Below the pieces are notes generated by a model that worked only from the letters and a program-made list of their open reading frames with translations, was not told the DNA's origin and made no database searches. The translations under genes and the position numbers were made by a program. From NCBI GenBank assembly GCA_001604185.1, contig LVAV01000006.1:1-64000 (forward strand): a stretch of 64,000 nucleotides of DNA, given 5' to 3'. This stretch comes from Clostridiales bacterium Firm_16. Its GTDB lineage: Bacteria > Bacillota > Clostridia > Saccharofermentanales > Saccharofermentanaceae. Below are positions 1 through 64,000 of this stretch, piece by piece (position 1 is the stretch's first letter; each line of letters starts with the position of its first letter).

Positions 1-110
1 CTGACTTCTTCTGTGATCAGATCAGGCATGACGATCGGTAATGCCGTGATCATGATAAGCACAGCCAGAAGAAGTGCTAAGCACCTTCTTCGATCTGTTC
101 TTGTTCTCAT
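1..110 (-). CDS. 5' end of a further giant secreted esterase paralogue (cut by window edge)
   Basis: The start codon is at 108-110 and 36 codons are visible before the left edge. They encode a basic N-terminus (MRTRTDRRR) and a hydrophobic signal-peptide core that match the start of the gene at 537-6023 almost residue for residue. Positions 1-110 correspond to 5914-6023 at a constant offset of 5913. A GGGGGG-rich ribosome binding site and the conserved promoter block lie upstream. This is therefore the beginning of a fourth member of the tandem array, which continues beyond the window. Its domain content cannot be seen. Confidence 0.8.
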   Translation of the reverse strand, partial: MRTRTDRRRCLALLLAVLIMITALPIVMPDLITEEV

Positions 111-153
111 TTTGTCCCCCCGTGGTTGCTCTAACATTCTGTCTTTCTTTTGT

Positions 154-226
154 CTGTTCGAACATTTGTTAACAATTAGTTCACATTTGTTCACATTTAG
201 TATAGCACGCTAATTGGGCAAGTCAA
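154..226 (-). promoter_or_regulatory. Promoter with TGTGAAC-type operator repeats (leftmost paralogue)
   Basis: Read on the minus strand there is a -35 TTGACT (221-226), a 16-bp spacer and a -10 TATACT (199-204). Immediately downstream (155-198), across the predicted start of transcription, are two TGTGAAC direct repeats and two palindromes, TTGTTAACAA and TGTTCGAACA (155-164), at 10-11 bp spacing. The block recurs upstream of the genes starting at 6023 and 14538. The promoter elements are visible; the operator role is inferred. Confidence 0.7.
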
Positions 227-265
227 CACAAAAAGTAATAAAAATTTAGTTTTTTTCAGAAGCCA

Positions 266-450
266 ACTATGTGGTGTTCTGCGTTGCGTCCTATTTTTTC
301 GCAAATGTAGAACACCACGTAGAATAATAGGGTATTGTTCTGCGTTGCGTCCTGTTTTTTCAAAAATGTAGAACACCACGTAGAATAATTGGGTATTGTT
401 CTGCGCTGCGTCCTGTTTTCCCCACTAACGCAGAACAATACGCAGAACAA
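266..450. repeat. 61-bp palindromic tandem repeat, array A (3 units)
   Basis: Three units start their TGTTCTGCG segment at about 276, 337 and 398, an exact 61-bp period. On the minus strand each unit contains GTGTTCTACATTTTTGAAAA and ends in CGCAGAACAA. The unit ends are complementary (one arm TTGTTCTGCG, the other CGTAGAATAA allowing G-U pairs), so each unit can fold as a hairpin. The same family occurs at 6178-6424 and 52652-52984. There are no unique spacers, so it is not CRISPR. Confidence 0.85.
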
Positions 451-490
451 ACAGAAAGACGGTCGTCTGGTGTTACCCTAACGACCGTCC
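451..490 (-). terminator. Rho-independent terminator of the 537-6023 gene
   Basis: A 9-bp stem (GACGGTCGT at 458-466 with ACGACCGTC at 481-489) is followed on the minus strand by a T-rich run (TTTCTGTTTGTT). It lies about 50 bp downstream of the stop codon at 537. The same hairpin is repeated after the neighbouring paralogue at 6425-6464. Confidence 0.8.
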
Positions 491-536
491 TTGTACTTGT
501 TATGACAGATTTACCGGAACAGGTTCCGGATCGATC

Positions 537-3500
537 TTAATACTTCACAAGGTCCAGCTTCAGCGCGAGTTTGGTGGAGCTGCCTGTGGAGAGGCTGTGT
601 GTAAAGACGATCTCGAGGTCATCTACATAACTGTCGACGCTGAGCTTGATCTTCTGTTCCGAACCGAGAGTGATCTGCTTCTGAGCATACACCTTACCCG
701 TGCTCTTCTCCTTCAGTGTTACCGTGATGGTTTTGCCGGAGTAAGCGGAGGCAGCCGGAACCGCCAGTTCTGCATAGGATACATATCCGTATGGTCTGGC
801 TGTGAATGTCTTGCCGGAAACTACGTAGTTGTTGGCATCCAGTTTCACGGTCTGACGGCAGTAGTTCAAGGTGCTTACCGTATGCATGTACGGCAGGCCG
901 GAATCGTTCTTTCTCATGAAGAAATCGTATTCGTTTCCTACTGTTACGCGGATGCTGTTGAAATCCTTCACGGCATTCGTGACGTCCGATCCTGTCACGA
1001 GAGTATCCAGATTCAGGTCCTTACATCCCCAGAACTGGATGTGTGGTTTGATTGCGTTTTCAGCAGAAATGTATCCCGAGAAACGGATCTTACCGCAGCC
1101 GGTGCAATCGGTAAACTTGATCTCTGCCGCGCCGTTGACCATCAGGAACTTCTTGGAATCGTAAGATGTGGTACCAAGATCGCATTCCTGGAACCGGACG
1201 ACCGGCGCACCCTGCGAGCAAGACGTCGTCTTCACGCATGAACTGTTGCTGTTGATGCCGAACTTGACACCACTGCAGATGAGATGCGGTGAATTATCCG
1301 GCTTAGCATTGTTTCTTCTCTCCTGTGTGTTGAAATCGAAGAAGAATGCGTTACCGGACTTCGGAATGATCGAACCACCGGTTATCGCGATACCCGTACC
1401 CGTGATGTAATGGAATGCATTACCTGTGAAATTCGTAATATCTGTGTTTATGAATCTCCAGTTTACCGCCTGTGGATCATCCAGTACGAATAACTCACAA
1501 GGTACGCTGCTTGTTCCGCAACTGTCGATCTTGCAATCTGTAAAAGTAACTTCTGAAAGCATGGCGGTGGATTCGATCGAGAACAGGATGTTTTTCCATC
1601 CTGTGAAAGAACAAGCGAAGAACTGCATTCTCTGCGTTCCGTCATTATGTGCGTTATTCATTCTGAGCGTCATGAAAGTATTGTTGTTATTTCCGACAAA
1701 ACTGATGTTACGGAAGGTCGTGAATGCGAAGGGGACCGCTTTATTATTCTGGTCCTTTATTTCGCTGTCGAAAAGAACTCCATCTTTCACGAAGTTGATG
1801 AATGTGTTGTCCTTGCCGGCGCCACTGACTTCGAACGTGCAGTATCTTAATCCCATGGATTCGTCAAGAATGCTTCCCGTGATCTTGTAGACGCCACCCG
1901 GAATGTAGATTGCCTGAGACTGCTTCCAGGTATTCGAATACTTGTCGTATTCGGCCGCGGCCTTAAACATCTTTCGAAAAGCACTTGTGCAGTCTGTTTC
2001 TCCGTCAGCAACGGCACCGAAATCCTGTGGTTTCAGAGAACCGGGTCTGTCCGTTTCTGTTCCGGCATCCGTTCCCTCGGAATAGTATCTTCCGGACGCA
2101 GAACTTGCTACCGGTACCGGTGCCGTATCGGCAACCGGACTCTTGGTTTTGACCAGCTGCAGGTTCATTCTGACTCTTACCGGGACCGATGTCGAGAAAC
2201 TCTGCTTGAGGACGACCTCGATCTCGTCTACGTCTTTGTTGATATCGAACTTGTAGGTTTTACCTGCGCCAAGTGTGAGCACCTGTTCAACAAGTTTCTG
2301 ACCCGAGGCCTTATCTTTCAATGTCAGATTCACGGTCTTGTTGGCATAAGATGTATTCTCCGGCACGACCAGTTCCGCATATCGGACATACCCATACGGC
2401 TTGGTCGTATAGGTCTTCTCTGTTGCATAGATGTAATCGAAGTCATCCAGTTTTACATTCTGGCGGCACTCCTTCAGACCGCTTGCGCTATGAATATATG
2501 GCAGCACGGATCCGGAATTCTTTTTTAGATAGAAATCGTAGGCATCGTCGATCGTGACACGAACACAGTTCGCATCTTTCGACGGATTGGTGATCTTCGC
2601 ATTTGCCGCAATACTGTTGGCGGATACATCTGAGCAATTGTAGAACCTTACACGAGGTTTCAGTGTGCTGTCGGATGTGATCTTGCTGTTGATAATGATA
2701 TTGGAGCAATCCACGCAGTCCTGGAAAATGATGTCTCCACCGCCGTGAACCGAAATACAGTTCGGAGAAATATTCGATATCGTACCGATGGCGGAGTTCT
2801 TGAAGTAAACGATCGGATACTCCTGAGATACACTGGTCGTTCTCACACACGAAGACTGGTCTCGGATCTCAAATCTGGCGTTCTCGCAGATCAGGTGCGG
2901 TGTGGTCTTCGATCCGGCACTAAAGTTTCTGGAAGAATCCGTAAAATCAAAGTTGAATACATTTCCGGTAAGCGGAATGATGGAACCGCCGGTCACATAA
3001 ACACTGGCTCCGCTTCTGTAGTAGAAGCAGTCTCCGTTGAAGGTTTCGATATCTGTATACCAGAACTTCAGCCTTATGGGCTTTCTGCCGTCCAGGACAA
3101 ACATCTTGCTCATGTTGGATTCGGTTCCGCAGGCTGTGAGTTTACAGTAAGAAAACTCGATGTCGGAGATCATGGCGAAAGACTGTTCTGTATAAAGGAC
3201 ATTCTTCCAGTGTTTGAATGCGCACGATACAAAACGGATCGTCTGCAGTTCGGGTTTCTTGATCTGGCTTGTGAGATCCGTTTCCGGAAGTCTCAGGAAT
3301 GTGTTGTTATCGTTTCCGAAGAATCCGATGTCACGGAATGTGGTAAATACGAGTGGTGAACAATCTCTTGCATCGATCATTGTTCCGTTCTTATCGAGAG
3401 TGATGATTGTACTCTCTCTTCCTGCACCGTAGACCTCGAAGACACAGTTACTGATACCCAGAGACTTGTCGATGATGCTGCCTGTGATCCGATACTTACC

Positions 3501-6023
3501 GCTCGGGATGTAGATCGGCTTCGCACGGCGGATGCCGTCAGATACGGTTCCGGCATCGTAGGCGGCCTTGAAAAGATTGCGGAAAGTCTGGGTGCAGTCT
3601 GTGCTGCCATTACTGATCTCCGCGTACTTGGCCGGGGTCAACGCACCGGCGATCCTCGAGCTGCTGTTGGCCAGAGCTTTTACCGCGACGGAAACCGTCT
3701 CGGTCTTACCGCCATAGGTCACGGTGATCTTGGTGTTGCCCTCCTTCAAGCCCGCGACGGAACCGTCGGCATACACTGTTGCAATGCTCGTGTCGGCGGA
3801 CTTGTAGGTAACGTTATTCAGTTTTACTTCCTTACCGTTATTTACGAAGATAATGTCTCCGAAAGCTCCCTTCATGATCTCCAACGTGGTGGATTTCAGT
3901 TTGGCCGCTACCGGGGTCGGTGTAGGTGTATTTGTCGGAGTCGGCGTGGCCTTCGGCACGATGCTGACCGGTGAGCAGAATGCTGTATAAACATTCTCAC
4001 TGTTTACTACTTTATAGGCGCGGACCTTAAAGTAATATCTCGTTCCGGTAGTCAGGCCGGGACAGTCTCTGTACGTGGTGGTCACGGCGCCGCACTTCGA
4101 ATAGGTGCCGTCCTTCGAAGTACTTCTAAAGACTTCATATCCGGACGCACCTTCCTGCGCTGTCCAGGACACCCGGACTTTCGTTGCCGTGAGGACCTCT
4201 GCCTTTACGCCCTTCGGTGCAGTGCCTTTCGCCATGATGCTGACAGGACTGCTGTAATTTCCGTAGATCTTCTTGCCGTTAACTTCTTTGTAGGCACGGA
4301 CTTTGAAGTAGTAGGTTGTCCAGGATGTCAGGCCCGGGCAGTCTCTGTTCGTGGTAGTTACTGCGCCGCACTTCGAATAGGTTCCGTTCGAAGAAGTGCT
4401 TCTGTATACCTCATATCCTGCAGCTCCGGATACGGCACTCCAAGAGATATTTGCCTTCGTTGCCGTGACGAGTGTAGCTTTCAGGTTCGTCGGCTTCGCC
4501 GGTGTCGGGACAGCCGTCGGTGTGTTTGTCGGTGTTGCCTTCTTGGTAGGCGTTACCTTCTTGGTCGGTGTATTTGTCGGTTTCTTCGTCGGGCTCGGTG
4601 TGTTCGTCGGCTTCTTCGTCGGCGTATTTGTCGGCTTCTTAGTGGGGGTAGGTGTTACTCCCGAACTGAATGTCGCTTTCAGTTGTCCGCTGTATTTGCC
4701 TGTCGAATCCGTGATCAGACATGCGATCGATTTTCCCACGTCATCTTGTCTGACTACATATGTTTTTCCGTAGTAACCGTTCGCCGTTCCGCTGGTGGTC
4801 CAGGTATACTTCAGATTGGCATCTGCGCAATTGCAGTCTGTAACCGTGACGCTCAACTGCTGACCCACGATCGTCTTACCGCTCTTGGTCACCGTGCCTT
4901 TCAGTGTCGGCTGCTTCGTGGGCGTCGGTGTGTTTGTGTTCTTTTTCGTAGGTGTATTCGTCGGCTTCTTAGTCGGCGTGTTCGTTGGTTTCTGCGTAGG
5001 TGTGTTCGTCGGCTTCTGCGTTGGCGTGTTCGTCGGCTTCTTGGTCGGAGTCGGTGTATTCGTCGGTTTCTTAGTCGGCGTAGGAGTTGTCGGGGCAGCC
5101 GTACGATTCAGCGCCGCATTGATCAGCTCGTCACTTGGAATGGTTCCAAACTTGTTGTAGTACAGATAGGAAAACAGCTCGGCTGTAAACAGTTTTAGCG
5201 CATGACTGCCGAAAGACGCATTAAATGCATTGTAAGTGAGATTTATGCCAGGGTTATTCGTGGTGATCGCATCCCTGTATTTTTCGGCATTTTGTTTGAA
5301 ATCCGTGGCTTCACCTTTACCATACGACATGAAGATCTTTGTACCACTTGAATACTTAATGTCGCTGGCATAGTTAAACCAGCCCCAGTTTCCATCACCG
5401 AGATAGAATGAGTTGGAACTGCTGAAAGCACCAATGTTGGTGCATCGCAGCGGAGACTTAACACCCATCGCCAAAGATACGCTGCCTCCCATCGAGAGTC
5501 CTGAGAAATAGAGCTGCGATTTGGTATTGACCTTACCGTTAAAATGTTTGCCACTATAGATCTCCGATACAAGTCTCTGGCCCTCATTCGCATTCATAGC
5601 GAAACGCCGGAAACAATCGTAGGTATCGTCATAACTGAGATCGGTTTGTTTTTCGATACTTGGAAGGACGACGATCATCTCGTCCATATAACCCATTTCG
5701 GTCCAGTATTCAATAAGTGAAATCAGATTGGAATTCTTGAGGCCATTCACGCCGCCCGCTCCGTGCACATACACCAAAACAGGATACGTTCCATTCCCGT
5801 TCGGAGCCAGGTAATAGCCCTTGTTGCGATTGTGCATGTCGTCGAAACTGCGACCGTTACTGTCAAAATTGTAAGTTGACCATGTGTCCGGATAGTGTTT
5901 GCTGCTTGCGGCGCTGACTTCTTCTGTGATCAGATCGGGCATTACGATCGGTAATGCCGTGATCATGATAAGCACAGCCAGAAGAAGTGCTAAGCACCTT
6001 CTTCGATCTGTTCTTGTTCTCAT
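537..6023 (-). CDS. Giant secreted esterase / beta-helix modular protein (1828 aa), paralogue 1
   Basis: A multidomain exoprotein, probably acting on plant polysaccharide outside the cell. Order (approximate residues): signal peptide 1-38; alpha/beta-hydrolase domain 40-300 with nucleophile elbow GLSMGGS (Ser177) and a likely catalytic His274 in GSHALK; Pro/Thr linker of PTKKPTNT units 304-373; Ig-like domain 373-456; second PT linker; two FN3 domains 506-690; Big2-like domain 706-781; two tandem pectate-lyase-superfamily-like beta-helix modules, about 790-1195 and 1330-1730, each followed by a beta-sandwich-like module of about 100 aa. The start is set at 6021-6023 (MRTRTD) because it follows a GGGGGGAC ribosome binding site; the open frame runs 28 codons further upstream but those codons overlap the operator repeats. 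No LPXTG, SLH or dockerin is visible. Esterase specificity (acetyl, feruloyl or other) and whether the helices cleave or only bind are unknown. Confidence 0.85.
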   Translation of the reverse strand: MRTRTDRRRCLALLLAVLIMITALPIVMPDLITEEVSAASSKHYPDTWSTYNFDSNGRSFDDMHNRNKGYYLAPNGNGTYPVLVYVHGAGGVNGLKNSNLISLIEYWTEMGYMDEMIVVLPSIEKQTDLSYDDTYDCFRRFAMNANEGQRLVSEIYSGKHFNGKVNTKSQLYFSGLSMGGSVSLAMGVKSPLRCTNIGAFSSSNSFYLGDGNWGWFNYASDIKYSSGTKIFMSYGKGEATDFKQNAEKYRDAITTNNPGINLTYNAFNASFGSHALKLFTAELFSYLYYNKFGTIPSDELINAALNRTAAPTTPTPTKKPTNTPTPTKKPTNTPTQKPTNTPTQKPTNTPTKKPTNTPTKKNTNTPTPTKQPTLKGTVTKSGKTIVGQQLSVTVTDCNCADANLKYTWTTSGTANGYYGKTYVVRQDDVGKSIACLITDSTGKYSGQLKATFSSGVTPTPTKKPTNTPTKKPTNTPSPTKKPTNTPTKKVTPTKKATPTNTPTAVPTPAKPTNLKATLVTATKANISWSAVSGAAGYEVYRSTSSNGTYSKCGAVTTTNRDCPGLTSWTTYYFKVRAYKEVNGKKIYGNYSSPVSIMAKGTAPKGVKAEVLTATKVRVSWTAQEGASGYEVFRSTSKDGTYSKCGAVTTTYRDCPGLTTGTRYYFKVRAYKVVNSENVYTAFCSPVSIVPKATPTPTNTPTPTPVAAKLKSTTLEIMKGAFGDIIFVNNGKEVKLNNVTYKSADTSIATVYADGSVAGLKEGNTKITVTYGGKTETVSVAVKALANSSSRIAGALTPAKYAEISNGSTDCTQTFRNLFKAAYDAGTVSDGIRRAKPIYIPSGKYRITGSIIDKSLGISNCVFEVYGAGRESTIITLDKNGTMIDARDCSPLVFTTFRDIGFFGNDNNTFLRLPETDLTSQIKKPELQTIRFVSCAFKHWKNVLYTEQSFAMISDIEFSYCKLTACGTESNMSKMFVLDGRKPIRLKFWYTDIETFNGDCFYYRSGASVYVTGGSIIPLTGNVFNFDFTDSSRNFSAGSKTTPHLICENARFEIRDQSSCVRTTSVSQEYPIVYFKNSAIGTISNISPNCISVHGGGDIIFQDCVDCSNIIINSKITSDSTLKPRVRFYNCSDVSANSIAANAKITNPSKDANCVRVTIDDAYDFYLKKNSGSVLPYIHSASGLKECRQNVKLDDFDYIYATEKTYTTKPYGYVRYAELVVPENTSYANKTVNLTLKDKASGQKLVEQVLTLGAGKTYKFDINKDVDEIEVVLKQSFSTSVPVRVRMNLQLVKTKSPVADTAPVPVASSASGRYYSEGTDAGTETDRPGSLKPQDFGAVADGETDCTSAFRKMFKAAAEYDKYSNTWKQSQAIYIPGGVYKITGSILDESMGLRYCTFEVSGAGKDNTFINFVKDGVLFDSEIKDQNNKAVPFAFTTFRNISFVGNNNNTFMTLRMNNAHNDGTQRMQFFACSFTGWKNILFSIESTAMLSEVTFTDCKIDSCGTSSVPCELFVLDDPQAVNWRFINTDITNFTGNAFHYITGTGIAITGGSIIPKSGNAFFFDFNTQERRNNAKPDNSPHLICSGVKFGINSNSSCVKTTSCSQGAPVVRFQECDLGTTSYDSKKFLMVNGAAEIKFTDCTGCGKIRFSGYISAENAIKPHIQFWGCKDLNLDTLVTGSDVTNAVKDFNSIRVTVGNEYDFFMRKNDSGLPYMHTVSTLNYCRQTVKLDANNYVVSGKTFTARPYGYVSYAELAVPAASAYSGKTITVTLKEKSTGKVYAQKQITLGSEQKIKLSVDSYVDDLEIVFTHSLSTGSSTKLALKLDLVKY
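4525..5095 (-). repeat. Coding minisatellite (PT linkers of paralogue 1)
   Basis: The linkers at about 4905-5095 and 4525-4655 are built from near-identical 18-24 bp units encoding PTKKPTNT or PTQKPTNT (on the + strand, GTCGGCTTCTTAGTCGGCG-type units). Comparable blocks are at about 9905-10045, 10615-10690 and 10935-11105 in paralogue 2, and 12775-12830, 13080-13200 and 13455-13610 in paralogue 3. Unit number differs between paralogues, as expected of slippage or recombination. Confidence 0.75.
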
Positions 6024-6066
6024 TTTGTCCCCCCGTGGTTGCTCTAACATTCTGTCTTTCTTTTGT

Positions 6067-6139
6067 CTGTTCGAACATTTGTTAACAATTAGTTCACATT
6101 TGTTCACATTTAGTATAGCACGCTAATTAGGCATGTCAA
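6067..6139 (-). promoter_or_regulatory. Promoter with operator repeats of paralogue 1
   Basis: The -35 is a perfect TTGACA (6134-6139), the -10 is TATACT (6112-6117), and the spacer is 16 bp. The block of two TGTGAAC repeats plus the palindromes TTGTTAACAA and TGTTCGAACA occupies 6068-6110, downstream of the -10. The copy at 154-226 differs mainly by having TTGACT as its -35. Confidence 0.75.
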
Positions 6140-6177
6140 CACAAAAAGTAATAAAAATTTAGTTTTTTCGGAAGCCA

Positions 6178-6424
6178 ACTATGTGGTGTTCTGCGTTGTG
6201 TTCTATTTTTTCGCAAATGTAGAACACCACGTAGAATAATAGGGTGGTGTTCTGCGTTGCGTCCTGTTTTTTCAAAAATGTAGAACACCATGTAGAATAA
6301 CCGGGTATTGTTCTGCGTTGCGTCCTGTTTTTTCAAAAATGTAGAACACCACGTAGAATAATTGGGTATTGTTCTGCGCTGCGTCCTGTTTTCCCCACTA
6401 ACGCAGAACACTACGCAGAACAAT
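6178..6424. repeat. 61-bp palindromic tandem repeat, array B (4 units)
   Basis: Four units start TGTTCTGCG at about 6188, 6249, 6310 and 6371, a strict 61-bp period. Same family and orientation as array A. The intergenic region here (6024-6510, 487 bp) is exactly 61 bp longer than its duplicate (111-536, 426 bp), so the two copies differ by one repeat unit. Confidence 0.85.
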
Positions 6425-6464
6425 ACAGAAAGACGGTCGTCTGGTGTTACCCTAACGACCGTCC
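6425..6464 (-). terminator. Rho-independent terminator of the 6511-12036 gene
   Basis: Duplicate of the hairpin at 451-490: GACGGTCGT (6432-6440) pairs with ACGACCGTC (6455-6463), with a T-rich tail on the minus strand, about 50 bp after the stop at 6511. Confidence 0.8.
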
Positions 6465-6510
6465 TTGTACTTGTTATGACAGATTTACCGGAACAGGTTC
6501 CGGATCGATC

Positions 6511-9500
6511 TTAATACTTCACAAGGTCCAGCTTCAACGCGAGTTTGGTGGAGCTGCCTGTGGAGAGGCTGTGGGTGAAGACGATCTCGAGGTCGTCTAC
6601 ATAACTGTCGACGCTGAGCTTGATTTTCTGTTCCGAACCGAGGGTGATCTGCTGCTGTGCGTATACCTTGCCTGTGCTCTTCTCCTTCAGTGTGACCGTG
6701 ATGGTCTTACCGGAGTAAGAGGAAGCGGCAGGGACAGCCAGTTCTGCATAGGATACATATCCATACGGTCTTGCTGTGAAAGATTTACCGGATACCACGT
6801 AGTTGTTGGCATCAAGTTTCACAGTCTGGCGGCAGTAATTCAAACCGCTTACGGTATGCATGTACGGCAGGCCGGAATCGTTCTTTCTCATATAGAAATC
6901 GTATTCGTTTCCTACGGTAACGCGGACGCTGTTGAAATCCTTCACGGCATTCGTGACTTCCGATCCTGTCACAAGAGTATCCAGGTTCAGGTCGTCACAG
7001 CCCCAGAACTGAACGTGTGGTTTGTATGCGCTTTGCGACTCAATGTATCCCGAGAAACGGATCTTGCCGCAACCGGTGCAATCGGTAAACTTGATCTCAC
7101 ACGCACCGTTGATCATCAGGAACTTCTTGGAATCGTAAGATGTGGTACCAAGATTACACTCCTGGAATCGGATGACCGGAGCGCCCTGTCCGCAAGACGT
7201 GGTCTTCACGCAGGAGCTGCTGCTGTTGATGCCGAACTTCACACCACTACAGATGAGTTGCGGCGAGTTACCCGGACCGGCTGTGTCTCTTCTGTCCGAA
7301 GTGTTGTAATCGAAGAAGAAAGCGTTACCGGCCTTCGGAATGATCGAACCACCTGTTATCGCGATACTCGTTCCCGAGATGTAATAGAACGCATCACCGG
7401 TGAAATTCGTAATATCTGTGTTTACGAATCTCCAGTTTACCGACTCTGAATCGTCCAGTACGAACAATTTACAAGGTACGCTGCTTGTTCCGCAACTGTC
7501 GATCTTGCAATCCGTGAATGTGTATTCTGAGAGCATGACCGTGGAATGGATCGTGTACAGAATGTTTTTCCATCCGGAGAAAGAACAACCGAAGAACTGC
7601 ATTCTCTGCGTTCCGTCTGTATTCTTGCCTTCTTTGTTCTTATTATTCATACGGAGCGTCATGAAGGTGTTGTTGTTATTTCCGACAAAACTGATGTTCC
7701 GGAAGGTCGTGAACGCGAAGGGTACCGCTGTATTATTCTGGTCCTTTATTTCACTGTCGAAAAGAACTCCATCTTTTACGAAGTTGATGAACGTATTGTC
7801 CTTGCCGGCACCACTGATCTCGAAGGTGCAGAAACTCAATCCCAGGGATTCGTCGATGATGCTTCCTGTGATCTTGTAGACACCACCCGGGATGTAGATC
7901 GCTTTCGACTGCTTCCAGGAATTCGAATACTTGTCGTAGTCGGCAGCGGCCTTGATCATCTTTCGAAAAGCACTTGTGCAGTCTGCCTCTCCGTCAGCAA
8001 CGGCGCCGAAATCCTGTGGCTTCAGAGAACCGGCTCTGTCGGTCTCATTGCTGGCATCTGTTCCCTCGGAATAATATCTTCCGGCCGAAGAACTTGCCAC
8101 CGGCACAGGTGCAGTATCGGCAACCGGGCTCTTGGTCTTGACCAGCTGCAGGTTCATTCTGACCTTTACCGGGATCGATGTTGAGAAGCTCTGCTTGAGA
8201 ACGACCTCGATCTCGTCTATGTCTTTGTTGATATCGAACTTGTACGTCTTACCTGCGCCGAGTGTGAGGACCTGTTCTACAAGTTTCTGCCCCGATTTCT
8301 TGTCCTTTAAGGTCAGATTCACGGTCTTATTGGCGTAAGAAGTATTCTCCGGTACAACCAGTTCTGCATACCGGACATATCCATACGGTTTGGTCGTATA
8401 GGACTTCTCCGTTGCATAGATGTAATCGAAGTCATCCAGCTTTACATTCTGACGGCATTCCTTCAGACCGCTTGCGCTATGAATATATGGCAGTACGGAT
8501 GAGGAATTGTTTTTCAGATAGAAATCGTAGGCATCATCGATCGTGACACGAACACAGTTCGCATCTTTCGACGGATTCGTGATCTTCGCAGCGGCCGCCA
8601 AAACGCTGGCCGATACATCCGGGCAATTGTAGAACCTTACACGCGGTTTCAGCGTGTTGTCGGATGTGATCTTGCTGTTGATAATGATGCTGGCGCAATC
8701 CGTGCAGTCCTGGAAAATAAAATCTCCACCGCCGTGGATCGACAGACAGTTCGGTGAAACATTCGATATCGTGCCTATACCTGCATTCTTAAAGTAAACG
8801 ATCGGATACTCCTGAGAAATACTGGTCGTTCTTACACAGGAAGAATAATCGTGGATCTCAAATCTGGAGTTCTCGCAGATCAGGTGCGGTGTGGTCTTCG
8901 ACCCGGCACTGAAGCTCCTGCCGGAATCCGTAAAGTCGAAGAAGAATGCATTTCCGTCAAGAGGAATGATCGAACCACCGGTCATGTAGACACTGGCTCC
9001 GCTCTTATAGTAGATGCAGTCTCCATAGAAGCTTTCGATATCTGTGTACCAGAACTTCATTCTGATGGGCTTTTTGTCGTCCAGGACAAACAACTTGCAC
9101 ATGTTGGATTTGGAACCACTGGATGTGATCTTGCAGTAAGCAAGCTCGATATCGGAGATCATGCCGGAAGACTTTTCTGAATATACAATATTCTTCCAGT
9201 GTTTGAATGCGCACGATACAAAACGGATCGTCTGCAGTTCCGATTTCTTGATCTGACTTGTAAGATCTGTTTCCGTAAGTCTCAGTAATGTATTGTTATC
9301 GGTTCCAAAGAATCCGATGTCGCGGAACGTGGTAAATACGAAGGGCGAGCAGGCTCTTGCATCGATCAGCGTTCCGTCCCGATCGAATGTAATACGTGTG
9401 CTTTCTCTTCCTGAACCGTAGATCTCGAAGACACAGTTACTGATATCCAGAGACTTGTCGATAATGCTGCCATGGACCACATAGTGTCCGCTCGGGATGT

Positions 9501-12036
9501 AGATCGGCTTCGCACGACGGATCCCGTCGGATACGGTTCCGGCATCGTAGGCAGCCTTAAAGAGATTGCGGAAAGTCTGGGTGCAGTCTGTGCTGCCATT
9601 ACCGATCTCCGCGTACTTGGCCGGGGTCAAAGCACCCGCGATCCTCGAGTTGTTGTTGACCAGAGCTTTTACCGCGACGGACACAGTCTCGGTCTTACCT
9701 CCATAGGTTACCGTGATCTTGGTGTTGCCCTCCTTCAGGCCCGCGACGGAACCGTCTGAATATACGGCGGCGATGCTTGAATCTGCGGACTTAAATGTTG
9801 CTCCGCTTACTTTCACTTCCTTGCCGTTATTTACGAAAACAATGTCTCCGAAAGTGCCCTTCATGATCTCCATCGTAGTGGATTTCAGCTTGGCCGCTAC
9901 CGGGGTCGGGGTATTCGTATTTGTCGGCTTCTTGGTGGGAGTCGGGGTATTCGTGTTCGTCGGCTTCTTCGTCGGAGTCGGGGTGTTCGTGTTCGTCGGC
10001 TTCTTGGTCGGTGTCGGTGTAGGAGTTACTTTCTTAGTCGGTGTCGGAGTAGTCGGCGCTTTCGGCACGATACTGACCGGTGAACAGAACTCTGTATAGA
10101 CATTCTCACCATTTACTACTTTATAAGCTCTGACCTTGAAGTAATATCTTGTACCTGTCGTCAGGCCGGGGCAGTCTCTGTAGGCTGTGGTGACTGCTCC
10201 GCACAACGAGTATGTTCCACCGGAAGACGTGCTTCTGTAGACTTCATAGCCGGACGCACCTTCCTGAGCCGTCCAGGATAATCTGATCTTGGTGGCGGTG
10301 AGGACCTCGGCCTTCACGCTTTTCGGTGCAGTACCTTTGGCCATGATGCTGACGGGACTGCTGTAATCACCATAGTACTTCTTTCCGTTGACTTCTTTGT
10401 AGGCACGGACTTTGAAGTAGTAGGTGGTCCAGGATGTCAGGCCCGGGCAGTCTCTGTTGGTAGTGGTCACGGCTCCGCACTTGGAATAGGTACCGTTCGA
10501 AGATGTGCTTCTGTAGACCTCATATCCTGCAGCACCAGACACGGCGCTCCAGGAGATGTTCGCCTTCGTTGCCGTTACGAGTGCCGCCTTCACATTCGAG
10601 GGCTTCGCCGGTGTCGGAACCGCAGTCGGCGTATTGGTCGGAGTCGGCTTCTTGGTCGGTGTATTCGTCGGCTTCTTGGTTGGAGTAGGAGTAACTCCCG
10701 AACTGAAAGTCGCTTTCAGTTGTCCGCCATATTTACCTGTCGAATCCGTGATCAGACACGCGATCGCTTTTCCCACGTCATCCTGTCTGACGACATAGGT
10801 TTTACCATAGTAACCATTCGCCGTGCCGCCGGTGGTCCAGGTGTACTTCAGATTGGCATCGGAACAGTTGCTGTCCGATACTGAGACACTCAACTGCTGA
10901 CCTACGATCGTCTTGCCGGATTTGGTCACGGTGCCTTTAATCGTCGGCTTCTTAGTCGGCGTCGGTGTATTGGTGTTCTTTTTCGTCGGCGTATTCGTCG
11001 GCTTCTTAGTCGGCGTGTTGGTCGGCTTCTTAGTCGGCGTATTTGTCGGCTTCTTGGTAGGAGTCGGCGTATTTGTATTTTTCTTCGTCGGAGTCGGTGT
11101 TGTCGGATTGGACGAAGGGTTCATCGCGGAATTGATCAGCGCATCACTTGGAATAGTACCGAACTTGTTGTAGTACAGATAGGAAAACAGTTCAGCTGTA
11201 AACAGTTTTGATCCGTGCCCACCGTAGGACGAATCAAAAGCGTTGTATGTAATCGTTATTCCAGGGTTCTGCGCAGTGATCGTATCTCTATATTTTTCGG
11301 CATTTTGCTTGTAACCCGAGCCTTCACCGTTGCCGTATGACATGAAGATCTTCGTACCACTTGCGTATTTGATATCGCTGGCGTAGTTAAACCAACCCCA
11401 GTTTCCGTCTCCGAGGTAAAAAGAACTGGAGCTGCTGAATGCGCCAATGTTGGTGCAGTGCTCCGAGCTCTTTACGCCCAACGCCAGAGATACGCTGCCG
11501 CCCATCGAGTAGCCTGAAACATAAAGCTGCGCTTTGGAATTGACTTTACCGTCAAAACGGCCGTCACTATAGATCTCGGTTACGAGTTTCTGACCCTCGC
11601 TATCATTCATCGCGAAGCGTCGGAAGCAGTCGTAGGTATCGTCATAGCCGAGATCGTCCTGTGCTTCGATGCTGGGAACGATGATGACCATCTCGTTCAT
11701 GTAACCCTTCTCAGTCCAGTATTCGAGAAGTGAGATCAGGTTGGATTTCGTAATGCTGTCCACACTGCCTGCACCGTGAATATACATTAATACAGGATAC
11801 TTGCCGCTGCCGTTCGGGGCCAGATAGTAGCCCTTGTTGCGGTTGTGCTTGTCATCGAAGCTTCGACCTTTACTGTCGAAATTATACTTTGACCATTGGT
11901 CAGGATAGTGTTTGGTGCTGGCGGCGCTGACTTCCTCTGAAACAAGATCCGGCATTACCAATGGTAATGCCGTGATCATGATCAGCACAGCCAGAAGAAA
12001 TGCCAGGCACCTTCTTCGGTCTGTTCTTGTTCTCAT
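6511..12036 (-). CDS. Giant secreted esterase / beta-helix modular protein (1841 aa), paralogue 2
   Basis: Close paralogue of the 537-6023 product with the same order: signal peptide, esterase domain with GYSMGGS (Ser177), PT linker, Ig-like domain, PT linker, two FN3 domains, a longer PT linker of PTKKPTNTNT units, Big2-like domain, and two beta-helix modules each with a beta-sandwich-like module. It differs in linker lengths and in scattered substitutions, including a short insertion in the second beta-helix. Unlike the other copies it lacks the conserved promoter block: only 87 bp separate it from the stop of the 12124-14538 gene, so it is probably co-transcribed with that gene. Presumed secreted; substrate unknown. 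Confidence 0.85.
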   Translation of the reverse strand: MRTRTDRRRCLAFLLAVLIMITALPLVMPDLVSEEVSAASTKHYPDQWSKYNFDSKGRSFDDKHNRNKGYYLAPNGSGKYPVLMYIHGAGSVDSITKSNLISLLEYWTEKGYMNEMVIIVPSIEAQDDLGYDDTYDCFRRFAMNDSEGQKLVTEIYSDGRFDGKVNSKAQLYVSGYSMGGSVSLALGVKSSEHCTNIGAFSSSSSFYLGDGNWGWFNYASDIKYASGTKIFMSYGNGEGSGYKQNAEKYRDTITAQNPGITITYNAFDSSYGGHGSKLFTAELFSYLYYNKFGTIPSDALINSAMNPSSNPTTPTPTKKNTNTPTPTKKPTNTPTKKPTNTPTKKPTNTPTKKNTNTPTPTKKPTIKGTVTKSGKTIVGQQLSVSVSDSNCSDANLKYTWTTGGTANGYYGKTYVVRQDDVGKAIACLITDSTGKYGGQLKATFSSGVTPTPTKKPTNTPTKKPTPTNTPTAVPTPAKPSNVKAALVTATKANISWSAVSGAAGYEVYRSTSSNGTYSKCGAVTTTNRDCPGLTSWTTYYFKVRAYKEVNGKKYYGDYSSPVSIMAKGTAPKSVKAEVLTATKIRLSWTAQEGASGYEVYRSTSSGGTYSLCGAVTTAYRDCPGLTTGTRYYFKVRAYKVVNGENVYTEFCSPVSIVPKAPTTPTPTKKVTPTPTPTKKPTNTNTPTPTKKPTNTNTPTPTKKPTNTNTPTPVAAKLKSTTMEIMKGTFGDIVFVNNGKEVKVSGATFKSADSSIAAVYSDGSVAGLKEGNTKITVTYGGKTETVSVAVKALVNNNSRIAGALTPAKYAEIGNGSTDCTQTFRNLFKAAYDAGTVSDGIRRAKPIYIPSGHYVVHGSIIDKSLDISNCVFEIYGSGRESTRITFDRDGTLIDARACSPFVFTTFRDIGFFGTDNNTLLRLTETDLTSQIKKSELQTIRFVSCAFKHWKNIVYSEKSSGMISDIELAYCKITSSGSKSNMCKLFVLDDKKPIRMKFWYTDIESFYGDCIYYKSGASVYMTGGSIIPLDGNAFFFDFTDSGRSFSAGSKTTPHLICENSRFEIHDYSSCVRTTSISQEYPIVYFKNAGIGTISNVSPNCLSIHGGGDFIFQDCTDCASIIINSKITSDNTLKPRVRFYNCPDVSASVLAAAAKITNPSKDANCVRVTIDDAYDFYLKNNSSSVLPYIHSASGLKECRQNVKLDDFDYIYATEKSYTTKPYGYVRYAELVVPENTSYANKTVNLTLKDKKSGQKLVEQVLTLGAGKTYKFDINKDIDEIEVVLKQSFSTSIPVKVRMNLQLVKTKSPVADTAPVPVASSSAGRYYSEGTDASNETDRAGSLKPQDFGAVADGEADCTSAFRKMIKAAADYDKYSNSWKQSKAIYIPGGVYKITGSIIDESLGLSFCTFEISGAGKDNTFINFVKDGVLFDSEIKDQNNTAVPFAFTTFRNISFVGNNNNTFMTLRMNNKNKEGKNTDGTQRMQFFGCSFSGWKNILYTIHSTVMLSEYTFTDCKIDSCGTSSVPCKLFVLDDSESVNWRFVNTDITNFTGDAFYYISGTSIAITGGSIIPKAGNAFFFDYNTSDRRDTAGPGNSPQLICSGVKFGINSSSSCVKTTSCGQGAPVIRFQECNLGTTSYDSKKFLMINGACEIKFTDCTGCGKIRFSGYIESQSAYKPHVQFWGCDDLNLDTLVTGSEVTNAVKDFNSVRVTVGNEYDFYMRKNDSGLPYMHTVSGLNYCRQTVKLDANNYVVSGKSFTARPYGYVSYAELAVPAASSYSGKTITVTLKEKSTGKVYAQQQITLGSEQKIKLSVDSYVDDLEIVFTHSLSTGSSTKLALKLDLVKY

Positions 12037-12123
12037 TTTGTTTCCCCCCGTGTTCGCTCTAAAGAGCTTTCACAATATCATTAACAAAATACGTATACCC
12101 TCTTGATCATTTACGGATTCTGA

Positions 12124-14538
12124 TTATCCTCTTTCCGGAACCAACAGCATCTTCTTTGCCAGAGTCGGTGTTGCCGACTGGATCGAAGTGGTCACTGCTC
12201 TTGGAGTTGCGCTGACCGGTGCGCAGAAATCAGTATAAACATTCTCTCCGTTCACTACTTTATAAGCGCGAACCTTGAAGTAATATCTGGTTCCTGTTGT
12301 CAGGCCGGGGCATTCTCTCTCCGGTGTGGTTACCGCGCCGAGCTTAGTGTATGTTCCGTCTTTGGAGGTGCTTCTAAAGACTTCGTATCCGGTTGCACCC
12401 GGCTGCTCCGCCCAGGTCAATTTCACCTTCGTAGCGGATACGACCTGTGCCTTCACACTTCTTGGTGCAGTTCCGATCGGCATAGCGCTGACCGGAGCAC
12501 TGAAATCACCGAAGATCTTCTTTCCGCTGACAGTTCTGTATGCGCGTACTTTGAAGTAGTAGGTGGTCCAGGATGTCAGGCCGGGGCAGTCTCTGCTCGT
12601 CGTGGTTACGGCGCCGGTCTTCGAATAGGTTCCGTCTTTCTCTGTACTTCTGTATACTTCATATCCGGTTGCATCAGCAACGGCACTCCAGGATACTTTC
12701 ACTTTCGTCGAAGACATCAGTTCTGTCGTCAGATTTGCCGGCTTCGCAGGTGACGGAACGGCTGTCGGTGTATTGGACGGTGTCGGCTTCTTGGTCGGTG
12801 TATTTGTCGGCTTCTTGGTAGGTGTAGGTGTTGTTGCCGAGCTGAATACAGCCTTGAGCTGTCCGGCGTAATTACCTGTTGAATCGGTGATGATGCAGGA
12901 GATGGATTTGCCTACATCTTCTTTCTTTACTTCATAGATCTGTCCGTAGTAACCATTCGGGGTACCACCTGTCTGCCATGCGAAATTCAGGTTGGAAGCT
13001 GCGACGTTGCAGTTCGATACGGTTACGACAAGCTGCTGACCAACAACCGGCTTTCCGGTCTTGGTAACGGTGCCCTTAATTGTCGGCTTCTTTGTCGGAG
13101 CCGGAGTATTGGTGGTTTTCTTTGTCGGTGTATTTGTCGGCTTCTTGGTAGGAGTCGGAGTATGGGTCGGCGTATTCGTCGGCTTCGACGGTGTAGGTGT
13201 GATACCTCTCTCGGCAACGTACAGTGTCACTGTGATGGTGGAGTGATTACCGTACAGGAGTTTGCCTGCTTCCGGATCCTGTTTACGAACTGTACAGGTC
13301 AGCGCCGGATTATTATTGTCTACCCATGCGATCTGGTAATTTACCTTATCGAAACCATGTTTGCTCAGAAGATCCGTGATCGTTCTCTGTGCATCCTGGT
13401 AGTTCATGCCGATTACATCCGGCATTGTCGCCGGCGGTAACGGTGTAGGTGCGGCTGTAGGCGTCTTTGTCGGAGTATTTGTCGGCTTCTTAGTCGGCGT
13501 GTTTGTCGGCTTCTTAGTCGGTGTGTTGGTTGGCTTCTTGGTTGGTGTGTTTGTCGGCTTCTTTGTAGGAGTCGGTGTGTTCGTCGGCTTCTTGGTAGGC
13601 GTGGGTGTTACCGGATTGGACGACGGATTCATTGCAGACTTGATCAGTGCATCAGTCGGCATGGTTCCGAATTTGTTGTAGTACAAATAAGAGAACAGTT
13701 CTACCGTGAAGAGCTTCGGATCGTGTCCGCCGTAAGATGCATCGAAAGCATTGTACTTGATCGTTACATCCGGATCGTACTTCTCGATAATGTACTTATA
13801 TCTCTCTGCATTCTCCTTGAAGTATGCATCTTCTCCCTTACCATAGGAAAGGAAAAGGCGTGTGTTGCCTGAATACTTGATATCGCTGGCGTAGTTGTAC
13901 CAACCATAGTTTCCATCTCCGAGATAGAAAGAGTTGGAGCAGCTGAAAGCGCCGAGGTTGTAGCAATGGTTATTGTCTCTTACGCCCAAAGCCAGAGTTA
14001 CGCTGCCACCCATGGAATAACCCGTCACATGGAGCGGAGCTTTTGTATTGACTTTACCGTCAAAACGATTGCCGCTGACGATCTCGGATACGAGTTTCAG
14101 ACCTTCGTTATCGTTGAAAACGAAGCGACGGAAGCAGTCGTACTTGTCTTCGTCAGTGCCCTTGGGCTGTCTGTCGATCTGCGGAACAACGACGACCATC
14201 TCGTCCATATAGCCCTGTTCCGTCCAGTATTCGATAAGTGAAATCAGATTGGTGTTAAGAATGTTGCTCACTGTTCCCGCGCCGTGAACATACATCAATG
14301 CCGGATACTTTCCGCTGCCTTTCGGGGCCAGATAGTAGCCCTTGTTACGGTTGTTCGTATCGTCAAAGCTTCGACCTTGACTGTCGAAATTGTAAGTTGA
14401 CCATTTGTCCGGGTAATGTTTGGTGGTTGCTGCGTTGACTTCTTCTGTGATCAGATCCGGCATTACGATCGGTAATGCTGTGATCATGATGAGCACAGCA
14501 AGAATTAGTGCCAGGCACCTTCTTCGTTCTCTTTTCAT
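12124..14538 (-). CDS. Short secreted esterase paralogue with PASTA domain (804 aa), paralogue 3
   Basis: Signal peptide and esterase domain (nucleophile motif GYSMGGS, Ser175) as in paralogues 1 and 2, then a PT linker (about 300-370), a PASTA-like domain (371-442, with MPDVIGM, a QDP motif and a closing STITVTL strand), a PT linker, an Ig-like domain (488-568), a PT linker and two FN3 domains (598-775). The protein ends in a short tail (KKMLLVPERG) where the others continue into Big2 and beta-helix modules, so those roughly 1000 residues are absent. PASTA domains are best known from PBPs and Ser/Thr kinases, where they sense or bind peptidoglycan; here the domain could attach the esterase to the wall, which is inference. 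Own promoter block upstream; likely first gene of an operon with paralogue 2. Confidence 0.85.
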   Translation of the reverse strand: MKRERRRCLALILAVLIMITALPIVMPDLITEEVNAATTKHYPDKWSTYNFDSQGRSFDDTNNRNKGYYLAPKGSGKYPALMYVHGAGTVSNILNTNLISLIEYWTEQGYMDEMVVVVPQIDRQPKGTDEDKYDCFRRFVFNDNEGLKLVSEIVSGNRFDGKVNTKAPLHVTGYSMGGSVTLALGVRDNNHCYNLGAFSCSNSFYLGDGNYGWYNYASDIKYSGNTRLFLSYGKGEDAYFKENAERYKYIIEKYDPDVTIKYNAFDASYGGHDPKLFTVELFSYLYYNKFGTMPTDALIKSAMNPSSNPVTPTPTKKPTNTPTPTKKPTNTPTKKPTNTPTKKPTNTPTKKPTNTPTKTPTAAPTPLPPATMPDVIGMNYQDAQRTITDLLSKHGFDKVNYQIAWVDNNNPALTCTVRKQDPEAGKLLYGNHSTITVTLYVAERGITPTPSKPTNTPTHTPTPTKKPTNTPTKKTTNTPAPTKKPTIKGTVTKTGKPVVGQQLVVTVSNCNVAASNLNFAWQTGGTPNGYYGQIYEVKKEDVGKSISCIITDSTGNYAGQLKAVFSSATTPTPTKKPTNTPTKKPTPSNTPTAVPSPAKPANLTTELMSSTKVKVSWSAVADATGYEVYRSTEKDGTYSKTGAVTTTSRDCPGLTSWTTYYFKVRAYRTVSGKKIFGDFSAPVSAMPIGTAPRSVKAQVVSATKVKLTWAEQPGATGYEVFRSTSKDGTYTKLGAVTTPERECPGLTTGTRYYFKVRAYKVVNGENVYTDFCAPVSATPRAVTTSIQSATPTLAKKMLLVPERG

Positions 14539-14581
14539 GATGTTTTCCTCCGCTGTTTAAAACTTCTGTCTTTCTTTTGTC

Positions 14582-14653
14582 TGTTCGAACATTTGTTAAC
14601 ATATTGTTCACATTTGTTCACAATCAGTATATCACGATAATTTGCGAAGTCAA
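14582..14653 (-). promoter_or_regulatory. Promoter with operator repeats of paralogue 3 / paralogue 2 operon
   Basis: -35 TTGACT (14648-14653), 16-bp spacer, AGTATA on the + strand (14626-14631) giving TATACT as the -10. TGTGAAC/TGTGAAC/TGTTAAC repeats and the TGTTCGAACA palindrome follow at 14582-14622. Same architecture as at 154-226 and 6067-6139 although the flanking sequence has diverged, which favours selection on the block. Confidence 0.7.
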
Positions 14654-14723
14654 CACAAAAAGATAATAAAATTTTATATTTCCCGAGAGCAAAAAATCCT
14701 CATTCTTGGTTAAAAGCGGAAGA

Positions 14724-14762
14724 AAAGAAAAAACACCGAGGGTTCTGCGCCTTCAGTGTTTC
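14724..14762 (-). terminator. Terminator downstream of the 14965-17346 gene
   Basis: On the minus strand AACACTGAAGG pairs imperfectly with CCCTCGGTGTT, followed by TTTTTTCTTTTC. It lies beyond the MarR-like remnant and before the promoter of paralogue 3. Confidence 0.65.
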
Positions 14763-14842
14763 GACAGACCACGCGGGCGGAAAAGGTTACCCTATCACAT
14801 ACGCAACTATAGGATCGAGAAACCTCGGATCGGAGATATTCT

Positions 14843-14962
14843 TCATGTTATCGTTCCTTCCATTTCTTTCAGGTTCTTCTCCATTTTGCCGATGACGCCG
14901 ATGACGGTCTCGAATTCGGCATCCGTGATCCCGACGAAAAGCTTGCCCACGAGCGGGGCGCG
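14843..14962 (-). pseudogene. Remnant of a MarR-type regulator (C-terminal 39 codons)
   Basis: Just after the stop of the 14965 gene, in another frame, the minus strand encodes RAPLVGKLFVGITDAEFETV and then a helix with KMEKNLKEM before TGA at 14843-14845. The pattern (short linker, G-I-T-x-x-E, long amphipathic helix) resembles the C-terminal dimerisation helix of MarR-family repressors. No helix-turn-helix portion is present. The assignment rests on pattern resemblance only. Confidence 0.35.
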
Positions 14963-14964
14963 GC

Positions 14965-17346
14965 TTATTTCTCCTGGATCACGAGGTTAACGCGGCTCTG
15001 GATGTTTTTCATGACGTCTTCGGCGGTGCGGGAGCCGGCGAAGTAGCCCAGGGTCTCTTCTACGATGATTTCCATTATAGTCTCATCGTAACTTGCGGAG
15101 CAGTTTATGTTTTCCACTATCTGGAGGAACTCTTCGATGTCTGCATCTTCCACACGTCTTGTGACCTTGTCGGAACTGAGGAAGCCTTTCTCTAGATACT
15201 TCGCATCCTCGTCGGCGATAGTGTTGTAGTAGGACTGCACATTTACACAAGAAGCACGGAGCTCTTTACGGCTCACGGAAAAAGCCTGCAACACCACACC
15301 GGGAGTTTTTGCCATGGAATCATAGAGAAGGTAACTGCGCAGTACATCCCAGGCCGCGTCTTTCTGCTTACATTCCTGCGTAATACCTGCTGTGCAGGTT
15401 GGGGACACGCGGAGACCTTCGCCGTTACTGTTGGGGAATCCGATGAGGAAGGGCTTCTCTTTTCCGGTGGAACCGCGCATCAGGTTCCAGTAATCGTAGA
15501 AACCGGACACATCTTCATGAAACATAGCCAGCATTCCTTCGTTAAACTTTGTGGCGACGGAGATTGATTCACTGGAGCTGAGGAAGGAGCCATCCGCCGT
15601 GAATACATAACCGGAATCGTCTTGATCGGTAGACTCGCAACCGTAGGTTTTGGAGATCTCCAGATACTTCTTGAAGGTCTCATTATTGAAATCTACGGTC
15701 TTGTTCTTCCCGTCCACAAACTTATCCAGGGACATGCTCACCAGACATCTGAGAAATTGTATCTTCGTGATGTCGGAGAGGAAGGTCACATCCTGCGGCA
15801 GGCTTCGCGCCACGGATTCGAATTCGTCGAAGGTCCAGCCGGTGCGCTTGCTGATATAAGCAGGGTTGGCGACGAACCCTTCCATGCCGAAGGTAAGTGG
15901 AATATGGAAAAGCTTCCCGCCCCGTTCCATGGAGCGGAAGATGTTATCGAAAAACAGTGACCGGTCGATGCCGTTGGGGCCGTCCATGAACTCGTTGAGG
16001 TCTGCCATGGTATTCTCGTCGGAGAAGGTGATCCCGTCATTGAAGTTCAGGAGGATATCCGGGGGCGTGGTGCTCATGAGGTCCAGAAGGATCCGGGATT
16101 CCAGATTATCCTGCTCGTCATCGGGTGCATCGGAGTAAGACACCATCACGATCTTGTACTTATGGCTGTGATCCGTATTGTATTCGTACATGAAATCCAG
16201 AAACCTTTCGTTGGTGTTCAGCGCGCCCACGGTGACAAGAGTTTTGCCCGCGTGAGGGTTGGTGTCGGCGCGGGTCAGGTGGATCAATGACTTGCCGACG
16301 GATCCGTCACTTGTGTCATGCATATCGCTGCCAAGAACATAGAATTCGTTCTCACTGACGGGCTGGCACTTGCAATCGACAAGCATAGACAGATTGACAT
16401 CTGTGTCATTCCAGTCGAAAACCTGGTTCATCTCGCCTTTGGCAAGGTCGGCCTTGAAAATACCCTGATCGGATGTGACATAGGCTCCATCACGGGCCGG
16501 CATCGGATAGCCGTTGGACAGGAAGGAGCTGAGTTCTTTTTCAGAGAGGAACTTTCCTGTCTGGATATCCATTTCTCTTACATACGTCATGGTGGAGAAA
16601 CTATTTTCACTGACATCATACTGGACCGAAACGATATATTTCTTCCCGTCAACTTCGTAGAGATTTTCCAGGACCTGCCGGCTGCCGTCGGTGATGCTGT
16701 ATTTCTTCTGCCCGTTCTGGTCGTAGACGGTCATGTCGCCTCCGAGGGCAACAACAAAAAGGCCTTCTTCAGTGATTTTCAGAAACCCGACTTCTATGTA
16801 ATCAGCAGCGGGAGCAGGAAAACGGACCTCCCGGCTTGTATCCTCGGAGCCGTCTTCTTTCATGGGGATGGCGCGGACATAATTCTCGTTCTGGGACGCA
16901 ACGGATGACTCCAGCAGCCACATGGTTCCGTCCTTGGATGCTGATGCGCTAAGTACTCTCCAGTCGGAGTGAAGAGTTTTGACCAGATTACCCTTCAGAT
17001 CGAAAAGGGCCATGCCCTGAACATAGGAGTCATCGTCGGTCATGAATTCGAGCGTAGTATCGGGGCTTTCGTACTCCTGGTAATATTCTGCAAGGATCAT
17101 GTCCCCGATGAAACTTGCGGATGCGATGGAATTCGTAAGGACTTTGCGGTCCGGATCTGTCGGCATGACGAGGGATGTGATACCTGCATCGAAATAGGGA
17201 TCTGTGGCTTTGGCCGCGGTGGCACCGCTGACCGGGGATGCGGAGCGGGATGTGGTGTCCGATGTGTCGTTCTTCTTACAACCTGCGAAAGGCAATGCCA
17301 TGGACAGCGCCATGATCAGGGCTGCCATACTTCTCTTCTTACTCAT
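14965..17346 (-). CDS. Large lipoprotein with C-terminal solute-binding domain (793 aa)
   Basis: Signal peptide with lipobox LPFAGC (lipidated Cys23), a short Ser/Thr-rich spacer, an N-terminal region of about 340 residues whose strand-turn pattern suggests a beta-propeller, and from about residue 365 a domain resembling extracellular solute-binding protein family 1 (PPDILLNF, LNEFMDG, GKLFHIPLTFGMEG, RTGWTFDEF). Twice the length of ordinary ABC binding proteins, and no permease or ATPase genes adjoin it. Paralogue of the 23460-25886 product; both have DPY near the mature N-terminus and the C-terminal signature YF(A/T)G-R-T. Probably a membrane-anchored binding or sensing protein on the outer face; ligand unknown. 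Start at MSKK, preceded by GGAGAGAG. Confidence 0.75.
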   Translation of the reverse strand: MSKKRSMAALIMALSMALPFAGCKKNDTSDTTSRSASPVSGATAAKATDPYFDAGITSLVMPTDPDRKVLTNSIASASFIGDMILAEYYQEYESPDTTLEFMTDDDSYVQGMALFDLKGNLVKTLHSDWRVLSASASKDGTMWLLESSVASQNENYVRAIPMKEDGSEDTSREVRFPAPAADYIEVGFLKITEEGLFVVALGGDMTVYDQNGQKKYSITDGSRQVLENLYEVDGKKYIVSVQYDVSENSFSTMTYVREMDIQTGKFLSEKELSSFLSNGYPMPARDGAYVTSDQGIFKADLAKGEMNQVFDWNDTDVNLSMLVDCKCQPVSENEFYVLGSDMHDTSDGSVGKSLIHLTRADTNPHAGKTLVTVGALNTNERFLDFMYEYNTDHSHKYKIVMVSYSDAPDDEQDNLESRILLDLMSTTPPDILLNFNDGITFSDENTMADLNEFMDGPNGIDRSLFFDNIFRSMERGGKLFHIPLTFGMEGFVANPAYISKRTGWTFDEFESVARSLPQDVTFLSDITKIQFLRCLVSMSLDKFVDGKNKTVDFNNETFKKYLEISKTYGCESTDQDDSGYVFTADGSFLSSSESISVATKFNEGMLAMFHEDVSGFYDYWNLMRGSTGKEKPFLIGFPNSNGEGLRVSPTCTAGITQECKQKDAAWDVLRSYLLYDSMAKTPGVVLQAFSVSRKELRASCVNVQSYYNTIADEDAKYLEKGFLSSDKVTRRVEDADIEEFLQIVENINCSASYDETIMEIIVEETLGYFAGSRTAEDVMKNIQSRVNLVIQEK

Positions 17347-17516
17347 ATTCTCTCTCCTAAACCTAGATGTCGTTACCGAAACGTCAAGTTAACCAACTTT
17401 ATGGTAGCATTCTGAATGCAGGAGAGCGTGACGCATATGTCACTTATGTTTTAGGTGCGGGGCGCGCGGGCCAGGGGGTGTGGTCCTGGGAGCGCGGAAA
17501 CCGAGGCGCCGCAAGT

Positions 17517-17542
17517 CGTAGCCGGGGGGACGTCCCCCCGCG
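17517..17542. other. GC-rich perfect palindrome after the 17546 gene
   Basis: GGGGGGACGTCCCCCC occupies 17524-17539, directly beyond the stop codon at 17546. It could end transcription as a hairpin, but there is no T-tract on the minus strand, so a classical intrinsic terminator is not supported. Confidence 0.4.
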
Positions 17543-17545
17543 GTC

Positions 17546-19054
17546 TCAATCTTTGCCGGTGGTAGCAATTATGCGGAAGGCGTATACTTCGGGAACGCCG
17601 TAAACGTAATGGGTAATGAGCATCATGAGCTCTGTCTGTCCCACTTCAAGAGGATTGGTCGCCACGCAGCACATGGAGACGGGCTGGTCGTCGTTCTCCG
17701 GGAACTCGAAGCCGAAAAGCCTCTCCTGATCCAGTTGTCCCTCGAGTTTTCCCTGCTTGTCCCACATGACGATGCGGGCAGGGTAATTGTACAGGCCCAG
17801 GATGTGGCCGTTTACTTCGCAGAAGTCATAGGCGTAACCGTTTTTCCCTTCCAGGGTCATCAGGTAGTTTCCGTCCAGATCGAAAACGTGCGCGTCGTAG
17901 TATATTGTGTCACCGAGGGTGATGGGGCTCTGCATGATGATGTAGTTCTGGGTAACATAGATCAGGTCGGAGATCTCCGGAATGAAGCTTGGCAGATGCA
18001 GTATGAAGCTCCAGTCGGAGTAATCCAGATATTCCTCCTCCGGCACTAAATTCTGCTTGTACACCTGCATGGTGTTTTCGTGATACGTGAGCACCATGTT
18101 CTCGTAGGGATGCACGCCGACACTTCCGAAAAGCGGGAGTAGTGTATACTTCTCTTCTCCTCCGAGGTGCTCGACCAGGAAGAGTCCGTTGTCGCAGGGG
18201 GCGTAGACCTCCACGTAGCCGGGGTCCATTCTGAAGGGCACTTTCAGGGAATAGAAATCTCCTTCTACCTTCGCGGACGTGTCCAGGTCCAGCTTATCAC
18301 CGTGGATCCTGTAAGCCGTGAGCTCATCGCGGCCCGCGTCATAGGTGTAGAGATAACTCCGGGATGCAGCCACGTGATACGCCGCATCCACGGCGCCTAA
18401 ATTTTTGCCGCCGGAACTGATAATCCGATCAACGAAAAAGTACTGCTTTACTTCGAATTCGCAGTTGCCGATGTGGTCGATAGAGGTCTTGACCTTGACG
18501 GGATCGCGGTTCCACGGAAAGTTCGGATCTTTCAGACCCAGGTCGGGGAATGTGAATTTGATGCTTTCGAGGATTTCTGCCAGGAAGAGCGCTCGGGGCG
18601 AGGATTCGATCCAGACACTGAGTCCGGATGCTTCATCTCGGTAGAAAAGGCTCTCGCCCTGACTTGCTACCGGAGTGTACATGATGAAATCTTTGCCGCC
18701 TACCGGAATCACCGGAAGGTTCCTCATGGAGTATTTCTTCAGATCGATAAAATTCAGCATCTGTCTGCGGTACTCGGCTGCGGTCTGCTTCTTCGTCGTG
18801 ATGCTGAACCAGAAGGACCAGCCCTCGGATTTATAGGTTTCTCTGTCGCGGAAAATCATTTCGCACTCGTCGTCTTCGTCCTTCTTCTGACTCTCGTCCA
18901 GGACGTAGTTCTGCGGAAGGGACAGCGAGAAGTACCGGGTACTGTATTTACGGTTCAGGTCCTTCTCGCTGGTGCTGCAGGCACTGAGAAATACTGTGGG
19001 AATGAGGAATCCCATAAGGAGGAAAAACAGGTAAGAGGGTATCGTATTTCTCAT
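17546..19054 (-). CDS. Lipoprotein of unknown function (502 aa)
   Basis: The start is placed at 19052-19054 (MRNTIPSY) because GGAAGGTGG precedes it at normal spacing; nine in-frame codons further upstream would bury that site. Hydrophobic signal segment with lipobox LSAC (Cys26). The mature part begins with a beta-rich stretch and continues with repeated strand-turn segments (YDFCEVNGHILGLY, VFDLDGNYLMTLEG) suggestive of a beta-propeller. No catalytic motif recognised. Same strand and orientation as the solute-binding lipoprotein downstream, with about 200 bp between them. Function unknown. Confidence 0.7.
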   Translation of the reverse strand: MRNTIPSYLFFLLMGFLIPTVFLSACSTSEKDLNRKYSTRYFSLSLPQNYVLDESQKKDEDDECEMIFRDRETYKSEGWSFWFSITTKKQTAAEYRRQMLNFIDLKKYSMRNLPVIPVGGKDFIMYTPVASQGESLFYRDEASGLSVWIESSPRALFLAEILESIKFTFPDLGLKDPNFPWNRDPVKVKTSIDHIGNCEFEVKQYFFVDRIISSGGKNLGAVDAAYHVAASRSYLYTYDAGRDELTAYRIHGDKLDLDTSAKVEGDFYSLKVPFRMDPGYVEVYAPCDNGLFLVEHLGGEEKYTLLPLFGSVGVHPYENMVLTYHENTMQVYKQNLVPEEEYLDYSDWSFILHLPSFIPEISDLIYVTQNYIIMQSPITLGDTIYYDAHVFDLDGNYLMTLEGKNGYAYDFCEVNGHILGLYNYPARIVMWDKQGKLEGQLDQERLFGFEFPENDDQPVSMCCVATNPLEVGQTELMMLITHYVYGVPEVYAFRIIATTGKD

Positions 19055-19148
19055 ATATATAACCACCTTCCGACAACACACAGAGGATCTTTTCTGTATG
19101 TATGACAGTTGTCGGAAGGAGTTCGTTACAACTTTTTTGAGGGGCGGT

Positions 19149-19398
19149 GGGGACTAAACTTCCACCACTCGAGATTTAGTCCCCATTATCCGAGCCGCGG
19201 TGGGGACTAAACTGCCACTACTCGGGATTTAGTCCCCATTTTTCGAGCCGCGCTGGGGACTAAACTGCCACCACTCGAGATTTAGTCCCCATTTTCCGAG
19301 CCGCGCTGGGGACTAAACTGCCACTACTCGAGATTTAGTCCCCATTTCCCGAGCCGCGCTGGGGACTAGATTGCCACTACTCGGGATTTAGTCCCCAT
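19149..19398. repeat. 53-bp hairpin tandem repeat (5 units)
   Basis: Five units begin GGGGACTAAA at 19149, 19202, 19255, 19308 and 19361 (the last reads GGGGACTAGA), an exact 53-bp period. Each contains GGGGACTAAA and TTTAGTCCCC flanking a loop of about 16 nt, so each unit is a hairpin with a 10-bp perfect stem. Units differ by single bases, mostly in the loop and linker. The array fills the 363-bp gap between the lipoprotein start at 19054 and the hydrolase stop at 19418; nothing else is visible there. Confidence 0.9.
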
Positions 19399-19417
19399 TC
19401 TCCAAGGGGCTTCCGGC

Positions 19418-20065
19418 TCAGAACCCGTTGGAGGGCTTGCCGTGGCCGTAGTAGATTTTCGAAGCGTGCAGGTCGCGGATGCGCTGGGCGGTCCGGCGCT
19501 GGACGTCGAGATCGTAATACAGATGGCCGACGCCGGGGCGGATCCAGTTGTCCAGAGCATCGCCGACTATGAGTTCGGTATCGGAAACGAGGACACCGAT
19601 GGAGCCCCGCGTATGACCCGGAAGCTCCAGGATTTTTGCCTCAGGAAAACCGAAAGCTTCTAAAGTATCGCCTTCTTTTACAAAGAAGGTCTCGTCCGGA
19701 CGGGTAACCTTCGTCTGGCTAAGCTGTTTCAGTGAAAGCTTCAGCACGACGAAGCCGACGGCGCCGTAGGATTTCAGGGGCTGGGATTCGTAGTTATCGA
19801 AGATCTCGTCATCGGCCTGGTGATAGGCGACGGGAATGTGGAACTTCTGCGCGATGGCGGCGGCGTTCTCCGCATGGTCGAAGTGCGGATGGGTAAGGAC
19901 GATAAGCTTCATGTCGTATTTACTACACTCCTCCAGCACTTTCGGCAAACTTTTGCCACTGCTGGTGTCCACCAGGAACGCGGACTTCCCGTCAGAAACC
20001 AGATAACAGTTATCGGTACCGCCTTTGATATAGGTTATTTTCAAATCTCGCATATTCTTCTCCAT
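19418..20065 (-). CDS. Metallo-beta-lactamase-fold hydrolase (215 aa)
   Basis: Carries the metal-binding HPHFDH motif (His59, His61, Asp63, His64), a later metal His in ELPGHTRGS, Asp in VGDALDN and a C-terminal GHG, the standard set of the MBL superfamily (glyoxalase II / RNase Z-like fold). At 215 aa it matches the single-domain cytosolic glyoxalase II-like hydrolases. No signal peptide. AAGGAG lies six bases before the ATG. Substrate cannot be assigned; a thioester or small-molecule hydrolase is most likely. The gene stands alone, with a hairpin array after its stop. Confidence 0.85.
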   Translation of the reverse strand: MEKNMRDLKITYIKGGTDNCYLVSDGKSAFLVDTSSGKSLPKVLEECSKYDMKLIVLTHPHFDHAENAAAIAQKFHIPVAYHQADDEIFDNYESQPLKSYGAVGFVVLKLSLKQLSQTKVTRPDETFFVKEGDTLEAFGFPEAKILELPGHTRGSIGVLVSDTELIVGDALDNWIRPGVGHLYYDLDVQRRTAQRIRDLHASKIYYGHGKPSNGF

Positions 20066-20220
20066 GCGGGTCTCCTTCTTCTAATCACTATTACCATCCT
20101 ACCACAAAATCTCCGGCCCGCATGAAGTATACTTTCTCCCTTCAAGCGCTGAAGTTTCTCCCTTTTTCCGCACCGGCGGGTCCGATATAATGGACATATC
20201 AGAAGAAGGAGCTCGCTAAG

Positions 20221-21264
20221 ATGAAGACGAAGATAATGACACTTTTGTCGGTGATACTGCTACTGGCCGTAGGGACATGCGGATGTCCGAAAAAGGACCG
20301 GTTCAGTGAATTCGAACGCAAGACACTAGATAGTTTTACCAAGGCAGCGGACGGGATCTATGTCATGGACTATTACGCAAACTATAAGATAGAAGAATAC
20401 CTTTCTGCCAACGTCAAGACCGTGACGGAGCTGGATACATGGCTCACCAAAAACCTGACATATGGAGTCCCCACCGGAAACATCCCCGATACAGGCTGCA
20501 GTTCTTTTGCCACAAAAGATTCGGAAGGCAATCACCTCTTCGGAAGGAACTATGACTTGATCCATGGCGAGTCGCTGGTGATTCGTGTCAAACCGTGGAG
20601 CGGCTATGCGTCGCTGGGCGTGGTGGATTTGATGCATCTGAACCTCGGCTCGATGGGCGAGTACAAGATTGAGGACAAAGACAACCGTGAGGCCCTGTTG
20701 TTGGCGGCGCCCTGGTGCATCAGCGACGGCATCAATGAGATGGGTCTGGGCGCGTCGATCCTGGAGCTCTCGGAACAACATGTGGTGAACGATACTTCCA
20801 AAAAGGATCTGCTAATGTATACGACGCTCCGTGTGGTGCTGGACAAGTGCGCCAACGTCGACGAGGCTCTCGCTTTGCTTGGGAACTACGATATGTATTC
20901 CCCACGTAAAAACTCTTATCACTTTTTTCTCACGGATACCACCGGGCGGGCGGTCATCGTGGAGTGGGACGCCGAGGGCAAAATGGTCACCACAGAGGAT
21001 ACGGCGGTGACGAATTTCATTATGTATAACGGCGCGCCGATGGACCCGGACCAGCGGTACAGAAAGATGCATGACAAGCTGGATTCCGTGAGTGCCATGA
21101 CTTCTTCGGAGGCCATGGAGCTTCTGGAGACCGTCAACAAAGGCACGCTTCAGGAAGCCCACTGGTCGGCGGTGTACAACCTCGAGAAGTTCTCCGTGAA
21201 AGTGTGTTTCAACGAAGATTATTCGAACGTGTACTCCTATACGGGGACGAAATCCGAGAAGTGA
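20221..21264 (+). CDS. Choloylglycine hydrolase-like (linear amide) lipoprotein (347 aa)
   Basis: An N-terminal hydrophobic segment with a lipobox-like GTCGC predicts an exported lipoprotein. The mature protein has the Ntn-hydrolase pattern of the choloylglycine hydrolase / penicillin V acylase / acyl-CoA:6-APA transferase group: DTGCSSF with candidate nucleophile Cys93, GRNYD and WCISDGINEMGL. In classical family members the nucleophilic Cys is exposed by processing, here it would be internal after removal of an N-terminal segment. It would hydrolyse linear amides (bile salt conjugates, N-acyl compounds) outside the membrane; substrate unknown. GAAGGAG precedes the ATG. Divergent from the MBL hydrolase. 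Confidence 0.8.
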   Translation: MKTKIMTLLSVILLLAVGTCGCPKKDRFSEFERKTLDSFTKAADGIYVMDYYANYKIEEYLSANVKTVTELDTWLTKNLTYGVPTGNIPDTGCSSFATKDSEGNHLFGRNYDLIHGESLVIRVKPWSGYASLGVVDLMHLNLGSMGEYKIEDKDNREALLLAAPWCISDGINEMGLGASILELSEQHVVNDTSKKDLLMYTTLRVVLDKCANVDEALALLGNYDMYSPRKNSYHFFLTDTTGRAVIVEWDAEGKMVTTEDTAVTNFIMYNGAPMDPDQRYRKMHDKLDSVSAMTSSEAMELLETVNKGTLQEAHWSAVYNLEKFSVKVCFNEDYSNVYSYTGTKSEK

Positions 21265-21281
21265 CAGACAAATCTTTTCTC

Positions 21282-21310
21282 TTGCGCTTTGTATCCGAGG
21301 GGTGTACTAT
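21282..21310 (+). promoter_or_regulatory. Promoter of the predicted RNA / DUF3800 unit
   Basis: -35 TTGCGC (21282-21287), 17-bp spacer, -10 TACTAT (21305-21310). The same -35 hexamer is used by the yicC operon promoter. It begins 18 bp after the stop of the choloylglycine-hydrolase-like gene and predicts a transcript from about 21317. Confidence 0.6.
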
Positions 21311-21316
21311 GATTAT

Positions 21317-21398
21317 AGAAATCAGTTATCATGCTGATCGGGCTGGTCGAAAGACCCGGGTCCACCAAATGGCGGGTAAGACACCCGCCCTTTTTTGT
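21317..21398 (+). ncRNA. Predicted structured small RNA upstream of DUF3800
   Basis: Between the promoter and the DUF3800 start lies about 80 nt with a GGTC-GAAA-GACC stem-loop (about 21348-21359) and then a strong hairpin GGCGGGT-AAGAC-ACCCGCC followed by CTTTTTT, that is, a small RNA ending in an intrinsic terminator. Structured RNA motifs upstream of DUF3800 genes (the DUF3800-I and later motifs) are established from comparative work; this may be one, but I cannot test the match. It could also be a leader that lets through a fraction of transcripts. Confidence 0.55.
21371..21398 (+). terminator. Intrinsic terminator 13 bp before the DUF3800 start
   Basis: GGCGGGT pairs with ACCCGCC across a 5-nt loop and is followed by C and six T. 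Its position right before GAGGAAAATTATG means it ends the small RNA and would limit read-through into DUF3800. Confidence 0.75.
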
Positions 21399-21410
21399 TA
21401 GAGGAAAATT

Positions 21411-22088
21411 ATGAAGGAACTGAGCGTTTTCGTTGATGAATCTGGAGACTGGGGCGAGTACGATCATCGTGCGCCGTTCTATATAATTTCATTAGTCTTG
21501 CACGATCAAGAAGTAGATATCACTGAAGATCTTATAAGACTGGAAATGGAAATGACAAATATTGGTTGGTCGAATCACTGTATACATTCAGGACCAATAA
21601 TACGTTCCGAAAATGAATATAGTGGATTATCTCTGCAAGAGCGTCAGAAGATCCTCCGACGGCTAATGACTTTTACCAGGAAGGCAAACATCAGATTCAA
21701 ATCATTCCATATCGAGAAAAAGCAGTCGACTGACGCAATTGTTTCAATCGGTATTCTTAGCAAAAAGCTTGCGGCATTCATTCGTGATAACTATTCACTA
21801 TTTAGTGACTATGATTCTGTCAAAATCTACTATGACAATGGGCAAATCGAAGTCACCCGTATGTTATCGTCTGTATTCAACTCGCTTCTTGACAATGTTG
21901 AATTCAAGAAGGTTCTGCCTTCTAAATACAGACTCTTTCAAGTCGCCGATCTTATCTGCACTCTGAGGCTCACACAGTTAAAAAGCGAGAAACACCTTCT
22001 GTCAAAGTCAGAACTATACTTTTTCTCAGATGCAAGAACCTTTACAAAAAACTACTTGAAACCATTAGCTTCCAAAGAGATTATTTGA
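21411..22088 (+). CDS. DUF3800 protein (225 aa)
   Basis: Has the DUF3800 signature: FVDESGD at the N-terminus (Asp9, Glu10, Asp13) and a C-terminal QVADLIC helix. The family has a predicted RNase H-like fold with these acidic residues at the putative active site and is frequent in mobile and defence-rich regions; its biochemical role is not established. The gene is visibly more AT-rich than its neighbours and has no operon partner, which suggests horizontal transfer. It follows the predicted RNA and terminator by 13 bp. GAGGAAAATT provides the ribosome binding site. Confidence 0.8.
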   Translation: MKELSVFVDESGDWGEYDHRAPFYIISLVLHDQEVDITEDLIRLEMEMTNIGWSNHCIHSGPIIRSENEYSGLSLQERQKILRRLMTFTRKANIRFKSFHIEKKQSTDAIVSIGILSKKLAAFIRDNYSLFSDYDSVKIYYDNGQIEVTRMLSSVFNSLLDNVEFKKVLPSKYRLFQVADLICTLRLTQLKSEKHLLSKSELYFFSDARTFTKNYLKPLASKEII

Positions 22089-22123
22089 CTGCTATACTCG
22101 TATTCTTTACTATACGGTCAGGA

Positions 22124-23095
22124 TTAGGGTACATAGAGTGGAGCATTGCATTGATACTGTACTACCGTAGCGTAAAATTCCAGAAACAGAATCAACCACC
22201 ATGACAGAAAGATCGTTAAGCCCAGGCTTGTAAGCAGGCCTTTAATGACTGGATACCTTTTTTTCAGACATACGCCGACTACGATGGAAGCAATGGCCAG
22301 GCCCATAGCCAGGAAGACTGAAGGTATCGACACTCGTCTTAAGAATTGACTCATGTCCAGTTCGAATAAGACGACCGATACGAACCACGATCCCAACAGC
22401 ACCACGGTCGGGATCGTCTGCTCGCGCAGAAACGTCTTGATCGGCATGTGATACTTTCTCTTTACGCTGAGCAGTCCTACAACGAACGATCCCACAGCGA
22501 GAAGCGACATGATCAGGATCGTAATGATCCGATATTCCAGCACGATCCCCTGCGATCTTATGCGCGCGACATAATCGGTGTTCCCTGCTTGCAATGCGAA
22601 AATGCCTATGCAGGCGAGGGCTAACAGCGGAAGAAGCATGTGCACTAATCCCGCATGTTTGGAAAGGATACACACAAAGAAATTCAGGATCACAGTGTAC
22701 ATCATGAGTTGAAACCAGGGATTCGCCAGATCGAACATTTCACGTGTCAGATCCGGCACTACGACACTCTCACCTGGCGACAGAATCTTCAACGTGGGAA
22801 CACTGTCTGATGTAGTCAGACCAGACACCAAGTCTATACCGGCCTGCGGGGCAGTGATGGATCCGTCGCGGATACTTCTGCGATGCACGATCGGCATCTG
22901 AAAAAAGCAGATAAGCAATGCGAGAGCTAACAGTATGGATGCCGGTCGGTAGTTGCTCTCATATAGTCCGGGGGTATCATCGAACAGACTGGATTTGATC
23001 TGTATTAGTTTTGGGGTGCTCTCTTTTAGATTTGGAGTGCGCTCAGATAAATTGGGTTCTTCCTGTTTCTTCTCGGTCTTGATATTGCTGCTCAT
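22124..23095 (-). CDS. Polytopic membrane protein of unknown function (323 aa)
   Basis: A polar N-terminal tail of about 50 residues containing repeated S/T-x-N-L motifs is followed by about seven hydrophobic segments (for example ASILLALALLICFFQ, VVLLGSWFVSVVLF, GLTIFLSWWLILFL). An extracytoplasmic loop of about 50 residues lies between the first and second. AAGGAG precedes the ATG by six bases. No family recognised. Lies between DUF3800 (convergent) and the remnant of a solute-binding lipoprotein. Confidence 0.7.
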   Translation of the reverse strand: MSSNIKTEKKQEEPNLSERTPNLKESTPKLIQIKSSLFDDTPGLYESNYRPASILLALALLICFFQMPIVHRRSIRDGSITAPQAGIDLVSGLTTSDSVPTLKILSPGESVVVPDLTREMFDLANPWFQLMMYTVILNFFVCILSKHAGLVHMLLPLLALACIGIFALQAGNTDYVARIRSQGIVLEYRIITILIMSLLAVGSFVVGLLSVKRKYHMPIKTFLREQTIPTVVLLGSWFVSVVLFELDMSQFLRRVSIPSVFLAMGLAIASIVVGVCLKKRYPVIKGLLTSLGLTIFLSWWLILFLEFYATVVQYQCNAPLYVP

Positions 23096-23254
23096 GTTCG
23101 GTCTCCTTGATCAGGTGGGTTTCCGGGTGAGTAATGCTGCTTCGTGTGATTAAGATCATACACATTTATAGAGTAGCAACAGCAAGTAAAGATGCAGACA
23201 AGAAAAGATAAAGAGATGATTAAGTTAGCATCATCCGCGATTCACAATCCCTAA

Positions 23255-23470
23255 CTAATATGTCTCCGCCAGGAGTGTGGAGACTCGATTCTGGACAGTT
23301 TTGCTGACATTATCAGCGCTCTTCTGCCCGGCAAAATACGCTTGTGCTTCTTCCTTAACGAGTCGGAAAACCGCAGGGTTACGATTTACTGAAGTGGAAA
23401 TTCTCTCAATCAAACCCAGGTACTTCTGACCTACAGCTTCATCAATCACATATGCAGATTCAGCCGCGCT
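23255..23470 (-). pseudogene. 3' remnant of a solute-binding lipoprotein gene
   Basis: Directly after the stop of the 23460-25886 gene, in another frame, about 70 codons encode AAESAYVIDEAV through EEAQAYFAGQKSAD to a stop. This matches the last part of the two large lipoproteins (EETLGYFAGSRTAED and NEEAPGYFTGDRTQDD followed by a basic-aromatic helix). It has no plausible start site of its own. It is what remains of a third paralogue, probably after unequal recombination. Confidence 0.6.
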
Positions 23471-25886
23471 CTTGCACGACGGCTTTACTTCGCTTCACAA
23501 TATTCCTTACGACATCATCCTGTGTTCTGTCACCGGTAAAATACCCCGGTGCCTCTTCGTTAATGATCATCATAACTGTCGGATCTGCAGATGCAGATTC
23601 ACGGATGTTATCGACCACTTTCCGCAGCATGGTAATATGTTCTTCACTAAGGGGTACACGCCACTTCAACATTTCCTGCTCTTTACTCGGCTCAGCTGCT
23701 AGTTCTGCCCATTCTCTCTGATCTTCTTCGTATTCCTTTTCCAGAGAAGCATCAAAGGCGTTTCTGTTTACAGGAAAAAAACTGAGAGAAGACTGGACGT
23801 CCTCTTCGAAAAAGGAGCGGATGAATGCCCACGCTTTTTCTTTATGATGTGATGTCTGGGTAATTGCCATCGAGAAGGCAGTATTCGCCCTCGCTCCCTT
23901 ACCGTTCAGACTGGGATACCCTATAAAACATAATGGAATATCACGTGAGTATAACTCGTTATTCGCAAAAGTAGTCAGGGAATAGATCGTTGCACTTGTC
24001 GCGACGAGTGAACCGGCACTCATCATCTGTGTATCATGCAACATCGTCTCGTCATTTTCTACATCTATGCGTATCTCCCTTTTCGTCCTCGGGATACCGT
24101 ACGTCTTCACAATGTCCAGGATCCCGCGGAATTCAGGATCATCAAAATTTACATTCTGCTTGTTATAATCCACGAGATGACTTGTCGCCCCCGCCATTAA
24201 GATATCCAGAAGCTCACTTTGTGAGACATTTCCCAGAATCTTGACTCCATCCGGAAGTGATCGATCGATCTGCCGAAACTCGTCATAGGTCCAGCCGGTT
24301 CGATCACCAACATATTCAGGATTTGCATACATGCCGGAGATACTGAAATTCAGTGGGATCTGATAGAGCTTGCCATCTCTTTCATTCGACCGGATGATAT
24401 TATCGAAAAGAAGATTTCTGTCCAATGAAGCACTTCCATCGATCAACGTATTGAGATCCACCAATGCACGCTCTGTGTTGAACTGGGAAAAAGAGCCGAA
24501 ATTCAAGAGAATATCCGGTCCGTCACCGCCCATGATCTCAAGATAAACTTCATCTGCAATTTGGGAATTCTTATCGGTCGAAAACCTCTGCAATGCAAAC
24601 CACGAAACAGATTGATCCGAATACGCAGTCGCATAAAGGTCATCCCCTGAGTATTCCAGCACAACGATCCTGTTCTTGTTCGTCGTATCCAGATTATACA
24701 GATTGATATGTTCTATAAAGGCAGAATTCAGATTTCCGATCGTTCCCAGATAGATGATGTTCTCTCCTGCATGCGGATTTGTTTCCTGGCGCCGGAGATG
24801 CAAAAGCTGCCATGATCTATCTTTCCCCTTTGAGTTTTCACTCCTTCGGATCACATAAATATCGTTATCCGATTGGATGCACAGACTTTCGCTCTCGATC
24901 CCCGAATAATTACAATCCGTATCTTTCCATGAAAAAACGCTCTGTGATTCTTTTCCATCCAGGAGATCATATTTGCGAAGTCCGTTTCCCAACAGTGCAT
25001 AAATTTCTTCTCTTCCTTGCTGCAAAAACGAAGCATGAACAGGACAGGTCACTTTTAATCTTTCTCCCAGCTTTTTTCCGGAAGCAGGATCGATCTCAAA
25101 CATATAAGTGGTCGGCGCGGCTGTCACATCATAGATGTCTTCGGTCGAAAAATACGCATAGTACTTCTTACCGATCTGAAAGATTCGTTCTACCAGATTA
25201 CCAAAGCCAAAATCTTCTTCTCCCAGAAGTTCTCCCTCCGGAGAATATAGAAGAACAGAACTATCTCCTTTTATGAGCATATTCCCGTTTTCCAAAAACA
25301 GGATATCCGAATCAGAAGTGATGGCTCTGTCCAACACTATCGGATTCGTCAGTTCTCCTTCCGGAGAAATCTCATACAGTACTGAGGAATCATATACGTA
25401 TGTACTCGCGTTATAAGCCGTCAAAAGCACCCGCGCTTTACCACTGGGATCTTCCGTCATACACATGAAACGCGATCCGTAAGTGACGCTTACATAATTC
25501 TTCAGGACTCCATCCATACCAAAAATCATTAGCCCGGTACGTCGGTAAGATGCTTGCTCGTCCAAGAGTTTCTTATACTCGTCAATATTTTGGGGATCGT
25601 AGTGAAATTTTTTAACGCGATCTGTCAGTTCCTGTGGAATAACATACTGCTCTTCCATTAACATAGCAACGCAGTTCGAAAACACCTTCATCTTATTTGT
25701 ATAACGATGCTCCAATTCTTTGCCTTCCGGAGTCGGGACATCAAGAAGGATCTCCTCACAGGAATAATACGGATCAGTTGCCAGAACGATACGGCTCCGC
25801 GGTTCTTTGGGTTTCTTACAACCTGATATGAGCATAAAAGATGCAATGAGAATTGCCGACAGAAAACGTTTCATTGTCTTTTTCAT
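23460..25886 (-). CDS. Large lipoprotein with C-terminal solute-binding domain (808 aa)
   Basis: Paralogue of the 14965-17346 product. Lipobox LISGC (Cys23), DPYYSCEEI near the mature N-terminus, an about 350-residue strand-rich region (SPEGELTNPIVLDRA, YSPEGELLGEE; propeller-like), and from about residue 372 the family-1 solute-binding-like domain (GPDILLNF, LNTLIDG, DGKLYQIPLNFSISG, RTGWTYDEFRQ). C-terminus GYFTGDRTQDDV. AAGGAG lies ten bases before the ATG. No transporter genes adjoin. The base composition is more AT-rich than the paralogue, so the two have diverged for some time. Ligand and partner unknown. Confidence 0.75.
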   Translation of the reverse strand: MKKTMKRFLSAILIASFMLISGCKKPKEPRSRIVLATDPYYSCEEILLDVPTPEGKELEHRYTNKMKVFSNCVAMLMEEQYVIPQELTDRVKKFHYDPQNIDEYKKLLDEQASYRRTGLMIFGMDGVLKNYVSVTYGSRFMCMTEDPSGKARVLLTAYNASTYVYDSSVLYEISPEGELTNPIVLDRAITSDSDILFLENGNMLIKGDSSVLLYSPEGELLGEEDFGFGNLVERIFQIGKKYYAYFSTEDIYDVTAAPTTYMFEIDPASGKKLGERLKVTCPVHASFLQQGREEIYALLGNGLRKYDLLDGKESQSVFSWKDTDCNYSGIESESLCIQSDNDIYVIRRSENSKGKDRSWQLLHLRRQETNPHAGENIIYLGTIGNLNSAFIEHINLYNLDTTNKNRIVVLEYSGDDLYATAYSDQSVSWFALQRFSTDKNSQIADEVYLEIMGGDGPDILLNFGSFSQFNTERALVDLNTLIDGSASLDRNLLFDNIIRSNERDGKLYQIPLNFSISGMYANPEYVGDRTGWTYDEFRQIDRSLPDGVKILGNVSQSELLDILMAGATSHLVDYNKQNVNFDDPEFRGILDIVKTYGIPRTKREIRIDVENDETMLHDTQMMSAGSLVATSATIYSLTTFANNELYSRDIPLCFIGYPSLNGKGARANTAFSMAITQTSHHKEKAWAFIRSFFEEDVQSSLSFFPVNRNAFDASLEKEYEEDQREWAELAAEPSKEQEMLKWRVPLSEEHITMLRKVVDNIRESASADPTVMMIINEEAPGYFTGDRTQDDVVRNIVKRSKAVVQERG

Positions 25887-26044
25887 CCTATCATCTCTCC
25901 TTAGCCGGGTTTTCTTTTTTTCGAAATTGCTCTCCTTGCAACTATCTATATTCTATTGCAAAACCCGAAAAAAAAATAGAGAAAGACTCGGCTCGTTGGA
26001 TCCGCGCATCTCCCCGAAAAACAAATAAGATCGCAAAGAACAGA

Positions 26045-26132
26045 AAAGACCCGGCTTGTTGGATCCGCGCCGCGAGTTATTTGCCGAAGGCAAATACTGT
26101 TCGAAGCGGAAGGACCAACAACCGGGTCTTAA
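26045..26132 (-). terminator. Long hairpin terminator of the ppdK transcript
   Basis: AAGACCCGG-C-TTGTTGG (from about 26046) pairs with CCAACAA-CCGGGTCTT (26114-26130) with a single bulge. An inner ATTTGCC/GGCAAAT hairpin sits in the loop. On the minus strand TTTTCTGTTC follows. The left arm is duplicated 63 bp away (agactcggctcgttggatcc from 25984). The rest of 25887-26196 shows nothing else. Confidence 0.7.
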
Positions 26133-26196
26133 TGTTTACTCTTTATGCGATTTCTTACTTCGCAACTTACTTGTGGTTAATTGAAGCCTGTACAGA

Positions 26197-26286
26197 TCAC
26201 TTCTTCTTGCGCTTCGTAATCAGCGCAATAATGATCAGCACGATCGCGACTACAACAAAACCATACTTAATAATATCGTAAAGCAT
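26197..26286 (-). CDS. 29-aa single-span membrane miniprotein downstream of ppdK
   Basis: ATG at 26284-26286 preceded by GAGGTAAAC, stop at 26197-26199. The peptide begins MLYDIIKYGF, has an uninterrupted hydrophobic stretch (VVVAIVLIIIALI) and ends TKRKKK, a typical single membrane helix with a positive cytoplasmic tail. It starts 27 bp after the ppdK stop and ends before the ppdK terminator, so it would be on the ppdK mRNA. No known family recognised. Too short to be certain without conservation, but ribosome binding site, topology and position agree. Confidence 0.6.
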   Translation of the reverse strand: MLYDIIKYGFVVVAIVLIIIALITKRKKK

Positions 26287-26313
26287 GTTTACCTCTTGAG
26301 ACCAGTCAACTGA

Positions 26314-28944
26314 TTACTTGTTCTCATCAGCGATCGCAGCCTGTGCAGCAGCGAGTCTTGCAATCGGTACACGGAACGGCGAGCAGGATACATAATCCAG
26401 GCCGATCTTGTGGCAGAACTCTACGGACGTCGGGTCACCACCGTGCTCACCGCAGATACCGATGTGCAGGTTCGGGTTAACCGGCTTACCGAGGTCGATA
26501 GCCATCTTCATGAGCTTACCGACACCATTCTGGTCGAGACGTGCGAACGGGTCAGACTCGAAGATCTTGGACTCGTAGTATGCCTCGAGGAACTTACCGG
26601 AGTCGTCACGAGAGAAACCGAATGTCATCTGTGTCAGGTCGTTAGTACCGAAGCAGAAGAATGCAGCTTCTTTCGCGATCTCGTCAGCTGTCAGAGCAGC
26701 ACGCGGGATCTCGATCATGGTACCAACTTCGTACTTCAGGTCAGAACCTGCAGCTGCGATCTCAGCATCAGCTGTCTCAACAACTACGTTCTTAACAACC
26801 TTGAGTTCCTTGATGTCGCCGATGAGCGGGATCATGATCTCCGGCTCGATCTTCCAATCCGGATGATTCTTCTTCACGTTGAGAGCCGCACGGATAACAG
26901 CCTTTGTCTGCATTCTTGCGATCTCAGGATAAGTAACAGCCAGACGGCATCCACGGTGACCCATCATCGGGTTGAACTCATGGAGAGAATCGATCATGGC
27001 CTTGATCGCTTCTACGCTCTTGCCCTTAGAATCAGCCAGCTTCTTGATGTCAGCTTCTTCTGTAGGTACGAACTCATGGAGCGGCGGATCCAGGAAACGG
27101 ATGGTTACCGGATAACCCTCGAGAGCCTCATAGAGAGCCTCGAAGTCAGACTGCTGCATCGGCAGGATCTTCTCGAGAGCTTCTTCTCTCTCTTCCACTG
27201 TCTCGGAGCAGATCATCTCACGGAAAGCGTCGATTCTTCCGTCACCGAAGAACATGTGCTCTGTACGGCAGAGACCGATACCCTCGGCACCGAGCTCACG
27301 AGCCTTCTTAGCATCCTTCGGAGTATCAGCATTTGTTCTTACGCGGAGTCTGCGATACTTGTCAGCCCAAGCCATGATGCGGCCGAACTCACCGGCGATA
27401 GTAGCATCAACTGTCGGGATGATACCGTCATAGATCTTACCTGTGGAACCATCGATGGAGATCTCATCACCCTCGTGATATTCCTTACCGGCCAGTGTGA
27501 ACTTCTTATTTGCTTCGTCCATGTTGATCTCGGAGCAACCGGAAACGCAGCAGGTACCCATACCACGTGCAACTACTGCAGCGTGAGATGTCATACCACC
27601 ACGAACGGTGAGGATACCCTGGGAAGCCTTCATGCCTTCGATATCCTCCGGAGAGGTCTCGAGACGAACGAGAACGACCTTCTTGCCTTCCGCCTTCCAA
27701 GCCTTAGCGTCCTCAGCTGTGAAGACGATCTGGCCGCAAGCAGCACCCGGTGAAGCGCCCAATGCCTGTGCGATCGGCTTCGCGTCCTTCAGAGCTTTGG
27801 CATCGAACTGAGGATGCAGAAGTGTATCGAGGTTACGAGGATCGATCATGGCAACAGCTTCCTTCTCGGATCTCATGCCCTCGTCAACGAGGTCGCAAGC
27901 GATCTTCAGAGCAGCCTGAGCAGTTCTCTTACCGTTTCTTGTCTGGAGCATATAGAGCTTACCGTGTTCAACTGTGAACTCCATATCCTGCATGTCTCTG
28001 TAGTGCTTCTCGAGGATGGAGCAAACCTCAGTGAACTGAGCGAATGCCTCCGGGAACTTCTCCTGCATCTCAGCGATCTTCATAGGAGTACGTACGCCGG
28101 CTACAACGTCCTCGCCCTGTGCGTTGGTCAGGAACTCACCGAAGAGGCCCTTGTCACCTGTTGCAGGGTCACGTGTGAAAGCAACACCGGTACCGCAATC
28201 GTCACCCATGTTACCGAAAGCCATGGACTGTACGTTAACAGCTGTGCCCCAGGAATACGGGATATCGTTGTCACGACGGTAAACGTTAGCACGCGGGTTG
28301 TCCCAGGAACGGAATACGGCCTTGATGGCGCCCATGAGCTGTTCCTTCGGGTCGGTCGGGAAGTCAGAACCGATCTTAGCCTTGTACTCAGCCTTGAACT
28401 GGTTAGCCAGTTCCTTAAGGTCGTCAGCACCCAGCTCTACGTCCTGCTTTACGCCCTTCTCAGCCTTCATCTTGTCGATGAGCTCTTCGAAGTACTTCTT
28501 ACCAACTTCCATAACTACGTCGGAATACATCTGGATGAATCTTCTGTAGCAGTCCCAAGCCCAGCGCGGGTTATTGGACTTCTGTGCGATAACATTAACA
28601 ACTTCTTCGTTGAGACCGAGGTTGAGGATGGTATCCATCATACCCGGCATGGAAGCTCTCGCACCGGAACGAACAGAAACGAGGAGCGGGTTCTCCAGGT
28701 CACCGAACTTCTTACCGGTGATCTCCTCCATCTTTCCGATGTACTCCAAGATCTGACCGAAGATCTCGTCATTGATCTGACGTCCGTCTTCGTAGTATTT
28801 GGTACAAGCCTCTGTTGTGATCGTGAATCCCTGTGGAACAGGAAGTCCGAGGTTGGTCATCTCAGCAAGGTTCGCACCCTTACCGCCGAGGAGCTCACGC
28901 ATATTGCCGTTGCCCTCAGAAAACAAGTAAACATATTTGGTCAT
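26314..28944 (-). CDS. ppdK: Pyruvate, phosphate dikinase
   Basis: 876 aa, the usual length. Interconverts pyruvate + ATP + Pi and PEP + AMP + PPi in the cytosol; in many anaerobes it works in PPi-linked glycolysis. Visible: N-terminal ATP-grasp-like nucleotide-binding domain beginning GGKGANLAEM, with SVRSGARASMPGMMDT; the phosphohistidine domain GGMTSHAAVVARGMG with catalytic His454; and the C-terminal PEP/pyruvate barrel with FGTNDLTQM and ICGEHGGDP. AGGCGGG precedes the ATG. Monocistronic apart from the 29-aa ORF. Confidence 0.97.
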   Translation of the reverse strand: MTKYVYLFSEGNGNMRELLGGKGANLAEMTNLGLPVPQGFTITTEACTKYYEDGRQINDEIFGQILEYIGKMEEITGKKFGDLENPLLVSVRSGARASMPGMMDTILNLGLNEEVVNVIAQKSNNPRWAWDCYRRFIQMYSDVVMEVGKKYFEELIDKMKAEKGVKQDVELGADDLKELANQFKAEYKAKIGSDFPTDPKEQLMGAIKAVFRSWDNPRANVYRRDNDIPYSWGTAVNVQSMAFGNMGDDCGTGVAFTRDPATGDKGLFGEFLTNAQGEDVVAGVRTPMKIAEMQEKFPEAFAQFTEVCSILEKHYRDMQDMEFTVEHGKLYMLQTRNGKRTAQAALKIACDLVDEGMRSEKEAVAMIDPRNLDTLLHPQFDAKALKDAKPIAQALGASPGAACGQIVFTAEDAKAWKAEGKKVVLVRLETSPEDIEGMKASQGILTVRGGMTSHAAVVARGMGTCCVSGCSEINMDEANKKFTLAGKEYHEGDEISIDGSTGKIYDGIIPTVDATIAGEFGRIMAWADKYRRLRVRTNADTPKDAKKARELGAEGIGLCRTEHMFFGDGRIDAFREMICSETVEEREEALEKILPMQQSDFEALYEALEGYPVTIRFLDPPLHEFVPTEEADIKKLADSKGKSVEAIKAMIDSLHEFNPMMGHRGCRLAVTYPEIARMQTKAVIRAALNVKKNHPDWKIEPEIMIPLIGDIKELKVVKNVVVETADAEIAAAGSDLKYEVGTMIEIPRAALTADEIAKEAAFFCFGTNDLTQMTFGFSRDDSGKFLEAYYESKIFESDPFARLDQNGVGKLMKMAIDLGKPVNPNLHIGICGEHGGDPTSVEFCHKIGLDYVSCSPFRVPIARLAAAQAAIADENK

Positions 28945-29053
28945 TTGTTTAGCCCGCCTTTCATTATTTTTCTTCTAGTCACTTTTTTATTTTAAAGTCC
29001 TTGTCGCGCTTTTTGCCGCTTGAAAAGAACTTAAAAATCGAATCTTTCAGGGT

Positions 29054-29075
29054 GATTTCTGATGCCTCAGAAATC
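29054..29075 (-). terminator. Hairpin overlapping the glyQS stop codon
   Basis: GATTTCTGA (29054-29062) and TCAGAAATC (29067-29075) form a perfect 9-bp stem with a four-base loop; the stop codon at 29067-29069 is inside the stem. A T-run follows only about 15 bp later, so termination here is plausible but not classical. Confidence 0.45.
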
Positions 29076-30497
29076 GAATTTACCTTCGAAGAATTCACCG
29101 AGTTTGTCGATCGGGAAACGGATGTTGCCCGGCTCGTACTCGACATTCTTCATGGAATCGCGCTCACGGATGGTCACGCAGTTGTCGTTCTCCGAATCAA
29201 AGTCGTATACGATGCAGTACGGTGTACCGATCTCGTCCTGACGACGGTAACGCTTACCGATGGACTGTCTGTCATCGAACTCACACATATACTTCTTCGA
29301 AAGCTCGGTAAAGATCGGCTCGGCCTTCTCGCTGAGCTTCGCGGAAAGCGGAAGCACACCGATCTTGATCGGAGCCAGGAACGGATGGAAATGCATTACG
29401 GTACGAACGTCTTCCTTGTCGCCGTCGACGATCTTCTCTTCGTCGTAAGCAGAGCACAGGAAAGCCAGCGTCACACGGTCAGCACCGAGGGACGGCTCGA
29501 TAACGTACGGAACATATTTCTCATTCTTGTTCGGATCGAAGTAGGAAAGATCCTGCTTGGAGAACTGCATGTGCTGCTTGAGGTCGTAGTCGGTTCTGTC
29601 GGCCACGCCCCAGAGCTCGCCCCACTGGCCTTCGCCGAAGGGGAACCAGAACTCGAAGTCCGTGGTGGCATTGGAATAGAAAGCCAGTTCCTCCGGAGAG
29701 TGATCTCTCGTACGGAGCTCTTCCTTCTTCAGGCCCAGACCTGTCAGCCAGTTGTAGCAATATTCTTTCCAGTAGTTGAACCACTCCAGGTCAGTCCCCG
29801 GCTCGCAGAAGAACTCCAGTTCCATCTGCTCGAACTCACGGGTTCTGAAAATGAAGTTACCCGGTGTGATCTCGTTTCTGAAGCTCTTACCGATCTGGCA
29901 GATACCGAACGGGATCTTCTTTCTTGCGGAACGCTGTACGTTCAGGAAGTTTACGAAAATACCCTGAGCGGTCTCCGGACGGAGGTAAACCTCGTTCTTC
30001 GCGTCTTCGGTAACACCCATGAAGGTCTTGAACATCAGGTTGAACTTTCTGACATCGGTGAAGTTATGACCGCCGCAGGTCGGGCAAGGAATATTCTTCT
30101 CCTTGATGTAAGCCACGAGCTGCTCGTCGTTCATGCCTTCTACATTCACATCAGTAATACCGTTCTCGGAATTAAAATCCTCAACCAGTTTGTCGGCACG
30201 GGCACGGGCCTTGCACTGCTTGCAGTCGATGAGCGGATCCGAGAAGCCACCTACGTGACCGGATGCGACCCATACCTGCGGGTTCATGAGGATGGCGCAG
30301 TCTACGCCTACGTTATAAGGACTCTCCTGGACGAATTTCTTCCACCAGGCTGCCTTCACATTATTCTTGAGCTGTACGCCCAGCGGACCGAAGTCCCAAG
30401 CATTGGCCAGGCCACCGTAAATATCGGATCCCGGATAGACAAAACCTCTTGTCTTGGCAAGGGCTACGATCTTCTCCATTGATTTCTCAGTCGGCAT
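29067..30497 (-). CDS. glyQS: Glycyl-tRNA synthetase, dimeric type
   Basis: 476 aa class II synthetase of the single-chain alpha2 type. Motifs visible: [20 protein letters not shown] near the start, a Cys4-like insert (CKQC with CPTC), motif 2 region [19 protein letters not shown], and motif 3 EPSLGADR. Charges tRNA-Gly with glycine. The ATG overlaps the rpoZ stop by one base, and it is the last gene of the yicC-remA-gmk-rpoZ-glyQS run. No T-box seen; as a distal operon gene none is needed. Confidence 0.97.
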
Positions 30498-30934
30498 CAG
30501 TCTTCCTCCTCTGCGTCATCGGAATCTTCAGCCTGCTCGTCGAAAGCTTCCTCGGAAATCTCTTCTACGATCTCGTCATCACCCTCAACCGCACCTTCTT
30601 CAGCCGGAGCATCTTCGCCTTCTGCAGCAGCATTCTCAAGAGCCTGCTCTGCATCCATTCTGGCCTGGTTCTCAGCAGCTTCCTTCGCCAGACGACGAGC
30701 TTCCTCGACTTCCGGACGGAGCGGAACATACGGAGTATAGGTTCCTTCGATACCCACTACCTTATCAGCGGCTACTTCCTTGCAAGCAAGTGTAACGTAA
30801 CTCGGTGTCGGGTCATCTACCATCGGCTGTGCGCCATCTACCAACTGACGGGCACGCTTGGCAACCAGCATACAAAGTGAATACCGGCACTCTGCCTTTG
30901 GTAACAATTCTTCAACTGACGGGTCAACTAACAT
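30497..30934 (-). CDS. rpoZ: RNA polymerase omega subunit with acidic tail
   Basis: 145 aa. The first about 65 residues follow the omega pattern ([27 protein letters not shown]) and match the position after gmk seen in many Firmicutes. The second half (about 85-145) is a low-complexity Glu/Asp/Ala tail ([12 protein letters not shown] to the C-terminal EEED), longer than in typical omega proteins. Omega helps assemble RNA polymerase; the role of the tail is unknown. One-base overlap with glyQS suggests translational coupling. Confidence 0.9.
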
Positions 30935-30981
30935 TTCTAATTCCTCCCTTGTCTATCCCTGCCAAATCTCTTTCGTGTTCG

Positions 30982-31587
30982 TTATTGTGCAAGCAGTGTG
31001 TCCACTGCGTCGCTGCATCTTTCATAGCGGCAATTCTCCGCCTGCATAATGGCGGCGATCTCCGCTGCGGCCTGCTCGACTTCGTAGTTCGTCACCACAT
31101 AATCGAACTTCGCGGCTTGGGCGATCTCGCCCTTGGCTTCCGCCATTCTCTTCTCCACCAGTTCCGCTGACTCGGTGCCACGTCCGCTCAGGCGTCCGCG
31201 CAGCTCGTCCAGTGACGGCGGCAGAAGAAAGATCGTCACGGTCTCATCGAACTTCTCCTGAAGGGCCACGCTTCCTGCGACCGTCAGGTCAAGAAGTACG
31301 CTCTGTCCTCCCCGCGACATCGTAAGAAGCGGTGTCAGCGGTGTGCCGTAGTAGTTGCCTACGTACTGGTCATATTCGATGATCTCGCCTTCCTCGATGA
31401 GCTTCTCGAACTCTTCCTTAGAACGGAAGTAGTACTCGACGCCATCCTGCTCCTGACCACGTGGCGGGCGGGAGGTAACGGAGATGGATCTTCCCAGTTC
31501 CGGGAACATCTCCCGAAGCTTATCGATCACGGTTCCCTTACCGACCCCCGAGGGTCCGGAAATAGAAACGATCAGACCATTCTTCAT
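30982..31587 (-). CDS. gmk: Guanylate kinase
   Basis: 201 aa. P-loop GPSGVGKGT at the N-terminus, then ISVTSRPPRGQEQDGVEYYF, the GMP-binding region typical of bacterial guanylate kinases. Phosphorylates GMP to GDP. The start overlaps the remA stop by four bases (ATGA). Confidence 0.97.
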   Translation of the reverse strand: MKNGLIVSISGPSGVGKGTVIDKLREMFPELGRSISVTSRPPRGQEQDGVEYYFRSKEEFEKLIEEGEIIEYDQYVGNYYGTPLTPLLTMSRGGQSVLLDLTVAGSVALQEKFDETVTIFLLPPSLDELRGRLSGRGTESAELVEKRMAEAKGEIAQAAKFDYVVTNYEVEQAAAEIAAIMQAENCRYERCSDAVDTLLAQ

Positions 31588-31835
31588 TTCTTATCACCAT
31601 CCGCTTTCTTCAGTAATTCCTGCAGTTCCTCTGTCGGTAGCGCCGACAGGATCACATGCTCACTGTCCATCACCAGCACAGACTTGCTCTTCTTACCGGA
31701 AGAACAGTCCACCAGAGCACCTCTGTCCCTGGCATCCTGCACCAGCCTGCGGATCGGAGCCGACTCGGCTCCCGCCACACAGACCAGCCTCTCGCTGGCA
31801 ACCATATTTCCAAATCCGATATCGATAAATGCCAT
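31584..31835 (-). CDS. remA: RemA-like regulator (DUF370)
   Basis: 83 aa from the ATG at 31833-31835, preceded by GGAAGG; an upstream in-frame ATG/TTG pair lacks such a site. IDIGFGNMV and SSGKKSKSVLVMDS are the DUF370 hallmarks. In Bacillus RemA is a DNA-binding activator of matrix genes; here it is the standard neighbour of gmk in Firmicutes, and its targets in this organism are unknown. Confidence 0.88.
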   Translation of the reverse strand: MAFIDIGFGNMVASERLVCVAGAESAPIRRLVQDARDRGALVDCSSGKKSKSVLVMDSEHVILSALPTEELQELLKKADGDKK

Positions 31836-31852
31836 CTTATGCTTCCCTTCCA

Positions 31853-32740
31853 TCAAGCCAGATTCTGGATCTGTTCACGGATCTTCTCCAGTTCCGTCTT
31901 CATGTCGAGTACATAGTTGGTGATCGTTATATCGTTGGCCTTCGAGCCGATGGTGTTCACTTCACGGTTCATTTCCTGAAGAATGAAATCCAGTCTCTTA
32001 CCGATGCTGCCCTGGGCATCCAGCGTCTCACGAAGCTGCGCCATATGGCTGACAAGTCTTGTGAGCTCCTCATCGATGGCACACTTATCTGCGAAGATCG
32101 CCACCTCTGCCTCACGTCTGTTCTCATCGTAGACCAGATTCGCCTTGTCCGTCAGAAGTTCCTCGATACGCGCCATCAAGCGCTCACGATACTCCTTCGG
32201 AACAAGCGGTGCACGCTGCGCCACGGCCGCATGCATCTCTTCGAAATGATTTACCTTCTCTTTCAGATCGTCGGTCAGTTTCTGACCCTCGATCGTACGC
32301 ATCCTCAGCATATCCTCGATTGCAAGATCCAACACAGGGAAAAGCTCTGCCGCTGCTTCTTCCGGGGTCAGGCTGGTGGTACGCGCCACCAGCACATCGG
32401 AGAAACGTGCGATCTGATGGGCTTCCGTCTGGTCCGCACGTCCCGTTACCTCAGCGATTCGGGAAATGGCTTCGGAATAGGCCTTAGCCAGACCCTCGTT
32501 CAGTTCGACGGTCTGATTGCCGTCTCCTACATCTTCAATGGTAACGAAAACATCGACTTTACCGCGAAGCAGCTTCTCGGTGACCTTCTCACGGATCTTA
32601 TTCTCCAGTGCAATGAAACCTCTGGGTATACGGATCTGCACATCGCAGAATCGATTATTGACTGATTTGATCTCAATTAGATAACGGCGTGTCGCATAAG
32701 TCGCTTCCCCACGCCCATAGCCCGTCATGCTGTATGCCAT
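31853..32740 (-). CDS. yicC: YicC/YloC family endoribonuclease
   Basis: 295 aa. Starts with the family hallmark MAYSMTGYGRGE, continues with EIKSVNNRF and closes with a C-terminal DUF1732-like region (QEMNREVNTIGSKAND). Family members are endoribonucleases linked to RNA turnover. First gene of the operon; a consensus-like promoter lies 75-103 bp upstream. Confidence 0.92.
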   Translation of the reverse strand: MAYSMTGYGRGEATYATRRYLIEIKSVNNRFCDVQIRIPRGFIALENKIREKVTEKLLRGKVDVFVTIEDVGDGNQTVELNEGLAKAYSEAISRIAEVTGRADQTEAHQIARFSDVLVARTTSLTPEEAAAELFPVLDLAIEDMLRMRTIEGQKLTDDLKEKVNHFEEMHAAVAQRAPLVPKEYRERLMARIEELLTDKANLVYDENRREAEVAIFADKCAIDEELTRLVSHMAQLRETLDAQGSIGKRLDFILQEMNREVNTIGSKANDITITNYVLDMKTELEKIREQIQNLA

Positions 32741-32814
32741 GAAACATGCTCCATTCCACTTGGATTTGCAAAAACGCGCAAAAGGGCGCGAATATGCATT
32801 TTGGGGTAAATAGA

Positions 32815-32843
32815 ATTATATCGCATGGCCCAAAATTGCGCAA
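32815..32843 (-). promoter_or_regulatory. Promoter of the yicC-remA-gmk-rpoZ-glyQS operon
   Basis: -35 TTGCGC (32838-32843), 17-bp spacer, perfect -10 TATAAT (32815-32820). It is the only good promoter in the 316-bp gap 32741-33056; the remainder of that gap shows GC-rich sequence with no recognisable feature. Confidence 0.75.
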
Positions 32844-33056
32844 GTATCAAAAACAGAAAATGGCTTACAGCCACAAGGATTTCAAGAAATTTTCACTTCG
32901 CTTTTTTACCCCTTTGGAGCCCCTTTTCGAAACCGATTTGGGTCGATTCCGCGGGAAACCTCCCGCCCGGCGCCGGCAAAGCTGCGCCAAATATGCGCTC
33001 TGAAAGCCTGATTTTCGGGCGTTGGGCGCCTGTCGGAGCCGTTGCCGCCGCGCGGC

Positions 33057-33854
33057 TTAGATCTCCATGGGGTCAAAGCGCAGATAATCCGCCGCGATCA
33101 GGCGGTATTCGACCCCGTTCTTCTCGCCGTTAAAGGCCTTAAGATGGCCTCTTCCATGAAGGTGTCCGTACAGGCAAAGCGTGAAGCCGTACTTCTCCAG
33201 GGTCTGGGTAAAACCGTTTTCTCTTTCCGGATCGTAGATCGGCGGGTAATGAAGCATCGCAACCTTACGAACAACAGACGCCGCATGCGCGTCCTCGGAA
33301 GCCGTCCCGGCGTCTCCGCACCCAGGCTCCCCAGGCACACCACGTGCAAGTTCTTTTGCAGCAAGAGACTCTTCGTACATACGGATCGAATCCTGCAGCG
33401 AGCGCTCGAGGCGCCCCACCTCGCGGAGATAGATCTTCTCGTCCTCCGCCTTGCTCTCGGGATTCTCCGGAAGCAGCCAGCCACGGGTGCCGGCGATGAG
33501 GGTGTTCTCCACGATGTAACCGTTATTGCGCAGGAGTTTCATGGAGGTCATGCCATGAGCGGCAAAAAAGTCCTCCACCTTTTTGTTGGTGTTCCACCAG
33601 AAATCGTGATTGCCTTTGCTGAGGATCTTGGTGCCGGGAAGGGACTCGATGAACTGAAAATCCGCCAGGGCCTCGTCCATGGTCATGCCCCAGGAAATAT
33701 CTCCCGGGATCAAGACGGTGTCTTCGGGCCGGATCTTACTGCGCCAGGCCTCTTCGAGGCGCTCCACATAGTTCTCCCAGGAAGAACCGAACACATCCAT
33801 TGGTTTTCCCGACGTCAGGGACAGGTGCAGATCCGCTATGGCAAAAATACTCAT
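33057..33854 (-). CDS. Calcineurin-like metallophosphoesterase (265 aa)
   Basis: Contains the metallophosphoesterase motifs in order: ADLHL, PGDISWG, GNHDFWW and a C-terminal YGHLHGRG. Binds two metal ions and hydrolyses phosphoesters; substrate unknown. No signal peptide, so cytosolic. GGAGTAACGG precedes the ATG. Length and the D-LHL start match a conserved Firmicutes group that is often annotated only as a serine/threonine phosphatase-like protein. Confidence 0.9.
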   Translation of the reverse strand: MSIFAIADLHLSLTSGKPMDVFGSSWENYVERLEEAWRSKIRPEDTVLIPGDISWGMTMDEALADFQFIESLPGTKILSKGNHDFWWNTNKKVEDFFAAHGMTSMKLLRNNGYIVENTLIAGTRGWLLPENPESKAEDEKIYLREVGRLERSLQDSIRMYEESLAAKELARGVPGEPGCGDAGTASEDAHAASVVRKVAMLHYPPIYDPERENGFTQTLEKYGFTLCLYGHLHGRGHLKAFNGEKNGVEYRLIAADYLRFDPMEI

Positions 33855-33863
33855 CCGTTACTC

Positions 33864-34420
33864 CTTTTTCTCCCCCCGATTGTACTGCATGATACCATAC
33901 TCGCCGCTCTTCGTATGACGATTTTGAAAAAAGCCGGCATATCGTCTATAGTTTAATGGCTCATAGTAGGACGGAAATCCTGATATCTGCAAATCCGTCC
34001 TACGCTTTTGGCGATTTTATCAGACAGTTTCCATGTTTGAGTAGAATCCGTCCTACGCTTTTGGCGTTCTTATCAGACGGTTTCTATGTTTGAGTAGAAT
34101 CCGTCCTACGCTTTTGGCGATTTTATCAGACAGTTTCTATGTTTGAGTAGAATCCGTCCTACGCGCCAGCCGAAATCATACGACGGATCTTCTGAAAAAA
34201 CCTAAAACCGTCCTACATTTCAAGGCAAATCGTACGACAAAATACTCTTAAACGGAAATTCCGTCGTATGTCCAGCCTGAGCGATCCAGAACAGATCCCT
34301 CTTGTACACTATTTCAAAGTGAAGCCGTCAGCAGATAATGGCATGTTTACAAGACACTTCCAAGGGTTCCGCGAAGAGGCTTTTTCTCCCCCCGTTTCTA
34401 CTGCATGATACCATACTCGC
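33864..34420. repeat. 40-bp imperfect direct repeats flanking a repeat-rich gap
   Basis: A segment containing TGCATGATACCATACTCGC preceded by TTTTTCTCCCCCCG occurs at 33864-33904 and again at 34381-34420, about 515 bp apart in the same orientation. The left copy is the 5' leader of the metallophosphoesterase gene. The pair brackets the 53-bp array and several CGTCCTAC palindromes. It may reflect duplication of the leader or an insertion; no transposase is present. Confidence 0.7.
33966..34270. repeat. 53-bp tandem repeat and CGTCCTAC palindromes
   Basis: CCGTCCTACG recurs at 33995, 34048, 34101 and 34154, an exact 53-bp period (three full units plus a partial). The first unit is preceded by GTAGGACGGA (33966-33975), which forms a hairpin with TCCGTCCTAC (33994-34003). 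Beyond the array an 11-bp inverted repeat CATACGACGGA (34177-34187) / TCCGTCGTATG (34260-34270) encloses another CCGTCCTAC. The rest of the 688-bp gap 33855-34542 holds the direct repeats noted separately and no gene. Confidence 0.8.
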
Positions 34421-34542
34421 GCGCGCAAATCCACGCGCCCGAGCGAACGACGGCCCGAGGTCTTATGGTGCAAGCTCCAACCGGCAAATCGAATGGCACT
34501 CGCGCGTTTCGACGCGGCCCGGCCGGCTGTGGCCGACACGGC

Positions 34543-36420
34543 TTATTCCTCGCCGCTCTGATGGAAATGATTATACAACGCTTCCGCGTCTTTCTGCGTG
34601 ATGCGCTCCGCCTGGGCCAACTCCTCGACGGTTGCTTCGCTCATGGCCTTGATGGAGCCGAAATGCTTCATGAGGCTCTTGCGCTTAGCCTCGCCGATGC
34701 CGGGGATAGTCTCCAGCTTATAGGTCAGGTTACGCTTCTTGCTGAGTTTCCTCTGATAGGAGATTGCGAAGCGGTGCACTTCGTTCTGCACACCCGTTAC
34801 CAGCCGGAAAAGCGCTAGCATCTCTTCGTCTTCTCTTGCCTCTTCGGCCAGGGGGACATCGATCCCGTCACGAGTCACCAGACCATTGGTGCGGTGCTTA
34901 CGGTCCTTGACCATGCCCGCCAGATGGATCTTATCTGCAAGACCCAGCTCCTCCAGTACGCCGTAGATGGCATTGACCTGACCGAGTCCGCCGTCTGCCA
35001 GGATCAGATCCGGCATCTTCGCGAATTTGTCGTCCCCCATATGGGCGAAACGACGGGTCAGTACTTCCCGCATGGAGGCATAGTCATCCTGCCCCTCCAC
35101 GGTCTTGATCTTGAAAAGCCGGTAAGCCTGCTTGTCCGGACGGCCGTCGGTGAAGACCACCATGCCGCCGCAACGGTCATCGTTACCGAGATTACTGATA
35201 TCGTAGGATTCGATGCGTACCGGCACCTCCGGAAGCTGAAGCACCGACGCCAGTTTCTCCAGCGCGGTGGTGACACTCTGGTTCGAAGCACCCACACGAA
35301 GGATCCTTCTGCGGACGGATTCTTTCGCATTGGCATTGGCCATGTCCAGAAGACGCATACCATCACCACGCTGAGGCACGTGCAGGCTGACTTTGTGGCC
35401 CGCCATCTCGCAGATGGCCTCCTCGATGGAATCGTGATTCTCCAGTGGAATGGCTGTGAGGATCTCCTTCGGGATTTCCGGCGCGGAAGGATAATACTGC
35501 ATCAGGAACGCCTCCAGGAGCGCGTCCTCCGTCTCCCCTTCGTCCTTCAGGAAATAGGTGGAAGAACCGATGATACGGCCGCCACGAAGTTCGAGTTTAC
35601 GGAAACAGATCTCGCCGGCGTCGCGGTAGAAACCGATGGCGTCGCGGTCCGACTCTCTGGGGAAAGAAACATTCTGGTCCGCCATAACTTTCTTAAGAGC
35701 GGAAAGACGGTCCCGATAGATAGCGGCTTTCTCGAAGTCCAGGGCCTCCGCCGCCTCGTTCATCTGGGATTCCAGATCCCGGACGATACCGTCGTATTTA
35801 CCCTCGAAGAAACGGCAGATATTCTCCATCACAGCGCGGTATTCCTCCACCGCCACACCGCCCTGGCAAGGACCGACGCAACGACCGATATGGTAATTTA
35901 AGCACGCACGCTCCTTCCCGATATCACGGGGCAAGACTTTCCGACACGTCTTCGTGGGAAAAATATCCCGCAGAGCCTGCAGCGCGCGGAACAGATCGCC
36001 GCTGAGGAAGGGGCCGTAATACTTGGCGCCCTTCATGTTCTTGTCCGGGCGGAAAACCTTCATGATGCGCGGATACTCCTCCTGCATGGTGATGCAGACA
36101 TAGGGGTAGCCCTTGTCGTCACGAAGAAGAATGTTGTAGTGGGGCTGGTAACGCTTGATGAGGTTGCTCTCCAGAAGGAGGGCCTCCAGCTCGGATCCCA
36201 CCACCACGTACTCGAAGTCCGCGACGTGGGAGATCATGGCCAGAACTTTGGCGTTACCCTGTGGGTTCTTGCAGAAATAACTGCGAAGACGATTTCTGAG
36301 ATTCTTCGCTTTGCCCACATAAATGACAGAATCCGAGGCGTCCTTCATCAGGTACACTCCCGGATCCGTAGGTACTATATCTAATCTGGCGTCAAATGTT
36401 GATGTGCCGTCGCCGATCAT
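34543..36420 (-). CDS. uvrC: Excinuclease ABC subunit C
   Basis: 625 aa. N-terminal GIY-YIG nuclease domain (GVYLMKDASDSVIYVGKAKNLRNRL), Cys-rich NYHIGRCVGPC region, UVR motif about 195-235, UvrC RNase H-like endonuclease region (ESYDISNLGND, VFTDGRPDK, DLILADGG) and a C-terminal helix-hairpin-helix (ETIPGIGEAKRKSLM). Makes the dual incisions in nucleotide excision repair with UvrB. The ATG overlaps the crh-like stop by four bases, so translation is coupled. Confidence 0.97.
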   Translation of the reverse strand: MIGDGTSTFDARLDIVPTDPGVYLMKDASDSVIYVGKAKNLRNRLRSYFCKNPQGNAKVLAMISHVADFEYVVVGSELEALLLESNLIKRYQPHYNILLRDDKGYPYVCITMQEEYPRIMKVFRPDKNMKGAKYYGPFLSGDLFRALQALRDIFPTKTCRKVLPRDIGKERACLNYHIGRCVGPCQGGVAVEEYRAVMENICRFFEGKYDGIVRDLESQMNEAAEALDFEKAAIYRDRLSALKKVMADQNVSFPRESDRDAIGFYRDAGEICFRKLELRGGRIIGSSTYFLKDEGETEDALLEAFLMQYYPSAPEIPKEILTAIPLENHDSIEEAICEMAGHKVSLHVPQRGDGMRLLDMANANAKESVRRRILRVGASNQSVTTALEKLASVLQLPEVPVRIESYDISNLGNDDRCGGMVVFTDGRPDKQAYRLFKIKTVEGQDDYASMREVLTRRFAHMGDDKFAKMPDLILADGGLGQVNAIYGVLEELGLADKIHLAGMVKDRKHRTNGLVTRDGIDVPLAEEAREDEEMLALFRLVTGVQNEVHRFAISYQRKLSKKRNLTYKLETIPGIGEAKRKSLMKHFGSIKAMSEATVEELAQAERITQKDAEALYNHFHQSGEE

Positions 36421-36680
36421 TGGATCTTCGGATTATTGAGATATCCGACCAATGCCTCAACTGCTGCATCCTGATCGTCGCCGTCTGCGGTGATCTCGAT
36501 CTCTGCATCATTCTCAATACCCAGGCTCATTACACCAAGCAGGCTCTTCGCATTGGCTCTTCTGCCGCTTCTGGTCAGATAGATACTGCTCTTGAATGCA
36601 GAAGCCTTCTGGATCAAAATCGCAACCGCCTTCATCTGGAGTGCTTCGTCGCACTGGAAAGTAACTGTCTGAGAAACCAT
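36417..36680 (-). CDS. crh: Crh-like HPr paralogue (Gln at position 15)
   Basis: 87 aa of HPr fold, but the phosphorylatable His15 of HPr is Gln15 here (EALQMKAVA in place of the GLHARPA type), so it cannot carry phosphate for PTS sugar transport. The regulatory Ser46 is intact in NAKSLLGVMSLG. That combination is diagnostic of Bacillus Crh, which when phosphorylated on Ser46 by HPrK acts as a CcpA co-repressor. Residues around position 15 (M16, K17, A18) also depart from HPr, so orthology to Bacillus crh is not proven; it may be an independent loss. No hprK is in this window. GGAGGATGAAAC precedes the ATG. Confidence 0.8.
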   Translation of the reverse strand: MVSQTVTFQCDEALQMKAVAILIQKASAFKSSIYLTRSGRRANAKSLLGVMSLGIENDAEIEITADGDDQDAAVEALVGYLNNPKIQ

Positions 36681-36766
36681 GTTTCATCCTCCTCGGAATA
36701 CTTGTTATATCTGTTTCGCCTGCAAAAAGGCACACCTATGCAGACACGATTTTCATTTCTAAGGAA

Positions 36767-36795
36767 AGTATATGAACAGTTCAGTTCAATGTCAA
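36767..36795 (-). promoter_or_regulatory. Promoter of the crh-like / uvrC operon
   Basis: Perfect -35 TTGACA (36790-36795), 17-bp spacer, -10 TATACT (36767-36772), about 87 bp before the crh-like start. One of the best sigma-A promoters in the window. Confidence 0.8.
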
Positions 36796-36875
36796 TGACT
36801 TGACCTGCCCGCCACTTCAATTTCGTGTTTTTGTGTTAAAAACACTGTATTTGTGTTGGGTTTCTTGTGATTCTG

Positions 36876-37325
36876 TCAAATGGACAAACTGAACAGCAGT
36901 GCGTCTTCTCTGGGCTTGTCGTAGTAGTTCTTCCGGCATCCCGTCTCCTGGAATCCCATGGCCCGGTACAGGTGCACCGCCGCTTCATTTCCCGATCGCA
37001 CTTCCAGATGGATCACGGAGATCTTCTTGCGCTTGCAGAACTGTTTCACCGCTTCGATGAGTTCTCGTCCCACGCCCTGTCTTCTGTATTTGGCGGCTAC
37101 CGCCACGATGGCGATCTCCGCTTCGTCCAGCACGTACTGCAGGGCATAGTATCCCACCAGCTCGCCGCTTTCTTTCTCCTTGGCGGTCACCAGTGTCCGG
37201 ATGGTCTCATCCGAGGCGAAAGTCCACAGGGAATCGACGCTCCAGGGGTCGGGAAAAGACACTTGCTCAATGGCCGCGATCTTCTCCAGATCTTCCTGTT
37301 TCGCTTTCTCAAAAACCAGTTCCAT
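36876..37325 (-). CDS. rimI: Ribosomal protein S18 alanine N-acetyltransferase
   Basis: 149 aa GNAT protein; the start is taken as the ATG at 37323-37325 (MELVFEKA), preceded by GGAG at good spacing, not the in-frame codon six residues upstream. Typical RimI features: FPDPWS near the N-terminus and the acetyl-CoA loop YRRQGVGRELIEAV followed by LEVRSGNEAAVHLY and FQETGCRKNYY. Its place after tsaE and tsaB is the conserved arrangement. Confidence 0.9.
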   Translation of the reverse strand: MELVFEKAKQEDLEKIAAIEQVSFPDPWSVDSLWTFASDETIRTLVTAKEKESGELVGYYALQYVLDEAEIAIVAVAAKYRRQGVGRELIEAVKQFCKRKKISVIHLEVRSGNEAAVHLYRAMGFQETGCRKNYYDKPREDALLFSLSI

Positions 37326-37402
37326 GGTCTGCTCCAATCTCATCCCCGGTCCGGCTCCCGTCTTCTCCCCCCGCGGTCTCCGGACGTTTATCTCTCAGCT
37401 CC

Positions 37403-38242
37403 TCACTTCTTCTCTTCGTCTAGTGTACTGTAGTAGCGGATCGGGACGTCTACGACTTCCTTCCCCTGCTCCTTCGCGTTGCGCTCCGCCTGGGTCCGGG
37501 ACAGGTACACCGGCATTAATCCCGTGGCGGGAAAAACTCTGACAAGCGCCTCCTCTGCGGCTTGCGCTGCGGGCGCCTCGTTGGCGGTCGCAGTGGCCTG
37601 CGTCTCTGCGGCTGCACGGGCGGTGGCCTCTGCGATAGCGGCCACGCTTTCCGGCAGGATCTCATCGAAACCTTCCCGGTATTCTGCTGTAATGCCGGCT
37701 TCCTTCAGCGCCGCGGCGCCCTCTTCCTCCAGAAACAGAGCGGACCCGCTACCGATGAGAAGCACCGGCTTAGATGCAAGTTCTTTTGCCACATAATCTA
37801 GACAGGCACGACGGATCTCATTGACGTCGTCGGCTACCTCCGGCAGGACCTGACGGCCCTTGTAGTAGGCGGCAGCCCAGGCGCGGTGGTTGCGGCAGTC
37901 GATGAGGGGCACCACCAGGGCATCCTCCTCCCGAAGCGGATAGGCCAGCGCCTCCAGGGAAGACACCGGGATCGCGGGCTTCTCGAGGGCCATGGCCATG
38001 GTCTTGACGGCGCTGACGCCGATGCGGATCCCGGTAAAAGATCCGGGGCCCACGGTGCAGGCCAGTGCGTCCAGGTCCGCGTACTCCGCCTGGTTCTTCT
38101 CCATCAGGTCGTGGACCTGGGGCATGAAGGTCTGGGAATGGGTCAGTCCGTCGTTACGGAAACGCGTGTCGATACTGCGGCCGTCTTCCCACAGACAGCA
38201 CGAGCAGGCACGGTTCGATGTGTCACATGCTAATATCCGCAA
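37403..38242 (-). CDS. tsaB: tRNA t6A biosynthesis protein TsaB
   Basis: 279 aa, ASKHA fold. ILACDTSNRACS at the start, DGLTHSQTFMP, and VGPGSFTGIRIGVSAVK are diagnostic of TsaB. Forms the TsaBDE complex that transfers threonylcarbamoyl to A37 of tRNA. The start is a TTG at 38240-38242 with AGGAGGG eight bases before it, inside the 3' end of tsaE (20-bp overlap). A region around residues 180-240 is longer and Ala-rich compared with common TsaB proteins. Confidence 0.93.
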   Translation of the reverse strand: MRILACDTSNRACSCCLWEDGRSIDTRFRNDGLTHSQTFMPQVHDLMEKNQAEYADLDALACTVGPGSFTGIRIGVSAVKTMAMALEKPAIPVSSLEALAYPLREEDALVVPLIDCRNHRAWAAAYYKGRQVLPEVADDVNEIRRACLDYVAKELASKPVLLIGSGSALFLEEEGAAALKEAGITAEYREGFDEILPESVAAIAEATARAAAETQATATANEAPAAQAAEEALVRVFPATGLMPVYLSRTQAERNAKEQGKEVVDVPIRYYSTLDEEKK

Positions 38243-38729
38243 AATCCATTCCCTCCTTCTCCATTTCTTTTCTCAGTTCTTCCATTGCGTTTCGCTTTGT
38301 CTCCGGGAAAAGAACTGTGATTTTTCTTTCGTCGCCGTTACCTTCAATCTCGAATCGGATCCGCTCCTTCGGCAGGGCCTCTTCGATGACGGAGCTCCAT
38401 TCGATGGCACAGACGCCGTCGCGCTGGAAGTACTCGTCCAGGCCTGCGGCGTAGAAGTCTTCGGCGTCAGACAGGCGGTACGTGTCGAAGTGGAAAAGCC
38501 GCGGCACGCCGTCGTGGTCGTTATATTCGTTGACGATGGTGAAGGTCGGACTCGTGACGCGCGAACGCAGTCCCATACCCCTGGCCAGACCACGCGTGAA
38601 AGCGGTTTTGCCTGCGCCAAGGTCTCCGTCCAGGGTGATGACGTCGCCGCTAGTGACAACTTTGCCCAGAGCTTCACCCAGTCTTTCGGTCATTTCTACC
38701 GATGTGCTGATGGTTTCCCAAGTTCCCAT
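38223..38729 (-). CDS. tsaE: tRNA t6A biosynthesis ATPase TsaE
   Basis: 168 aa. P-loop GDLGAGKTAFTRGLARGMG, then SPTFTIVNEY and LFHFDTYRL, the TsaE hallmark set. ATPase partner of TsaB and TsaD in t6A37 formation. The start is taken at the ATG 38727-38729, which follows GAGG; the GTG four codons upstream has no better site. Begins 12 bp after the amidohydrolase stop. Confidence 0.94.
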   Translation of the reverse strand: MGTWETISTSVEMTERLGEALGKVVTSGDVITLDGDLGAGKTAFTRGLARGMGLRSRVTSPTFTIVNEYNDHDGVPRLFHFDTYRLSDAEDFYAAGLDEYFQRDGVCAIEWSSVIEEALPKERIRFEIEGNGDERKITVLFPETKRNAMEELRKEMEKEGMDFADISM

Positions 38730-38741
38730 GGCCGGCCTCAC

Positions 38742-40106
38742 TTACACTCTGCGGTCGGACACGATGCGTCCGTTGCCGAAGACCAGTCTTGCCTCGGAGT
38801 CCAGAAGCAGCGGATCTCCGTCCCAGATCACCAGGTCAGGTGCTTTGCCTACGGCTATGGAACCGAAGCGGTCGTCCACGCCCAGGATCTTCGCGGCCGT
38901 GATGGTGATGGCTTCCAGTGCGCCGCGGGCGGGCATGCCGCCTTTCTTGCAGAGCGCGGAGGAAAGTGCCAGATAAGGTTCGGGAATGCAGGGGTGGTCC
39001 GTCATGATCGCCACCGGCAGACCTGCTTTGTACAGGATCCCTGCGGTATCCAGTTTCTGGTTGGAAAGCTCGGGTTTACTTCTCTCACCGATAACGGGTC
39101 CGACGATAACACCCAGCAGCTTGCCGCCGTGGGGTTTTGCCGGATCGGTGTGAATGCCCAGGCCACGGTTCTCGCCCTGGCCGGCGTCGTATTCTTCTTT
39201 CAGAATGTCTGCGATGAGGCGGCCCTCGGTGCAGTGATCCAGAGTGTATTTCAGATTGAATTCATTGGCGATGCGGACCGCGGTAAGGATGTCGTCCTGG
39301 CGGTGGGCATGGACCTTCAGGGGCTTCTCGCCCAGGATCACGGGGATCATGGCCTCCAGCTCCAGGTCTTTCTCGAAGACGTCGGGGCGGTCAGGCTTGT
39401 CGTCCATGTCTTTCTTATCCGCATTTCTGTACTCTGCCCATTTCTCTTCGGACTGTTTCTTCTTCTCGTAGTATTCAATGGCTTCGGAAAGCACCCCGCG
39501 CAGCAATGCCGCGCTGCCCATACGGGTCTGGGGCGCTTTGTTCTCCTTGCCGTAGCACATCTTCGGGTTCTCGCCGAGGGCGGCCTTCATGGCGATATAA
39601 GGTTCCACGATGCCGCGGTCGATAGTCTTCTCGAAGGTCTTCACCAGTGCGAACTGGCCGCCGACCACATTGGCGGATCCGGGGCCGGCTGCAACCATGG
39701 TGACGCCGGCTTCTACTGCTTCGCGGAAGCAGGGGTCGGCATTGTGCATGCCGTCGATGGCCCGCAGGTCCGGGGAGATCGGGGAAACGATCTCGTTGCC
39801 GTCGTTGCCTTCGTCGGTGAGTCCGTCGTCAAAAAGTCCGATATGGGAGTGGGCGTCGATGAAGCCGGGGTACAGCCGTGCGCCCTTGGCGTCTACCGTC
39901 TGCATGGTCTCGGTCTGTTCGTCGTTCTCCGCGTAGTCGCGGCGCACGTACAGGTTCGGGTTCTCCTTACCGAACTGTTCCATCCAGTTCATCCAGCCGT
40001 CGCCGGTGCCGATCTCCAGGATCTTCTTGCGATCGAAGATCACGTATCCGTCCTTGATGGGCTCGGCGCTCTCCATGGTATATATTTCCGCGTTGTAAAT
40101 GATCAT
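38742..40106 (-). CDS. Amidohydrolase, imidazolonepropionase-like (454 aa)
   Basis: Start taken at the ATG of MIIYNAEIYTM (40104-40106), since the open frame upstream of it runs through the terminator at 40163-40204. Metal-binding motif PGFIDAHSHIG (His-x-His), a second HAHRQDD region, TLDHCTEGR and the closing G-KAPDLVIWDGDPL that typifies the amidohydrolase superfamily (metal-dependent TIM barrel). Hydrolyses an amide or cyclic amide in the cytosol; substrate unknown. Upstream of tsaE with only 12 bp between, so probably co-transcribed with the t6A genes; a functional link is not evident. Confidence 0.82.
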   Translation of the reverse strand: MIIYNAEIYTMESAEPIKDGYVIFDRKKILEIGTGDGWMNWMEQFGKENPNLYVRRDYAENDEQTETMQTVDAKGARLYPGFIDAHSHIGLFDDGLTDEGNDGNEIVSPISPDLRAIDGMHNADPCFREAVEAGVTMVAAGPGSANVVGGQFALVKTFEKTIDRGIVEPYIAMKAALGENPKMCYGKENKAPQTRMGSAALLRGVLSEAIEYYEKKKQSEEKWAEYRNADKKDMDDKPDRPDVFEKDLELEAMIPVILGEKPLKVHAHRQDDILTAVRIANEFNLKYTLDHCTEGRLIADILKEEYDAGQGENRGLGIHTDPAKPHGGKLLGVIVGPVIGERSKPELSNQKLDTAGILYKAGLPVAIMTDHPCIPEPYLALSSALCKKGGMPARGALEAITITAAKILGVDDRFGSIAVGKAPDLVIWDGDPLLLDSEARLVFGNGRIVSDRRV

Positions 40107-40162
40107 GCTCACATCCGCCTTATCCTTCGGAATTTCATCTCCTATTGTGCCAAAAAGGACAG

Positions 40163-40204
40163 CAAAAAACAATGAGGGCGCGCGGGGCGTCCTCACTGTT
40201 TTTC
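40163..40204 (-). terminator. Terminator after the 40248-41303 gene
   Basis: AACAATGAGGGCGC pairs imperfectly with GGCGTCCTCACTGTT, flanked by A-run on one side and T-run on the other, so it could act in both directions. It separates the LytTR-linked unit from the amidohydrolase operon. Confidence 0.7.
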
Positions 40205-40247
40205 AATTCACTTTTTTGTGCGCCGGTTGCCCCCGCCGGGTTCGGCA

Positions 40248-41303
40248 TCAGTAATCGCGGCCTGTGGAGAACAGGAGCTTGCCGTCCTTATCCAGCACTT
40301 CGACATAACCAATCTGTGCTACTGAGTTTCTTCCATCCAGCTCGATGCGTTCGAATGGTGATTCGATTTTCCATCCGGCATCCGTCGTCAGCTCAATGAG
40401 CATCTCCATCGAATCCGTTACAAAACTATACTCACCGGAAAGGTCGATGATCGTTTCGGTTCCGTTCACATCCACCGGGACACGCTTGAGCTCTGTACTT
40501 CCGCTTCTGATGACGATGGCGCCGCTTGTGATCTTGAGACCTTCGACCGGCAGCAGGCCCTTATTAAAATACTCGGCATGTCCGTCGATCTGTACTGCCG
40601 TTCCGGACTCGAGCCATGTCACTCTGCGGTCATCGTACCAGACATACGGGTCCCTGAAATAGTTGTCCGCAGGAGAGTTGCTGAGTGTACCTTGCAGGAT
40701 CTCGGTCTCCTTGACATCTCCGCTCTGGATCGTAATCACCGGGTCTTCACTCACTCGCTTAAAAAGCTCTGTCGTCATGGTTCCGCGGTATGTTCCGCCG
40801 ACTTGCTTCATCTCTGTGGAATAGGGTCCCCAGGACACTGTAACCGTGGCATTAGCGTCGATCTTTTTCGGAACGACACGGAACTCAATGTCCATCGTCT
40901 TCTTTTCCGCATCGATGGCTTTGAACTCATACTCGCTGCTCGACAGCATCGACTTCGCTTCCTTCAATTCCTCGCGCAGCATCGCGATCGATCCATCCAT
41001 CATCGAGATCTGGTTGCTCAGATCGTTCTTCATATCCTCGATCCTTGTGTTTATTACAGAAAGATAGATAGAAAGGCAGACCACCGACAAGACCATCCAG
41101 ATTGCCGCCGCTACGGCAAAAACTATCTTCGCGACGGAGTTCGGTTCGACTCTGTTGGTGTGAACTCCACGTTCTTTTCCTGCGACAACCCGGTCCAGAT
41201 GCCGGCGATAAAGGATCCTGGCAAGCAGGATGATTCCCAGGGCCACCAGTGCGATGACCGCTATGAATATGATCATGCCGAAAGCTATCACTCGTATTCT
41301 CAT
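40248..41303 (-). CDS. Two-span membrane protein with coiled coil (about 351 aa)
   Basis: Two N-terminal membrane helices (FGMIIFIAVIALVALGIILL and VFAVAAAIWMVLSVVCLSIYL), then a coiled-coil-like stretch (about 88-120, NTRIEDMKNDLSNQISMMD and following) and a C-terminal beta-rich region of about 230 residues that would face outside. The ATG at 41301-41303 is chosen as start because AGGAGG is nine bases upstream of it but only three from the earlier ATG. No family recognised. It starts 33 bp after the LytTR gene and is probably co-transcribed with it. Confidence 0.65.
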   Translation of the reverse strand: MRIRVIAFGMIIFIAVIALVALGIILLARILYRRHLDRVVAGKERGVHTNRVEPNSVAKIVFAVAAAIWMVLSVVCLSIYLSVINTRIEDMKNDLSNQISMMDGSIAMLREELKEAKSMLSSSEYEFKAIDAEKKTMDIEFRVVPKKIDANATVTVSWGPYSTEMKQVGGTYRGTMTTELFKRVSEDPVITIQSGDVKETEILQGTLSNSPADNYFRDPYVWYDDRRVTWLESGTAVQIDGHAEYFNKGLLPVEGLKITSGAIVIRSGSTELKRVPVDVNGTETIIDLSGEYSFVTDSMEMLIELTTDAGWKIESPFERIELDGRNSVAQIGYVEVLDKDGKLLFSTGRDY

Positions 41304-41335
41304 CTTCATGTACCTCCTGGTATCGTCTCTTCGGA

Positions 41336-41788
41336 TCAGATCCCGAAGAATTCTTTAAATGCATAGTAGTAACTGCGTGTCACGTCCACCTGGGTCCCAT
41401 CCGCCATGGTCAGCACGAACTTCATTGAAAGTGCCGGGCGAATGCGGGTGACGTGCTTTCTTGAGATGATGACCGAATTGCTGACGCGGCAGAATTCCTT
41501 CCGGTCCAGCATATCTGCGATCTGGTACAGTCTGTCCACAGCCAGGAATCGGCCCTCTGCGGTGTGCACTTCCACATCGTGACCGAAGCTTTCGATATAG
41601 ATGATATCGTCCGCTGCCACGTGGACTTTCTGCCCCTTCTCATCTCTGGCGATGACGAATGCAAGTGCCCGGGTCCCTGCTTCGGAAAGGATAAACTCTC
41701 CCTCCTCATCGATCTCAAAACCAGCCTGAAGAAGTTTCGATTTTACTTCTTCGTAATGCTCGTCTGAAATATTCAGCCGGATCTTCAC
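41336..41788 (-). CDS. LytTR-domain transcriptional regulator (150 aa)
   Basis: C-terminal LytTR DNA-binding domain (about 50-147: VAADDIIYIESFGHDVEVHT, EFCRVSNSVIISRKHVTRI) without a receiver domain; the first about 45 residues are a small alpha/beta extension. The start is a GTG at 41786-41788 with AGGAGG eight bases before it; the more upstream GTG overlaps that site. Such stand-alone LytTR proteins usually pair with a membrane protein encoded next door, here the 40248 gene, and often regulate their own operon. Confidence 0.85.
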   Translation of the reverse strand: MKIRLNISDEHYEEVKSKLLQAGFEIDEEGEFILSEAGTRALAFVIARDEKGQKVHVAADDIIYIESFGHDVEVHTAEGRFLAVDRLYQIADMLDRKEFCRVSNSVIISRKHVTRIRPALSMKFVLTMADGTQVDVTRSYYYAFKEFFGI

Positions 41789-42010
41789 TTGCGTCACCTC
41801 CTCACTTCGTGTTACTGATTTTATTCTATCGATTCATCCCCTGTTTGCAAGGCATTCGGAACAGAATGCACCGAATCACAGCATAGAATGCAGAACCGCA
41901 CTCCGCGCACAGCAAAAAGCGGGCAGGTGCACCACCTACCCGCGACGCGCACACACGGCGCAAGTTCTTTTCTCTCAGAAAAAAATCGATCTGTCTTTGC
42001 AATCCAGGGC

Positions 42011-43177
42011 TTACCGGTTGCCCTCTCTTACTATATCCGCCATGAGTTTCTGCGAATACTCGTCGCCGGCGACGGTCGGATGGAGCTGGATCAGATAGAG
42101 ATTCCCGTACTTGCTCGAGTCAACATACAAGTTGTATCCCAGGTAGAAGAATGACTCTCCGCCGTGATACCAGGCCTTGGAACGGACGTCGAGCAGCATC
42201 CATCCGCATCCGTATTTGTACTTATATCCGAACATCTCCGCCAGGGATTCTTCCTTCAGCAGCCGGCCACCTAGAAGTGCTCTGTCGAACATGAGCATAT
42301 CCGCGACACAGGAATGCATATCCCCGCAACCTCTCAACGTATTCGCCATCTGAAGATAAAGCGTATCTATCTCAACCGGAATATCGTCAAGATCGTTCTT
42401 GCCCTGGACGACCTCAGGTATGCTGGTGACATCTCCCGTCGCCATGGAACTGGAATGTTCCATCCCGCACGGGTCAAAAATATTCGCCTTGACGTACTCG
42501 CCGAATTTCTGGCCTGTTACTTTCTCGATGATCATCGCAAGCATGGTGTACCCGACGTTGCTGTAAAGAAATGCTGTCCCCGGCTCGTTTTCGAGTTCAT
42601 CGTCGAAGACCATGCCAAGGAGTTCCTCGTCTGAGAAGCCGTCATAGTAATAACGCTTCCACTCCTCATAATCCCGCTCGCCGGTTTCGGTCAGGAAGGT
42701 ATCGTCCGTGATGAAATCCCTTCTGAGACCGGACTGCATATGAAGCATCTGAGATATCGTGATGTCTTTTCCATTTGTAAACTCCGGGAAAAACTTCTCG
42801 AGTTTATCTTCGAGGGAAAGTTTTCCGTTCTCGCATAGCTGCAAAACAGCCGTAGCCGTGATCATCTTGGTTATGGATCCGATTTCGTACGTCGTGTAGG
42901 CGTCGACCTTGTTGCCGTTCACATCCTTTGCATTGACGCCGCCGATGCAGATGATCTTGTCGTCGGTGGCAAGAATGTACGAGCCCTTGAAGTCCGCGGA
43001 CTGTGTCAGATCCTGCTTCATGATCTCGACAAGTCCTTTATATTTCTCATCTTTCGTATACCAGACATTCGTTTTCTCATCGTAACTAAGACCGGCATAA
43101 ATTCCGCCCTTCTTCGCGCAGGAACAAAGCGAAAGCATCAAAGCGATGATTAGCACAAAGCTGATTATTCTTTTCAT
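42011..43177 (-). CDS. Serine hydrolase of the class C beta-lactamase / DD-peptidase fold, lipoprotein (388 aa)
   Basis: Lipobox LCSC (Cys20). Catalytic motifs SITK (Ser101, Lys104), YSNVGY (Tyr-x-Asn) and a C-terminal YHGGE. These fit the serine beta-lactamase-like family (PF00144: esterases, D-aminopeptidases, penicillin-binding-related proteins). Membrane-anchored outside; substrate not predictable, and resistance should not be assumed. Directly downstream of an AraC-type regulator (24 bp), suggesting common expression. Confidence 0.85.
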   Translation of the reverse strand: MKRIISFVLIIALMLSLCSCAKKGGIYAGLSYDEKTNVWYTKDEKYKGLVEIMKQDLTQSADFKGSYILATDDKIICIGGVNAKDVNGNKVDAYTTYEIGSITKMITATAVLQLCENGKLSLEDKLEKFFPEFTNGKDITISQMLHMQSGLRRDFITDDTFLTETGERDYEEWKRYYYDGFSDEELLGMVFDDELENEPGTAFLYSNVGYTMLAMIIEKVTGQKFGEYVKANIFDPCGMEHSSSMATGDVTSIPEVVQGKNDLDDIPVEIDTLYLQMANTLRGCGDMHSCVADMLMFDRALLGGRLLKEESLAEMFGYKYKYGCGWMLLDVRSKAWYHGGESFFYLGYNLYVDSSKYGNLYLIQLHPTVAGDEYSQKLMADIVREGNR

Positions 43178-43201
43178 AACACGCCACTCATTTCTCTTCT
43201 A

Positions 43202-44101
43202 TCACTTGGATCTTCTGACCGGGATCCAGATTTCGTTATGAAGCCCGACACCATTTTCATTCGGCACTCCATAACACTCAACATTATACTCGTCGACCAG
43301 GTCATACTCTTCTGCGTCAAAAAGCCACTCTCGGAATATATACCGGCGCATCTCCTGTGTCGCTTCGATCGAATTGTCCTTGCACTTGAACTTGGCCCAA
43401 AGTGTCTCGGGGATCTCGATCACTGTCATACCCTCCGGAACCTTGCCGCCGTCATAAAGGACTCCCGTAAGGAACAGGAATCTCTCCCCAAAAGTTATAC
43501 CCTCATAGTCCTTGCACCAGGGCTTGCCGTCGACGTTGAGGATCGTATCGCAGTCACCGACACTGGCCCCATAGAAAACATTCGCATTCAGTTTCTCGCC
43601 GTGCTTGTTGATAAAGTCGTAGACAAAACCCGGGATCTTCTGGAAGCTGTTGTCATTCGTAAAAACATCTGCCACTCCCAGGAGTTGGAACTTCGGTGTT
43701 TTCACGATCTCAACATCCACGGTATCCGCGCCCTTGACCGTAAAAGTCAGCTTGAGCGGCAGGAATGCCTTGGCCGGCTTGTTCTTCTTTTTGATTTCGT
43801 TCGGCGTCGCATTATGGAACCGGCTGAAAGCTTTCGAGAAGCTCTCCGGCGTCTCATATCCGTATCTCGCCGCAACATCGATGATCTTTTCGTTTTTCTC
43901 GATCAGATCCATCGCCGCCAGATAAAGCCGCCTGCTCCTGATATACTCGCCAATAGTGTAACCCGTGATCATCTGAAAACTGTTTTGCAGATAGCCTGCC
44001 GATACATGAACTTCCATAGCAACCTCCTTCAGATCCTGGACCGTCAAGATGTTCCTCTCAATATACCGAAGTGTCTCATTGATAACATCAGCCCAGTTCA
44101 T
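43202..44101 (-). CDS. AraC-family regulator with GyrI-like effector domain (299 aa)
   Basis: N-terminal AraC/XylS double helix-turn-helix (about 1-105: VHVSAGYLQNSFQMITGYTIGEYI, ARYGYETPESFSKAFSRFHN) followed by an effector-binding domain of the GyrI/BmrR type (about 115-299; VEIVKTPKFQLLGV, FGERFLFLTGVLYD). Such proteins sense small, often cationic or amphipathic compounds. Likely controls itself and the downstream serine hydrolase. AGGAGATCGCGT precedes the ATG. Confidence 0.87.
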   Translation of the reverse strand: MNWADVINETLRYIERNILTVQDLKEVAMEVHVSAGYLQNSFQMITGYTIGEYIRSRRLYLAAMDLIEKNEKIIDVAARYGYETPESFSKAFSRFHNATPNEIKKKNKPAKAFLPLKLTFTVKGADTVDVEIVKTPKFQLLGVADVFTNDNSFQKIPGFVYDFINKHGEKLNANVFYGASVGDCDTILNVDGKPWCKDYEGITFGERFLFLTGVLYDGGKVPEGMTVIEIPETLWAKFKCKDNSIEATQEMRRYIFREWLFDAEEYDLVDEYNVECYGVPNENGVGLHNEIWIPVRRSK

Positions 44102-44257
44102 ACGCGATCTCCTGTATTTGTCTTAAGGTTACTATGCCGTCTTCGGAAAATCCTGTCGCAAAATCCGAAGATTTGTCCCGTTACGATCTTCCAACTCTTT
44201 CCATCTCGTGCTATCTAACTCTATTCTACCAGAAGACCACCCCTCCGCCCCCACACG

Positions 44258-44296
44258 CACAAAAAAAGAGGCTGTCGAATCGACAGCCTCTTTCGA
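44258..44296 (-). terminator. Terminator of rplM-rpsI
   Basis: AAAGAGGCTGTCG pairs with CGACAGCCTCTTT (13-bp stem, three-base loop) with a T-run on the minus strand, about 50 bp after the rpsI stop. The cleanest terminator in the window. Confidence 0.9.
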
Positions 44297-44343
44297 GTAA
44301 TCTCTGTGATCGTCCGTAGACGAGAACCGAAGTCAAACTCCGA

Positions 44344-44751
44344 TTAACGCTTACTGAACTGAGAAGCCTTACGAGCTTTCTTGAGACCCGGCTTCTTTCT
44401 TTCCTTCATACGTGCATCACGTGTGAGGAAACCAGCCTTCTTAAGAATTGCCTTGTAAGCTTCTTCATCTGCCTGAACCAGAGCACGGGAGATACCGTGA
44501 CGGATAGCACCGGCCTGACCGGCAATACCGCCGCCTACAGCCTTGCAGATGATGTCGAACTTGCCTTCTGTAGCAGTAGCTACGAGCGGCTGACGAACGA
44601 TGAGCTTCAGTGTATCCAGACCGAAGTAGTCGTCCATATCCTTGTCGTTGATGGTGATCTTACCTGTGCCAGGAAGAAGACGTACGCATGCTACAGCATT
44701 CTTACGACGACCTGTGCCATAGAAGTAAACTTTAGTAGCTTTCTTAGCCAT
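44344..44751 (-). CDS. rpsI: Ribosomal protein S9
   Basis: 135 aa. [21 protein letters not shown] and the basic C-terminus ending ASQFSKR are diagnostic of bacterial S9, whose tail reaches the P-site tRNA. Twenty bases downstream of rplM, the standard pairing. Confidence 0.97.
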
Positions 44752-44771
44752 GTAACTTATTCCTCCCTATA

Positions 44772-45206
44772 TTATGCTTCGAAGTTCAGAACTTCCGGCT
44801 TCTGTGCGGCGTGCTCATGCTCAGCGCCTGCATAAACCTTCAGCTTCTTGAACATCTGACGTCCGAGAGCATTCTTCGGGAGCATACCCTTCACTGCCAA
44901 CTCGAAAGCCTTCTCCGGCTTTGTATCCATAAGCTTTCTGTAAGATGTCTCCTTGAGACCGCCAGCGTAGCCTGTGTGATAACGATACATCTTCTTATCC
45001 AGCTTGTTACCTGTGAGAACGAGCTTGGAAGCGTTGATGACGATTACATAATCTCCTGTATCGATGAAAGGTGTGTATGTCGGCTTATTCTTGCCGCGCA
45101 GAACCATTGCTACTTCAGAAGCGAGACGACCAAGTGTCTTGCCGGAAGCATCAACTACGTACCATTTTCTCTCGATATTTGATGGTGTAGCAACAAATGT
45201 CTTCAT
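44772..45206 (-). CDS. rplM: Ribosomal protein L13
   Basis: 144 aa from the ATG at 45204-45206 ([10 protein letters not shown]), preceded by AGGAGGAAGAAG; codons upstream in frame belong to the leader. [35 protein letters not shown] and GMLPKN are L13 signatures. Assembles early into the 50S subunit. Confidence 0.97.
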
Positions 45207-45242
45207 AATGGACTTCTTCCTCCTAAATTGAATCACGCGTAA

Positions 45243-45297
45243 AGCCCGACTTTTTCGGGCGCCTCACTATAATAGATGCATAAAGGGGTATTGTCAA
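45243..45297 (-). promoter_or_regulatory. rplM-rpsI promoter and leader hairpin
   Basis: Perfect -35 TTGACA (45292-45297), 17-bp spacer, -10 TATTAT (45269-45274). In the short leader GCCCGA...TCGGGC (45244-45260) forms a small hairpin. L13 leaders that mediate autoregulation are known in Firmicutes; whether this hairpin is one cannot be told by eye. Confidence 0.75.
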
Positions 45298-45498
45298 CAC
45301 TTTTTCTCGAAAAATCTCGAAGATTTTCACAAATTCGTCGATTTTCGCCGTTTTTCTCCTCTGTTCACTCACGACAGATAAGATTTTGACCCGCACCCTG
45401 CACCTCCTAAGAATAGTGATGCGTGGCACACTCCCCATATGATATACTAAAATTACATATTTTGTACTATTAAATGTACATGTTGAGGAGGATTAGTT

Positions 45499-46704
45499 AT
45501 GGGTATGAATAACACTAAGGTTTCCCGTCTCAAGAAGATCATAACCGCTTTGCTCGTAGCCGTTATGGTTTTCGCTCTTACCGGCTGTATCCGTTACAGA
45601 GCCAAGATGACGGTTAACTCAGATGGAACAGTGGATGTAGAGGTTCTCTACGCAGTCATGACCACCACAGGTCTGACCGGCGACGATGACTCCAGCTCTT
45701 CATCTTCTGTCACAAACCAGAAGAAGATCGACAAGCTGGAAGAACTTGACTGGGACGTTGAAGAATACACAACAGATGACTACAACGGATTCGTCATTTC
45801 CAAGAAGGGCATCAAGCTTGAGGACCTTCAGGATGAACTCCAGGACACTGACCTTGGTTTCGATAAGTTCTCGATCACCGAGAAGGATGGCCTGTATTCG
45901 CTGAAGTGGGATACTTCCGAAAATACCGAGGAAGTTTCCGAGCAGGTTACTGATATGTCTGCACTCTCTACTTACGGTGCTTACATGGAACTCGTTCTCA
46001 CTCTTCCGGGTGCTGTCGAAGGCCAGAACGCAACCAAAGTCGATGGCAAAACTTTGACCTGGGATATGTTCAAGGTCAAGGAAGATATCCGCGTTGACTT
46101 CAAGCTCGAAGGCGGCGGATTCCCGGGTTGGGCCATCGGTCTGATCGTTGGCGGCGTCATCATCGTAGCAGGCGTGATCGTTGCCATCGTTGTTATGAAT
46201 TCTAAGAAGAAGAAGGGTGACCAGCCGGTTGCTCCTGTTGCTTACAATGCACCTGTAGCACCTCAGGCTCCGGTTGCTCCGCAAGGCTTCCAGCCTCAGG
46301 CTACTGCCGCTCCGCAGGGTTTCCCGCAAGCTCCGGCTCAGCCGCAGGGCTTCCCTCAGGCACCGGCACAGCCTCAGGGCTTCCCGCAGGCACCGGCACA
46401 GCCTCAGGGCTTCCCACAGGCACCGGTTGCTCCACAAGCTCCGGTTGCTCCGCAGGCTCCGGCATATCAGCCACAGCAGGCTCCAGCACAGCCGATGGGT
46501 TTCCCGCAGGTTCCGCAGCCACAAGCTCCGGTTCAGCCTCAGGCATTCCCGGCTCAGGCCCCTGTAGCACCTCAGGCTCCGATCGCTCCTGAAGCACCTG
46601 TTGCCCCGGCAGCACCTCAGGCCCCGGTCGTTCCGCAGGTTCCGGAAACTCCGGCATCCCCGTTCCCGGGCAACCCGTCCGATCCGACTCAGCCCCTCAG
46701 CTGA
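45499..46704 (+). CDS. LppM-like lipoprotein with membrane anchor and Pro/Gln/Ala repeat tail (401 aa)
   Basis: Lipobox LTGC (Cys30); an extracytoplasmic beta-rich domain (about 31-205; YRAKMTVNSDGTVDVEVLY is typical of LppM/DUF3153-like lipoproteins), one membrane helix (about 212-234, AIGLIVGGVIIVAGVIVAI), a KKKK stop-transfer and a tail of about 160 residues made of QAPAQPQGFP-type repeats that would be cytoplasmic. This gives a protein held at both ends of the outer domain. GAGGAGG lies seven bases before the ATG. The tail recalls Pro-rich protein-interaction segments. Function unknown. Confidence 0.7.
   Translation: MGMNNTKVSRLKKIITALLVAVMVFALTGCIRYRAKMTVNSDGTVDVEVLYAVMTTTGLTGDDDSSSSSSVTNQKKIDKLEELDWDVEEYTTDDYNGFVISKKGIKLEDLQDELQDTDLGFDKFSITEKDGLYSLKWDTSENTEEVSEQVTDMSALSTYGAYMELVLTLPGAVEGQNATKVDGKTLTWDMFKVKEDIRVDFKLEGGGFPGWAIGLIVGGVIIVAGVIVAIVVMNSKKKKGDQPVAPVAYNAPVAPQAPVAPQGFQPQATAAPQGFPQAPAQPQGFPQAPAQPQGFPQAPAQPQGFPQAPVAPQAPVAPQAPAYQPQQAPAQPMGFPQVPQPQAPVQPQAFPAQAPVAPQAPIAPEAPVAPAAPQAPVVPQVPETPASPFPGNPSDPTQPLS
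46274..46640 (+). repeat. Coding repeats in the Pro/Gln/Ala tail
   Basis: Thirty-base units encoding QGFPQAPAQP follow one another with almost no variation at about 46320-46425, then shorter APVAPQ units. Repeat-number change within the frame is likely. Confidence 0.7.
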
Positions 46705-46730
46705 TCGCATCAGATTGAAGTAAACAAATC

Positions 46731-46766
46731 AGCCGCTCCGAGCAATCCCTCGGGGCGGCTTTCTTA
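46731..46766 (+). terminator. Terminator of the LppM-like gene
   Basis: AGCCGCTCCGAG pairs with CTCGGGGCGGCT and is followed by TTCTT, 27 bp after the stop codon. The rest of the gap up to 46903 shows nothing recognisable. Confidence 0.75.
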
Positions 46767-46903
46767 TGTGTGAAAAACTCTCGTCCATGGGGCGGAGTTT
46801 TTGCCATATCCGCGTTAGCGCCCACATCCGCGAAGCTCACGTCTGCGACGAGGATCGTCTCTCGGTGCGAATCTCGTCGCATCGCCCGCGCTTCGCGCCG
46901 GCT

Positions 46904-47551
46904 TCACGCGGTCAACGGATTCATCACGCCGAATTCTTTGCACACTTCCTTGATCAGCGCGTCATCATCATCCTGGCGTACAAAAACGATGTGCAAGAGC
47001 GTTTTGCCATTCAAGTAAGTTCCGCCGCCGGCACCCCTGGATCTGCGGATCGTGTAGCGATACCCGTTCTTGCTGCCGGATTTATTCACATTCAGCACCA
47101 CGCTTCCTTCGTTCTTAGTGATCTCATTGTCCATGAACTCCTGCGCCATCTCCTCGGTCTCGAAAGTCAGTAAGTAGATGTTCGTCGCGTTCAGGCTGGT
47201 TTCCGTCGCTTCAATCGCCGAATCCATGTAGAGCGCCTCACTGACCTTGTAGTAGGTTTTGGTGTGGTATAGGAGGTTCTTGTTATTGAACATCCGCTGG
47301 GCGTCGTCACCGGTGACAGAAACATAATAGGCATAGCCGTTTTTGATCTGCTCATCCGTCAGACTCTGCTCGGCCGCCGCTTCATAATCCTGCAGCGTCT
47401 CCAGCTTCTCGGCGTTGTGCTTGCGGAGAATGCTCTCCAGCGTGGAAACATTAAAGTCCTTCACTTTTGTACCGCAGCCGGCAAGCCCCAGCGCCATGCA
47501 CGCCACCAAGGAGATCGCCGCCACTCTCAAAATCGTCGTTAGCTTTCTCAT
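46904..47551 (-). CDS. Small lipoprotein of unknown function (215 aa)
   Basis: Lipobox LAGC (Cys26). The mature part is soluble alpha/beta without a recognised motif; KNGYRYTIRRSRGAGGGTYL near the C-terminus may form a basic patch. AGGAGGAAGAAAC precedes the ATG. Stands alone between a convergent LppM-like gene and the HAD-GNAT fusion. No family recognised. Confidence 0.7.
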   Translation of the reverse strand: MRKLTTILRVAAISLVACMALGLAGCGTKVKDFNVSTLESILRKHNAEKLETLQDYEAAAEQSLTDEQIKNGYAYYVSVTGDDAQRMFNNKNLLYHTKTYYKVSEALYMDSAIEATETSLNATNIYLLTFETEEMAQEFMDNEITKNEGSVVLNVNKSGSKNGYRYTIRRSRGAGGGTYLNGKTLLHIVFVRQDDDDALIKEVCKEFGVMNPLTA

Positions 47552-47661
47552 AGTTTCTTCCTCCTACACTGTCCTTTATAGTATAGACAATTGAAGAGAG
47601 GGAAACGTTACAACTATTTTCGAAAAACTTCTATCGTGATTATTCCGCGTGAAAAAAGCTC

Positions 47662-48819
47662 TTAATCATTCGCGTCCAGTTCTTTTTCCATCATGAAGTC
47701 GTCGCAGATGAAACCCTCGCCGATGTCGGTCTTCTTCTCTTCCACGATGCGGAAGCCGCGGCGCAGGTAGGCGCGGAGCGGCACGTAGTTGCGCTTGTTG
47801 ACGTAGAGACGAACCTTCTTCTTGCCCAGTTCTCTCGCCACATTCTCCGCCTTATCGAAAAGCACTATACTTCTTCTTTCGCCGCGGAAGGGCTTCATGA
47901 GATAGAGTTTGCTCAGGAGCAGCGCGTCGTCCTCCTCCGGCTTCACGCCCATGTAGCCGATGGGGGTGTCGCCCAGCACCAGCAGGAAGTACTGGTAGCC
48001 CTCTTCCCGGATCGCGTGGTCGATGGCGGGCATACTCTGGAACTTCTCCACCATGTAGTTGATCTGCTCCTGGGAGATGATCTTCGGGAAATGCTCGTTC
48101 CAGATGATCTGGGCCAGGGAAACCACCGCCATTTTTCTCGTCGGGGATGTGACCGGCAGCACCTGCACGCTGGACAGCTGCTCGATGATCTTCGGGATTT
48201 CGTTCAGGGATTTCACCACCACATCTGCGGCTGTCACGTTCTGTCCGCCGCTGGTGGGGTTATCGTAGCCGACAGTGTACATTCCTGCCATACGGCCGGC
48301 CTGCACGCCTGCGGTCGAGTCTTCAACTACCAGGCAGCGCTCGGGATCGATGTCCAGGCGGCTCGCTGCCAGCAGGAAAATATCCGGCATGGGTTTGCCG
48401 TTTTCTACTTCGGCTCCGGTGGCAAATACTTCAACATAAGGCCAGAGGTTGAGGTGGTCGAATACCGCTTCCACATAGTCCTGTCGGGAGGAGGAAGCCA
48501 CCGCGATGCGGATGCCTTTGGAATGGCAGAAGTCCAGAAGTTCCGTAAGGCCTTCGGAGCGCTCCAGTCCGGATTCCGGAATGCCGGATACGTTCTTCTT
48601 CCACTGCAGTTCGATAAGGTCTTCCACAGACGCGGGAATGTCGTATTTGGCCTTCATGGCGGTCCACAGGTCTTCGCTGGAACGTCCGACGTACGGACGG
48701 ATGGCTTCGTACGCGCCCTTGGCGCCGTAGCTCTCGAGGATCGATGTCGTGGTCTGGTCATGGAAAGGTTCGCTGTCCAGCAGCACGCCATCCATATCGA
48801 AAATCACTGCAGAAATCAT
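47662..48819 (-). CDS. HAD phosphatase fused to a GNAT acetyltransferase (385 aa)
   Basis: Residues about 1-218 are a beta-phosphoglucomutase-like HAD domain: FDMDGVLLDSEPFHD (Asp8, Asp10), ASSSRQD, GKPMPDIFL and VVEDSTAGVQAGRMAG. Residues about 225-385 are a GNAT domain (YQYFLLVLGDTPIGYMG, LYLMKPFRGERRSI, LYVNKRNYVPLRAYLRRGF). One continuous frame with no internal start signal. Substrates unknown; a linked dephosphorylation and acetylation, or simply shared expression, are both possible. AAGGAG precedes the ATG. Downstream of purF by about 120 bp. Confidence 0.87.
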   Translation of the reverse strand: MISAVIFDMDGVLLDSEPFHDQTTTSILESYGAKGAYEAIRPYVGRSSEDLWTAMKAKYDIPASVEDLIELQWKKNVSGIPESGLERSEGLTELLDFCHSKGIRIAVASSSRQDYVEAVFDHLNLWPYVEVFATGAEVENGKPMPDIFLLAASRLDIDPERCLVVEDSTAGVQAGRMAGMYTVGYDNPTSGGQNVTAADVVVKSLNEIPKIIEQLSSVQVLPVTSPTRKMAVVSLAQIIWNEHFPKIISQEQINYMVEKFQSMPAIDHAIREEGYQYFLLVLGDTPIGYMGVKPEEDDALLLSKLYLMKPFRGERRSIVLFDKAENVARELGKKKVRLYVNKRNYVPLRAYLRRGFRIVEEKKTDIGEGFICDDFMMEKELDAND

Positions 48820-48938
48820 GTTGGCTCCTTTTTGTCCTGTGCGCGGTGCGGCGCTTCGTTTCTGACCTTCACGGCTCGTCCGGCGCGCCGCTCTATTTCT
48901 GATGCGGCCGCCGCGTTGGGGCGCGCCGCGCTCGTTCT

Positions 48939-50336
48939 TCAGTTATTCTCCATCATGTCGATGCCGGTGTCGTAGTTCGGGTAATTGCCCGTGAAGCATG
49001 CATCGCAGAAAGAATGCGTCTTGTCGCCGATGAGGTCGCCCAGGGAATCCACTTCCAGATAGCCCAGGGAGTCGGCGCCCAAGATATCGCGGATCTCATC
49101 CAGCGTGTGCTGGCACGCGATCAGCATATCGCAGCTCGGCACGTCAGTGCCGTAGTAACACGGAGAAATAAACGGCGGCGAGCTGATACGTACATGCACC
49201 TCCGTCGCGCCCGCTTCCCGCAGCATGGTCACGATGTTGGCCATAGTGGTACCACGCACGATGGAGTCGTCGATCAGGACCACGCGCTTGCCCTTCACCG
49301 CCGTCGCCACAGGGTTGAGCTTGATGCGCACCGCTTCCTGACGTTGGTCCTGGGCCGGCTTAATAAACGTCCTGCCGATGTAAGTGTTTTTGACAAAACC
49401 GCGTACCGCCGGGATGCCGGATTCTTCGGCAAAACCACTGGCCGCGTCGAGTCCGGATTCGGGAACTCCGATGACCACGTCAGCTTCGACGGGATGCTGG
49501 CGGGCGAGAAGTCGTCCTGCCTGCAGGCGGGCTTCGTAGACGCTCTTGCCGTCGATGCGGCTGTCGGGTCTGGCGAAATAAATATATTCGAAAATGCACA
49601 TATTGCAGATGCCTCTGCAGTGTGTGCGGATGCTCTGAATGCCGTCTTCACCTACCACCACGATCTCGCCCGGCTCGACGTCGCGCTCGTATTTGGCGCC
49701 GACTGCGTCGAGGGCGCAGGTCTCGGAGGCGAAAACATAGGAGTTGCCGATTCTGCCCATGCAAAGTGGCTTGAATCCGTACGGGTCGCGGGCGGCGATG
49801 AGTTTCTTCGGGCTCATGACCAGCAGAGCATATCCGCCCTGGATCTGTTCCATGGCCTTCTCCACTGCCGTCTCGACCGAAGGCGTGCGGGTCCGCTCCT
49901 TCGCCACGAGGTAGGCAATGATCTCGGAGTCCACCGTCGTCTGAAAAAAAGCACCCTCTTCCTCCAGTTTTTTTCGCAAGGTAATGGCGTTGGTGAGGTT
50001 GCCGTTATGGGCAAGGGACAACGTACCTTTGACGTACTGGGTGACGAGGGGCTGGGTGTTCTTCAGGATACTTGCGCCGGTGGTGGAATATCTGACGTGT
50101 CCGATGGCGATCGTGCCGGTCAGGGAGTCGAGCACGGAGTGGTTAAACACTTCGCTGACCAGGCCCATGTTCTTGTGGCAGCGGATCCATCCGTCGTTAT
50201 TGATTGCGATGCCGCAGCTCTCCTGGCCACGATGCTGGAGTGCGAAAAGACCGTAGTAAACCAGTGGAGCAATCTTCAGACCATCTCTGTCGAAAATACC
50301 GAAAACTCCACATTCTTCATGGCGGGAACCTATCAT
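48939..50336 (-). CDS. purF: Amidophosphoribosyltransferase
   Basis: 465 aa. First committed step of purine synthesis. The sequence HEECGVFGI places the Ntn-glutaminase nucleophile at Cys9, to be exposed by removal of the propeptide. The PRTase domain has VVLIDDSIVRGTTMANIV. Cys residues in CNMCIFE, SPCYYG and FCDACFTG fit the [4Fe-4S]-containing class known from Bacillus. Monocistronic, not in a pur cluster here. Confidence 0.96.
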   Translation of the reverse strand: MIGSRHEECGVFGIFDRDGLKIAPLVYYGLFALQHRGQESCGIAINNDGWIRCHKNMGLVSEVFNHSVLDSLTGTIAIGHVRYSTTGASILKNTQPLVTQYVKGTLSLAHNGNLTNAITLRKKLEEEGAFFQTTVDSEIIAYLVAKERTRTPSVETAVEKAMEQIQGGYALLVMSPKKLIAARDPYGFKPLCMGRIGNSYVFASETCALDAVGAKYERDVEPGEIVVVGEDGIQSIRTHCRGICNMCIFEYIYFARPDSRIDGKSVYEARLQAGRLLARQHPVEADVVIGVPESGLDAASGFAEESGIPAVRGFVKNTYIGRTFIKPAQDQRQEAVRIKLNPVATAVKGKRVVLIDDSIVRGTTMANIVTMLREAGATEVHVRISSPPFISPCYYGTDVPSCDMLIACQHTLDEIRDILGADSLGYLEVDSLGDLIGDKTHSFCDACFTGNYPNYDTGIDMMENN

Positions 50337-50438
50337 ACGACATCACCTGCTTTCTCTTTCGAGAACATTTTATTGGATGCATCTTTCTCCGTCAATGCGA
50401 TATACTAATAAGAAATGAACGGAAAGGAACCAGTTTTC

Positions 50439-51386
50439 GTGTCAATCTGCTTAAAAAGCTCTTATTCGTGTTGTGCGTTGTGTCCGCGTGTTTGTGGGGT
50501 GGACCGCAGTAGCGGTGCCACCGGTTTCTGCGGCATGTCTTCGGAACTTCGTATCTCGCGGGTGGGGCTGCATATGTGGGAGGAGCCTTGTCTTTCCGGC
50601 ACCCGCGGCTCCGGCACGATTTTCTTCACCGGCTGCAACCTCGGGTGCGTGTTCTGCCAGAACTATGAGATCAGCCGCCGCGTAGGGCGCGGGGCGGGAG
50701 TTGGCAAAGTGAGTGACCCCACTACATGCCACATAAAGCCGGGCAAGTTCTTTTCCATAGAAGACTTCGCACAAGCCATGCTCTCCCTTCAGAGCCAGGG
50801 CGCGCACAACATCAACTTCGTGACCGGCACCCACTACATTCCGCATATCGTGGAGGGCGTGCGGCTGGCCCGCGAGCAGGGGCTCGTTCTTCCGACGCTT
50901 TACAACTGCGGCGGCTACGAGTCCGTCGAGGCGCTGCGCCTGCTGGATGGCACCATCGACATCTACCTGCCTGACATGAAGTTCTTCTCCCCCGATGTGT
51001 CGAGAAAATACTGCGGCGCGCGGGATTACTTCGAACGCAGCCGCGACGCCATCGCCGAGATGGTTCGCCAGTGCCCCGTGCAGGAGTTCGACAGCGACGG
51101 GATCATGCGCCGCGGCGTCATCGTCCGCCACCTGATGCTGCCGGGTCTGCTTTTCGACACCAAGCACATCCTTGATTATCTCACCGAGACTTACGGCAAC
51201 CAGATCACCATCAGCCTCATGAATCAGTACACCCCTATGCCGGGTGTTCCCGAGGAGCTCGCGACCCCGCTGAATCCCAAGCACTACGAGTCCATGGTCA
51301 ACTACCTCTCCATCCTCGGTCAGGAAAACGCCTACACCCAGGAAGGCGGCACCGTCAGCGAAAGCTTCATCCCCGATTTCGAGTGA
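50439..51386 (+). CDS. Radical SAM protein, PflA-like (COG1313 type), 315 aa
   Basis: CxxxCxxC motif GCNLGCVFCQNYEIS (Cys66, Cys70, Cys73) for the SAM-bound [4Fe-4S] cluster, plus an N-terminal CALCPRVCGVDR...GFCG cysteine set characteristic of this group, often annotated as pyruvate formate-lyase activating enzyme. True substrate not established. The GTG at 50439 is preferred as start because AAGGA precedes it and because the family begins a few residues before the first Cys; the ATG at 50415 lacks a site. Divergent from purF. Confidence 0.85.
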   Translation: MSICLKSSYSCCALCPRVCGVDRSSGATGFCGMSSELRISRVGLHMWEEPCLSGTRGSGTIFFTGCNLGCVFCQNYEISRRVGRGAGVGKVSDPTTCHIKPGKFFSIEDFAQAMLSLQSQGAHNINFVTGTHYIPHIVEGVRLAREQGLVLPTLYNCGGYESVEALRLLDGTIDIYLPDMKFFSPDVSRKYCGARDYFERSRDAIAEMVRQCPVQEFDSDGIMRRGVIVRHLMLPGLLFDTKHILDYLTETYGNQITISLMNQYTPMPGVPEELATPLNPKHYESMVNYLSILGQENAYTQEGGTVSESFIPDFE

Positions 51387-51639
51387 TCCTTCGGCTGCGA
51401 CGGGTCCTGGCGGCTGGATGTGGTCGATTCTCTGGATGCGGTCGATTGTCAGAAGGCGCGTCTGAATTGACGCACTGATCTGACACACTTTCTGACGCAA
51501 AGCTGTGAGGCGGTCGCATATGCAAAAGATCTATGTTTTTGTTATACTTAACACATGCGTGGCGCGAAACGTGCGAACAATGACCGTCTGCCGACCGTGC
51601 CTCACTCACCTAATACCCGCGAAAGGAGTCTGCCTGTTC

Positions 51640-52593
51640 ATGAACGAAGAGATCATCCAGGATTCTGTGTCCCTGGGACACGATGATTTCGACGATACTA
51701 CGCCGATCATATACAACCAGCCGGTCAAGCAGTTCTCCAAATGGGTCCTCAACGGTGACGAGGAGGAAGTGGATTTCGTACCGAACACCAGTATCCGCAT
51801 CTGGTATAACAACCAGTACCGGAACTATCCGATCCACAAGCACGACGCGCTGGAAGTTTGCATTCCGATTGAGAACGAGTACAAGTACATCGTCGGTTCG
51901 AAGTCCTATACGCTTGTTCCCGGAGACATCTTCATTCTCCCGCCGAACATTCCGCACGAGATTGAATGCGAACACGAAGGCTGCAGATTCATCTATCTTT
52001 TCAAGCTTTCCTTCCTCAAAGATCTGTTCGAGTATTCTTTCTTGAACGACTACTTCAAGGAAGTGCACCTGATCAACGAAGCGAATTACCAGAACTACGG
52101 TCAGATGTATTCGGCCTTCATGTGGATCAACGATCAGTATTTCATGTACGAGAACATGGTGCTGGAGATGCCGATCTATTCCAAACTTCTGAATATCCTT
52201 TCCATGTTTGTCCGCACGAACCCGCAGTTCACGCCGATCCGCATGGAGGACGCCAAGACCAAGGACAAATACACGAAGTTCAAGGCGTTGATCAATCACA
52301 TCAACTCCCACTTCATGGATGAAATCACGCTGGAGTGGGCTGCGGACTACGTCGGTTTCTCGAAGTTCCATTTCACCCGGCTTTTTAAGGAATACACGGA
52401 CGTTACCTTCTACGACTACCTGCTGCACAGACGAATGCAGGCAGCACGTGTTTTGCTGTCCGACTCCAACAAAACCGTAACTGAGATCGCGTTCCAGGCC
52501 GGCTTCAACAACCTTACCAGTTTCACCCGAAGCTTCAAGAAGTACACCGGCCTGACCCCATCCCAGTACCGGCTCAGCAAGAGCAAGCTCTGA
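51640..52593 (+). CDS. AraC-family regulator with cupin sensor domain (317 aa)
   Basis: Starts at the ATG 51640 after AAAGGAG; the upstream 45 in-frame codons are leader. The N-terminal half is a cupin-like sensor (IHKHDALEVCIPIENEYKYIV, LVPGDIFILPPNIPHEIE). The C-terminal about 100 residues hold the AraC helix-turn-helix pair (YVGFSKFHFTRLFKEYTDVTF and AFQAGFNNLTSFTRSFKKYTG). By position it is the likely activator of the sugar uptake genes downstream on the opposite strand. Confidence 0.88.
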   Translation: MNEEIIQDSVSLGHDDFDDTTPIIYNQPVKQFSKWVLNGDEEEVDFVPNTSIRIWYNNQYRNYPIHKHDALEVCIPIENEYKYIVGSKSYTLVPGDIFILPPNIPHEIECEHEGCRFIYLFKLSFLKDLFEYSFLNDYFKEVHLINEANYQNYGQMYSAFMWINDQYFMYENMVLEMPIYSKLLNILSMFVRTNPQFTPIRMEDAKTKDKYTKFKALINHINSHFMDEITLEWAADYVGFSKFHFTRLFKEYTDVTFYDYLLHRRMQAARVLLSDSNKTVTEIAFQAGFNNLTSFTRSFKKYTGLTPSQYRLSKSKL

Positions 52594-52651
52594 GCACTTC
52601 CCTTTCTCACACTATATCGATTTGCGAAAACAGGCATGAACTCTGACTAGT

Positions 52652-52984
52652 GCCTTGTTGTTCTGTGTCATGTTCTACATTTTTGAAAAACCAGGACGGA
52701 ACACAGAACAAACCCTTGTTGTTCTGTGTCATGTTCTACATTTTTGAAAAACCAGGACGGAACACAGAACAAACCCTTGTTGTTCTGTGCTGTGTTCTAC
52801 ATTTTTGAAAAAACAGGACGGAACGCAGAACAAACCCTTGTTGTTCTGTGTCGTGTTCTACATTTTTGAAAAAACAGGACGGAATGCAGAACAAACCCTT
52901 GTTGTTCTGTGTCGTGTTCTACATTTTTGAAAAACCAGGACGGAACGCAGAACAAACCCTTGTTGCTCTGTGTCGTGTTCTACT
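52652..52984. repeat. 61-bp palindromic tandem repeat, array C (5 units plus partial)
   Basis: Units begin CTTGTTGTTCTGTG at 52654, 52715, 52776, 52837 and 52898, with a degenerate sixth at 52959; period exactly 61 bp. On the + strand each has TGTTCTACATTTTTGAAAAA, and its ends TTGTTCTGTG / CACAGAACAA are perfectly complementary. Aligned without gaps it matches the minus-strand unit of arrays A and B. It fills most of the 501-bp gap 52594-53094; the remainder is the terminator at 53015-53058. Confidence 0.9.
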
Positions 52985-53014
52985 CATAATGGAAAACCTA
53001 CTTTCATAGCCAAA

Positions 53015-53058
53015 CAAAAAAGGCTGCCTCCGTTTCCGGAAGCAGCCTGATTTTGTTC
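53015..53058 (-). terminator. Terminator of the sugar ABC transporter operon
   Basis: AGGCTGCTTCCG pairs with CGGAGGCAGCCT on the minus strand, followed by TTTTTT. About 40 bp after the last permease stop at 53095. Confidence 0.85.
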
Positions 53059-53094
53059 TTTTGTATTTCGATTTCTCGAAATAACTTCGGGCTC

Positions 53095-53982
53095 TTAACC
53101 CTTAACGCTACCGAGAGCGATACCGCTTACAATGTACTTAGACAGAAGCAGGTAGATAACGATCAACGGCAGAGCTGTTGTAGAAAGACCGACATAGATA
53201 CAACCATATTCACGTCTGTAAATATCACCGTTCAGAAGAGCTACCATGATAGGCATGGTGTAGTTCTTGGTCTTGTTGAACAGGATCAACGGCAGGAAGT
53301 AGTTGTTCCATGAACCTACGAATGCGAAGATAGCCTGTGTAGCCATAGCCGGCTTCATGATCGGCACAACGATCGTATTAAAGGTTCTGAACTCACTCGC
53401 ACCGTCGATACGTGCGGACTCTACGATTTCCATCGAGAGAGCACCTTCCAGATACTGCTTCATGAAGAATACTGTCATCGGAGCAGCGATAGCCGGAAGA
53501 ATGAGCATCAACTTATTATCGGTCAGGTGCAGCTTATAACATGTGCTGTAGAAACCGATCATAGTTACTGTACCAGGAAGCATCATGATACCCATGATCA
53601 AACCGAAGAAAGCCTTCTTCAACTTCCACTCGTAAGCGTAAATAGCATAAGCTGTCAAGCTTGAGAAGTATACATTAAGAATGGTAACACTTGCGGAAAT
53701 GATGAAAGAGTTCTTCATACCTGTAAGTGCATCGAAGGTCTTCATCTTCTTCAGGGCCTTGATGTTTGCCATCAAGTACTTCTCCGGGATCAAGCTAACT
53801 GCGTTGGCCTGAATCGAAGCAGTAGATCTTGTAGCATTGACCAACATACAGATGAATGGCCACAGGCTCAAGATTGCGAAGATCGAACATACAGTATAGA
53901 TAACTGTCTTAAAGATGATCGAGTCTCTCTTACGGGAGCGCATAACTACTGGTTTCTTGATTGTTTCTTCATTAGTCGCCAT
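53095..53982 (-). CDS. Sugar ABC transporter permease, CUT1 MalG-type (295 aa)
   Basis: Six membrane helices and the EAA loop characteristic of importer permeases (SARIDGASEFRTFNTIVVPIMKP region). The N-terminus has a short basic tail. Forms the inner-membrane channel with the 53986 product and a binding protein; energised by an ATPase not in this locus, as is usual for CUT1 systems that share one MsmX-type ATPase. Four-base spacing to the preceding gene. Confidence 0.93.
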   Translation of the reverse strand: MATNEETIKKPVVMRSRKRDSIIFKTVIYTVCSIFAILSLWPFICMLVNATRSTASIQANAVSLIPEKYLMANIKALKKMKTFDALTGMKNSFIISASVTILNVYFSSLTAYAIYAYEWKLKKAFFGLIMGIMMLPGTVTMIGFYSTCYKLHLTDNKLMLILPAIAAPMTVFFMKQYLEGALSMEIVESARIDGASEFRTFNTIVVPIMKPAMATQAIFAFVGSWNNYFLPLILFNKTKNYTMPIMVALLNGDIYRREYGCIYVGLSTTALPLIVIYLLLSKYIVSGIALGSVKG

Positions 53983-53985
53983 GTA

Positions 53986-54972
53986 TTACGCTCCTTTCTG
54001 TGCAAGCTTTGCACGTTTTAATTCTTGCTTTCTCAGTTTCTTCAACTTAGCAGCGTCCTTATCTCTCAGGAACCAGAACAACATGCAAGAGAAGAAGATA
54101 ACGATGAAGAACAAGAGAATACTTGCTGCAGCAGCACGATTATACTTATAAGGCTTCTTGAAAGCCGTGTTGTAAATATAGATCGCGACTGTTGTGGTTG
54201 CACGGTCCGGTCCACCTGTGTTAAACAGGATCGGAATATCGAACATACTCAGACCACCGATCAAACTCGTAACGAGTGTAAACAACATGATCGGACGAAC
54301 ACTTGGAATAGTGATCTTCCAGAATTTCTTCCATCTGTTTGCACCGTCGATTTCTGCAGCTTCGAAGATTTCCGGATTGATACCGATTACTGCCGCGATC
54401 AAGGTGATCATAGTAGAACCGTACCATTGCCAGCATTGGATAAACTCTACGATTGCTCTCGTTGCTGTCTTACTCAGAACGAAGTTGTATGCTTTCTTGA
54501 GAATACCAATCTTAACAAGGAAATCATTGATAGGTCCAATAGGATATGCGAACAATGTATTGAACAGGATAGCTACTGTAGCTGCTGTGATAATGTTCGG
54601 CATATAGAATACTACTTTATAGAATCCCTGGCCTCTAACTTTTACACGGTTATCTGTGAACCATGCAGAGAGAAGTAATGCCAACCCTAACTGTGGAATA
54701 AAGTTTATGATCCAGATTCTTGCTGTCGTGATTAACGACTCAAGGAAAAAGCTCATCGCACCGGAACTTCTCTTCTTAAAGAGATACTTGAAGTTTTCAA
54801 GCGGATCCTTGAGGATCTTAAGAGCCGGAGGAATAGCACCCTCGTGATTAGTAAATCCGATGATCAGCGTGTAGCAGACCGGATACAACGTAAATACTAA
54901 GAAAGTAAGAAAAAAGGGAAGAGCAAACAGGTATCCGAATTTTGAATAAGTAACGAGCTTCTTTTTCTTCAA
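53986..54972 (-). CDS. Sugar ABC transporter permease, CUT1 MalF-type (328 aa)
   Basis: Six membrane helices and the EAA loop (AAEIDGANRWKKFWKITIPS). Starts with a TTG at 54970-54972 after GGTGGTG. Substrate not predictable, but multi-domain glycan-degrading neighbours and the YesL-type gene suggest an oligosaccharide from plant cell wall. Confidence 0.93.
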   Translation of the reverse strand: MKKKKLVTYSKFGYLFALPFFLTFLVFTLYPVCYTLIIGFTNHEGAIPPALKILKDPLENFKYLFKKRSSGAMSFFLESLITTARIWIINFIPQLGLALLLSAWFTDNRVKVRGQGFYKVVFYMPNIITAATVAILFNTLFAYPIGPINDFLVKIGILKKAYNFVLSKTATRAIVEFIQCWQWYGSTMITLIAAVIGINPEIFEAAEIDGANRWKKFWKITIPSVRPIMLFTLVTSLIGGLSMFDIPILFNTGGPDRATTTVAIYIYNTAFKKPYKYNRAAAASILLFFIVIFFSCMLFWFLRDKDAAKLKKLRKQELKRAKLAQKGA

Positions 54973-55011
54973 AATATTACACCACCGTTCACTAATTTAA
55001 GATAAAAGAAA

Positions 55012-55042
55012 CGAGGCGGCGAAATCACTTTCGTCCGCCTCG
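55012..55042 (-). terminator. Stem-loop between binding protein and permease genes
   Basis: CGAGGCGG...CCGCCTCG (extended by GAAA/TTTC) is a strong hairpin 40 bp after the binding-protein stop with only a weak T-tract. Hairpins here in binding-protein operons commonly stabilise the upstream mRNA and lower permease expression. Confidence 0.65.
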
Positions 55043-55085
55043 AATCTTTAAGTTTTAATAGTAGTTAGTTAAACTAGCTTACAGA

Positions 55086-56624
55086 TTACACACCAGAAAC
55101 ATCGATATCGAGTGCTTCAGCAGCGTCCTTCAGCTTAGCCTTAACGTCGTCTACGCTAGCGATCTTACCATGAGCGTACTCATTAACGATATTCTGGAAA
55201 GTACCGTTGAGGTCAGCATCATATTCGCACTTGCACTTAGAAGAAGCGTAAGATGTAGCATCTACGAAGATCTGGAACGGGTTCTGACCGCCGAGGAAGT
55301 CCATGGAACCATCAGACATCTTCATAACTGTATCGGAAGCAACTGTATCCTTAGCAGCTGTGATAGACAGAGTCTGGTTAGCCCAACCATACTGGAGACC
55401 ATCCTTTGTGCAATCAAGTGTTACCCACTCGATGAACTTCTGGATGAATTCCTTCTTAGCGTCGTCAGCTACAGCAGCCTTGTTAGCGCAGAGCCAAGAA
55501 CCGCCCCACCAGAAACCTACCGGCGGAACACATACTGCGAAGTCGCCCCAGCCCTTAGCTGTATCCGGCTTATCGTCAGTCTTGCACTGAGCAGCGATAA
55601 CGTAGTTGATCAACCAAGCAGGTCCGAACCAACCAAATACTTTCTTCTCACCAGCGTTGATCATGTCAGCGTTCCAAGCCGGCTGCCAAGCTGTTGTATC
55701 GTTTGTGTAACCATTGTCGATCAGCTTCTTAGCGATCTCGATGTACTCTGATCTAGCCGGGTCGATGTTGAGCTTGCCGTCAACTACCCACGGAGTAGCA
55801 GAAGCCTTCTCACATACGTTCCAAACGTCACCAAGACCAGAAACGATTGCGATATTCTTTTCCTTCAGCTTCTCAGCAGCTTCCCAGAACTTGTCCCACT
55901 TCTGTGTACCAGCACCGATAGCAGCCTCAACTGTAGCCTGATCGTCAGAACCGAATACTTCCTTAGCGATGCTTCTTCTGTAGATGAAAGCACCACCTGT
56001 GCACTGATAGCAGAGAGCCTTCAGTGTACCCTCGTTGTTAGAACCGAGGTCTACTGTGTAGCCAGCGATACCAGCTGCCTTGATCTTGTTGTCAAGATCG
56101 TCGATGAAATCCTTGTAATCAGCAGCATAGGACTCGAAGTCACCACGTGTGTAAGGCAGAATGTAGTCAGCCTCAGCAACGTAGAGGTCCGGAGCTGTGT
56201 CGCCACCAGCCTTGAGAGCAGCATTCAGCTTTGTCTCATAGCCCTGGTTGTCGTTGTTGCAGTACATAGCGTCAACCTTGTACTTAGCATCAAGATCCGG
56301 GTACTTAGCCAGGAACTCACCGATCATGTTCGGGACTTCGTTGGACATAGCGTAAACCTTGATTACCTGAGAACCTTTACCGAAAGAAAGAGCATGCTCT
56401 TCGTCAGTGGAAACGGTTGTCTCATCCTCGGAAGATTCCTCAGATGCGCTTGTGTCATCTGCAGAAGACTCAGCTGTTGTTGTGTCGTCAGCAGAAGAAG
56501 CTGCAGTTGTTGTTGTCTCAGCCTTCTTAGTGGTGGTTGTTGTGGTGGAATCCGAAGAATCACAGCCTGCAAACAGTCCAGCGCACAGTGAGAAGCAAAG
56601 AACACTTGCAATAATTTTTTTCAT
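55086..56624 (-). CDS. Sugar ABC transporter substrate-binding lipoprotein (512 aa)
   Basis: Start at 56622-56624 (MKKIIASV) with AGGAGGACGAT before it; upstream in-frame codons have no site. Lipobox LFAGC (Cys21), then a Ser/Thr/Glu-rich linker of about 60 residues, then a family-1 solute-binding fold (VIKVYAMSNEVPNMIGEF, GGDTAPDLYVAEADYIL, GWFGPAWLINYV). Anchored outside, delivers a sugar to the two permeases. The Thr-rich and SSADDTTTAE-type linker is unusually long. Confidence 0.9.
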   Translation of the reverse strand: MKKIIASVLCFSLCAGLFAGCDSSDSTTTTTTKKAETTTTAASSADDTTTAESSADDTSASEESSEDETTVSTDEEHALSFGKGSQVIKVYAMSNEVPNMIGEFLAKYPDLDAKYKVDAMYCNNDNQGYETKLNAALKAGGDTAPDLYVAEADYILPYTRGDFESYAADYKDFIDDLDNKIKAAGIAGYTVDLGSNNEGTLKALCYQCTGGAFIYRRSIAKEVFGSDDQATVEAAIGAGTQKWDKFWEAAEKLKEKNIAIVSGLGDVWNVCEKASATPWVVDGKLNIDPARSEYIEIAKKLIDNGYTNDTTAWQPAWNADMINAGEKKVFGWFGPAWLINYVIAAQCKTDDKPDTAKGWGDFAVCVPPVGFWWGGSWLCANKAAVADDAKKEFIQKFIEWVTLDCTKDGLQYGWANQTLSITAAKDTVASDTVMKMSDGSMDFLGGQNPFQIFVDATSYASSKCKCEYDADLNGTFQNIVNEYAHGKIASVDDVKAKLKDAAEALDIDVSGV

Positions 56625-56736
56625 ATCGTCCTCCTGATATTTGTAGATTTGTGACGAAATTTTCGCCCGCTTCTTGTAACTACACGTACATAATACCCAT
56701 TGCAACCACTTCCTTCTTTGCGTATCTTGCGAATTG

Positions 56737-56785
56737 AGTAACGTTTCGCGCACATTTATTGCGAATTCATGAGCGAAACGTTTCG
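56737..56785. promoter_or_regulatory. LacI/GalR-type operator pair in the divergent promoter region
   Basis: CGAAACGTTTCG (56774-56785) is a perfect 12-bp palindrome of the type bound by LacI/GalR-family regulators. A second, half-matching site AGTAACGTTTCG (56737-56748) lies with its centre 37 bp away. They sit between the binding-protein start (56624) and the YesL-type gene (56873). No lacI-type gene is in the window, so the regulator must be elsewhere. Confidence 0.6.
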
Positions 56786-56872
56786 TTCTTTATCTTTCCT
56801 TAAGGTGTTGGTATAATCTTTCTCATGTAATCATCTTCTGTGATGAAATCCACCTTATCTGAGGTTCTATAT

Positions 56873-57757
56873 ATGAACGAGATTTTTAACTCTAATAACC
56901 CGGCCATGCGGTTCCTGACAAATCTGTTCAACATCGCCTGGGTCAACCTGATTTTCCTGTTTACGTGCCTGCCGATCATCACTATCGGCCCTTCTCTGTG
57001 CGCTTTATATAAAGTATGTCTTCTGATCGTAAGTGGTCAGGACCCCATAGTTGCCACGGTCTACTTCACCGAATTCAAGAACAGCTTTAAGAAAGGTACG
57101 ATCATGTGGCTCGGCGTGCTCGTGCTGAGCATTCTTTTCGGCATCGAGCTCTACGGCATCTACTTCCGCCCGGATCTGGTCAGCGAGAACCTCAAATTCC
57201 TCCAGTATCCGGTATGGGTCATGATCTTCCTGGTCGCCCAGGTCTTCCTCTACGGCTTCGCATTGCTGGCCATGTTCGAGAATTCCCTGATCAACACCAT
57301 CAAGAACGCGGTCCTTCTGAGTATCAAGAACTTCATGATCACGATCCTTCTTCTGGTGATCTGGCTCTTCACCCCCCTCATGATGAACACCTTCCAGGGT
57401 TTTATCCTGGGCTTCCTGGTTTTCGAACTCTTCTTCAACATGGCGCTGCGTGTCTACATCTGCTCCATCTTCCTGCACCGGGCTTTCGGCCTGAAGCGTT
57501 TCAAATTCGACCGCCGTGGCGGAGTAACCGAGGTCATCTATGACGAGAACGGCAACCCCGTCGAGCAGGCCATTGATGACTCCGACTACCTCGAATCGCA
57601 TTCCGAGGATCCTGACGATGACACAGAATCCGCAGACGCAGATTCGTCCGAAGCTGACAAGGAAACCGACAACGCAGAGACCACAGCAGAGTCCTCTGAC
57701 GCTGAGACCACAGCCGACTCCCCGGCCGACGAGACCTCAGGAAAAGACGAGGAATAA
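56873..57757 (+). CDS. yesL: YesL-family (DUF624) membrane protein (294 aa)
   Basis: Starts at the ATG 56873 after GAGG. Typical DUF624 start (NEIFNSNNPAMRFLTNLFNIAWVNLIFLF, conserved GPSLCALYKV) with five to six membrane helices in about 200 residues. The last about 70 residues are an acidic Asp/Ser/Glu/Thr-rich tail (DDTESADADSSEADKETD) not usual in the family. YesL proteins accompany CUT1 transporters for plant-derived sugars; the role is not established. Divergent from the binding-protein gene. Confidence 0.88.
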   Translation: MNEIFNSNNPAMRFLTNLFNIAWVNLIFLFTCLPIITIGPSLCALYKVCLLIVSGQDPIVATVYFTEFKNSFKKGTIMWLGVLVLSILFGIELYGIYFRPDLVSENLKFLQYPVWVMIFLVAQVFLYGFALLAMFENSLINTIKNAVLLSIKNFMITILLLVIWLFTPLMMNTFQGFILGFLVFELFFNMALRVYICSIFLHRAFGLKRFKFDRRGGVTEVIYDENGNPVEQAIDDSDYLESHSEDPDDDTESADADSSEADKETDNAETTAESSDAETTADSPADETSGKDEE

Positions 57758-57829
57758 GAAAGCGCCCCCGCCAACGGCGAAGACGCGAACGAAGCGTGAC
57801 CCGGGAGTTCCCCTCACGCAACAGATGTA

Positions 57830-58498
57830 TCAGTGTTTTTGAAAGAAGAAATACTCCGCCAAGAGTTTTTCTTCTTTTGTTTTGTCCGAGAAAGGCGAGA
57901 AAAACATGTAATGCTTCTCATCGGAGCCCGAGTAGGCCGGCTCGAAAGACTCCAGCCCCGTGACGTTGATGGCCACCGGCACGTGCTGCTCCGATTCAAA
58001 ATCCATGTAGTAGATCATGTCGCGCTGCTCCAGCTCGGCGATCTGCTCGTCCGTCAGCACGGTATGCAGATCCCGCACGCCGTTCTGCCCGAGCTCTTTG
58101 ATGGAGCGGGCATTGGTCACCACGATGTCCACCACGCCGCTCGTCAGCAGAGAAATCAGCTTCTGCTGGCTGTTGACCAGATCGGTGCTCACATCGATGG
58201 ACTGATCGTTGGTCGGCGCGTGATATGTACTGTCCACGGTGATCTCCTGCCCGATGCTCTGCTCATACTCCGCGAACACCAGCGGCCCGCCGTCATAACG
58301 CGCGTTGACCATGACCACGTTCAGGTACGTCTTCCGCGTCGCCTTCAGGTACGAGTTGACCAGAGAAAAAATGCAGATAATAACGATAACCGGAATGATC
58401 ACCCACCACTTGTAGTAGGTCCAGAAATGCACGATCGCCCCGCGGACGCCCACTTCCTTGATATTCAGTTTCTTCTTCTCCAGACTCGGATCCGGCAT
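57830..58498 (-). CDS. Membrane-anchored extracytoplasmic protein (222 aa)
   Basis: The ATG at 58496-58498 (MPDPSLEKKK) is preferred: GAGG and GGAAG precede it while the earlier TTG has no site. One N-terminal membrane helix (WWVIIPVIVIICIFSLV), then an outer domain with periplasmic-binding-like alternation (SIGQEITVDSTYH, TSGVVDIVVTNARSIKEL). No known family recognised. Converges with yesL, which suggests it belongs to the sugar locus. Confidence 0.7.
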   Translation of the reverse strand: MPDPSLEKKKLNIKEVGVRGAIVHFWTYYKWWVIIPVIVIICIFSLVNSYLKATRKTYLNVVMVNARYDGGPLVFAEYEQSIGQEITVDSTYHAPTNDQSIDVSTDLVNSQQKLISLLTSGVVDIVVTNARSIKELGQNGVRDLHTVLTDEQIAELEQRDMIYYMDFESEQHVPVAINVTGLESFEPAYSGSDEKHYMFFSPFSDKTKEEKLLAEYFFFQKH

Positions 58499-58675
58499 AA
58501 CGCTTCCAACCTCTTTCAATTGTTTTCATAAGCAAAAGATATGATAACAGAAAAAACGGCCCGAGAAAATATCCCGAACCATTCCCCCGCCGCCTCGTGA
58601 AAAACTCTCGCCCCGAAAAGTCAAAATCTAAACCGAGATCACCGAAACCCATTAAGATTCATCCACGAAACCGAT

Positions 58676-58722
58676 TCAAAAAGCCCCCGAAATCTACGAA
58701 ACCGATTTCAGAAGGCTTTTTG
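58676..58722. terminator. Bidirectional terminator hairpin
   Basis: AAAAAGCC...GAAATC pairs with GATTTC...GGCTTTTT, A-run on one side and T-run on the other. It separates the acc operon from the membrane-protein gene. The remaining parts of the 472-bp gap 58499-58970 hold the inverted repeat at its right end and no gene. Confidence 0.75.
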
Positions 58723-58849
58723 CTTATGTATAGTTATATAGAATATTATTCCTATTACGCGCACGCGCGTTTATATATGCGTCCTTCCCAAACAGCCCGA
58801 GAAAGTCCGCGCCCCCACTCCCCAAGGCAGCCCCCGAGAGAGTCCGCCC

Positions 58850-58979
58850 AATTTCTAAAGGGACACGCACCCGCGAGCAAATTGCCTTGCTGAGGTGCGC
58901 TTACGCAGGCACGAAGTGCCGAGGACCAAGCACCGAGGCAAGGCATTTGCCCCGCGGGCGCCGGTGCCCCTTAGAAATT
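58850..58979. repeat. 50-bp inverted repeat at the end of the acc operon
   Basis: The arm AATTTCTAAAGGGACACGC... (58850-58900) is nearly perfectly complementary to the arm ending at 58979 (about 45 of 50 positions), around a centre with a small GGCAC-GAA-GTGCC hairpin. The right arm covers the accDA stop codon (58971-58973). It could end transcription or be the remains of a mobile palindromic element. Confidence 0.8.
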
Positions 58980-60746
58980 CCGGAATCTCTGGTATCTCGT
59001 CTCCGGCAGCATCTCGCGGTCTGACGTCAGATATTTACACAGGAATCTCTTAATCACTCGCTCGAGGTAATCGCAGGTCCTGCCGAAGTTCTCTTTGTTG
59101 AGGTCTTCTTTCGGCTCCGGAATAATACCGTCGATGATCTTCATCTTCAGAAGATACTCGGAGGAGAGCTTCATCTCTTCCGAAGCTTTCGGTGCCAGAG
59201 CCGCGTCTTTCCAGAGGATACTGGCGTATCCTTCCGGAGAAAGGATGGCGTAGATGGCATTCTCCAGCATCCAGACTTCGTCGGCCACAGCCATAGCCAG
59301 GGCACCGCCGGAACCACCTTCACCGATAACCACGGAGAAGACCGGAGTTTTCAGCGTGGACATTTCATAGAGATTATCTGCGATGGCATGCGCCTGTCCC
59401 CGCTCCTCTGCCTCCATACCGCAGAAAGCGCCGGGGGTATCGACGAATAACAATACCGGGCGATGGAACTTCTCCGCCTGCTTCATGAGGCGCAGAGCTT
59501 TTCGATAACCCTCCGGAGAAGGCATACCGAAATTACGGGAAATATTCTCCGAGGTGGACTTGCCCTTGGCCTCGGCAATCACCGTCACATTGACACCGTG
59601 GAAAGTAGCCAGACCGCCGATGATGGCTTTGTCATCACCGAATCTTCTGTCTCCGTGGAGCTCGAAGAAATCCGGGAAGAGACGCTCGATATAGTCCGAA
59701 GCGATAGGGCGCTCCTTCTGACGAGACAGGCACACCTTCTCCCAGGCCGTTCTTCTGGCATTCTTATTCGCATGCGATCTGGGGTTCTCCGGCGGACCGA
59801 AGCGTGGGGCATCGTTGCCCTCGTGACGGTGCAGGAGCTGCTCCAGAGTATCTTTCATATCGCGACGGTCCACGATGGCATCCACAAAACCGTGGTGTAC
59901 CAGGAATTCGGAGCGCTGAAAGCCTTCCGGAAGTTCCTGACCGATGGTCTGGGAGATCACGCGGGGGCCGGCAAAACCGATGAGGGCGTCCGGCTCGGCC
60001 AGGATGATATCACCCAGCATGGCAAAGCTTGCGGACACACCGCCGGTGGTGGGATCTGTCAGGACCGAAATATAAAGGAGGCCGGCGTCGCTGTGACGCT
60101 TCAGGGCCGCGGAAGTCTTGGCCATCTGCATCAGGGACACGATGCCCTCCTGCATACGGGCACCGCCGGAGCAGGTGAAGATCACCACCGGAAGCTTCTG
60201 CTCCGTAGCGCGCTCGACGGCGCGGGTGATCTTCTCTCCGACGATCTTACCCATAGATGCCATCATGAAGGAACTGTCCATAACACAGATGACGGCATCC
60301 TGGGCGCCGATCTTTCCACGTCCGGTAATGACCGCCTCGGTAAGAGAGGTCTTCGCCTTCAGTTTCTCAAGTTTCTCCTCGTAACCGGGAGTATCCAGCG
60401 GATTGGCAAATCCGATATCGCTGTCCCACTCTTCAAAAGTCCCCGCATCGCATATTTCTTTAATACGCTCTTTTGCCGAGACCCGGGTGTGATGGGCGCA
60501 CTCCGGGCACACACCCATATTGCGCAGCAGATCTTCGGTGAAGATAGTCTTGCTGCAGTGCGGGCAGCGCATGATGATGCCCTGGGGTGCCGACGGCTTG
60601 TTCACATGGTCGGCGTCATTTCCGGCCAGAGCCGCTTCTTCCCCCTCATGGAGACGGCGGGCCGCCTCGTCCATGGAGATCTCTTTGGCATTAGAAGCCG
60701 GCGGGGCTTCGTAATTGGTCTTCTTAAAAAGATAGCGTAATTCCAT
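58971..60746 (-). CDS. accDA: Acetyl-CoA carboxylase carboxyltransferase, fused beta-alpha (AccD-AccA), 591 aa
   Basis: Residues about 55-310 are AccD: Zn ribbon CPHC...CPEC (Cys61, 64, 80, 83), [29 protein letters not shown]. Residues about 320-591 are Acc[65 protein letters not shown]. The linker between them (about 310-335) has no stop or ribosome binding site. The two are normally separate subunits of an alpha2beta2 transferase moving carboxyl from biotin to acetyl-CoA. Four bases separate it from accC. Confidence 0.94.
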
Positions 60747-60749
60747 ACA

Positions 60750-62147
60750 TTACCTCTTTTTCGTTTTTCTCTTCTTGGTGGTGCCGCCCTTCTTCTCCGG
60801 CTTCTCGTTGTTTCTGACACGCTCGATGAAATCGATGTCGGTCTTGCCGGCGATGAAGTCCGGATGGTTGATCAGCTCATACAGATAGTCCACATTGGTC
60901 TTGATGCCCGTGATGATGACTTCACCCAGCGCGGTCTGCATCTTGCGGATGGCTTCCGCACGGGAAGGTGCGTAAACACTGAGCTTGGCCAGCATGGAGT
61001 CGTAGTAAGGCGGGATCTCGAGTCCGGCAAAAATCGCGGAATCGATTCGTACACCCGGGCCGCCGGGGAGGTACACGCCCTGGATCTTACCCGGACAGGG
61101 GCGGAACTTTTTCTCCGGATCCTCGGCATTGATACGGCACTCGATGGAGTGGCCGGTGAGCTGGACGTCTTCCTGGGCGAACCACAGTTTCTCGCCGGAA
61201 GCGATGCGGATCTGGGCCTTGATCAGGTCAATGCCCGTGACCCATTCCGTGATCGGATGCTCTACCTGGATACGGGTGTTCATCTCCATGAAGTAGTAAT
61301 TGCCGTTGGGCTCCAGCAGGAACTCGACGGTGCCGGCATTCTCGTAATGCACGGCTTTGGCCGCAGCCACGGCGCTGTTGCAGATCTTCTCGCGGAGCTC
61401 GGGACTCAGTGAATCGCAGAGGGTCTCTTCGATAATCTTCTGGTGGTTTCTCTGGATGGAGCAGTCACGCTCGCCCAGGTGCACCACGTTGCCGAACTTG
61501 TCGGCCAGGATCTGCACCTCAATGTGTTTGGGGTGCTCGATGTAGTGTTCGATGTACATGGATGCGTCGCCAAAAGCACCTCTGGCCTCGGCCTGTGCGG
61601 TAAAGAAGGCCTGTTCGAAGCCCTCTTCGCTCTTGGCCACACGCATACCCTTACCGCCACCGCCAAGGGAAGCCTTGATGATGACCGGGTATCCGGCGCG
61701 GAGAGCCAGTTCTCTGGCAGTCTTCACATCGGTGACGGCCTGGGCGGAACCCGGAATGGTCGGAACACCCGCCTCCTGCATGGTCTTTTTTGCCTGGGCC
61801 TTATTGCCGGCGGCAGCGATCATGCGGGAATCCGGACCGATGAAGTTAATATTGCATTTCTCGCAGATCTGGACGAAACGGCTGTCCTCGGAGAGGAATC
61901 CGAAGCCCGGATGGATGGCGTCGGCGCCGGAAACGATGGTGGCGCTGACGATGCGGCTGATGTCCAGATAACTTTCGTTGGAAGGCGCGGCACCGATGCA
62001 GATGGTCTCGTCGGCCAGCTGCGCATGGAGCGCGTTTTTGTCGGCTTCGGAGCAGACGGCAACCGTCTGGATGCCCATCTCACGGCAGGCGCGGATGATG
62101 CGGACGGCGATCTCGCCGCGGTTGGCGATCAAAACTTTACGGATCAT
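60750..62147 (-). CDS. accC: Biotin carboxylase subunit of acetyl-CoA carboxylase
   Basis: 465 aa. MIRKVLIANRGEIAVRIIRAC, ATP-grasp loop KASLGGGGKGMRV, EMNTRIQVEHPITEWVTGIDL and EQIRI-like sites are those of AccC. Carboxylates biotin on AccB with ATP and bicarbonate. A Lys/Arg-rich C-terminal tail (KKGGTTKKRKTKKR) is unusual. ATG overlaps the fabZ stop by four bases. Confidence 0.96.
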   Translation of the reverse strand: MIRKVLIANRGEIAVRIIRACREMGIQTVAVCSEADKNALHAQLADETICIGAAPSNESYLDISRIVSATIVSGADAIHPGFGFLSEDSRFVQICEKCNINFIGPDSRMIAAAGNKAQAKKTMQEAGVPTIPGSAQAVTDVKTARELALRAGYPVIIKASLGGGGKGMRVAKSEEGFEQAFFTAQAEARGAFGDASMYIEHYIEHPKHIEVQILADKFGNVVHLGERDCSIQRNHQKIIEETLCDSLSPELREKICNSAVAAAKAVHYENAGTVEFLLEPNGNYYFMEMNTRIQVEHPITEWVTGIDLIKAQIRIASGEKLWFAQEDVQLTGHSIECRINAEDPEKKFRPCPGKIQGVYLPGGPGVRIDSAIFAGLEIPPYYDSMLAKLSVYAPSRAEAIRKMQTALGEVIITGIKTNVDYLYELINHPDFIAGKTDIDFIERVRNNEKPEKKGGTTKKRKTKKR

Positions 62148-62635
62148 GCTTCGTTCCCACTTTCTGCGGAAGCGCCGTTGTCTGCCGCGGACTCGTCCTT
62201 GGCCGGCAGGATGGCGAACTTGATGATGCAGTCGCAGGCCACTTCGTAGCCTACGGAAGCCACGCCGTGACCCATGCCAACAGGTCCGCGGAGAGCGGTG
62301 ATCTCAGTCTTCAGTGTCAGGACGTCACCCGGCACTACCGGACGCTTGAATTTGCATTTGTCGATCCCGGCAAAAACAGCGATACGGCCTTTGAATTCTT
62401 CTTTGCAGAGGATGGCCACCGCGCCGGTCTGGGCCAGGGCTTCGACCTGAAGGACGCCCGGCATGATGGGCATTTCCGGGAAGTGTCCCTGGAAATACGG
62501 CTCATCGTACGTGATGCACTTTCTGCCGATGGCGTACTCGCCTTCTTTGAAATCCTCGATGGCGTCCACCAGAAGGAATGGGGAACGGTGAGGAAGGATG
62601 TCCATGATCTCTCTCGTAGTCAGTGCTTTTGCCAT
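62144..62635 (-). CDS. fabZ: 3-hydroxyacyl-ACP dehydratase FabZ
   Basis: 163 aa. Single hot-dog domain with the catalytic His51 in GHFPEMPIMPG and Glu65 in LQVEALAQTG, starting DILPHRSPFLLVDAI. Dehydrates 3-hydroxyacyl-ACP in fatty acid elongation. A C-terminal tail of about 20 residues (AADNGASAESGN) is longer than usual. Confidence 0.95.
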   Translation of the reverse strand: MAKALTTREIMDILPHRSPFLLVDAIEDFKEGEYAIGRKCITYDEPYFQGHFPEMPIMPGVLQVEALAQTGAVAILCKEEFKGRIAVFAGIDKCKFKRPVVPGDVLTLKTEITALRGPVGMGHGVASVGYEVACDCIIKFAILPAKDESAADNGASAESGNEA

Positions 62636-62779
62636 AGTAATTACCTCATATTATTTGCCCTGGGCGGGGAGCCCGGCGGGCGGTCATATTTCTTGCCCGG
62701 CAAAAACTCTGCCAGGCGGTCATTTCTTTGTTCTTTCCTGCGAAGGCGCCGTGCGGATCCTCGGGCGCCGGTGGGCAGA

Positions 62780-63286
62780 TTACTTACTGATACGGAACAG
62801 GGTCTGGCCGTACTCGACTTTGCCCTCGTTCTCTACCAGGATCTCTTCGACTACGCCGTCAAAATCACTTTCGATCTCGTTCATCATCTTCATGGCTTCG
62901 ATGATGCCCAGGACCTGGCCTTTCTTAACGGTGTCGCCGATGCTGACGAAGGGCTTCTCTCCTGCGGCCGGGGCTCTGTAGAAGACGCCTACCAGCGGAG
63001 AGATGACCTCCTGGATGTTTTCTTTCTTTTCCGAAGTTTCGGTCGGAGCCGCTGCTTCAGATACGGTCTGGGCCGGAGCAGCAGGTGCCGCTACGATGTT
63101 CTGGGCCGGAAGCTCAGCTGCATTGACGTAGACGGTGGAAGCGCTCTTTCTTCCCGAGATGGAAAGATGGGTCTCGCCCTGGGAGAATTCGAAATTCTCG
63201 ACATCGGAGTCAGATACGGCCTTGATGATCGAGATCACTTCTTCGACGGACATGCCGGATGGATGGGAATTGGTATTGGTCGCCAT
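62780..63286 (-). CDS. accB: Biotin carboxyl carrier protein
   Basis: 168 aa. C-terminal biotinyl domain with the biotinylation motif EAMKMMNE (Lys133), preceded by an Ala/Pro-rich linker (about 55-90) and an N-terminal helical segment. Carries biotin between AccC and the carboxyltransferase. Lies 15 bp after fabF. Confidence 0.96.
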   Translation of the reverse strand: MATNTNSHPSGMSVEEVISIIKAVSDSDVENFEFSQGETHLSISGRKSASTVYVNAAELPAQNIVAAPAAPAQTVSEAAAPTETSEKKENIQEVISPLVGVFYRAPAAGEKPFVSIGDTVKKGQVLGIIEAMKMMNEIESDFDGVVEEILVENEGKVEYGQTLFRISK

Positions 63287-63301
63287 GTTCTTTTCTCCTT
63301 C

Positions 63302-64000
63302 TTATTTCTCGTATTTCTTCATGATGATGGATGCATTGTGGCCGCCGAATCCCAGGGAGTTGCTCATTGCGTAGTTGACTTCCTGTTCGTAGGACCGGCC
63401 GAAGCAGTAGTTCAGATCCATCTCGTCCTCGGTCTCCGTGGAGCCCATGGTCTGGTGGATGAAGCCTTCCTGCAGGGACTTGGCCAGCACGATGGCCTCG
63501 ATGGCGCCGGCAGCACCCAGCAGGTGGCCGGTCATGGACTTGGTGGAGTTGATTTTCACGTTGTAAGCGGCCTCGCCCATAGCCATCTTGATGGCGCGGG
63601 TCTCGAAGAGGTCGTTGTGGTGGGTGGATGTGCCGTGGGCGTTGATGTAGTCCAGCTGGTCAGCGGTGATGCCTGCATCTTCGATGGCGGCCATCATGGC
63701 GTGAGCTGCGCCTACACCGGATTCTTCCGGAGAGGTAATGTGGTATGCGTCGCAGGTTGCGCCGTAACCTACCATCTCGGCGTAGATCTTCGCGCCGCGC
63801 TTGATGGCGTGTTCATATTCTTCCAGCACGATGACGCCAGCGCCCTCGCCGAGGACGAAGCCGTCTCTGTTCTTGTCAAAAGGAATCGAAGCGTGCATCG
63901 GGTCTTCGCTGGTGGAGAGGGCCTTGAGTGCACAGAATCCGGCCACGCCCATAGGGCAGATGGCGGCTTCGGTACCGCCGGCCAGGATCACGTCGGCTTC
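63302..64000 (-). CDS. fabF: Beta-ketoacyl-ACP synthase II, C-terminal part (cut by window edge)
   Basis: About 233 codons of a KAS II run through the right edge of the window in an open frame; the catalytic Cys lies beyond it. Visible: [20 protein letters not shown], the active-site His in [11 protein letters not shown], Lys-region [16 protein letters not shown] (second active His) and [12 protein letters not shown]. Condenses acyl-ACP with malonyl-ACP. First visible gene of the fabF-accB-fabZ-accC-accDA operon. Confidence 0.95.

Follow-up and report, generated by a model that had tools for sequence, protein, structure and literature searches.

Tandem genes joining a feruloyl-esterase-like domain to duplicated beta-helices in a Saccharofermentanaceae genome

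When genes for giant exoproteins lie in tandem, and some of them join an esterase-like domain to two beta-helices in one chain, can we tell by comparison what the parts would do, and whether all copies have the same parts? The window considered here (the whole stretch analysed, 64,000 nucleotides, bases 1-64000 of contig C6) belongs to the 3.72-Mb draft genome of a gut-type bacterium, 97.6% complete and 5.4% contaminated. The copies are not alike: a triad-bearing esterase is present in three of the four members, and a duplicated helix pair also in three of the four. The best reading of these sequences would be a secreted deacylase with glycan-engaging beta-helices, catalysis by the helices being putative. 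With esterase only, helices only, and both fused, all under purifying selection, this one locus is a natural test of a deacylase-helix fusion.

Array members and their expression units

The left end of contig C6 has three complete paralogues and the start of a fourth, all on the minus strand. Member 1 (12124-14538, 804 aa) has a signal peptide, an esterase domain, a degenerate PASTA domain (22.5 bits, just below the Pfam cut-off of 23.2), an Ig-like stretch, and two FN3 domains; Pfam profiles report neither Big_2 nor helix modules in it. Member 2 (6511-12036, 1841 aa) has a signal peptide, esterase, Ig-like stretch, two FN3 domains, a Big_2 region below the Pfam cut-off (18 bits vs. 22.8), and helix modules 1 and 2. 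The same order is found in member 3 (537-6023), which is 1828 aa long when its ATG at 6023 is taken as the start, with an FN3 pair at approximately 3939-4499 and a Big_2 domain at 3687-3818 that does pass the cut-off of 22.8 with 26.4 bits. The ORF caller starts member 3 at a GTG at 6107 (537-6107, 1856 aa), which we discard in favor of the ATG because a promoter-like -10 box lies 5 bases upstream of it. The left edge of the window falls within member 4, whose start, with a signal peptide, is at 1-110.

Signal peptides and the Ig-like stretch were assigned by eye. In members 2 and 3, the two FN3 stretches, PF00756 (esterase) and PF12708 (helix) all score above the curated Pfam cut-offs. For the Ig-like part of the window members, Pfam reports no match specific to it at E-values up to 1; a stretch resembling it in a relative (locus L079) matches Ig profiles. 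Members 2 and 3 share 82.6% identity across 1873 aligned positions, and member 1 is about 52% identical to each of them over the common part. Pro/Thr-rich linkers accompany the FN3 domains. For the four members, Pfam reports no CBM, dockerin, CE8, PL9, or DUF4214 domain, inspection by eye finds no sortase motif, and an NCBIfam scan gave nothing of use. FN3 matches to phage tail families were discounted as generic.

The original prediction of an array of co-oriented paralogues, two of them intact at about 1830-1840 aa, is borne out, with a supported count of four. That the array reaches past the left edge is also right, since the window starts at base 1 of the contig; a second contig, C109, holds one more member. 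The prediction had also given every copy the full set of domains. This does not hold for member 1, which shows no Big_2 or helix match, nor for the left-edge member, which, if joined to C109, lacks the esterase. Within the two full copies, the predicted FN3, esterase, and helix domains hold, Big_2 holds in the 1828-aa copy only, and the Ig-like domain has no Pfam match to back it.

How are these genes expressed? Promoter-like sites with an extended -10 precede member 1 (14626-14653), member 3 (6112-6139), and member 4 (199-226), each followed by a 20-bp operator-like element (14582-14601, 6068-6087, and 155-174), all on the minus strand. Single promoter-like sites mean little, because we count 28 of any kind in 15 kb where 16.4 are expected. 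With up to 2 mismatches allowed, the genome has just three copies of a 19-bp piece of the operator-like element. Members 1 and 2 are separated by 87 bases, in which no promoter-like site is listed on the array strand. Because the promoter-like sites and the 20-bp element precede members 1, 3, and 4, and none is listed before member 2, the arrangement fits a promoter duplicated along with its gene, and a single predicted transcript for members 1 and 2. Tandem 61-bp units are also present upstream of members 4 and 3 (275-419 and 6186-6392), ahead of the promoter-like sites.

Beyond the array, the window has two solute-binding-protein-like genes of about 800 aa each: one at 14965-17346, directly upstream of the array (26.1 bits, just below the cut-off), and the other at 23460-25886 (38.7 bits). 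A 53-bp unit with two oppositely oriented GGGGACTAAA-type stretches is repeated head to tail about five times at 19144-19403, between 17546-19081 and a gene with a metallo-beta-lactamase fold at 19418-20065.

The esterase domain and the helix modules

The esterase domain spans 13609-14433 in member 1 (by alignment), 11101-11925 in member 2, and 5088-5912 in member 3, all minus strand, with PF00756 scores of 26.0, 28.7, and 24.5 bits against a cut-off of 22. A profile of the esterase family has 35 matches in 20 of the 115 family genomes, own genome included. The candidate triad of member 2 (Ser177, Glu238, His274) was counted over the 33 of these 35 matches with fetched loci, in 36 aligned stretches, some partial, and with a few genes perhaps counted twice where loci overlap. 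In member 2 numbering, the serine is kept in 33 of 34, the glutamate in 27 of 29 (the exceptions are one Asp and one Gly), and the histidine in 31 of 31. The esterase is therefore active-looking, as judged by a Ser-Glu-His triad that is conserved and in sequence order, and the triad acid, on which the original prediction had made itself depend, is present as Glu238.

A profile built from six esterases and compared to the PDB places feruloyl esterases first, the best match being remote at 44 bits; a single-sequence PDB search reports nothing significant (best E-value 1.5). A genome search with PF20434 retrieved esterases elsewhere, not those of the array. We describe the domain as feruloyl-esterase-like, a predicted activity that rests on profile kinship. 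It shares with CE1-type feruloyl esterases (AmCE1/Fae1A, the XynZ domain; PF00756) the alpha/beta-hydrolase profile, the GxSxG nucleophile, and the order of acid and histidine, but the relationship is remote, the acid is Glu in most homologues, and in the array the domain is fused to FN3 and helices.

The helix modules, each a beta-helix with a C-terminal strand-rich part, are at 8128-9645 (module 1) and 6514-8043 (module 2) in member 2, and at 2139-3656 and 540-2054 in member 3, all minus strand. Modules 1 and 2 align over their whole length with 41% identity (E-value 3e-148), from which we conclude that they are an internal tandem duplication. That every module has its own strand-rich part agrees with the beta-sandwich-like partner predicted for each helix. 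PF12708 scores 41.6 and 41.0 bits against a cut-off of 27, and at E-value 0.001 it has three matches in the genome, all within the array.

A model of the whole pair (pLDDT 62, pTM 0.42) was too weak for judging how the helices pack, and was replaced by a model of module 2 of member 3 (pLDDT 78, pTM 0.75). This model has beta-helix fold matches, and the modules are pectate-lyase-like right-handed beta-helices. The 50 matches listed have Z-scores of 21.6-25.6, and among them fold comparison does not separate lyases, hydrolases, and epimerases from PfbA, an adhesin that is not an enzyme. The helices may thus be of adhesin type, PfbA being tied with the enzymes, and cutting by them is putative.

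Do the sequences tell more than the fold? A single-sequence PDB search with the helix pair reports nothing significant (best E-value 0.36), and an N-terminal profile match to 3eqn (GH55) is weak (5.8e-4). The GH55 glucanase has two helices packed as one unit; here they are separated by the strand-rich part and a low-confidence stretch (499-554). In GH28 polygalacturonases the catalytic motifs are NTD, then DD, G.H, and R.K. All 13 modules inspected have a TD pair, and DD[CA] is present in 4 of the 13, where the DDC cases precede the TD site, the wrong order for GH28; the G.H[GA] and R[IV]K patterns are missing from all 13. With most motifs absent and no PF00295 match in the genome, we rejected a GH28 identity. 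An AlgE-type mannuronan C5-epimerase, which has a YGFDPH-type active site, was likewise rejected, that motif being absent. The helices show no recognised catalytic signature. Before the C-terminal part, nine Asp, Glu, His, or Arg positions are invariant (D21, R27, D64, E75, D205, D240, D346, D377, and H391).

One relative appears among 50,697 phage records, the tailspike of Vibrio phage 1.266.O (AUR99472.1), which by our alignments shares a homologous beta-helix core with the array modules (370-386 residues, 24-28% identity) and keeps the same residue at D21, D205, and D377 only out of the nine invariant positions. This links a bacterial exoprotein module to one specific phage tailspike. The tblastn matches start at module residues 1-10, and the preceding protein consists of other modules; by tblastn and Pfam, the bacterial modules lack a virion-attachment N-terminal domain. 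The phage protein would have an N-terminus of the virion-binding type, whereas the array copies are duplicated amid other modules. A likeness to the phage C-terminus, noticed by eye, was dropped (6.6 bits, against 7.2 for the best of 500 shuffles). Scans of viral contigs with the helix profile and the phage protein gave no confirmed relative, and a plasmid search with helix module 2 found none.

Possible activities and substrates

We give about even chances to the reading in which gene amplification has produced several secreted proteins that process glycans and are probably linked to the surface, the esterase deacylating and the helices gripping and probably cleaving. A signal peptide would export the proteins, the esterase would strip feruloyl or acetyl groups off a decorated polysaccharide, and two helices on a flexible linker would use their long grooves to hold its backbone, with cleavage probable because it is usual for the related tailspike fold. 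Members with only the esterase or only the helices would share their substrate with the fused ones. Surface attachment is a suggestion here because there is no CBM or dockerin match and no sortase motif by eye. Speaking against a glycan-processing set, the helices show no recognised catalytic signature, the phage protein keeps three of the nine invariant residues, PfbA ties with the enzymes by fold, and some DUF4214 fusions of this genome carry leucine-rich repeats, which are not necessarily enzymes.

The helices may instead only bind, in the manner of the CBM54 of ChiW or of PfbA, holding the protein on plant fiber or on a cell surface and leaving the esterase as the only enzyme. We consider this possible, if on the unlikely side. 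In PfbA of Streptococcus pneumoniae, which has one helix domain and ties with enzymes in its fold match to the array helix, lyase activity was reportedly not detected (PMC3718772). Against binding alone, the single phage relative is a tailspike, a class that is usually enzymatic, and the profile searches made identified no known binding family. A bolder version of cleavage, which we find rather unlikely, makes the helices tailspike-type depolymerases common to phages and gut Clostridia, here duplicated and fused to a feruloyl-esterase-like deacylase, so that one secreted machine would both cut an acylated glycan and remove its acyl groups, and genes for the helices, for the esterase, and for the fusion would be kept side by side.

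What would the substrate of such glycan-processing proteins be? Probably plant or microbial polysaccharides. The plant-polysaccharide families searched in the genome were GH10, PL1, and GH28; GH10 xylanase has three matches, PL1 (PF00544) and GH28 (PF00295) none, and pectin appears less likely than was originally proposed because of this difference. A target that is exclusively microbial, such as an own or neighboring wall polymer, a capsule, or a biofilm, in which an acylated bacterial exopolysaccharide is remodelled or attacked, we regard as doubtful. It would suit the phage tailspike, to which the helices are closest among the relatives found beyond the family, the lack of PL1 and GH28 matches, and the ChW or choline-binding repeats (cell-wall-binding types) on 4 of the 9 homologous esterase frames scanned, but those repeats may just tether the enzyme to the cell that makes it. 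Also against it, the metagenomes that gave the two named relatives are from buffalo rumen and sheep omasum, the genome has its three GH10 matches, and the nearest profile to the esterase is that of a feruloyl esterase. The multi-activity machine for substituted pectin or xylan that had been envisaged keeps its active-looking esterase and its pectate-lyase-fold modules, with the pectin part weakened and cutting by the helices putative.

Has such an architecture been described? In titles and abstract openings of the literature searched, PmeC5 and ChiW are the only ones named. PmeC5 of Butyrivibrio fibrisolvens (2089 aa; CE8, PL9, and adhesin-like domains) is likewise a giant secreted rumen protein with an esterase and a beta-helix in one chain, but its esterase is itself a CE8 beta-helix and its lyase is PL9, where in the array the esterase is of PF00756 and the helices are of PF12708 (PMC12109409). 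ChiW, a Paenibacillus protein with a CBM54 beta-helix, Ig-like, and GH18 domains, is a similar multi-modular surface mix, compared with the array by architecture; its catalytic domains are GH18 and its anchor is SLH (PMC5132251). The claim that no named family has this order stands for the exact order, for which Pfam, NCBIfam, and the partial texts searched have no described family, and is weakened by PmeC5. The domain types are known; as far as searches of profile libraries and literature go, what is new is the domain order, the local esterase-helix fusion beside split versions, and the tailspike link.

Relatives, domain exchange, and the contig edge

The helix module profile matches 6 of the 115 family genomes, and the helix pair is found in 4 of 98 relatives, own included in both counts; in 391 genomes of the class, besides the own genome, there are only three weak partial matches of at most 22.1 bits. 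DUF4214 exoproteins from two relatives (L025 and L026) share the Big_2-like region and the helix pair with members 2 and 3, at 74-78% identity, but carry four DUF4214 repeats each where members 2 and 3 have esterase, Ig-like, and FN3 parts. L042 has four DUF4214 repeats and one helix module without a PF12708 match at E-value 0.001, and by eye L035 and L041 have the same arrangement. Since relatives carry the helices behind DUF4214 and not behind an esterase, the esterase-helix fusion looks like the product of local domain shuffling.

The esterase family, too, is joined to other parts elsewhere. Pfam run on nine homologous esterase frames (L060 and L079 are cut at the locus end) reports as appended parts DUF4214 (3), ChW (2), choline-binding (2), Ig-type (1), and FN3 (1), with PASTA in one, and no helix module; L068 and L079 have no PF00756 match at E-value 0.001. 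The C-termini of the remaining homologues were judged by eye only. Because the same helix pair and the same esterase family sit with differing repeats, FN3/Ig and DUF4214 appear to replace each other as parts for attachment and spacing. One paper on segmented filamentous bacteria describes DUF4214 as a likely surface-anchoring domain (PMC12780176), for which the FN3/Ig parts would stand in here, and a second paper mentions a proposal that enzymes are anchored to the S-layer (PMC11970703). The literature searched gave nothing on DUF4214 with pectate lyase in the rumen. DUF4214 has at least 150 matches in the genome (150 of 296 candidates scored), joined among others to a heparinase-like lyase, a GDSL/YXIM esterase, and leucine-rich repeats. 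The genome has a very large modular exoproteome (L028, L087, and L090 are examples), in which leucine-rich repeats, heparinase-like domains, and GDSL domains carry blocks of DUF4214 or FN3, and many of these blocks have Pro/Thr linkers.

Member 4 very probably continues on contig C109 (L027:1-4527) as a protein of about 1524 aa with no esterase. C109 opens with the same 62 bases as the left end of C6, an exact overlap; within the first 15 kb of C6, searched on the array strand, a longer prefix of C109 is not found, and its first 40 bases locate at the C6 left end alone. The C109 frame (1508 aa; the total of about 1524 is by arithmetic) begins within the signal peptide and has an Ig-like stretch, two FN3 domains, a Big_2-like region recognised by alignment alone (no Pfam match at E-value 0.1), and both helix modules. 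That near-identical repeats at a contig end led the assembly to a false join or a spurious fourth copy is highly improbable: members 3 and 4 are identical across the 64 residues translated up to the edge and the draft is contaminated to the extent given above, but copies 3 and 4 are 96.7% identical over 419 aligned bases, hence not the same, and the helices of member 4 are 72.7% identical to those of member 3, which together with the sole placement of the first 40 bases makes it a distinct gene. At this 62-base end (window 1-62), a repeat within the array apparently caused the assembly to break.

In the helix tree, member 4 groups with L025 (99/99), and members 2 and 3 form a group of their own (100/100). 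In its Ig-FN3 part, however, member 4 shares 86-88% identity with members 2 and 3; we conclude from this conflict that there is shuffling or conversion between genes. All regions compared are under purifying selection, with dN/dS of 0.05-0.19 in 22 of 22 region-pair comparisons, those with dS > 1 (several) being rough.

From their lengths, the genes flanking the array on C6 were suspected to be akin to those on C109, which comparison rejected. Just beyond the array member on C109, at L027:5473-11667, a gene for a KAP NTPase (PADLOC PifA profile, E-value 1.6e-85) adjoins the HsdR and HsdM genes of a type I restriction-modification system.
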